Source: a virus
Length of the DNA stretch: 24,285 bases
Strand: one strand, 5' to 3'
Virus record (IMG/VR): IMGVR_UViG_3300023240_000112
Span: 1 to 24,285 of that record
The position numbers were made by a program, and so were the translations under genes. How positions within the stretch are numbered: the stretch's first letter is position 1; every line of letters begins with the position of its first letter. This document shows, in pieces, positions 1-24,285 of this stretch. The notes under the pieces are model-generated. The model made no database searches, was not told the origin of the DNA, and saw only the letters and a program-made list of their open reading frames with translations.

Positions 1-1
1 T

Positions 2-109
2 TCGTTGTACAAAGATGGGGTGAAAATGAAAAACTCGGGAATGATAGCCTATGCTTGGTATGTATGGGAAAAGGGCTACTGCGGAAAACCTACAATAGAA
101 TGGATATAG
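2..109 (+). CDS. C-terminal fragment of a probable phage DNA adenine methyltransferase (5' end outside window)
   Basis: The frame is open from the window edge and ends at TAG 107-109, so only about 35 residues are seen. The fragment has the shape MIAYAWYVWEKGY followed by KPTIEWI at the very end. This aromatic '(A/F)W(F/Y)xWEKG....I.WI' ending is what I know from the C-termini of Dam-like/N-6-adenine phage methyltransferases, where it follows the catalytic core. The catalytic motif itself lies outside the window, so the substrate cannot be read. A second frame (1-150) is also open but shows no family resemblance. Such enzymes in phages usually modify the phage's own DNA against host restriction. 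The call rests on a short C-terminal pattern only. Confidence 0.5.
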   Translation, partial: SLYKDGVKMKNSGMIAYAWYVWEKGYCGKPTIEWI

Positions 110-171
110 TAGTATTACTTACAACTAACCGATATGAGTGCCTTTATTAAATGTAATTTAAAATCTAAACA

Positions 172-228
172 ATGAATAAAGAACAATTAGCAAAAACAAA
201 TGCAATCATAAATGGAGAGTACCGTTAA
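172..228 (+). CDS. Possible 18-aa micro-ORF
   Basis: An ATG at 172 opens an 18-residue frame (MNKEQLAKTNAIINGEYR) that ends at TAA 226-228 and overlaps the next ATG by one base (TAATG). A still shorter frame at 134-175 (13 codons) ends with an ATGA overlap at this start. The product is a charged, unrecognised peptide. Its only support is the coupled junctions and the lack of any other gene here; it could equally be leader sequence. Confidence 0.2.
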   Translation: MNKEQLAKTNAIINGEYR

Positions 229-308
229 TGTATAACGAGAATAACCAAAATAACCCCACTGACTGTGTAAAATGTGGGGAAATGATTAGGGATATAAGTA
301 TGTTTTAA
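228..308 (+). CDS. Small hypothetical protein with a CxxC pair (26 aa)
   Basis: The ATG at 228 overlaps the stop of the preceding micro-ORF (TAATG). The 26-residue product has an Asn-rich start and then CVKC-GE, a CxxC pair of the kind that can bind zinc as half of a ribbon. There are no other recognisable features. The 18 bases to the next gene (327) are A-rich and hold no Shine-Dalgarno sequence. It is included because the coupling and the cysteine pair are suggestive; a chance frame of this length is quite possible. Confidence 0.3.
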   Translation: MYNENNQNNPTDCVKCGEMIRDISMF

Positions 309-326
309 CATTTAAAAAAAGTAATT

Positions 327-488
327 ATGAAAGATTGGACAATAATACAAGAGAACGGAAAGTGGGGGGCAGTGCATGAAATGAGTAGAATAAAACTACC
401 TGCACTATATAACGACAGAAAGATGCTAAAGAAGATAATTAACGGAGTAACTAAAATACTTATAGACAATGGAAGAACACGAGATTAA
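327..488 (+). CDS. Small hypothetical protein (53 aa)
   Basis: ATG at 327, TAA at 486-488. It overlaps the start of the next gene (469) by 20 bases. The sequence begins KDWTIIQENGKWGAV and continues with a basic helical segment rich in Lys, Arg and Ile (LKKIINGVTKILIDN). I do not recognise a family. The A-rich leader without a Shine-Dalgarno motif is the same type as upstream of the other genes here. The position in an unbroken left-to-right gene chain and the reasonable composition support a real gene. Confidence 0.5.
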   Translation: MKDWTIIQENGKWGAVHEMSRIKLPALYNDRKMLKKIINGVTKILIDNGRTRD

Positions 489-684
489 ATGGGGAGACAT
501 GATTTTTCAGGTCTCCGGAATATATACAGAAGAAGAAAAAGGTACATACGAAAGTCCTTGCTACCCTCATTCATTTGAGATAGTGTCAGTATCTATAAAG
601 GACGGTATTGACATTGAGTATATGCTCAATGACTATGCGCTTGATAACTTAGAGACATTAATACTTGAGCAAAAATGGATGTAG
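469..684 (+). CDS. Hypothetical acidic protein (71 aa)
   Basis: A 71-residue acidic protein that starts inside the end of the 327-488 gene and overlaps the next gene start (675) by 10 bases, so translation of the three genes is probably coupled. It alternates beta-like hydrophobic stretches (IKWGDMIFQVSGIYTEEE, FEIVSVSIKDGIDIEYML) with a C-terminal helix. No catalytic or metal-binding motif is visible and I do not recognise the family. Confidence 0.65.
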   Translation: MEEHEIKWGDMIFQVSGIYTEEEKGTYESPCYPHSFEIVSVSIKDGIDIEYMLNDYALDNLETLILEQKWM

Positions 685-1013
685 TCAAGTCAATTATATT
701 ATCGCAGTTACTCCTTGAGAATAACGAAGAACTAAAGGGAACTAAGTTTTATAGACAAGAGCTTAAAAGAGACCTAAACAAAATAATAGGCTCATTAGAT
801 AAGTATTCACGTGAGTATTACGACACCTTATACAATAACGACAATGACATGGTGAATAATATCATGAACAGAATTGAAGCCCTCACAATGAAGCTATCAA
901 GCTCTACAATAGAAGACTTAATACTAATTGATGCGGTTATTGACAAGTACAATGAGAACAAGGAGTGGTTTAAAAAGCATGAGCAAGTTGAATTTTTAAA
1001 GATAAACCAATGA
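675..1013 (+). CDS. Hypothetical helical protein (112 aa)
   Basis: The product is predicted to be nearly all helical, strongly charged, with heptad-like Leu/Ile spacing around residues 30-85 (IIGSLDKYSREYY, IMNRIEALTMKLSSS). No transmembrane segment or known motif is seen. The start overlaps the previous gene by 10 bases and the stop overlaps the next ATG (ATGA at 1010-1013), which suggests co-translation. Family unknown. Confidence 0.7.
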   Translation: MDVVKSIILSQLLLENNEELKGTKFYRQELKRDLNKIIGSLDKYSREYYDTLYNNDNDMVNNIMNRIEALTMKLSSSTIEDLILIDAVIDKYNENKEWFKKHEQVEFLKINQ

Positions 1014-1237
1014 AAGCAAAACTAATCTTTAGTCTACCAAAGGACCAAGTTGATTTTAAATTAGCAAACGACGCAGGTAAAATGTATTTAGTTTTATGGG
1101 AATACAATCAATGGTTACGTCAAACAATTAAATACGCACCTGATGATTTAACAGATGAACAACTAGCTGTATATGCCGAGTGCGAAAGTCAACTACTAAA
1201 CATGATTAACGAGAACAATGTAAATTTAGATATATGA
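1010..1237 (+). CDS. Conserved phage protein of unknown function (75 aa)
   Basis: The order 'KAKLIFSLPKDQ..DF..A.....MYLVLWEYNQWLRQ.IKYAPDDL.DEQ...Y..CE..L...INE' is a pattern I recognise from many short phage proteins of unknown function. The shared core is a beta start, then a YLVLWExxQWLR helix and a DD-L-xDE segment. It has never been given a biochemical role that I know of. It is coupled by ATGA junctions on both sides (1010-1013 and 1234-1237). Confidence 0.75.
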   Translation: MKAKLIFSLPKDQVDFKLANDAGKMYLVLWEYNQWLRQTIKYAPDDLTDEQLAVYAECESQLLNMINENNVNLDI

Positions 1238-1593
1238 TAGGAGGAGCACAACCAAAATTAGTAGTTGCCTTTGATGAAGAAGGAAATATGCATTTAAACC
1301 CATTACAAGCAGAACTAATGGGAATTGATAAAAACCAACTTAATTGGAAACTGGTTAGAGAAAGAGATGGATTAACCAAACAATCTAAGGATATAAAGTG
1401 GGTAGAATGGAATGAGGATAATTTTTTTAAAGCAGACCACCCACAACCAAAGGTAGGTTATTCCTTAATTATGTCTCCATTTAATCAATATTTTACTTGG
1501 CAAACAACTATGATTACTGAGATAGTAGAACAAAGAGAGGATTATATAAAGTTTAAGACACAAAATTCAAACTACGAATTATTTAAGTTATGA
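1234..1593 (+). CDS. Hypothetical protein (119 aa)
   Basis: ATG 1234 overlaps the preceding stop (ATGA), and its own stop overlaps the next ATG (1590-1593). The product is soluble, rich in Trp and Asn, with mixed beta/helix character (KLVVAFDEEGNMHLNP at the start, SLIMSPFNQYFTWQT in the middle). No motif is recognised. Real on the basis of length, coupling and composition; function unknown. Confidence 0.7.
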   Translation: MIGGAQPKLVVAFDEEGNMHLNPLQAELMGIDKNQLNWKLVRERDGLTKQSKDIKWVEWNEDNFFKADHPQPKVGYSLIMSPFNQYFTWQTTMITEIVEQREDYIKFKTQNSNYELFKL

Positions 1594-1928
1594 AAAACAT
1601 AGTAATAATAATATACATAGTAACTGCAACAATCTACCATGCAGTAGCTGGGCAGACAGATGATACACCAGATATTACCGCAAGTGGCTTTGTAATTAAT
1701 CTTGAAAGACCAATGAGCCACCGAATAATAGCGGTATCACGCAATCTTGAGGCGTTAGGATTTAAAATGGGAACGAAAGTTTGTGTTACAAATGCTGGTA
1801 AAATGAACGGAGTATGGACTATTGAAGACAGAATGAATAAGCGTTTTACTGATAGAATTGATTTTTTAGTCAACAAAAAAATTAAATTAGGTAAGTGGAA
1901 TGATGTTAAAATAAAAAAAATAAATTAA
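1590..1928 (+). CDS. 3D-domain / RlpA-like double-psi beta-barrel protein, membrane-anchored or exported
   Basis: Residues 1-20 are a hydrophobic N-terminal segment (KNIVIIIYIVTATIYHAVAG) that can act as a signal or anchor. The remainder matches the 3D/double-psi beta-barrel fold: a TxYHAVxGQTDxTP opening, SHRIIAVSRNLE, a small loop with GTKVCVTNAG, and the signature GVWTIEDRMNKRFTDRIDFLV with two aspartates in the positions of the three-aspartate '3D' motif. Members of this fold include MltA- and RlpA-type peptidoglycan enzymes, so a wall-acting or envelope role is likely; catalysis is not proven from the sequence. It is coupled to the previous gene by ATGA. Its place in the replication arm, away from the virion genes, is a little unexpected for a lysis protein. 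Confidence 0.75.
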   Translation: MKNIVIIIYIVTATIYHAVAGQTDDTPDITASGFVINLERPMSHRIIAVSRNLEALGFKMGTKVCVTNAGKMNGVWTIEDRMNKRFTDRIDFLVNKKIKLGKWNDVKIKKIN

Positions 1929-1936
1929 TTTTACAG

Positions 1937-2332
1937 ATGATTATAGACGACATTTTTATCCAAGCAAAATTAGACTCTAATTCAGTCAAACTTGACACCG
2001 AGGTTTCCGAATCAAGATTGCTTTACGGAATTAAAATAATTAAGGAAATAAAAACACAAGCCATTTCAATATACGATACGGCAGTAGGAGGAGACAGATA
2101 CAAAGAACTAACCGAGAGCCAATATGTTGAATTTCAAAAAGGTTGGCGTGTTGGAGTATATAAAGTAAGGCTTGATGTTTATAGGGACAAGCTAAAAAAA
2201 ATAGAGAGAAAAATTGTAGATGAGCTTAATGGTAAGAACAATCCAACTCAACTGCAATTACTTAAAGATAACAAAAACAGAACAATCAAAAACTATTTTA
2301 AATTAACACAAAAATTAAATCAACATGAGTAA
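1937..2332 (+). CDS. Hypothetical protein (131 aa)
   Basis: A highly charged, helix-rich protein. Residues 95-131 are Lys/Arg/Asn-rich and may form a coiled coil (LKKIERKIVDELNGKNNPTQ). It begins 8 bases after the 3D-domain gene with an A/T-rich leader and overlaps the annealing-protein gene by 8 bases, so it is co-transcribed with the recombination cassette. No family recognised; a recombination accessory role would be guesswork. Confidence 0.7.
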   Translation: MIIDDIFIQAKLDSNSVKLDTEVSESRLLYGIKIIKEIKTQAISIYDTAVGGDRYKELTESQYVEFQKGWRVGVYKVRLDVYRDKLKKIERKIVDELNGKNNPTQLQLLKDNKNRTIKNYFKLTQKLNQHE

Positions 2333-2972
2333 ATCAGTATTTGAAACACTATCATCAATCAATGTCAATGACAAGGTTGAGCAAAAAGACAAACTAACTT
2401 ACCTGCCTTGGGCTTGGGCTTGGGCAGAAGTAAAGAAAGCATACCCAAGTGCTACCTATGGTATATACAAACACCCCGAGACCGGACAGCCTTACATTGA
2501 GGACAAAAACTTAGGGTATATGTGCTCAACTTATGTAAATATAGAGGGAGAAACTCTTGAGATGTGGCTTCCAGTGATGAACGGAGCAAACAAGGCAATG
2601 AAATCAGAGCCATATACTTTTCAAACAAGATATGGAGACAAGCAAGTAGAGGCAGCCACAATGTTTGATATCAACAAAACAATTATGAGATGCCTAGTAA
2701 AAAACCTAGCAATGTTCGGTCTTGGACACTATATATATGCTGGAGATGACCTACCTGAGTCAGCGGATACAGCAGCAACTGCCAACAAGGGAGCAACACC
2801 CGATAAAACACCAACTAATATTACCCTTGACATAGGAGATGATAATTGGGACAAGGTTTTAAAATATGTAGTAGCCAATAAATCACAAGGTCTTGAGGTT
2901 ATTGTTGGAACACTATCTAAAAAATATAAAGTAACATCAGAAGTTAAAACTGAGCTTAAAAAATCATTATAA
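2325..2972 (+). CDS. Sak/DUF1071-type single-strand annealing protein
   Basis: Residues 24-42 (LTYLPWAWAWAEVKKAYP), 63-93 (GYMCSTYVNIEGETLEM then WLPVMNGANKAM) and 104-140 (GDKQVEAATMFDINKTIMRC, LAMFGLGHYIYAGDDLPE) follow the DUF1071 consensus step by step. This family belongs to the Rad52-like Sak group of phage recombinases, which anneal complementary single strands. The C-terminal 65 residues are a linker (Thr/Asp/Asn) and a small helical tail of the kind that often contacts SSB. The stop codon shares one base with the next ATG (TAATG, 2970-2974), directly coupling it to the exonuclease gene, the normal partner of such annealers. Confidence 0.85.
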   Translation: MSKSVFETLSSINVNDKVEQKDKLTYLPWAWAWAEVKKAYPSATYGIYKHPETGQPYIEDKNLGYMCSTYVNIEGETLEMWLPVMNGANKAMKSEPYTFQTRYGDKQVEAATMFDINKTIMRCLVKNLAMFGLGHYIYAGDDLPESADTAATANKGATPDKTPTNITLDIGDDNWDKVLKYVVANKSQGLEVIVGTLSKKYKVTSEVKTELKKSL

Positions 2973-3727
2973 TGAAAGACATAGAGCTATTAAAAATAGA
3001 TGAGAATTACTATGGAGAAATTGGTCAGAAGTATCTGTCAAATTCAGACATAGGTACACTACTTACAGACCCAAGACAATTCCGTGTAAGAAAGAAAGAC
3101 AACGCAAATTTTGCCAACGGCAGACTTTTTCACCAGCTTATGCTTGAGCCTGATAAGGCTGTCAAATTTACTTATGTAGGAGTTTCCACAAGAACCACTA
3201 AAGTATATAAAGAGTTTCTATTAGAGAATAATATTGAATTTGCTATGCTTGAGCATGAGTACAATGCAATACACTCAATGACTAAATACGCTAAATCAAA
3301 TCTATTCTTTTTTGATAACGTAATAGGTAGAGAAGGAGAGAATGAAGTGCCGGGAATAAAAGAGATTAACGGAGTGCTATTCAAAGCCAAGGCAGATAGA
3401 ATAGTAGGTGATATTGTAATTGACATCAAAACCACAAGTGACATTAAAAAATTCAAGTGGTCTGCATATAATTACAACTATGACAGTCAAGCATACATAT
3501 ACCAAACAATTTTTGGTAAGCCTATGGTGTTTTTTGTAATTGACAAGAACGCAAAAGAAGACCGTAGAGGCAATATTTATTATGACATGGGTGTTTATCC
3601 TGTCTCGGAAGAGTTCGTGGCTTCAGGAGAGGCTAAGGTGGCCGCAGCGGTAAAAATATATAACAAGTTCTATTCACAAGAATCAAAAGAGAACATCGAA
3701 GACTATTTAATTAATTTAACACTTTAA
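2972..3727 (+). CDS. RecE/exonuclease VIII-like PD-(D/E)XK nuclease
   Basis: The 251-residue protein has the layout of phage RecE-type exonucleases: YLSNSDIGTLLTDPRQFR at the N-terminus, GRLFHQL with His54, then FKAKADRIVGDIVIDIKTT with Asp142 and Asp151-x-Lys153 as the metal-binding core, and YDSQAYIYQ (Gln173, Tyr177) as the QxxxY element. Such enzymes resect double-stranded ends 5' to 3' so that the annealing protein, here immediately upstream and coupled, can load. Together with the SSB-like gene 4 bases downstream this forms a compact recombination cassette. I see no missing key residue. Confidence 0.85.
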   Translation: MKDIELLKIDENYYGEIGQKYLSNSDIGTLLTDPRQFRVRKKDNANFANGRLFHQLMLEPDKAVKFTYVGVSTRTTKVYKEFLLENNIEFAMLEHEYNAIHSMTKYAKSNLFFFDNVIGREGENEVPGIKEINGVLFKAKADRIVGDIVIDIKTTSDIKKFKWSAYNYNYDSQAYIYQTIFGKPMVFFVIDKNAKEDRRGNIYYDMGVYPVSEEFVASGEAKVAAAVKIYNKFYSQESKENIEDYLINLTL

Positions 3728-3731
3728 TATT

Positions 3732-4016
3732 ATGAATGACCCAATTTTTGCAAACGGCTTTATTTTTAAGAAAAATGAGAAAGCCCCTGACTTTGTAGTC
3801 GGAAAATTATCAATGAACGTGGTGGAAGCCAAACAATTCTTGGATGACTATGCCAAGGGTGGATGGGTAAACACCAATATAAAGCAGTCTAAGGGAGGCA
3901 AATTTTATATTGAGCTCGATACATGGGAACCTAATCAAGATGCCGCAAAAGCCATCCCAGTAGCCAACGCCGAGGTTTTATCGCCAGGCCCAGTAAAAGA
4001 TGACTTACCTTTCTAG
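3732..4016 (+). CDS. SSB-like protein with acidic DDLPF tail
   Basis: 94 residues. The first 65 form a probable small beta-barrel (NGFIFKKNEKAPDFVVGKLS, GGWVNTNIKQSKGGKFYIEL, DTWEP), followed by a flexible Ala/Pro linker and a C-terminal KDDLPF. That acidic tip ending in Pro-Phe is the hallmark of bacterial SSB proteins, which use it to recruit partners. The position right after an annealing protein and exonuclease fits a single-strand binding role. The body is short for a classical SSB and I do not see its exact motifs, so the family remains a prediction. A terminator follows 24 bases after the stop. Confidence 0.65.
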   Translation: MNDPIFANGFIFKKNEKAPDFVVGKLSMNVVEAKQFLDDYAKGGWVNTNIKQSKGGKFYIELDTWEPNQDAAKAIPVANAEVLSPGPVKDDLPF

Positions 4017-4040
4017 GTAAATTATGACAAAGATAAACCA

Positions 4041-4066
4041 AGAGGGTGTAACAGCCCTCTTTTTTT
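4041..4066 (+). terminator. Rho-independent terminator after the recombination cassette
   Basis: AGAGGG (4041-4046) pairs with CCCTCT (4055-4060) across an 8-base loop, and the downstream arm runs into a seven-T tract (4060-4066). This is a short but classical intrinsic terminator, 24 bases beyond the stop of the SSB-like gene. It separates the recombination genes from the primase-helicase transcription unit. Confidence 0.75.
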
Positions 4067-4104
4067 GGCATGTCGAAATGTCGATTTTCTCCTTCCCTAT
4101 ACTC

Positions 4105-4139
4105 TTATATAAAATATATATTTATTATTATTATTTTTT
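4105..4139. other. 35-bp uninterrupted A/T tract, possible DNA-unwinding element
   Basis: Positions 4105-4139 contain only A and T, with alternating TA steps and then TTA repeats. It sits between the forward and reverse TGTCGA repeats. Easily melted tracts next to repeated protein-binding sites are common in origins; the region is AT-rich overall, so composition alone is weak evidence. Confidence 0.4.
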
Positions 4140-4159
4140 CCTGTAGGTGGATTAAAAAA

Positions 4160-4188
4160 TTGACATAATCGACACTTTTCAATAAACT
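4160..4188 (+). promoter_or_regulatory. Possible sigma70-type promoter for the primase-helicase gene
   Basis: A perfect TTGACA (4160-4165) is followed after 17 bases by TAAACT (4183-4188, four of six consensus positions). A reversed TGTCGA repeat (4169-4174) lies inside the spacer, where a bound protein would block RNA polymerase. Bacteroidota sigma factors prefer other boxes, so this match may be fortuitous, but a new start is needed after the upstream terminator. Confidence 0.3.
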
Positions 4189-4232
4189 CAATACTTTCAA
4201 GAGCAAAAAACGACCCTAAAATCGACATAAAA

Positions 4233-6641
4233 ATGACAGAAATCGTCACAATCTTTAAAAACATACGAGAAACAGCTACTCCGTTCCATAAAGATGTTCA
4301 TGTAATCCTTGACAGAATCAAGGAAGGAGCAAGTAAAGACATCGTAAAGAACATTAGAAGCGAAAAAAATAAAACAGAACGAAATGAAATTAAGAAACAA
4401 CTTCCGGCAATTTGTTTTAGTGGTAAGTTTAATAAAAGAAGTGATGCTTCTATTATTGAGCACTCTGGTATCATCTGCTTGGACTTCGATGGTTACGATA
4501 AACAGAAATACCTTCTGCAAGAAAAAGAGAACCTAACAAGAGACAAGTATGTATATTCGGTATTTATATCTCCTTCAGGCAATGGCTTAAAAGCCCTTGT
4601 TAAAATACCAAAGGACATTGACAACCACGTAAACTATTTTAACTCTTTAGAGAAGCACTTTAACTCAAAGTATTTTGACACCACAAGTAAGAATATAAGC
4701 AGAGTATGTTACGAATCGTATGACCCACTTATATACGTGAACTTAAACTCATCAATATGGAGTGAGATTGAGGACTTAGAGTATAAAGAGGTGGTTTCGC
4801 ACAGAGACGCTCCTACCATACCAATAACAGACGAGAATAAGGTGGTTGAGATACTTGTTAAGTGGTGGAATAAAAAATACCCAATGGTTGAGGGTAAAAG
4901 AAACGCAAATGTGTATGTATTAGCTGCTGCCTTCAATGACTATGGAATAAACAAGAGCCTTGCAGGGTATGTCCTAAACCAATACCAAACAAGTGACTTT
5001 CCTTTATCTGAGATAGCACAGACCATTAACTCAGCTTACTCAAATGCACAAAACTTTGGCACAAAGTACTATGAGGATGAGGAGAAGATAAACCAAATTA
5101 AACAGAGCTTACGCAGAGGAGCATCCAAGAAAGAGGTAAAGCAAGAGCTTGAGGAGTACAACCTCAGCCCTGACGTCATTGACAGCGTTCTATACAAAGC
5201 AGAAGAGGAGAACTTAAATGCTTCATTTTGGAATAAGAGTGACAAAGGTGCAATAAAAATAGTACATATACTTTTCAAGCAATTTCTAGAAGACAATGGT
5301 TTTTATAAGTACTGTCCAGAGGGTGGTAAAAACTATGTCTTTGTAAGGGTTACTAATAACCTTATTGACCATACATCAGAGAAAGAGATAAAAGATTTTA
5401 TTCTAAACTACTTAATTGTTCTTGATGATATTAGTATCTACAACTACTTTGCAGACCAAACAAGACTATTCAAAGAGGAGTTTCTTACGCTCTTATCAAC
5501 TATTGATATATACTTTATTGAGGACAAGAAAGATACTGCATATCTTTACTACTTAAATTGTGCTGTTCGTATTACTAAAAATGAGATAGCGCCTATTGAT
5601 TACCTTGACCTTGGCGGTTATGTATGGAAAGACCATGTGATAGACAGGAACTTTCAGATATGTGAGGTAACTAACTGCGACTACAAAACATTTATTAATA
5701 ATATATGCGGTAAAGATGATAACAGAACAATATCAACGGAGAGTACCATTGGCTTCTTATTACATGCACACAAGAACCTATCCTATTGCCCAGCAGTAAT
5801 ACTAAACGATGAGGTAATAAGCGACAACCCTGAAGGGGGAACTGGAAAGGGTTTGTTTATGAATGCACTATCTAAGATGAAAAAGTTAGTGACAATCGAT
5901 GGAAAATCATTTACATTTGAGCGAGCATTTGCATATCAGTTGGTGTCAGCAGACACCCAGATACTATGCTTTGATGATGTCAAGAAGTACTTTGATTTTG
6001 AGAGATTATTTAGCGTGGTAACAGAGGGCCTTACTCTTGAGAAGAAGAATAAAGATGCTATCAAGATACCATTTAGTAAGTCTCCAAAGATTGCTATAAC
6101 AACTAACTATGCAATTAAAGGAGCTGGAAATTCATTCGCTAGGCGTAAGTGGGAGCTAGAGCTACACCAACACTACAACAAATCATACACGCCATTAGAT
6201 GAGTTTAAAAAACTAATGTTCGGTGATTGGAACGACAATGAATGGTGTCAGTTTGACAACTATATGATTGGATGTCTTCAGAGCTATCTACATTCAGGAC
6301 TGAAGAAAAGTAAGTTTGTGAACTTAAAGATTAGACAGCTATCGGCAGAAACTTCTCATGATTTCATTGAATGGTGTGGTCTTATTGAGGGACATGAGCA
6401 TAACAAGAACCTTAATATTGACGAGAAGATGTATAAGCAAGAGCTGTATCTTGATTTTATTCAAGAGTACCCAGACTACAGACCAAACTCAAAGATGACA
6501 ATATCAAGGACTAAGTTTTATAAGTGGCTTATAGCTTACTGCTTGTACAAAGAGGGTATTGTTCCTGAAGAAGGCCGTGATACTGGTGGTAGATGGATTA
6601 TAATTAAAAAGAAAAATGAACAACAGAAGATAGAAATATGA
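4233..6641 (+). CDS. Primase-helicase: BT4734/VirE_N-like primase fused to a superfamily 3-type helicase
   Basis: 802 residues. The N-terminal part (about 50-180) looks like the BT4734/VirE_N primase-type domain of Bacteroidota elements: CLDFDGYD (84-89, acidic metal ligands), SPSGNGLKALVKI (113-125) and RVCYESYD (157-164), the three spaced motifs of archaeo-eukaryotic-type primases. Residues 200-330 are a helical linker. The C-terminal ATPase has a P-loop NPEGGTGKG (532-540), Walker B ILCFDD (577-582), a sensor ITTN (622-625) and an arginine pair (637-638), in the order found in D5/SF3-like phage replicative helicases. It would unwind and prime at the fork. The start is chosen at the ATG after the AAAATCGACAT repeat; no Shine-Dalgarno is present. 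It overlaps the next gene by ATGA. Confidence 0.85.
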   Translation: MTEIVTIFKNIRETATPFHKDVHVILDRIKEGASKDIVKNIRSEKNKTERNEIKKQLPAICFSGKFNKRSDASIIEHSGIICLDFDGYDKQKYLLQEKENLTRDKYVYSVFISPSGNGLKALVKIPKDIDNHVNYFNSLEKHFNSKYFDTTSKNISRVCYESYDPLIYVNLNSSIWSEIEDLEYKEVVSHRDAPTIPITDENKVVEILVKWWNKKYPMVEGKRNANVYVLAAAFNDYGINKSLAGYVLNQYQTSDFPLSEIAQTINSAYSNAQNFGTKYYEDEEKINQIKQSLRRGASKKEVKQELEEYNLSPDVIDSVLYKAEEENLNASFWNKSDKGAIKIVHILFKQFLEDNGFYKYCPEGGKNYVFVRVTNNLIDHTSEKEIKDFILNYLIVLDDISIYNYFADQTRLFKEEFLTLLSTIDIYFIEDKKDTAYLYYLNCAVRITKNEIAPIDYLDLGGYVWKDHVIDRNFQICEVTNCDYKTFINNICGKDDNRTISTESTIGFLLHAHKNLSYCPAVILNDEVISDNPEGGTGKGLFMNALSKMKKLVTIDGKSFTFERAFAYQLVSADTQILCFDDVKKYFDFERLFSVVTEGLTLEKKNKDAIKIPFSKSPKIAITTNYAIKGAGNSFARRKWELELHQHYNKSYTPLDEFKKLMFGDWNDNEWCQFDNYMIGCLQSYLHSGLKKSKFVNLKIRQLSAETSHDFIEWCGLIEGHEHNKNLNIDEKMYKQELYLDFIQEYPDYRPNSKMTISRTKFYKWLIAYCLYKEGIVPEEGRDTGGRWIIIKKKNEQQKIEI

Positions 6642-7873
6642 TAACATACAGAGACTATCAAATTGATATTATAGTTAAGGCTTGTGATATATTAAATGAG
6701 CATAATTTTGTTTATTTAGCCATGGAGGTTAGGACAGGCAAGACTCTGACCTCCCTTGGCATAGCCAACAAAATGACTGATATAAAGAATGTTTTGTTTG
6801 TAACAAAAAAGAAAGCAATCTCAAGCATACAAAATGACTATGATTTAATGGACTCATATTTTGACTTAACAATCGTAAACTATGAAAGCCTACATAAGAT
6901 AGAAGGTGAGTTTGACCTTGTGGTGTTAGATGAATCGCACTCAATGGGTGCTGCACCTAAGCCAAGTAAACGTGCTAAGCAGGTAAAGGAGATGTTAAAA
7001 AAAGACAACCCCTATGTAATCCTATTGTCTGGTACGCCAACTCCTGAGTCATATAGTCAAATGTACCACCAAGTGTACGGAATAAAGTACAACCCATTTA
7101 GTAAGTATGCTAACTTCTATAGATTCTGCGATGACTATGTAAACGTAAAGAGTAGGCCGATTAACGGTATGAATATAAAAGATTATTCAGATGGTAAGCC
7201 TGAGATAATTCAAGCTATGCAGCCATACACAATAAACTTTACACAGAAAGAAGCTGGATTTATAACAAAGACAACCGAGAATGTGCTTTATGTTGACATG
7301 ATGCAACAGACATACGACATTGCAAAAAAATTGCAAAAAGAGCTTGTAGTTCAAGGTAAAGATGAGGTAATACTAGCAGACACTCCGGTTAAGTTAATGA
7401 TGAAACTTCACCAGATTTTTTCTGGTACAATTAAATTTGAGAGTGGAAACTCAATGATATTAGACACTAGTAAGGCTGAGTTTATAGCGTATCACTTTAA
7501 AGATAAGAAGCTCGGTATATTCTATAAGTTTAAGCAAGAACTTGAGGCTTTAAAGCAAGTCCTTGGAGAGGAGCTTTGCACTACCCTTCAGGAGTTTGAT
7601 AGTGGAAGTCACAAGATTATAGCTCTTCAGATTGTGAGTGGGCGTGAAGGCATAAGCCTTCGTAATGCTGACTATATTGTCTTCTATAATATTGACTTTA
7701 GTGCTACCAGCTACTGGCAAGCAAAAGACCGTATGACTACAAAAGACAGATTAGAAAATGATGTGTATTGGATATTCTCCAAAGGAGGCATAGAGTCAGA
7801 TATATACAAGGCTGTCACTAAGAAGAAAGACTACACACTTAAACATTTTAAGAATGACTTTAATAAGAAATAG
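6638..7873 (+). CDS. SF2 helicase/ATPase, SNF2-like
   Basis: 411 residues containing both RecA-like lobes: YRDYQ (4-8, Q-motif), EVRTGKT (30-36, Walker A), LFVTKKKA (Ia), VVLDESH (95-101, DExH Walker B), LLSGTPTP (129-136, motif III), and in the second lobe VSGREGISLRNADYIVFYN and QAKDRM as motifs V-VI. This is the compact SNF2-like ATPase found in many phage replication modules, where it translocates on duplex DNA in replication or recombination. It is coupled to the primase-helicase by ATGA and overlaps a nuclease gene by 20 bases; in other phages the same helicase and nuclease types tend to be neighbours. Confidence 0.85.
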   Translation: MITYRDYQIDIIVKACDILNEHNFVYLAMEVRTGKTLTSLGIANKMTDIKNVLFVTKKKAISSIQNDYDLMDSYFDLTIVNYESLHKIEGEFDLVVLDESHSMGAAPKPSKRAKQVKEMLKKDNPYVILLSGTPTPESYSQMYHQVYGIKYNPFSKYANFYRFCDDYVNVKSRPINGMNIKDYSDGKPEIIQAMQPYTINFTQKEAGFITKTTENVLYVDMMQQTYDIAKKLQKELVVQGKDEVILADTPVKLMMKLHQIFSGTIKFESGNSMILDTSKAEFIAYHFKDKKLGIFYKFKQELEALKQVLGEELCTTLQEFDSGSHKIIALQIVSGREGISLRNADYIVFYNIDFSATSYWQAKDRMTTKDRLENDVYWIFSKGGIESDIYKAVTKKKDYTLKHFKNDFNKK

Positions 7874-8246
7874 TAATCAAGTCAAGCAAACCATTGATTT
7901 TAGCGGCATACAAAACGGAAAGATACACCCAAGCGATATTGACGCTGTGTTGGAGTTTAATAATGAAGCACTCATATTAATGGAGGTCAAACGAGAGGGC
8001 AACGACATGCCTATCGGACAAAGGTTATTACTTGAAAGAATTTGTGATAGTTGGCACACTGAAAAAAGTATCGTATTATTTGTGAATCATTCTTTTAAAA
8101 ATGACACTAAAGATATACCTTTGGTAGAGTGCTACGTATCAAAGGCTTACAGCAAAGGCAAATGGACAAGTGTTCAACCTGAACTACTTACCTCTGTTTT
8201 AAATAAGATTGGAATTAATTGGGATATAAAAAAACTATCAATATGA
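7854..8246 (+). CDS. PD-(D/E)XK nuclease-like protein
   Basis: 130 residues. The core GKIHPSDIDAVLEF (22-35) followed by ALILMEVKREG (39-49) gives Asp28/Asp30 and Glu44-x-Lys46, the restriction-endonuclease-fold catalytic pattern, and GQRLLLERI (55-63) can be the helix after the active site. I recognise this as a recurring phage nuclease-like protein encoded next to SNF2-like helicases. The start lies within the end of the helicase gene (20-base overlap). Its substrate is unknown; branched or broken replication intermediates are the natural guess. Confidence 0.7.
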   Translation: MTLIRNSNQVKQTIDFSGIQNGKIHPSDIDAVLEFNNEALILMEVKREGNDMPIGQRLLLERICDSWHTEKSIVLFVNHSFKNDTKDIPLVECYVSKAYSKGKWTSVQPELLTSVLNKIGINWDIKKLSI

Positions 8247-8452
8247 AATACAAATCATCAGAAATAAATCAACATGAGATTGTGTACTGCGACTTAATAG
8301 TTGAGAAAGAAAATAAAAAAGGAAAAAGAATTATAATTGAAGAAGAAGAAATAAAGAAAGTAGTTTATAAGGAATTGGACGGCTACCATAACAAGAAAAA
8401 AGTAATAGATGTAATGGTAAAAGCAAGGCTAGGATATTCATTTAATAGATAA
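8243..8452 (+). CDS. Small basic/acidic hypothetical protein (69 aa)
   Basis: The start is set at ATG 8243, which overlaps the preceding stop as ATGA; an in-frame ATG at 8219 would lengthen it by 8 residues but overlap the nuclease gene by 28 bases, which is less like its neighbours. The product has a charged middle (KENKKGKRIIIEEEEIKKVV) and a basic end (MVKARLGYSFNR). No family recognised. It lies 3 bases before the DnaA-like gene. Confidence 0.6.
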   Translation: MKYKSSEINQHEIVYCDLIVEKENKKGKRIIIEEEEIKKVVYKELDGYHNKKKVIDVMVKARLGYSFNR

Positions 8453-8455
8453 GAT

Positions 8456-8977
8456 ATGAAAGGTTTTTTAAAAGAAATACCTCTTGAGTTAATACATAAG
8501 TATGTAGAGGATATATACAATATAGAAATAAAGTATAATACAAAAAAAGAATACTACGTGGAAGCAAGAGCACTATTTGCTTTCTTGTCTTGGAATAATT
8601 CTTTTGAGTCTAAGTCAAGTATAGGAAGGCAAATAAACAGAGACCATGCTACAGTGATACACTATATAAATAATCTTCACTATGTTTTTTATATAAGAAG
8701 TAAAAAGTACAAGGAATCAATTATTCAATTTGAAAATTTAAAGAATCAATACATAAAAATAAATGAGGAAAAAGAAATTGAAGAATATGACTTTGTTAAA
8801 TTTTCAAATAAAATTGAACAACTTGAGAATGATAGTGAAATCTTAAATAAAAAAATAAAAGATTTAGAAAAAAAAGTTATTATCACTAGTGTATTTCACG
8901 ACATAATATGTAAAATACCGATTGATAAGACTGAAATTGTCAAAGAAAGATTAGAGGCAATGATAAAAATGTTTTAA
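8456..8977 (+). CDS. DnaA domain IV-like DNA-binding protein with coiled coil
   Basis: 173 residues. Residues 33-75 (YYVEARALFAFLSW, SKSSIGRQINRDHATVIHYI) follow the DnaA domain IV helix-turn-helix: an 'ARxxxxxLSW' helix, an 'SxxxIGRxxNRDHATVIH' recognition unit, and a closing helix. The RDHATV stretch (62-67) corresponds to the DnaA RDHTTV signature that contacts the DnaA box. No AAA+ ATPase (domain III) is present. Residues 110-150 are Lys/Glu-rich with heptads and should form a coiled coil for oligomerisation. It probably binds DNA at an origin or promoter, of phage or host, but cannot itself melt DNA. It ends an operon segment; the next gene has its own promoter box. Confidence 0.75.
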   Translation: MKGFLKEIPLELIHKYVEDIYNIEIKYNTKKEYYVEARALFAFLSWNNSFESKSSIGRQINRDHATVIHYINNLHYVFYIRSKKYKESIIQFENLKNQYIKINEEKEIEEYDFVKFSNKIEQLENDSEILNKKIKDLEKKVIITSVFHDIICKIPIDKTEIVKERLEAMIKMF

Positions 8978-9004
8978 AAAACAACAAGAAACTAAATTAA
9001 TTTA

Positions 9005-9012
9005 TATATTTG
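9005..9012 (+). promoter_or_regulatory. Bacteroidota-type -7 promoter box (TATATTTG)
   Basis: TATATTTG fits the TAnnTTTG -7 consensus of Bacteroidota promoters and lies 7 bases before the ATG at 9020, implying a very short or absent leader. No convincing TTTG -33 element is seen 19-21 bases upstream. The location, in a 42-base gap between genes, supports it. Confidence 0.45.
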
Positions 9013-9019
9013 TATAGTT

Positions 9020-9163
9020 ATGAAGATATCAATAAAGACATACAACTCAAAATACTCAGTAGAAATGAGAGATGAGGTTAATTTCATGGAGTTTATGGAA
9101 GAGGTGAAAGCCCTAACAAAAACAATATGGGCAGCTGACCAGGTAAATGATTACTGGGAATAA
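9020..9163 (+). CDS. Small hypothetical protein (47 aa)
   Basis: ATG 9020 to TAA 9161-9163. The sequence starts with a beta-like KISIKTYNSKYSVEMRDEV and continues with an amphipathic helix containing MEFMEEVKALTKTIWAADQ. The length and the surrounding spacing (11 bases to the next ATG) suit a real gene. It would be the first gene read from the promoter box at 9005-9012. I do not recognise a family. Confidence 0.55.
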   Translation: MKISIKTYNSKYSVEMRDEVNFMEFMEEVKALTKTIWAADQVNDYWE

Positions 9164-9174
9164 AATAAAATACT

Positions 9175-9411
9175 ATGCGTGGAACACAGATTCACTACGA
9201 AGCTACTGGAGACTATGATGTCATAGACTTCATACAAGATTACAATATCAACTTCAATAAAGGCAATGCAATCAAGTATCTTGTCAGGGCAGGTGTAAAA
9301 ACAAAAGACCCTATACAAGACTTGTACAAGGCAAAGGATTATATTGAAAGAGAAATAGCTTTCCATAAAGAGAAGACAGGAACTAACTGGGTATCTAACA
9401 AGACTGAGTAA
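9175..9411 (+). CDS. DUF3310 family protein
   Basis: 78 residues with the DUF3310 pattern: an IHY near the start, VIDFIQDYNINFNKGNAIKYLVRAG (positions 16-40) and a following DLYKAKDYIEREI helix. This small all-helical family is very common in phage replication modules and resembles MazG-type folds in outline; some members have been called nucleotide-kinase or SaV-like, but no reaction is established. The gene shares one base with the downstream nuclease gene (TAATG). Confidence 0.75.
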   Translation: MRGTQIHYEATGDYDVIDFIQDYNINFNKGNAIKYLVRAGVKTKDPIQDLYKAKDYIEREIAFHKEKTGTNWVSNKTE

Positions 9412-9650
9412 TGACTGAGCAGCAGATACAAGCAAAGAGAATAAAGCAGCTTGAGTCTGAGGGTTATTACGTAATTAAACTAATCAAAACTAACAAGAAT
9501 GGAATCCCCGACCTAGTGGCTATACCACCTGACTCGGGGGTTTTGTTTAGTGAGGTTAAGACTCCAAAAGGAGTAGTGTCAAAGCTTCAACAGTATAGAA
9601 TAAAAGAATTATCAGAACACGGATTATTTACTGAAATATATAGAGGATGA
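9411..9650 (+). CDS. VRR-NUC domain nuclease
   Basis: 79 residues, a complete minimal VRR-NUC domain: an N-terminal helix, then NGIPDLVAIPP with Pro33-Asp34, VLFSEVKTPKG with Glu48-x-Lys50, and SKLQQYRIKELSEHG with Gln60-Gln61. These are the metal and substrate residues of this PD-(D/E)XK subgroup, which in other proteins (FAN1, phage stand-alone versions) cleaves branched DNA such as Holliday junctions or flaps. Stand-alone phage copies are of this length. It is overlapped by ATGA with the next gene. Confidence 0.85.
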   Translation: MTEQQIQAKRIKQLESEGYYVIKLIKTNKNGIPDLVAIPPDSGVLFSEVKTPKGVVSKLQQYRIKELSEHGLFTEIYRG

Positions 9651-9880
9651 TATATACAATAAAAGACATAGAAAAAATAACAAACTTTAAAACTTGGAGC
9701 GATAGGCAAAAAGTAGATGAATTACTTAGAATTGATGCAGACATATATTGTAATCTAGGTAGTGAGTCTACAAAAGCTGATAAGGAGGAAGCCAAAAAAA
9801 AGTCCAAAAAAATATATAGAGCTATAAAAGATATAGACTATCTGACCGGACTATCTTTCTTACATGTAATAGACCTATGA
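9647..9880 (+). CDS. Hypothetical protein (77 aa)
   Basis: Coupled by ATGA on both sides (9647-9650 and 9877-9880). It is lysine-rich and helical, with SESTKADKEEAKKKSKKIYR in the middle, and contains a single Cys. It could bind nucleic acid by charge, but no motif supports a function and I do not recognise the family. Confidence 0.65.
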   Translation: MIYTIKDIEKITNFKTWSDRQKVDELLRIDADIYCNLGSESTKADKEEAKKKSKKIYRAIKDIDYLTGLSFLHVIDL

Positions 9881-10065
9881 AACTAAGCCCTTTAGAAAAC
9901 AAAAGACTTCAGAACATTAACTTTTTAATGGATGAAATTCACTCACTATCAAATGAAATCTACGAATGTTTAGTAGACAGTGAGTATAACCGATTAAAAC
10001 TAGAAACAAATGCTCTTATAAGGAAGCTAAAGGGGCTATCAGACTCAGTTCAAGATGACATATAA
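9877..10065 (+). CDS. Hypothetical helical protein (62 aa)
   Basis: A short, wholly helical protein with Leu/Ile heptads (LENKRLQNINFLMDEIHSLS, LETNALIRKLKGLSD), suggesting a small coiled-coil dimer. It starts with an ATGA overlap and overlaps the phosphoesterase gene by 11 bases. No family recognised. Confidence 0.6.
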   Translation: MKLSPLENKRLQNINFLMDEIHSLSNEIYECLVDSEYNRLKLETNALIRKLKGLSDSVQDDI

Positions 10066-10771
10066 AGAATCAAGACCACGTCTTAGTGGTAATAAAAGAT
10101 TTGCCTACGAGAATTTAGTTAAAGACGAAAGAAGAATCCTAGTGGTAGGAGATATACACGCTCCATTTGAGCTTGATGGTTACTTTGATTTCTGTAAAAA
10201 GACCTACGCAAAGTATAACTGCAACCAAGTTATATTTATAGGTGACATCATAGACAATCACTACTCATCTTTTCACGCCACCGACCCAGATGGTATGGGT
10301 GGAGGATATGAACTTGACTTTGCTGTTGAGCAAATATCTAAGTGGGCTGATGAGTTCCCGGTAGCTGACGTATGCATTGGAAACCACGATAGAATAATTA
10401 TGCGTAAGGCTTTTGATTCTCAAATACCAAGTCGCTGGATTAAGCCATATAATGAGGTATTAGGCACGAACTGGAGTTGGGTAGAACAAGTTGTCTATGA
10501 CAACGTACAATACGTTCATGGCGAAGGTGGGACAGCTAGAACGAAGGCTAAGAATGATATGATGTCCACTGTGCAAGGACACATACATACTCAGGCTTAT
10601 ACTGAGTGGATGGTAGGTAAGAGGTTTAGAATATTTGCAACTCAAGTAGGATGTGGCGTTGACTCAAACGCATACGCTTCTGCTTATGCAAAACATTTTA
10701 AAAAGCAAGCCATTGGTTGTGCTGTTATTCTAGGTGGACACACCTCTATAAATTGCCTAATGGAGCTATGA
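10055..10771 (+). CDS. Calcineurin-like metallophosphoesterase
   Basis: 238 residues carrying the full metallophosphoesterase signature in order: VGDIH (Asp33, His35), IGDIIDN (Asp64, Asp67), GNHDR (Asn110, His111, Asp112), VHGEGG (His155) and GHIH (His176, His178). These bind two metal ions and hydrolyse phosphoester bonds; substrates in phages range from nucleotides and 2',3'-cyclic phosphates to DNA ends. The position beside nuclease genes suggests a nucleic-acid role, by inference only. It overlaps the upstream gene by 11 bases and the next by ATGA. Confidence 0.85.
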   Translation: MTYKESRPRLSGNKRFAYENLVKDERRILVVGDIHAPFELDGYFDFCKKTYAKYNCNQVIFIGDIIDNHYSSFHATDPDGMGGGYELDFAVEQISKWADEFPVADVCIGNHDRIIMRKAFDSQIPSRWIKPYNEVLGTNWSWVEQVVYDNVQYVHGEGGTARTKAKNDMMSTVQGHIHTQAYTEWMVGKRFRIFATQVGCGVDSNAYASAYAKHFKKQAIGCAVILGGHTSINCLMEL

Positions 10772-11148
10772 TTTTTGAGTCAGAAAAAGATACAAAGTTA
10801 CAAAAAAATGCGATACAATGCTTTGTCAACCTATTCAAGGGTGATTTTATGCGTCTATCCCACACTGACGTAGATTATAAGGTCTTTGATAAAGATAAAA
10901 ACCTTATAGCTTATGCCGACATTATAGTTGAAAACAAGAGTCTTAGAGACGCTTACCCCTTAACAATAGGTGTGCGTAAATTACTGAAGCTATCAGACAA
11001 GAGACTAAATCCAGTGGTGATATGGTATTGCACAGATGGAATTATATATAGTAGGGTAAACCAAATATCAGGTGAGATTAAGTGGACTAATGAAGAACTC
11101 ACCGCCCACTACTCAAATAAAAAGCAATTCAAGTACGTAAGACTTTAG
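10768..11148 (+). CDS. Small nuclease-like protein (126 aa)
   Basis: The start is placed at ATG 10768, which forms an ATGA overlap with the phosphoesterase stop; an upstream in-frame start at 10717 would overlap that gene by 55 bases. The core SHTDVDYKVFDKDKNLIAYADIIVENKSL (31-59) offers Asp34/Asp36 and Glu55-x-Lys57, a plausible PD-(D/E)XK active site, followed by a helix (TIGVRKLLKLSDKR) and a strand (NPVVIWYCTDGIIYSRV). I recognise the layout from phage proteins of unknown function; the nuclease call is an inference. It is the last plus-strand gene: its stop (11146-11148) abuts the stop of the convergent virion gene. Confidence 0.55.
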   Translation: MIFESEKDTKLQKNAIQCFVNLFKGDFMRLSHTDVDYKVFDKDKNLIAYADIIVENKSLRDAYPLTIGVRKLLKLSDKRLNPVVIWYCTDGIIYSRVNQISGEIKWTNEELTAHYSNKKQFKYVRL

Positions 11149-14100
11149 TTACTTTTTCTTTAGATTCTTTTTTATTTGCTGATTCTTATAGTAGCTTGAC
11201 CCTGGCCCATAAATTTTATTATAAAGCTCTTTATTTATTTTCTTTAAATCCTCTTTAGAAATTTTATTTGTCTTAGGGTCTTTCTTAGTAGCTATCTTCA
11301 TATTCCTGTCTGTAAGATACCCAACCTCTGAGGGTAGTGCTCCAGCTAAGAATAACATATAAGCAACTGCATTTACTTTCATGGCATCTTGGTCTACCTT
11401 ACTTAATTTAGTGACACGCTCTTTACCCATGAATGTCTTTTTTGACTCTCCATTTTTAGCCATTAATATCAACTCCTTCATTGTTCCTAGCTTTTGACCA
11501 GCGATACCTAAGACTCCTAACTGTTCAGATAAAGTCTTTTCATCGTTAGCAAAGAACTGGAATGGGTCATCACTATCTTGAACTAAATCAATTATACCAT
11601 TCACAACCTGCATACCTGGGTCATTCATTACGGGCAAAGGTATGAGTATATCCGACACTATATTGCCAAGCTTACCTGTCTTTTGGAATCCTTTTCTTAT
11701 TTTCTCATCCTCCTCAGACTCCTCTTTACCCATCATTGCAAATGAAGCCGCAACAAGAGCCTGTGATATAGCGTAAGATATGCCATTGAAAGCGATTGTC
11801 TCAGCGGCAAGTCCACCTAAAGACTTTCTTGCATTTGTTTTGTCCTCTGGTGTAGCAACATCACTTCTAAGAGTTGTTATGTCAGAGTACATTCTACTCT
11901 TTTGGTTTAATAAAAAGTTTGCAAATGGGAAGAAAACCTTACGAGACAACTGTACGTATGGATTTTGACTAGTAAATAAATCCCCTTGCAGGTCTTGGTC
12001 TGAAACGTTCTGCTGTCTATCTACTTCTTTCTGAGCGTAAGTAGCAGCACTCATATCCCACTGATGATTATTCCAATCAATATTCTCAACCTCTACTCCA
12101 TTCTTTTTTAATTGTTGAAAGTAGTACGCAAAAAATGAACTTCTTGCAGTAAGTACGTCTGGATTTACTAATGTGTATTTTATCCATTGCTTACTTACAT
12201 CATCTAAAGCTTTAACCATTTTACCACTATTGCTTGTTGGTAAGTTATTTAGCTTATTATTTATACTCTTTAAGTCAACTAAAGACGCAACACCTCTAGT
12301 AGATACAGCTATACCAAGATTATTTAAAGCCGCATTAGCCTCTATATTTGTCCCAGCAGTTTTAGCTCCAAGATAAGTGTTCTCTATGCCAGCGTTAACG
12401 GACGTGTTAACAAAAGGAACGAATTGTTTTATAGGCTGAGTTAAACCACCTAGAGTTCTAGCGACACCTATTGTAGCTACTTTGTTTATTACATTAAGAA
12501 AGTCCTCCTCTGTTCTGCTGAGTCCAGAGACACCTCTCTTTATGTCAACATATTTTTTAATTCTCTCCTCTACTATTTGTCTATCTTTTTCATTTGGAAA
12601 TATTTCAGCGTAAGCATCAGTACTTTGAAATCCTTTTATCTGTCTTATAGGACCTGCTGTATTAGCATCAATTAAAGCAGATTTAAGTCCACTAAAGTTA
12701 TTGGAATAGAAACTATAGTTGACATACCTGTTAGGCTTTCCATCAGCCTTTCGTAAGGTCTTAGGTTTTGTTGACTCTTTTAATACACCTGTTTTTTCGT
12801 CGTATATAGCTCTCTTACTACCCTCTGGATTGTATATAGCCTCAGTTATATCGGGAGTGTCCTTTGTTTTTTTAAGTCTTGAGTAAGAACGAGGAGTATA
12901 GAATACTTCATCTCCTAATTTTTTATTGTAAAAGTTTAGCGAAACATCTTTTAGTTCCGGGTAGAACTCACTCCAAACTTTAACAGTCTCATTTAAAATA
13001 GTTATATTATCCTTGTCTACCTTAGCCTCTACATCCTCTATGGTATTAGAGTCTTTTAATATTTTGTCATAAACTTCTCTGTATACCTCTCCTAATTTTA
13101 CTTTCTTGTCGTCTTGAGAAGCTAATAAATCTTCATAGGATTCTCTTGCTATTTGTTTGTTTCTTTCAAACTCAGCCTGCCTCTCTTCTTTTGTTCCATC
13201 TACTGTTCTCTTGACATCAGCATACATACCAATCTCAGTATTATTATAAACACTAAAAGGGTCTTGATTATTAGGAGTGAACTTCTTTACTTTTTTAACT
13301 AACTTATCAAAAACAATCTCTGCTTTTTTAGCGCCACTTGACGCCCCGAATATAAGAGCCTCCAACCCCATAGCCTCCATCACTTCATTGGCTCTTGTTT
13401 TAGACTTGAATAGTATTTCAAAAGCATTATTTAAGTTACTTATATTTTTTATCCATGCTTGAGCTTGAGATTTTGCTGTTCCAAATATATTAAGCTGCTT
13501 AGCCGCTATTCCCTTTTTTGCTACCTTATTGCTTTCTAAAATACCATTGTATTCCGATACCATAGCGCTCATACCTCCAGTAGTTGCATTACTAGCAAAG
13601 TTAATTAACGCATCAAGAGCTACCATTTTTTGCTTTGCATTGAGTAGGTCTAGATTCATATTTATGAAATCATTTGCTATCTCTTTTTGTTTCTTTGTAA
13701 ATGATATACTCTCACCTGTAAATGGGTCAAGTCCAATCTCTAGTTGTTTATCAACTATGTTTGAGTAAACATCAAAAGCTTTTTTAAGACCGTCAGTTAT
13801 TTGTTTTTCTTTTTCATTAGCTGCCTTTTCTGATGTCGGCTCGTCCATATTATATATGATTGAACGCATCTCAGCTAAAGAAAAATCTCTTGCAGAAAGT
13901 CCAGTTAAATCTTCAAAAGCTTCTTGCTCAACTTTAACTTTTATTTCATTCTGTCTATTAAGAGCGTCAAAAGAATAGTCCTGCATATTTTTTAAATCTA
14001 CAGCAGGCGTTATACTGGCTCTAGTAGTTGGTCTGAGTCCCTGACTTACTTGTGAAGCCACTGATATGTATTCATTTATATCCTCAACAAGCCATGGGTC

Positions 14101-17040
14101 TATCTGAAGAAACTCTCTAGCTGCATCAGATACTGTTGCTTCAACTTTCTTATAATTTTTTCTTATTTTCTTTCTAAGAGACTCAGCTTGGTCTAACCTA
14201 GATTTATTGTCTGCGTTTTCAAATATCTTCTCAACATAAGAAAGCGCCCTTTCTAAATTAATAGAGTTATCTAAGTTTATACTAGATATTTTTTTTATTA
14301 TATTTGAAGCTTTTTTTATAGATATAGTACCTCTCTTTGCCAGTAAAGATATAGCATTGGATAATGATTTTCTTTTAGCATCTTGATTTTTTTTAGAGTC
14401 TCTGGCAGCTCTAGCCTCCAATCTAATCTGGTCTGTTAGTGCCTTAGCTTCATCAACTGTCACCATAGTAGGAGCTTCTCCTGTTATTTTATTAGGAGAT
14501 GGGCCTTTCTTTTTTCCAAAAACGCCTGGCTCTGATGCTTCCATCTGAGCTCTTTCTGCAGCTGCTTGCTCAAGCAAAGCAATAGGCTTTCTTCCTTCTT
14601 CCACATTAATAACAGCTTCTATATTGGAAGAGGTTGCCTGTATTCCAGTTAAAAGGGTGAATTTTTCTTTTAATGCGTCAAGGTTATTCGTTAAACCCTG
14701 TTCCCGCCCTGTTGACTCTTTTAGAATACTTGCAGTTGGATATTTCTCTATAAAGCTTACTATTTGACTAGCGTCAAATCCTTTTGCTCCATCCTGTATT
14801 GAATTTCCAAATTTCTTTTTTGTTCTAATCCAAGTTATTATGAATCCAGGATTACCTTTTTCCATTTCTTTAATAGATACTCCTGAAGCTTTTACCCAAC
14901 TATCAGGAGTAAATTTTTCCCCTACTAAACTAAATAGGACACTGCCCTGAGAACTAAATTCCTTTGATTGAGATATTTTATTCTTGACAGATTCCTCTTC
15001 AGTTTTTATAGCCAGTGCTACCTCTCTTACATTGTTACTATTATCTACTATTTCAGAAATTACTTGTTCGGGAGTCATGCCTTCTTGTAGTTCAGCCTCT
15101 ACGCCAGAGTCTACATCAAGGACTATATCTATTATTCTTTTCTCTGCTTTTGATTTTGTAGATGCAGTTACTTCTTTTCCTGTTTTTTTATTAACTATTG
15201 ACTCAACTTTTCCGTCCTCAGTAAAATTAACCTGCGTATTACTTGGTCTACCTGATGGAGATACAAGTATAAAAGGTTCTCTTATAGACGGAGTAGTAAT
15301 AAAACCTACTTCTTGCTCACCTTCTTGGGCAGGTTCTTGCTCGATGGGTACTTCTTCGACCACTTCTTCGCTAACTCCGGGTTGTTCTTGTACAGGTATC
15401 TCCTCTGTGCTTGGCTCTTGAATGGCATCTAGTTTTTCTTTATTTAGTTGGTCTAATTTCTCTATAACCTGAGCTTCAGTAGGCTCAGCAATACCATCAT
15501 TAGCAAGAGCGGCTAACGCTTCTTCATTTGTGGGTTCTACTTTTGTTTCTACCTCATCATATTTAGATATGATATCTTCTATTTGCGTCTTTATAGTTGA
15601 CAATCGTCTCTTAGCTACCTCAGTATCGTTTCCTGTAAGCTTTTGCTTTTCTTTTTCTAATGCAATAACTTTAGTCTTGTCTTCAGGGGTTAGGTTTGGG
15701 GCTGCTCTATCTATATTTAATTCAATAAGAGCATCAGCTCTCTTCTCTTGAATAAGGGCGGTAAGGTCTGGGTCGTTCTTTACTCCAAAATCAGTAGTAA
15801 CTACTTGAATAGGGTCAGAAGTCTCAATTATATCTTGTATTGTTCTTCTGCTTACTTTTGATTTGTTAACAGTGTATGAAGGAGATTTTATAAGACCCCT
15901 TGTTACGGTTATAGGAGCGGTAGCTGTTCCAGCTACTCCCTCAAAACCAATCTCAGCAATGTCCATCTCTTGACCTGTAATAGCCCTAGCTAAAGTCTCA
16001 CCAACTGAACCTCCTACAGCTTCTACAGTTCCACCAACCAATGCTCCAGCAGCTTTGCTTGCGGCACCTCTTGCAACACTTGTCGTTACTTTACTGGCTA
16101 AACCACCAGACAAAGCGTCTATAGCTGCTATTGATATACCTCTAGCTAGTGATTTGTTTCGTATTCTCTTTAGTGCATCTACATCTTCTAGTACGTCTCT
16201 TATTCCATCGTTATTAAATTCAAGACCTTTCTTTTCAATCTCATCTTTTAAAAATTCAGTATATGATAAACCAGCTTCAAGTACTCCAGACATCCCGCCT
16301 ATTGCACCTGCTATAGCCCCTCCACTTGCTGTTACACCAGCGAAAAATCCTGTTGGAGCTCCTAATGCAGCTCCTGTTGCAGCTCCTGCTAGAGCTCCTG
16401 CTCCTGCTCCCGACGCTACAGCTGGGTTAATCATAGCGGCTACTGATGATGTAAATAATTGGGTTATAACAGATGGGTTACTATATATGCCTTTTACGAA
16501 ACCAAGAACTCCTTTGCCTCCTTCTTCATATATCTTTTGAAACTCTTTCATTTCATCTGAAGAGCCGTAGCTCTCCATTTCATTTATAGAGTTTATGTAG
16601 TCTTGTAAATCCTCATCAGATATATCTTCTCCTTTTGCAAATACTTTTAAAGCATCATCAACTGTAGCTCCTTGTGCTATTCCTTGAGCTCCAGCTCTGT
16701 ATATATCTCCAAAAAAATCAGTAACAAAGTTCTTTCCGAATTGCCTCTCAATAGCAGTGTCCTTTTCTCCTGTAGGAGGTACGGTTGGCATTATAGGCTT
16801 AACAACATCTTCAATCTCATCATTTACATTTATCTCAGTAACAGAAAGCTCCGGAGAATAAAAAGAAGAAAACGCCTGATAATCTTCAGACGTTAAATCA
16901 TTATCAACAGCAGCATCGTAGACCTGCTTGTTGTAATCTTGGTTTGATGTATACTGAGATTGAAAATCCTCAAAGGGTATTTCCTCAGACAATAGACCAT
17001 TTTCTATAAGCGTAAGGTATAGCTTCTCTAATTTATCCAT
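11149..17040 (-). CDS. Very large internal virion / DNA-ejection protein (1963 aa), T7 gp16-like in position
   Basis: This is by far the largest gene. Residues 1-65 form a small acidic helical domain; 185-255 and 300-380 are Gly/Ala-rich with long hydrophobic runs (AGALAGAATGAALGAPTGFF) that can insert in membrane; about 500-590 are Pro/Glu-rich linker (EEIPVQEQPGVSEEVVEEVP); the rest is long, helical and charged, with another hydrophobic stretch around 1760-1790 and a lysine-rich end. No lytic or protease motif is evident. In transcription order it follows a 243-aa and a 607-aa protein, matching T7 gp14-gp15-gp16, which form the core and are ejected to carry DNA across the envelope. The functional call is by size, order and composition rather than by detected homology. 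It ends the minus-strand operon. Confidence 0.6.
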   Translation of the reverse strand: MDKLEKLYLTLIENGLLSEEIPFEDFQSQYTSNQDYNKQVYDAAVDNDLTSEDYQAFSSFYSPELSVTEINVNDEIEDVVKPIMPTVPPTGEKDTAIERQFGKNFVTDFFGDIYRAGAQGIAQGATVDDALKVFAKGEDISDEDLQDYINSINEMESYGSSDEMKEFQKIYEEGGKGVLGFVKGIYSNPSVITQLFTSSVAAMINPAVASGAGAGALAGAATGAALGAPTGFFAGVTASGGAIAGAIGGMSGVLEAGLSYTEFLKDEIEKKGLEFNNDGIRDVLEDVDALKRIRNKSLARGISIAAIDALSGGLASKVTTSVARGAASKAAGALVGGTVEAVGGSVGETLARAITGQEMDIAEIGFEGVAGTATAPITVTRGLIKSPSYTVNKSKVSRRTIQDIIETSDPIQVVTTDFGVKNDPDLTALIQEKRADALIELNIDRAAPNLTPEDKTKVIALEKEKQKLTGNDTEVAKRRLSTIKTQIEDIISKYDEVETKVEPTNEEALAALANDGIAEPTEAQVIEKLDQLNKEKLDAIQEPSTEEIPVQEQPGVSEEVVEEVPIEQEPAQEGEQEVGFITTPSIREPFILVSPSGRPSNTQVNFTEDGKVESIVNKKTGKEVTASTKSKAEKRIIDIVLDVDSGVEAELQEGMTPEQVISEIVDNSNNVREVALAIKTEEESVKNKISQSKEFSSQGSVLFSLVGEKFTPDSWVKASGVSIKEMEKGNPGFIITWIRTKKKFGNSIQDGAKGFDASQIVSFIEKYPTASILKESTGREQGLTNNLDALKEKFTLLTGIQATSSNIEAVINVEEGRKPIALLEQAAAERAQMEASEPGVFGKKKGPSPNKITGEAPTMVTVDEAKALTDQIRLEARAARDSKKNQDAKRKSLSNAISLLAKRGTISIKKASNIIKKISSINLDNSINLERALSYVEKIFENADNKSRLDQAESLRKKIRKNYKKVEATVSDAAREFLQIDPWLVEDINEYISVASQVSQGLRPTTRASITPAVDLKNMQDYSFDALNRQNEIKVKVEQEAFEDLTGLSARDFSLAEMRSIIYNMDEPTSEKAANEKEKQITDGLKKAFDVYSNIVDKQLEIGLDPFTGESISFTKKQKEIANDFINMNLDLLNAKQKMVALDALINFASNATTGGMSAMVSEYNGILESNKVAKKGIAAKQLNIFGTAKSQAQAWIKNISNLNNAFEILFKSKTRANEVMEAMGLEALIFGASSGAKKAEIVFDKLVKKVKKFTPNNQDPFSVYNNTEIGMYADVKRTVDGTKEERQAEFERNKQIARESYEDLLASQDDKKVKLGEVYREVYDKILKDSNTIEDVEAKVDKDNITILNETVKVWSEFYPELKDVSLNFYNKKLGDEVFYTPRSYSRLKKTKDTPDITEAIYNPEGSKRAIYDEKTGVLKESTKPKTLRKADGKPNRYVNYSFYSNNFSGLKSALIDANTAGPIRQIKGFQSTDAYAEIFPNEKDRQIVEERIKKYVDIKRGVSGLSRTEEDFLNVINKVATIGVARTLGGLTQPIKQFVPFVNTSVNAGIENTYLGAKTAGTNIEANAALNNLGIAVSTRGVASLVDLKSINNKLNNLPTSNSGKMVKALDDVSKQWIKYTLVNPDVLTARSSFFAYYFQQLKKNGVEVENIDWNNHQWDMSAATYAQKEVDRQQNVSDQDLQGDLFTSQNPYVQLSRKVFFPFANFLLNQKSRMYSDITTLRSDVATPEDKTNARKSLGGLAAETIAFNGISYAISQALVAASFAMMGKEESEEDEKIRKGFQKTGKLGNIVSDILIPLPVMNDPGMQVVNGIIDLVQDSDDPFQFFANDEKTLSEQLGVLGIAGQKLGTMKELILMAKNGESKKTFMGKERVTKLSKVDQDAMKVNAVAYMLFLAGALPSEVGYLTDRNMKIATKKDPKTNKISKEDLKKINKELYNKIYGPGSSYYKNQQIKKNLKKK

Positions 17041-17053
17041 ACTTTATTCGTTT

Positions 17054-18877
17054 TTAAAAGTCAAGTGTCTTTTTAGGCTGAATTTTAGCTCCTAATGAAC
17101 TTAAAAGGCTTTCATTTATTTTTCTATTCTCAAGACTTGCATTGTTTATTTCATTTATAACATTAAACATTGTTTCTTTGAAATCCTTAACAGTATCAGG
17201 AAGAGTTACCACGCTTTCATCAAACTTAATATTTACATACCCAGGTTTAGATTTTCCGGATATATAGGCTCCAAAACCTCTTCTGCCTCCTGTAATATCA
17301 ACCTCAGCTTTAATGCCTTGACTATTCAACAATTCTCTTGTCGCCATAGCTACTTCAGGAGTAGCTGTGTCTTTTATTTTATCAGTAAAAATAGTCTTAG
17401 GACTTTGCATGCTTTGAGTCGCCTCATCAAATACAAAACTTGCTGGGTCTGTAAGAGGGGCTTTCTGAACCTCTACGGTTCTTTCATATTTACCTCCAAT
17501 ATTTGATACATTTCCTGAAAGACCTATACCACTGTCTTTTATTAATTCAGTAACATTAACATCAGGCCCTAATATTTTTGTTAAAGCTCTTTCGGCAATA
17601 TCTTTTTTGCCTCCAGATAAAGGAACTCTTTGAATCTCATTTTGTTTTCTTTGTGGATTGTAAATGCTAAATACAAGTTCATTGCCTACTTTCTCCACCT
17701 TACTTATATTGTCATTGAATGATTGCAAGTCTCCAAGAGCAGCACTAACTTCTTCTTTGCTTGTAGCAGACAAAGCTCTATTCATATAGTCAACTGACTT
17801 CAAGTTTCTTTCTTGTATTGACGCCATTTTTTTATCGTATGCAGTTGGTTGAGGAGCTCTCTGCGGAGCAAACTCAGCTCTTGCTGTTTCTATTTCTTCT
17901 ATAGAAGCCTCGAACTGATTACTTAAAACATCTCTAGCTATTTTTTCCTGAGTATCAGTTAATTTAGCTATAAGTCTTCCACTTCCGGGATTAACTGGGT
18001 CGTCAATCAGAAGAACTTTGCTTTCGTCTTTGTTATTTAAATCTCTAGTTGTTTTATAATCTTCTCCATTTTTAGTAGTCCCTAAGAAGTCACCAAGAAT
18101 ACTTGCCGAATTAAATCCATTTGATAGAACAGACTTTATATAGTTTTCTTTTATTTCAGAGTATTGCTTTAAGTTCTTTATGCTAGTAAAGGTTTTTACA
18201 CCATCTTTCATAACTACCTCTGTCTTTTTAGCTAATACATCTGTTGCAGCTTTTGTCTGGCCAAGAACATCGTATTTATCTATTCTTATGTCCATCATGT
18301 TTTTAATGGTATCTAGAGTTGAAAAGTCATTTGGGTTACTACTCAACTTCATTACGCCATCTTGCCCTTTTACTTTTTTTCCAACGTTTACTTTAAAGTC
18401 AGTTGGATTAATGTAGAGCTCTGTATTTGTAAAATTGCTGAACCCTTCAACATCTTCCATTAGCGACTGTTCAATAAAAGAGGATTTATCTAATCTTTTT
18501 AGCTTTTCCTGATACTTGGCATTGTAATCTTTTATAATTGAAAAAGCTTTATTAGAGCCATCTATTAAGTTTTGCTTACTTATGCTGTAATCTTTTAGTT
18601 TTATATTACCAGATTTAAATTGCCTATCCAATATCAATAAAGATTGCTGTGCGCTATCAGCAAATGAAAGAGCATATTCATTTAAACTTTTATGTTGGCT
18701 TTGAGGGGAATTAGAAAGAACTTCTCCAAACTCCCTAGACTCTTTGTCTATGGCAGCCTTTTTATCTTCTCTAACTTTTTTAACGTCTTCGAGCATATCT
18801 GTTATGCCCTTACCTACAGCGTTCCAATTTATATCGTCTTCCGCCTTTCTTTCAACATAGCCATAATATGTACTCAT
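17054..18877 (-). CDS. Probable internal virion protein (607 aa), T7 gp15-like in position
   Basis: The protein starts MSTYYGYVERKAEDDINWNA and continues with a helical, charged N-terminal region that includes ADSAQQSLLILDRQFKSGNI. I recognise this opening from structural proteins of Bacteroidota phages, without a biochemical name. Residues 130-480 are mixed, and a C-terminal region (about 490-580) has a beta-rich segment with ITGGRRGFGAYISG. There is no signal peptide or membrane segment. It lies 3 bases after the 243-aa gene and 13 bases before the 1963-aa gene in the same operon, so it is likely packaged with them. The gp15 analogy is by order and size only. Confidence 0.6.
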   Translation of the reverse strand: MSTYYGYVERKAEDDINWNAVGKGITDMLEDVKKVREDKKAAIDKESREFGEVLSNSPQSQHKSLNEYALSFADSAQQSLLILDRQFKSGNIKLKDYSISKQNLIDGSNKAFSIIKDYNAKYQEKLKRLDKSSFIEQSLMEDVEGFSNFTNTELYINPTDFKVNVGKKVKGQDGVMKLSSNPNDFSTLDTIKNMMDIRIDKYDVLGQTKAATDVLAKKTEVVMKDGVKTFTSIKNLKQYSEIKENYIKSVLSNGFNSASILGDFLGTTKNGEDYKTTRDLNNKDESKVLLIDDPVNPGSGRLIAKLTDTQEKIARDVLSNQFEASIEEIETARAEFAPQRAPQPTAYDKKMASIQERNLKSVDYMNRALSATSKEEVSAALGDLQSFNDNISKVEKVGNELVFSIYNPQRKQNEIQRVPLSGGKKDIAERALTKILGPDVNVTELIKDSGIGLSGNVSNIGGKYERTVEVQKAPLTDPASFVFDEATQSMQSPKTIFTDKIKDTATPEVAMATRELLNSQGIKAEVDITGGRRGFGAYISGKSKPGYVNIKFDESVVTLPDTVKDFKETMFNVINEINNASLENRKINESLLSSLGAKIQPKKTLDF

Positions 18878-18880
18878 ATC

Positions 18881-19612
18881 TTAAATAGGTTTATTAAGTG
18901 TTATTATGCCAGCGTCTACTAACTTTTGAATCTCTTCCATACTCATTCCGCTTGACGAAGTTATAGAACCTGCTTGATTTTTATTATTTAAAATATCAAA
19001 TACTCCACCTCCAGTTGCGTTTCCATTTTGATTTAAACCAGCGGAATTAGCTTCTTGTTTTTGTTCTCTATATAAAGGAACAAGCTCTTCTAATGCTATT
19101 TCTCCAAATTTAGTTGCGCTAACAACGCCTTGCTGTATAGCTGCATTTCTTCTTCTCTCAGCATCTTTAGCGGCTTGTTGAGCTCCTTGTGCCTCCATAA
19201 GGTCTATAGATGATAAATCTTGAGCTATTCTTGCATCTTCTGCTGCAGCTGCTTTCTCAAGACCTAACATATCTTGACCCATAGCTGCAGCTATTTGTCT
19301 TTGACCAGCTTGTTGAGCTGCTTGAACTCTTCCTGCTGTAGCTCCTGCGCCCCTTACATCGCCTTCTACTCCAGCTTGTAATGCTTGTGCTCCAGCCGAT
19401 ATTAAGGCTTCTCTTTCAAGCTCATAAGGTTCTTTTTGTATAGACAAACCTTCAGCATAGTTAACACTTAATTTTTTCTTAGCTTCAGCTACTGATTTTT
19501 CAGCTTCCTTCTCTGCTTTTTCTTGAAGATTGTTTTGTTTAGCAGCTTGACTAAAAGATTGTACTGCCGAACCGACTGAAATTGCTGCTGATATTGCTGT
19601 GAATACCCCCAT
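18881..19612 (-). CDS. Internal core protein (243 aa), T7 gp14-like
   Basis: The N-terminus is a short hydrophobic/alanine segment (MGVFTAISAAISVGSAVQSF), followed by a long Ala/Gln/Glu-rich helix (residues 25-165; stretches such as GATAGRVQAAQQAGQRQIAA and AKDAERRRNAAIQQG). The C-terminal 70 residues are Asn/Gly/Ser-rich and end with a small helix. This plan, a hydrophobic N-terminal helix plus long Ala/Gln-rich helix, is typical of the smallest T7-type ejection protein (gp14), and the two larger proteins follow directly. It is separated from the upstream acyltransferase gene by a single base. Confidence 0.65.
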   Translation of the reverse strand: MGVFTAISAAISVGSAVQSFSQAAKQNNLQEKAEKEAEKSVAEAKKKLSVNYAEGLSIQKEPYELEREALISAGAQALQAGVEGDVRGAGATAGRVQAAQQAGQRQIAAAMGQDMLGLEKAAAAEDARIAQDLSSIDLMEAQGAQQAAKDAERRRNAAIQQGVVSATKFGEIALEELVPLYREQKQEANSAGLNQNGNATGGGVFDILNNKNQAGSITSSSGMSMEEIQKLVDAGIITLNKPI

Positions 19613-19613
19613 A

Positions 19614-20024
19614 TTATAATGCTTTTATCATTTCTTGGTTATAATTATCAGCCTTTATATAGCCAGCCTCTTGATAGGTAGCTATAAGACCATTGTGCTT
19701 TATTAAAGCGTAAGCGTATTTGCTTCCTGAGTTTTTTGCAGAATCAGTAAGAGCCTGAATTAAAACAGACTTCGCTATCTTTCTCCCAGGTTTCTCTCTA
19801 TATTCCTTATTAGATATTATCCAATCCACCCAGCATACTTTTGAGTTTGTTATATATAGAAACCCAGCGCAAACTGGGACGTCTCCATCGTAAACCACTA
19901 AACCACCTTTACCATCATCTGGCAAAAAATCTTTAGCAGGAGCTTCCCACTTCCAATCGTTCCACCATTTTACTAAAATGTTCTCGTAATCCCCTTTCTG
20001 TAAGGGTCTAATAGTTAAATCCAT
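19614..20024 (-). CDS. GNAT-type N-acyltransferase-like protein (136 aa)
   Basis: The start is set at ATG 20024; a TTG nine bases upstream (20033) is in frame but is a weak choice, since a TATCTTTG box overlaps that region. The order fits a GNAT fold: LTIRPLQKGDYENIL at the start, LVVYDGDVPVCAGFLYI as strands 2-4, VDWIISNKEYREKPGRKIA as the strand 4 to helix 3 turn that binds acetyl-CoA, and NGLIATYQEAGYIKADNYNQE at the end. Similar small GNAT-like proteins occur among virion genes in other Bacteroidota phages. Its substrate is unknown; modification of a virion or host protein is the likely role given the operon. Confidence 0.7.
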   Translation of the reverse strand: MDLTIRPLQKGDYENILVKWWNDWKWEAPAKDFLPDDGKGGLVVYDGDVPVCAGFLYITNSKVCWVDWIISNKEYREKPGRKIAKSVLIQALTDSAKNSGSKYAYALIKHNGLIATYQEAGYIKADNYNQEMIKAL

Positions 20025-20030
20025 ATTAAG

Positions 20031-20038
20031 CAAAGATA
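20031..20038 (-). promoter_or_regulatory. Bacteroidota-type -7 box (TATCTTTG) ahead of the GNAT gene
   Basis: On the minus strand TATCTTTG fits TAnnTTTG exactly and ends 6 bases before the ATG at 20024, much like the spacing at 9005-9020. No clear -33 TTTG is present. If used, it would allow the GNAT and ejection-protein genes to be transcribed separately from the genes upstream. Confidence 0.4.
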
Positions 20039-20044
20039 CTAAAT

Positions 20045-20845
20045 TTAAGGATTACTTTTCATTATATCAGACTCAACTGCAAAAAGCTCAGTAGCATTAG
20101 TGTCATCATTTGTTATTGTGAACTTACAGTAATGACCAAGAACACCATGTGACTCAGCTACTGCATCCTTAATAAACATTATGTAGGGGTCTTGTATAGA
20201 TATTGATACAGCACCAGATATACTTGCGTCTATTGTTACTCTGTTTATACCATTAGGTAAGTCAACCTCAATGTTAGTTACCTTTCCAGCGAGCTGAGGT
20301 ACTGTATAAGGCGGTGTTGAAAAGTAAGCTATATCACCAACGCTAAGTATAGAGCCAATACTAACCAGTGGACTAATTGAGAAGTTTATCACCATAGCAC
20401 TTATTGCTCCTGTTACTGATGCGGCTTTACCTATACCATTAACTGAGCGTAATGCATACTCTCCTAACTCAGAAGGTGTTGTTCCTGCATTTCTTATGTA
20501 TGCAAACCAAGACCCCTCCTTTTTCTCGAACCACTCATTCTCAATATATCCTGATGTTTGTATATCTGTAATTAAAGTTGCGTCCCAAGATGAGTCTGAC
20601 TCTAAGTTTATTGTCTTAAACAATTTATTTTGTAATGGCGAATCATTAAATACACTTGTTATTTGTGAAGAGTACTGCTGTCCGTAGTAGTTATTCCTAG
20701 TCTCATTTGTATTGTGTCTATATAAATTACCACCCTTAAAAGTGTAGAAGTAGTTATTCATACCAATCATCCAATCTGGGTAAAATGAAAAAAAAGACGG
20801 CCAGCCTTGGGCTGACTCACTATAGCTTAGTGTATAATTTGGCAT
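20045..20845 (-). CDS. Phage structural/tail protein of unknown detailed role (266 aa)
   Basis: It opens YTLSYSESAQGWPSFFSFYP, then DWMIGMNNYFYTFKGGNLYR and HNTNETRNNYYG, a conserved opening I recognise from structural proteins of Bacteroidota and other marine phages. Residues 55-110 continue with FNDSPLQNKLFKTINLE and ENEWFEKKEGSWFAYIR; 120-260 are beta-rich and may form a receptor-like or stacking domain. No catalytic motif is visible. It is separated from the glycosyltransferase genes by 42 bases with its own promoter-like box, and from the GNAT gene by a short gap. Likely a tail or fibre-attachment component. Confidence 0.65.
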   Translation of the reverse strand: MPNYTLSYSESAQGWPSFFSFYPDWMIGMNNYFYTFKGGNLYRHNTNETRNNYYGQQYSSQITSVFNDSPLQNKLFKTINLESDSSWDATLITDIQTSGYIENEWFEKKEGSWFAYIRNAGTTPSELGEYALRSVNGIGKAASVTGAISAMVINFSISPLVSIGSILSVGDIAYFSTPPYTVPQLAGKVTNIEVDLPNGINRVTIDASISGAVSISIQDPYIMFIKDAVAESHGVLGHYCKFTITNDDTNATELFAVESDIMKSNP

Positions 20846-20867
20846 GGTTATATATTTGTTTAATATA

Positions 20868-20875
20868 CAAAATTA
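20868..20875 (-). promoter_or_regulatory. Bacteroidota-type -7 box (TAATTTTG) ahead of the tail protein gene
   Basis: On the minus strand TAATTTTG fits TAnnTTTG and ends 22 bases before the ATG at 20845, inside the 42-base gap that follows the glycosyltransferase genes. No good -33 element is visible at the expected spacing. A separate start here would let structural genes be read at a different level from the modification enzymes. Confidence 0.4.
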
Positions 20876-20887
20876 CGAATTTAATCT

Positions 20888-21547
20888 TTAGTATGTTTTG
20901 CCGGGTATCTGCTCTTGAGGACACTCGTGTTTTAATCCTATTGTATTATTAATTAGTATTTTCTTATACTCATTAATTGCAGTAGGAAATAAAATCTGGT
21001 CTTGAACGTGCTTATATTTGTCAACTGCTCTGTTCATTTTATTTGTAATATCAACAAAGTCTTTATGTCTTGTATTATAAAGTATTAATCCTCCATAAAA
21101 AAGCTGTATGTCACTGTCCCTGTAGTCGTGTATGTTTGCCCTTATGTGTATTATGTCAGACAAATATCTATCATAAGCCATTGAGTCAAAGAACTCCCTA
21201 TATATACTCTTTGGATTTATAAAAGATAAAAAAGCATTATCTCCTATCTCCTTAATTAAAGGAGGAATATGTATGCTCATTATTTTATATTTGTGGTCTA
21301 TATACAAGACGTGCTCCGTATTAACGTTGCAATATTTAAGAGTCTTTATATATTTAGATTGTCTTGTTGCTTCTTTTAAATTAAAAGTATGCATCTCATT
21401 CATAATAATAACCCCCCACCCTTGCTCCTCGCAATGCTTTTTAAATGAGTCGTCTCTTATTGTAGTAAACACATAAGCATTTTCTACGTCTGTTTTATGA
21501 ACTCTATTAAAGCTACCTGTCACGCAGGTTACAACTGAGACAGCCAT
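20888..21547 (-). CDS. Glycosyltransferase-like protein, TOD1/MUCI70 (DUF616)-like
   Basis: 219 residues. VVTCVTGSFN (5-14) is a typical first strand; ATRQSKYIKTLKY (60-72) resembles the 'nR..K' helix of the DUF616/TOD1-MUCI70 family; HVLYIDHKYKI (79-89) is the strand carrying the acidic motif, here Asp84-His-Lys in place of a clean DxD; FYGGLILYNTR (150-160) and HVQDQILFPTAI (180-191) match the late conserved blocks. Plant members act in cell-wall/pollen glycan metabolism. The start lies inside the preceding glycosyltransferase gene (19-base overlap), so the two are coupled. It probably acts with that enzyme on one acceptor, inferred to be the hydroxylated fibre. Confidence 0.6.
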   Translation of the reverse strand: MAVSVVTCVTGSFNRVHKTDVENAYVFTTIRDDSFKKHCEEQGWGVIIMNEMHTFNLKEATRQSKYIKTLKYCNVNTEHVLYIDHKYKIMSIHIPPLIKEIGDNAFLSFINPKSIYREFFDSMAYDRYLSDIIHIRANIHDYRDSDIQLFYGGLILYNTRHKDFVDITNKMNRAVDKYKHVQDQILFPTAINEYKKILINNTIGLKHECPQEQIPGKTY

Positions 21548-22359
21548 TCTTTCGCTTGATTATAAAATAAATTGTCAGGGAACTTTGATGTATCTACATT
21601 TGGTATTTTATGCTTATTAAATAATGGGTCGCAACTGTAATGGGCGATGTAGTGCTCATCCTTTAGCTCGTTAACATTAGGGTAATAGCAATTTTCTGGA
21701 GTTACCATTTTGATTCTGTGATTATGGCATGAGATATTTAGTCCGTGCATTGCACACCACCAAGAGTGTTGATTTCCTTTTTCTTTTTCAGTAACTAAAC
21801 AAGAGTACTTAATTACGTCGTCTATTATTTTTTTTATAGTTTTTACTCTTCCTATAACATTAAAACCTCCGTTTATGTATGCATTCATGTCGTGCCACAG
21901 ATAATCGTCTATTACTTTTCTGTTTATTCCATCTGTTTTTGAGATGTGCATGTGCCAATCCTCATAGGTATTATCAGCAAATACTAAGTCATAAGGCATT
22001 TTATCATACTCTTTGGGGTATGGTTTTAAGTGAACCAAGTCAGCATCTATTATCTCAACCACCTCATCATCCCCTAAATGCTCTATAATTTGTTTGGCAG
22101 CAGTAAATACATTTATAGGAATATACCACTGCTCAGAGCCTTTAACATATTCATATACCGAGTCAACCATCTTATATGGTAAAGTCATATTCCAATCAAC
22201 GTCACTAATCGGTTTCTCACCGTAATGATTGTATTTAACTATAGGGATAATTGCTTTTTTACTAGCATCTTCTCCGTACACCTTATTGTGCTGGTGCTGA
22301 AAAAATGATATTTGTTTTCTAAATGCTTCTATAGGTACTACACAAGGAATACTTATCAT
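21529..22359 (-). CDS. Glycosyltransferase-like protein with DxD motif (276 aa)
   Basis: A GT-A-type layout is visible: VVEIIDADLVHLKPYP (100-115) with Asp105-x-Asp107 for metal/nucleotide-sugar binding, DLVFADN (124-130), YINGGFNVIG (161-170), QHSWWCAMHGLNI (197-209) and a late EHYIAHYSCDPLFNKHKI (235-252) where His240 could be the third metal ligand. There is no signal peptide or membrane helix, so it works in the cytoplasm during virion assembly. ATG 22359 overlaps the hydroxylase stop (ATGA) and its end overlaps the second glycosyltransferase. The late His-Tyr and Trp-Trp blocks give some resemblance to hydroxyproline O-glycosyltransferases of plants, but that is an impression, not a demonstrated match. 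Confidence 0.65.
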   Translation of the reverse strand: MISIPCVVPIEAFRKQISFFQHQHNKVYGEDASKKAIIPIVKYNHYGEKPISDVDWNMTLPYKMVDSVYEYVKGSEQWYIPINVFTAAKQIIEHLGDDEVVEIIDADLVHLKPYPKEYDKMPYDLVFADNTYEDWHMHISKTDGINRKVIDDYLWHDMNAYINGGFNVIGRVKTIKKIIDDVIKYSCLVTEKEKGNQHSWWCAMHGLNISCHNHRIKMVTPENCYYPNVNELKDEHYIAHYSCDPLFNKHKIPNVDTSKFPDNLFYNQAKEWLSQL

Positions 22360-23528
22360 ACCAATTTATAATGTACAAAAAAGTTTCTAAAATACTCACC
22401 TCCAAAAGGCTCTTGCCTTCCATGCTCACATATAGCTGACTCGTATAATATTATATCACCAACCTCTGCATACACTTTATGCCAATTACCGTCATGGTCT
22501 TGAATATCTAAAGGCCAATCATCAGCAAACTCTTTGTGCTGACATCCACATCTTAGGTCTTTATCTACTATTATAATTGAAGATATATGATGAGTCTCTA
22601 CCCTATCAACGTGGTTTATAAGCGTAGCCCCTTTTGTGTACGACCTTATACCATAAATAAAGCTAGGCTCTATTGAAACGCCACAGAACTCTTCGTGTAA
22701 TGGCTGTAACTCTTTATGTATAGTTGCTCTAATACTTGGCAAATGCTCAAATGAAAGTATATCACTTCCACCTCCAATAATTACATTCTCCTTGTTCTCA
22801 AACTTCTCCTCTGTTTTTTTGTCCTTTAAAATATTATAAGCATCTTGTATAAGACCCCAAGCGACATCGGGACACTTAACAACTTTAAATCCTTTCTCTG
22901 TTAGCTTTGGTATCTGAGACTTATCTGTATATATTTTCTTTTTGTTTTTATACTTATACGCATCTTCAGCTCCATTCCAATCATTCTCTCTCCACCATGA
23001 GGTGATGATATATTTTTTACCTGAGTCTATTGATTGACCTTCGTGTAAGGTTTTCTCTTGACCTATACCATCTATAGTGTTTTGCCAAATAACAGCTTTA
23101 CCCCTTTTTGGTTTTACTTTTAAATCCATATTAGGAAAATTAGTTCCACCACCTTCAAAGTCATCATTAAGGTAAATCATTAACGTAAATGTCCTATTGC
23201 CAGACTGCAGACAATGTTTGTCATAAGCGCTGCCACTAAAATAATCATTATGAGGTTTAAAAAATTGTCCTTGTTCATAAAGTTGTCCTTGAAGTCCCTC
23301 TCCTTTTGATAATTGTTGGCCTAAGTGTATGGCTATTTTATTATGAACTCTAGATACTAACTCATTATTAGAATCTAAATTACAAGTACTTGAGGTTCTT
23401 GTTTCCGAGACAGTGCTTATATCAGTACCTCCCTCAACCACAGAGGAACGTGTGTGATTAGCATCAATAATTGTAACTAATTCGTTACATTCCTCTTCGC
23501 TTAAAAAGCTTTCTATTTCAGTTATCAT
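22356..23528 (-). CDS. Two-domain 2OG-Fe(II) oxygenase, prolyl 4-hydroxylase-like
   Basis: 390 residues holding two oxygenase domains. Domain 1 (1-182) is a close fit to prolyl 4-hydroxylases: ETRTSSTCNL (42-51), YEQGQFFKPHNDYF (84-97) with His93-x-Asp95, FEGGGTNFPNMDLKVKP (124-140), GKAVIWQN (143-150), TLHEGQ (His162) and KKYIITSWWR with Lys171/172 for 2-oxoglutarate. Domain 2 (about 215-390) repeats the pattern more loosely: INHVDR (His306-x-Asp308), GDIILYESA (357-365), CEHGRQEPF (His369) and EYFRNFF (Arg381). Both iron triads look intact. The enzyme would hydroxylate prolyl residues using Fe(II), O2 and 2-oxoglutarate. It lies just after the Pro-Val-rich fibre gene and is coupled to two glycosyltransferases, which makes the fibre the likely substrate. 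Confidence 0.85.
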   Translation of the reverse strand: MITEIESFLSEEECNELVTIIDANHTRSSVVEGGTDISTVSETRTSSTCNLDSNNELVSRVHNKIAIHLGQQLSKGEGLQGQLYEQGQFFKPHNDYFSGSAYDKHCLQSGNRTFTLMIYLNDDFEGGGTNFPNMDLKVKPKRGKAVIWQNTIDGIGQEKTLHEGQSIDSGKKYIITSWWRENDWNGAEDAYKYKNKKKIYTDKSQIPKLTEKGFKVVKCPDVAWGLIQDAYNILKDKKTEEKFENKENVIIGGGSDILSFEHLPSIRATIHKELQPLHEEFCGVSIEPSFIYGIRSYTKGATLINHVDRVETHHISSIIIVDKDLRCGCQHKEFADDWPLDIQDHDGNWHKVYAEVGDIILYESAICEHGRQEPFGGEYFRNFFVHYKLV

Positions 23529-23570
23529 TTGATTTTAATTTAATATAAAGATAATAAATTAATCTTAAAA

Positions 23571-23592
23571 TCCACATATTGCTACTCTAATA
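23571..23592 (-). repeat. Decayed copy of the fibre module C-terminus
   Basis: Within the 89-base gap between hydroxylase and fibre genes, 23571-23583 (TCCACATATTGCT) repeats 23957-23969 exactly and 23580-23592 (TGCTACTCTAATA) repeats 23993-24005 exactly. The piece therefore equals 23957-24005 of the fibre gene with 27 internal bases missing, with TGCT at the join. On the minus strand one frame still reads SIRVAICG, compared with YIRVAAGG...AICG in the fibre module. It looks like the tail of a former module duplicate. Confidence 0.6.
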
Positions 23593-23617
23593 CTTGTGCC
23601 ATTATTTTATTTAAGTG

Positions 23618-24285
23618 TTAACAATAGTCTTTATCTATTACTACTCCTGAACTATTAATTTGTATTGTTGATAAATCACCACCTACAAAATACCAATCAC
23701 TTCCTCCATTAAATGTTGTTGTACAAGTTCCGGTTGTATAAATCGTATCTCCAATTTCGGGATATGTTGACAAACCATTATGTCTTCTTCTTGAAGCAGA
23801 TGTTCCATTACTACAAGATGCTGCGCTTGAGCCTGAACCTCCGGTTTCTGTATAAAATTGAGTACATAAAGCGGGGCTTGGTGTTGGAGCCGGTGTAGGC
23901 ACTGGCACTGGAACTGGCACAGGCACTGGCACTGGAACTGGTGTAGGCGTAGGAGTTCCACATATTGCTTCTTCAATAACTTCTCCACCTGCTGCTACTC
24001 TAATATAAAAATCAGTTGTCATTCTATAGTACCCTGCTGCTAATGCGTTTAATCCACTTGCATCACTATAAACATTGTCTCCTGCTATTGGTAAGGCATT
24101 TGCTCCATTATGGTAATAAGTATTTGGTATACTTTCAGTACATACATCACTAAAATTACTTGTATTACTACTTGGAAAAGCAGAAAAAGCAGGTGGGCTT
24201 GGCACTGGAACAGGCACTGGAACAGGAACAGGAACTGGAACAGGAACAGGCACAGGCACTGGAACAGGCACAGGCACAGGCACAG
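23618..24285 (-). CDS. C-terminal part of a modular fibre-like protein with (Pro-Val)n tracts (5' end outside window)
   Basis: About 222 residues are visible; the frame stays open through the window edge, inside a Pro-Val tract, so the true start lies beyond it. From the edge inward: (PV) about 14 units, PSPPAF; a module of about 75 residues from DVC to AIC with YYHNGANALPIAGDNVYSD and GYYR; a second tract TPTPTPVPVPV...PTPAPTPSPA; and a second module from LC to DKDYC with RRRHNGLSTYPEIGDTIY. Both modules share HNG-x5-P-x2-GD-x2-Y and end with a G-V-x-x-(D/E) strand and a terminal Cys, so they are homologous repeats. Such Cys-ended modules occur in surface and tail-fibre proteins of flavobacterial phages. 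The Pro-rich linkers should be extended, polyproline-II-like rods. Receptor binding is inferred. Confidence 0.7.
   Translation of the reverse strand, partial: VPVPVPVPVPVPVPVPVPVPVPVPVPVPSPPAFSAFPSSNTSNFSDVCTESIPNTYYHNGANALPIAGDNVYSDASGLNALAAGYYRMTTDFYIRVAAGGEVIEEAICGTPTPTPVPVPVPVPVPVPVPTPAPTPSPALCTQFYTETGGSGSSAASCSNGTSASRRRHNGLSTYPEIGDTIYTTGTCTTTFNGGSDWYFVGGDLSTIQINSSGVVIDKDYC
23873..23953 (-). repeat. Second Pro-Val/Pro-Thr codon tract in the fibre gene
   Basis: An 81-base tract with a 6-base period that encodes alternating prolines with Val, Thr, Ala and Ser between the two fibre modules. Its hexamers vary at synonymous positions (CCT/CCA and GTG/GTT). Pro is at every second residue, a repeat pattern suited to proline hydroxylation. 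Confidence 0.85.
24191..24285 (-). repeat. First Pro-Val codon tract, running off the window end
   Basis: At least 95 bases of a 6-base period repeat encoding about 14 Pro-Val units followed by Pro-Ser-Pro-Pro. Because each unit is two codons, gain or loss of units changes rod length without shifting the frame. The tract continues past the window, so its full length is unknown; the repeat may also be where an assembly stopped. Confidence 0.85.

Follow-up and report, generated by a model that had tools for sequence, protein, structure and literature searches.

In P4, the alpha protein combines a primase, an SF3-type helicase and a C-terminal winged helix in one polypeptide, and there are two cis sites, ori and crr. 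In SPP1, G38P binds to both oriL and oriR, which are 12 kb apart, and according to the account of these sites, forks may stall at oriR when it is bound, which may set off recombination-dependent replication (PMC3485210). Lambdoid origins carry iterons by an A/T tract, bound by the phage initiator O (PMC7466680). In the PLE satellites of Vibrio cholerae, the initiator domain and the origin were described to covary (PMC8263062). Here we analysed a gap between two genes in a viral DNA stretch of 24,285 nucleotides (the window, meaning the whole stretch). An earlier note on this DNA had proposed that the gap is an origin or a repressor-controlled switch. We consider it rather likely on sequence grounds (probability roughly 0.7) that in this gap lies one member of a pair of iteron arrays, and that the pair serves as the replication-origin system in a large group of tailed, uncultured phages, whose hosts are probably Bacteroidota, as judged from gene families and named relatives. 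The anatomy fits initiator-binding origin arrays because it unites helically spaced iterons, an A/T tract, an IHF-like site, a likely initiator gene next to the array and a second array; arrays that work like oriL/oriR of SPP1 or ori/crr of P4 are our best reading.

SPP1 is the nearest working analogue. It is similar in having one origin-binding protein for two distant arrays (7.8-15.9 kb apart in the present phages; the comparison covers layout and proteins), and 25 of 50 records of relatives likewise carried the site as two arrays far apart. It is also similar in its recombination-dependent second stage, an annealing protein and an exonuclease being encoded here too. However, oriL of SPP1 lies inside the initiator gene whereas the present arrays are intergenic, with no origin inside the coding sequence of the likely initiator, and the SPP1 initiator is separate from helicase and primase whereas the likely initiator here is a primase-helicase fusion. 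P4 resembles our phages in its primase, helicase and C-terminal winged helix in one protein and in its two cis sites (a comparison of protein domains and sites), but the primase family here is BT4734-like and the fold match is tied with unrelated winged helices. Lambdoid origins share the iterons beside an A/T tract and the phage initiator (predicted here), though the lambda origin is a single site of 4-6 iterons inside gene O. The PLE system differs in the satellite's RepA_N initiator, the one described origin and the lack of a primase-helicase.

Layout of the gap before the primase-helicase gene

The gap (positions 4017-4232 of the window) comes after an operon of SSAP, exonuclease and orf94 and before the gene of an 802-aa primase-helicase. 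Much of what the earlier note had listed in it was found as claimed. An intrinsic terminator (4040-4061, + strand, fold z = -3.1) closes the operon. It is followed by two inverted iterons, TCGACA on the - strand at 4071-4076 (TGTCGA on the + strand) and, 8 bp from it, a second one at 4079-4084 (-). The latter is within an exact 11-base inverted pair (4078-4088 and 4218-4228, 129 nt between). Then comes the pure A/T tract of 35 b (4105-4139), a putative DNA-unwinding element. To its right, on the + strand, TTGACA (4160-4165) and TCGACA (4169-4174; TGTCGA on the - strand) form a direct pair at 9 bp. The next stretch (4175-4199, +) is the position of a central element, where relatives have ACTGATAATCARTNAGTTA and the window copy has diverged. 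A degenerate and doubtful iteron, CGACCC (4211-4216, +), was placed by alignment about 12 bp before the following iteron, TCGACA (4222-4227, +; TGTCGA on the - strand), which in turn stands 11 bp before the last one, ATGACA (4233-4238, +). This last iteron overlaps the start codon of the primase, and the array, otherwise intergenic, touches the primase coding sequence only there. The array model R1, made from sequence only, matched 4157-4238 (+) with 49.6 bits and an E value of 9.5e-15, the window being among the 29 rows of its seed.

The window contains four copies of TGTCGA, two each way as claimed before, and all of them are inside the gap (4071-4076 +, 4079-4084 +, 4169-4174 - and 4222-4227 -). 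The frequency of this word elsewhere had been named as a refuting test, and the rest of the window held none. The clustering is unusual while the total is not, since shuffles of the whole window gave 4.2 sites placed anywhere. A Poisson estimate for four copies in 274 b versus zero elsewhere was 7e-10, for a word chosen post hoc. As the repeat unit, the hexamer stood only as a local form; the real unit is a longer iteron, here A-T-Y-G-A-C-A-T. A sigma70-like promoter had also been proposed, with its '-35' on the first iteron of the direct pair. The match itself, TTGACA-17-TAAACT, is present at 4160-4188. However, it carries no weight, since positions 1-20000 contained 59 such matches and shuffles 70.4, and a promoter of this type was rejected because the match frequency is at the level of chance. 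An RNA element was dropped as a reading of the gap, as the search of the window against Rfam gave no match. At the edge of the window, a Pro-Val/Pro-Thr dipeptide-repeat protein is encoded at 23618-24283 (-).

Relatives and the second array beside groEL

A scan of IMG/VR with the primase yielded 129 relatives, of which 80 were kept. The repeats are kept in these phages, conservation being the other refuting test that had been named. In the ~350 b that precede the primase, the density of TGTCGA was 17-fold that of the remaining sequence of the relatives' loci (80 in 28,168 b vs 155 in 920,634 b, near-duplicate rows counted). In the shared architecture, a terminator is followed by one or two inverted copies and the A/T tract; next come a direct pair spaced at 9 bp, the conserved 19-mer ACTGATAATCARTNAGTTA and iterons at 11-bp spacing, the last of them at the start codon or close to it. 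Among 47 upstream regions made non-redundant (<80% alike), there were 32 RACA pairs at 9 bp vs 2.6 in shuffles (maximum 9), and 50 pairs at 11 bp vs 2.8 (maximum 8). As in origins of the iteron type, the short repeats of these 47 relatives are in a regular, helically spaced register, and an A/T-rich tract adjoins them, namely the 35-b run in the window and its counterparts in the relatives' arrays (median best 50-b A/T fraction 0.90, 40 arrays). The strict inverted pair to the left of the A/T tract was found in only 9 of 40 primase-side arrays and 9 of 26 arrays of the groEL side (see next). No array near the primase was seen in loci L045, L048, L053, L056 and L072; two of these share a conserved noncoding stretch, tattgactttgcatcggctgtaccgcagttcgggatatatattagg (L048 8853-9380 and L072 12422-12929). 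In Elemovirus NC_055853, whose primase is a 39% match, the searched stretch had no such array, and this virus has a separate gene for an initiation protein.

The central 19-mer ACTGATAATCARTNAGTTA contains WATCARNNNNTTR, which we take to be the IHF consensus of E. coli. On the array strand, this exact E. coli consensus occurs in 22 of 40 primase-side and 24 of 26 groEL-side arrays, with shuffle means of 1.5 and 1.1, respectively; the window array, with its diverged central element, has none. The 19-mer as a phylum-wide repeat was rejected, as ACTGATWATCARTNAGTTA occurred in one of 99 Bacteroidota genomes and that one was the chosen centre. Among the matches listed, the genome contigs that match the G form are nearly all from Bacteroidota. 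The form ACTGATAATCAGTNAGTTA is rare and, among the matches listed (L083-L202), nearly confined to Bacteroidota; several of its matches are directly 3' of an apparent tRNA 3' end, and the genome of Olivibacter sitiensis alone accounts for about 30 of the listed loci, most of which lie close to contig ends. R1 matched none of 99 Bacteroidota genomes at 1e-4 under strict filters with at most 46 candidates scored per genome, a setting that leaves prophages possible.

The array HMM was run over all collected loci, and among those gathered by the 19-mer alone some matches precede the primase and seven adjoin groEL. In the complete genome MW202828.1, there is one primase-side and one groEL-side array, at 53.6 and 42.7 kb. 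When R1 was searched in 50 whole records, 47 had a match, and in 25 both sites carried an array, the two being on one strand without exception. Both arrays were present in 22 of the 28 records of at least 50 kb, and three of the remaining six (G020, G035 and G036) show the groEL-side array. The distance between the two arrays was 7.8-15.9 kb (median 10.7, 25 records), counted in 12 of the 25 across the record ends on the assumption of circular or permuted genomes. The second array of the window itself is not visible, as the window is a 24-kb fragment, and the twin arrays are known from its relatives. The two matching arrays in one orientation about 10 kb apart, together with the encoded annealing protein and exonuclease for recombination-dependent replication, would also suit sites of segregation, packaging or fork barrier, oriR-like on both sides, where replication does not start. 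We regard this as quite improbable, since the A/T tract and the IHF-like site are parts of an origin and one array adjoins the likely initiator gene.

Of 34 stretches examined, 25 hold groEL, six the primase and three neither; the 25 and MW202828.1 make up the groEL-side set of 26 arrays, in which those of L371 and L372 were placed by R1 coordinates because the HMM had missed them. All 26 arrays are opposite in strand to groEL and 126-1134 nt from its start. Beyond the array, a small conserved ORF was found on the opposite strand in 21 cases and on the same strand in none, and was not found in five. Where the far neighbour is known, the groEL-side array therefore reads toward no gene, since groEL and the small ORF are both on the other strand. 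This ORF has 60-70 aa, for example at L253 6665-6874 (-). In L236, L296 and L369, the sequence just past the groEL-side array looks like the start of a tRNA gene. In L323, which covers part of MW202828.1, a complete second array by the phage groEL (2625-2805, i.e. 42625-42805 of the genome) is followed by GC-rich low-complexity sequence, and half of the TGTCGA sites of this locus cluster around the array.

This second position bears on the view that the repeats are regulator sites for transcription of the primase operon with no role in initiation. A promoter is expected in a gap with a terminator before it and an operon after it, and the iterons do overlap the start codon. However, the whole array recurs by groEL, reading away from it and, in 21 of 26 cases, with the small ORF encoded on the opposite strand, L060 and L064 lack a primase-side array and carry the one by groEL, and the sigma70 match, seen at both array sites with its '-35' coinciding with an iteron and its '-10' with the IHF-like site or its vicinity, does not exceed chance as a repressor-controlled promoter would demand. 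We judge a purely regulatory role improbable. The first half of the earlier proposal, an origin, is supported and extended, having come through both refuting tests, whereas the operator or switch half is weakened by the recurrence at a place with no gene after it and by the chance-level match. Cumulative GC skew, suggested as a further check, placed no origin. The minimum bin of MW202828.1 (43 kb) adjoins the groEL-side array, but gene strand switches there too, and the turn of the skew in the window coincides with the switch of gene strand near 11.1 kb; since skew follows gene strand in both, it is not evidence for an origin.

The candidate initiator and the repeat word

The gene that adjoins the array starts at 4233 and ends at 6641 (+). 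Its product, the likely initiator by position and type, is a BT4734-like primase with a DUF5906 (SF3-like) helicase and a predicted C-terminal winged helix. BT4734-like_N and DUF5906 were above the Pfam cut-offs and PriCT_1 was below threshold, so that primase and SF3-type helicase are in one protein as in P4 alpha. Walker-like and SF3-like motifs could be read in its sequence. BT4734-like is placed among archaeo-eukaryotic primase families outside the named clades (PMC5862659). The replication neighbourhood comprises SSAP, exonuclease, primase-helicase and an SNF2 helicase. The C-terminal 153 residues were modelled as a winged helix (pLDDT 82). Among 471 PDB chains, the origin-binding domain of P4 (1KA8) was in row 7 (Z 4.8, rmsd 3.5, 73 aligned residues), tied with unrelated winged helices; the predicted fold is thus consistent with that domain but is not a membership in the P4 type. 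Foldseek alone gave nothing below E 0.001 for this C-terminal model. The full-length fold model was poor (pLDDT 66.6), and the whole primase had no match among solved structures.

The iteron words are radically different between lineages (TCGACAT, TCAACAC, TGAACAT, GTCAT, GCACAAA and ACAGAAA), and within a genome they agree. The base before ACA (G/A class, with a 0.5 cut chosen after inspection of the data) agrees between the two arrays in 23 of 23 genomes (r = 0.80). Each trait has four changes on the tree, but strongly supported branches hold only two independent pairs. For distant clades, where the stretch upstream of groEL was taken from 10 records, the primase-side and groEL-side words agree by eye in all eight genomes that have both: GCACAAA in L038, ACAGAAA in L054, TCAACAC in L065, GTCAT in L075, L063 and L068, and TGAACAT in L059 and L069. 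Furthermore, a word-blind test based on shared 7-mers with at least two G/C, whose statistics ignore shared ancestry, showed that an array is 2.03 times as similar to its own partner as to those of other genomes (31 genomes; permutation p = 5e-5, at the floor). The own partner was the top-ranking one in 11 of 31 genomes and among the first three in 18. As a control, the stretch 300-600 b upstream of the primase had no own-genome excess in 17 genomes (6-mers, 0.165 own vs 0.170 other).

Residue 763 (numbering of the window protein), in the predicted recognition helix, is Y in 26 of 26 proteins of one word class and non-Y in 16 of 16 of the other, the classes being made by hand with the residues in view. 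In the word-blind test it ranked 4th of 517 columns. Under a strict regular-expression class it fell outside the 12 best rows, and sister-pair tests gave nothing. With hand-made classes perfect, the word-blind rank 4th and the strict rule failing, its tracking of the word is a lead only. Binding of the arrays by the C-terminal winged helix of the primase-helicase is probable as predicted from the model. Another phage protein, such as the product of the small conserved ORF or the DnaA-C-domain protein, may bind the same arrays instead; this is unlikely, though it deserves some weight, as binding by the primase is a prediction, the 1KA8 match is weak and strict rule-based classing does not reproduce the association between residue 763 and the word. 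Against it, the primase-helicase is of a predicted initiator type with a predicted winged helix, and residue 763 does rank high when words are ignored. The DnaA-like protein, named as the binder in the earlier note, is not supported: tblastn found it in only 29 of 78 relatives, some of whose loci end before its possible position, and the gap has no DnaA box as a DnaA-dependent oriC would, the sole window match to the DnaA-box-like TTWTNCACA being at 264.

Proposed mechanism and significance

From this anatomy we infer origin activity and the identity of the binding protein as well as unwinding, bending and autoregulation, in the following way. A phage initiator, most likely the adjacent primase-helicase, would bind the 9-bp direct pair and the 11-bp-spaced iterons via its C-terminal winged helix, with a host IHF/HU-like protein bending the site that separates the two. 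Melting would occur in the A/T tract, which lies between the inverted copies and the direct ones, and the helicase would then load and prime. The groEL-side array, about 8-16 kb off and in the same orientation, would bind the same protein, either serving as another origin or forming a barrier by which the replication mode is switched. Since the array runs into the start codon, initiator bound there would dampen its own gene.

In the literature searched, we recognised no paper that describes this array or two origins in such phages, nor did we see described there a primase-helicase initiator combined with two arrays whose word changes repeatedly and in concert. Tentatively, and at somewhat less than even odds, we propose a previously undescribed twin-origin system with a self-contained AEP primase-SF3 helicase initiator and two arrays of fixed geometry, in which the recognition word has repeatedly been replaced, in both arrays together. 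These replacements may follow changes at a few positions in the recognition helix of the C-terminal domain, and the pressure behind them perhaps came from satellites, or from nucleases that target origins, which mimic the specificity of the initiator. Origins of uncultured phages are rarely placed, and the anatomy seen here offers a signature of a two-site origin that a wide phage group shares. The natural series of words, in which the geometry is constant and only one reader is a candidate, would make a change of initiator specificity without loss of the origin directly testable. It may also be of use in assigning phage satellites, and defences that target origins, to the respective phages.

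Follow-up and report, generated by a model that had tools for sequence, protein, structure and literature searches.

The window, the whole stretch of 24,285 nucleotides that was analysed, carries what we read as a phage-encoded, probably cytosolic cassette for modifying a tail protein, in which the prolines of Pro-rich tracts are hydroxylated and then glycosylated. We assign this reading a probability of about 0.72. The genes, their domain families, the iron-binding residues, which are conserved in each of the two oxygenase domains, and the near-obligate linkage to the tracts are observed, and the comparative evidence lifts the interpretation from a guess to one well supported by inference. 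On the minus strand, the Pro-tract gene (24285-23618) is followed by the gene of a prolyl-4-hydroxylase-like enzyme (P4H, 23528-22356) and by two glycosyltransferase (GT) genes, GTA (22359-21529) and GTB (21547-20888). The P4H and GTA genes overlap by ATGA (22356-22359), the GTA and GTB genes by 19 nt (21529-21547). A sequence-only reading had proposed a Pro-Val tract gene, a two-domain P4H-like enzyme and two GT-like proteins in this order on one strand, with the same two overlaps, and all its coordinates check. The features are the following:

20045..20845, minus strand: muzzle-like tail protein (PF25729 crAss_MUZ_C, 5e-22)
20888..21547, minus strand: GTB, second GT-A-fold glycosyltransferase-like protein by prediction, 219 aa (AF2 pLDDT 88.5, Foldseek, alignment)
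21529..22359, minus strand: GTA, predicted GT-A-fold glycosyltransferase, 276 aa, DxD at D105/D107 (AF2 model, Foldseek, family matches)
22356..22931, minus strand: P4H domain 2, residues 200-390, second 2OG-Fe(II) oxygenase domain (invariant residues, phrog_2954 3e-17)
22974..23528, minus strand: P4H domain 1, residues 1-185, prolyl-4-hydroxylase domain (Pfam PF13640, 3.8e-16)
23618..24285, minus strand: Pro-tract tail/fibre protein, C-terminal part of ~222 aa (open frame to the contig end; phrog_21885 5e-17)
~23870..23956, minus strand: Pro tract 2, TPTPTPVPVPVPVPVPVPVPTPAPTPSPA, that is TPTPTP(VP)7TPAPTPSPA (translation, codons)
~24188..24285, minus strand: Pro tract 1, (VP)14 and then SPPA, running off the contig end (translation, codons)

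The Pro-tract gene has no start codon inside the contig and its N-terminus lies beyond the contig end; a full-length homologue of 480 aa, beginning MATQGTYYFDTGSF, is found in a related contig (L004, 8117-9559). The codons of the tracts are mixed (CCT/CCA, GTG/GTT), and thus they are not a perfect DNA microsatellite. The other genes of the region have 1-4 Pro in their densest 24-aa window. In 307 tracts, T (44%), V (19%), S (15%) and A (14%) together account for 92% of the non-Pro residues, and charge is almost absent. The (PV)n tracts contain no K or R, and since trypsin does not cleave before Pro, peptides from them may be absent from tryptic data. One criterion for a glycomodule of the arabinogalactan/extensin type is a series of X-Pro units in which X is A, S, T or V, and the tracts meet it at the level of sequence, a glycan linked to hydroxyproline being inferred. 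In relatives, a long tail protein is seen on the other side of the Pro-tract gene, and the muzzle-like gene (20845-20045) flanks the opposite side; the label "fibre" comes from this position and is reasonable but inferred. As used in the sequence-only reading it also proved too narrow, since the long tail protein of relatives contains Pro tracts too, as does, in some of them (L016, L018, L020), an N-terminal extension of the muzzle-like protein.

The P4H is a protein of 390 aa with two 2OG-Fe(II) oxygenase domains. The Pfam model 2OG-FeII_Oxy_3 matches residues 80-180 (3.8e-16), and 2OG-FeII_Oxy_4 gives a sub-threshold match at 295-322. In domain 1, the Fe(II) triad H93, D95 and H162 and the 2OG lysine K172 are invariant across 15 homologues, so that the HxD...H triad and 2OG lysine expected of a P4H are present. 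Profile comparison with solved P4H structures (B. anthracis, Chlamydomonas, PBCV-1, human) returned E-values of ~1e-33 to 1e-21, and the sequence matches of domain 1 (B. anthracis P4H 8e-34, Chlamydomonas 2e-23, PBCV-1 1e-21) satisfy the criterion that homology with characterised P4Hs should span the entire catalytic domain. In domain 2, H306, D308, H369 and R371 are invariant in the 15 homologues, while at R381, where a basic residue is expected for the 2OG site, some of them have N or D. The PHROG names "ferrochelatase" and "DNA endonuclease", attached to parts of the P4H, were judged to be mis-annotations.

The GTA and GTB of the window yielded nothing useful when compared directly with Pfam, PHROG and PDB sequences; family-wide scans and AF2 models were needed. 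On these models, both proteins are predicted to have a GT-A fold. The GTA model, of medium quality (pLDDT 76), matched GT6/GT8 enzymes in Foldseek (E 1e-6), and D105 and D107 are invariant in 26 family members, which meets the GT-A fold and DxD criterion of the hydroxyproline O-arabinosyltransferases (HPAT). Matches to PF23452 (HPAT) were obtained for 13 of these 26 members; they are modest (21-32 bits), and four pass the Pfam cut-off of 23.9 bits (L028 30.2, L045 31, L102 32.5 and L123 24.1 bits). The GTA of the window is 50% identical to that of L028 over 275 aa; it had no PF23452 match at E 0.05, failing the Pfam cut-off criterion, and is therefore termed HPAT-related and not HPAT. We regard it as a diverged relative of these enzymes, and the transfer of arabinose to hydroxyproline is inferred, not demonstrated. 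For GTB, Foldseek pointed to the xyloside xylosyltransferase XXYLT1, UGGT and COLGALT1 (E 3e-6), and the alignment has a conserved Y82-x-D84-H85-K86. Among cultured phages, tblastn found no match to GTA, GTB or the fibre fragment, and the HPAT-like members had none among phages and plasmids.

Some 100 further phage contigs carry the P4H module, almost invariably next to Pro-X repeats. A P4H of this type was present in 98 viral contigs (46 P4H clusters at 90% identity), 76 of which were informative, showing at least 1 kb upstream of the P4H. A Pro-tract gene lies at most three genes upstream in 75/76 of them and is the very next gene in 72/76; a GT or sugar gene lies within 5 kb downstream in 101 of 104 P4H loci. 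Had the hydroxylase and GTs been found mostly in phages without Pro-repeat fibres, the sequence-only reading would have been refuted, and the opposite was the case. That reading had also proposed surveying the co-occurrence of tracts and enzymes. When phages were sampled by the neighbouring muzzle-like tail gene as a neutral marker, tracts were present in 18/18 phages with P4H and in 3/52 without it; GTs were absent from all 49 phages lacking both P4H and tracts and present in the three (3/3) that lack P4H but have tracts. The marker set is largely one clade, and therefore 18/18 versus 3/52 does not represent many independent events; for the same reason Fisher's exact p = 6e-14 is not counted as evidence. 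The marker-gene tree shows a single change in the presence of tracts and four in that of P4H. The complete phage MW202828 has a homologous fibre gene without tracts, no P4H and no GTs, and no X-Pro repeats were seen at 26 loci with other phage 2OG oxygenases. A scan of viral contigs for the DNA pattern (CCNGTN)6, meant as a reverse test, was uninformative: the matches listed were mostly short antisense or wrong-frame ORFs, and among them there was no further P4H.

Two contigs with a tape-measure gene, of siphovirus type (L009, L011), have only the fibre tip (66-68%), the P4H (77%) and the GT genes in common with the podovirus types, which we read as co-transfer. The later genes of the cassette are swapped in relatives for GT32, PF11397, O-FucT, carbamoyltransferase or GDP-sugar enzymes, so that the glycan probably varies between phages, and 15 of 34 third-gene members are of the PF11397 GlcNAc type. 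In the boldest reading, these genes would form a mobile module of a fused tandem P4H, an HPAT-related or PF11397 transferase and interchangeable later GTs.

In the three phages with tracts and GTs but no P4H, no 2OG oxygenase was detectable on their incomplete contigs, and glycosylation may thus also fall on Thr/Ser. A broader alternative holds that the GTs O-glycosylate Thr/Ser of the tracts in a mucin-like manner, that the P4H only rigidifies the polyproline helix or acts elsewhere, and that hydroxyproline is not the acceptor. Besides those three phages, two of which (L112, L125) have Thr-rich tracts, it is favoured by the share of Thr and Ser, 59% of the tract residues other than Pro, and by the jumbo phage XacN1, in which PTPTP-type patterns occur together with a PF11397 relative while PF13640 is absent. 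However, the tract core of the window is pure Pro-Val, with no hydroxyl residue, yet P4H and GTs are present; Pro-Gln tracts accompany the same enzymes in L007, and the GTA family is related to the hydroxyproline-specific HPAT. We consider this explanation unlikely. It is also conceivable, although distinctly improbable, that tracts, P4H and GTs merely share an exchangeable receptor-binding locus and that the enzymes modify host surface glycans or proteins. Tail-fibre loci are indeed exchange hot spots. Moreover, the authors describing cyanophage S-SCSM1 interpreted the fucosyltransferases of this phage as genes for the cell wall and assigned the oxygenases to metabolism (PMC9602691). Mere proximity, however, fits poorly with the absence of GTs from tract-less phages with homologous tail genes (0/49 have them), with enzyme families of protein-hydroxyproline types, and with tracts that are diverse in sequence but constrained in composition. 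Finally, hypermodification of phage DNA, with a base hydroxylated and then glycosylated, would follow the 2OG oxygenase plus GT logic of some such pathways, but it was rejected as hardly tenable: domain 1 matches protein P4Hs and not Tet/JBP, the genes sit in a tail operon, and GTA has a GT for protein hydroxyproline among its relatives.

The proposed hydroxylation and glycosylation of the tract prolines has parallels in several known systems. As in the plant and green-algal pathway of P4H and HPAT (extensins, arabinogalactan proteins), the phage P4H domain aligns to the Chlamydomonas P4H, a GT is related to PF23452, and the X-Pro tracts (X = T, V, S, A) are substrate-like. Unlike there, the phage enzymes are clustered with their likely substrate, a second oxygenase domain is fused, there is no sign of a secretory pathway and GTA is strongly diverged. 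The Dictyostelium Skp1 pathway similarly uses a cytosolic P4H followed by a hydroxyproline GT, but acts on one proline of a soluble regulator and not on long tracts of tail proteins. PF11397, the type of the Skp1 hydroxyproline GlcNAc-transferase, occurs in many related phage cassettes; by Pfam, it is not found next to the P4H of the window.

The P4H of chlorovirus PBCV-1 matches domain 1 (E 1e-21), but it is a single-domain enzyme of an algal virus, and we know of no dedicated GT partner for it. According to PMC7019647, citing Eriksson et al. 1999, it acts on Pro-containing peptides in vitro. Purified PBCV-1 virions contain no detectable hydroxyproline (PMC7019647), which counts against hydroxylation of phage tails. 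Conversely, we counted S-SCSM1 as an independent case for tract modification. No other record among 50,697 from phages has a relative of the O-FucT, and S-SCSM1 also gives the best match to domain 2: its gene 114, 34% identical to domain 2 over 194 aa, adjoins an O-FucT gene whose relatives occur in other cassettes, and long Pro-X tracts occur in two proteins annotated as virion proteins. Unlike in the window, the domains are encoded by different genes that lie far away from those with the tracts, and the tracts are R/Q/N-rich. The case is weakened by the 24 2OG oxygenases of this phage, for which its authors proposed metabolic roles (PMC9602691).

In the proposed mechanism, once the tail protein is made, domain 1, and perhaps domain 2 too, would hydroxylate prolines of its X-Pro tracts; GTA would put the first sugar on hydroxyproline, and GTB would extend or decorate it. 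The glycosylated tracts could then lie as polyproline-II rods between the globular domains of the fibre, resembling the arabinogalactan/extensin glycomodules of plants. Such a modification might stiffen the fibre, make it resistant to proteases or alter its contacts with receptors or defences. Hydroxyproline, the identity of the sugars and the function are inferred, without biochemical or mass-spectrometric evidence. The central claim of the sequence-only reading, a phage system that hydroxylates and glycosylates its own Pro tracts, is thus supported by the linkage and by the HPAT-related GT family, its chemistry remaining unproven. That reading knew of no characterised phage system of this type, and our search of the literature on phage P4Hs in combination with glycosyltransferases or hydroxyproline turned up no publication describing one; as far as could be found, plant-like proline hydroxylation and sugar attachment is apparently new for a phage.

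For the viral prolyl 4-hydroxylase known since 1999, no function in the virus has been identified, and the 2OG oxygenases of cyanophages are commonly interpreted as metabolic. If the reading is true, the tail proteins of the phage itself would be a concrete substrate for one class of these oxygenases, and the cassette would represent a bacterial-virus counterpart of the plant/algal hydroxyproline-glycoprotein pathway. With enzyme and substrate encoded in a single gene cluster, it would be easy to reconstitute; for S-SCSM1, a cultured phage, virion proteomics already exists. More widely, the odds seem evenly balanced that aquatic phages use a horizontally mobile plant-like module to build arabinogalactan/extensin-like rods on their own tails, varying the glycan by swapping later GTs and possibly evading or changing host recognition. 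The finding, if true, would represent a new route for phages to vary surface glycans and would bear on the evolutionary source of HPAT-type enzymes.

Scans of viral contigs identified 98 distinct contigs encoding the two-domain prolyl-4-hydroxylase-like enzyme (P4H; 46 clusters at 90% identity), and the linkage test took in the 76 contigs that extend 1 kb or more upstream of it. Defining a Pro tract as at least 9 prolines in 24 residues, a tract lay no more than three genes upstream of P4H in 75/76 contigs, and in the directly upstream gene in 72/76; a co-occurrence survey of this kind had been proposed by the sequence-only reading. In contig L010, the sole exception, a short run rich in proline (PIPTPAPTAP) lies further upstream, where the contig begins. 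A glycosyltransferase (GT) or sugar-modifying gene was found within 5 kb downstream of P4H in 101/104 loci (a few contigs being counted twice), the types being GT32, GTA/HPAT-like, O-FucT, GTB, PF11397, and carbamoyltransferase. X-Pro repeats were absent near 26 loci with other phage 2OG oxygenases (22-32% identity) and in five of the six cultured-phage regions examined initially; the remaining one, from S-CAM1, contains a charged stretch rich in Asp-Pro, which has 9 prolines and is not an X-Pro repeat. Thus, the tract linkage is limited to the two-domain P4H class.

In a control survey anchored on the muzzle-like gene, tracts were present in 18/18 P4H-positive phages and absent in 49 of the 52 P4H-negative ones. 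None of these 49 had any of the GTs, which were present in all three tract-positive, P4H-negative phages. In the complete relative MW202828, which has the same gene order, the fibre homologue carries no tracts, and P4H and the GTs are missing. On the anchor-protein tree, P4H state changes four times and tracts once; the contrast (18/18 versus 3/52) therefore comes mostly from one clade, and its Fisher p-value is not usable as independent evidence. Thr-rich or weaker Pro tracts with a PF11397 glycosyltransferase occur at L112:5296-8810, L125:5477-8991, and L119:8696-9967, incomplete contigs with no detectable P4H. The tract-positive, P4H-negative phages suggest that Thr may also be an acceptor for the GTs, or for PF11397 enzymes.

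In the 24,285-nt viral contig, the genes follow one another in this order:

24285-23618, minus strand, Pro-tract protein (start codon not within the contig)
23528-22356, minus strand, P4H
22359-21529, minus strand, GTA, a glycosyltransferase-like gene
21547-20888, minus strand, GTB, a second one
20845-20045, minus strand, muzzle-like protein
19614-20033, minus strand, acetyltransferase-like gene (its homologue in MW202828 is annotated as N-terminal acetyltransferase complex subunit)
minus strand, gp14-like protein

The coordinates, tracts, and gene overlaps from which hydroxylation and glycosylation of the fibre had been proposed were all borne out on checking the sequence. The tail gene at 20845-20045 contains a crAss-type muzzle C-terminal domain, and its relatives place the tail genes with podoviruses of Cellulophaga, Flavobacterium, Tenacibaculum, and Maribacter. 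Whether or not the cassette is present, the acetyltransferase-like gene adjoins the muzzle gene, as seen in MW202828 and in many relatives (at 57 P4H loci).

Judging from sequence, P4H domain 1 is a genuine P4H-type domain: it matches Pfam 2OG-FeII_Oxy_3 (3.8e-16), a profile built from 15 homologues finds the P4Hs with solved structures from Bacillus anthracis, Chlamydomonas, PBCV-1, and human (E 1e-33 to 1e-21), and H93, D95, H162, and K172 are invariant among these homologues. Its R-T-S, G-E-x-L-Q, and N/Q-R motifs align with the Chlamydomonas enzyme, where they include residues binding the Pro-Ser peptide. Domain 2 keeps H306, D308, and H369, but which basic residue anchors 2OG in it is less certain. 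At 22356-23528, phrog_2954, phrog_3531, phrog_2297, and phrog_274 match the 2OG oxygenase domains; the names of these families, "ferrochelatase" or "DNA endonuclease", look wrong.

GTA has a GT-A fold (AF2 pLDDT 76; Foldseek E 1e-6) and an invariant DxD. No Pfam model matched the window protein itself; PF23452 (hydroxyproline O-arabinosyltransferase, HPAT) was matched by 13/26 family members (best 4e-8), four passing the curated cut-off in whole-record searches. One of these four, from L028, is 50% identical to the window GTA over 275 aa. On these similarities, GTA is a diverged HPAT relative, its sugar being unknown. GTB is GT-A-like (AF2 pLDDT 88.5), with XXYLT1, UGGT, and COLGALT1 among its matches (E 3e-6 to 5e-5).

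The non-Pro residues of 307 unique tracts are mainly T (44%), V (19%), S (15%), and A (14%); in about 4,240 such residues, Arg and Glu occur once each and Lys not at all. The arabinogalactan-protein glycomodule is X-Pro with X = A, S, T, or V, and the phage tracts are alike in this respect; a neutral linker composition would partly resemble them too. Ser and Thr are absent from the window tract core; an O-glycan at that site could therefore be attached only through hydroxyproline.

The contigs L009, L011, and relatives encode tape-measure proteins and therefore differ in tail type from the podovirus types. The two have in common only the C-terminal fibre domain (66-68% identity), P4H (77%), and the GT genes, which are thus inferred to move as one module. 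A search of 50,697 cultured-phage records for relatives of the cassette O-FucT found one only in cyanophage S-SCSM1 (MK867354.2). P4H domain 2 has its best match in the adjoining gene, and two proteins annotated as virion proteins carry long Pro-X tracts (PRPRPNPRP..., PTPRPSPTP). These tracts and a split version of the oxygenase/O-FucT set lie at 28463-28788, 172919-172992, and 102203-104620 (L357, L358, and L167). Eight other phages tested had no long Pro-X tracts, two having a single isolated pattern match. S-SCSM1 encodes 24 2OG oxygenases, to which its authors gave other roles (PMC9602691), so this independent support is suggestive only. Xanthomonas jumbo phage XacN1 has a PF11397 transferase and carbamoyltransferase pair (L362, 7995-11712) and PTPTPT-type patterns elsewhere (212631-212845); a PF13640 oxygenase was looked for there and not found. 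Two Bacteroidota genome contigs (L173:3-5809, L174:7956-13840) encode, after a two-domain P4H, a 1,500-aa protein that combines O-FucT and PF11397 domains, possibly a bacterial hydroxyproline glycosylation system or that system's source.

The example of PBCV-1 (PMC7019647) cautions that virions may lack hydroxyproline even where the virus encodes a P4H, which bears on inferring hydroxyproline in phage tracts from a P4H gene. Most likely, with no activity shown for any of the three enzymes, P4H would act in the cytosol, hydroxylating the prolines of the tracts before the tail is assembled or while it is being assembled, GTA would add the first sugar, and GTB would extend the glycan. Whether the modified tracts may then serve as a stiff rod, a protease shield, or a source of glycan variation is open.
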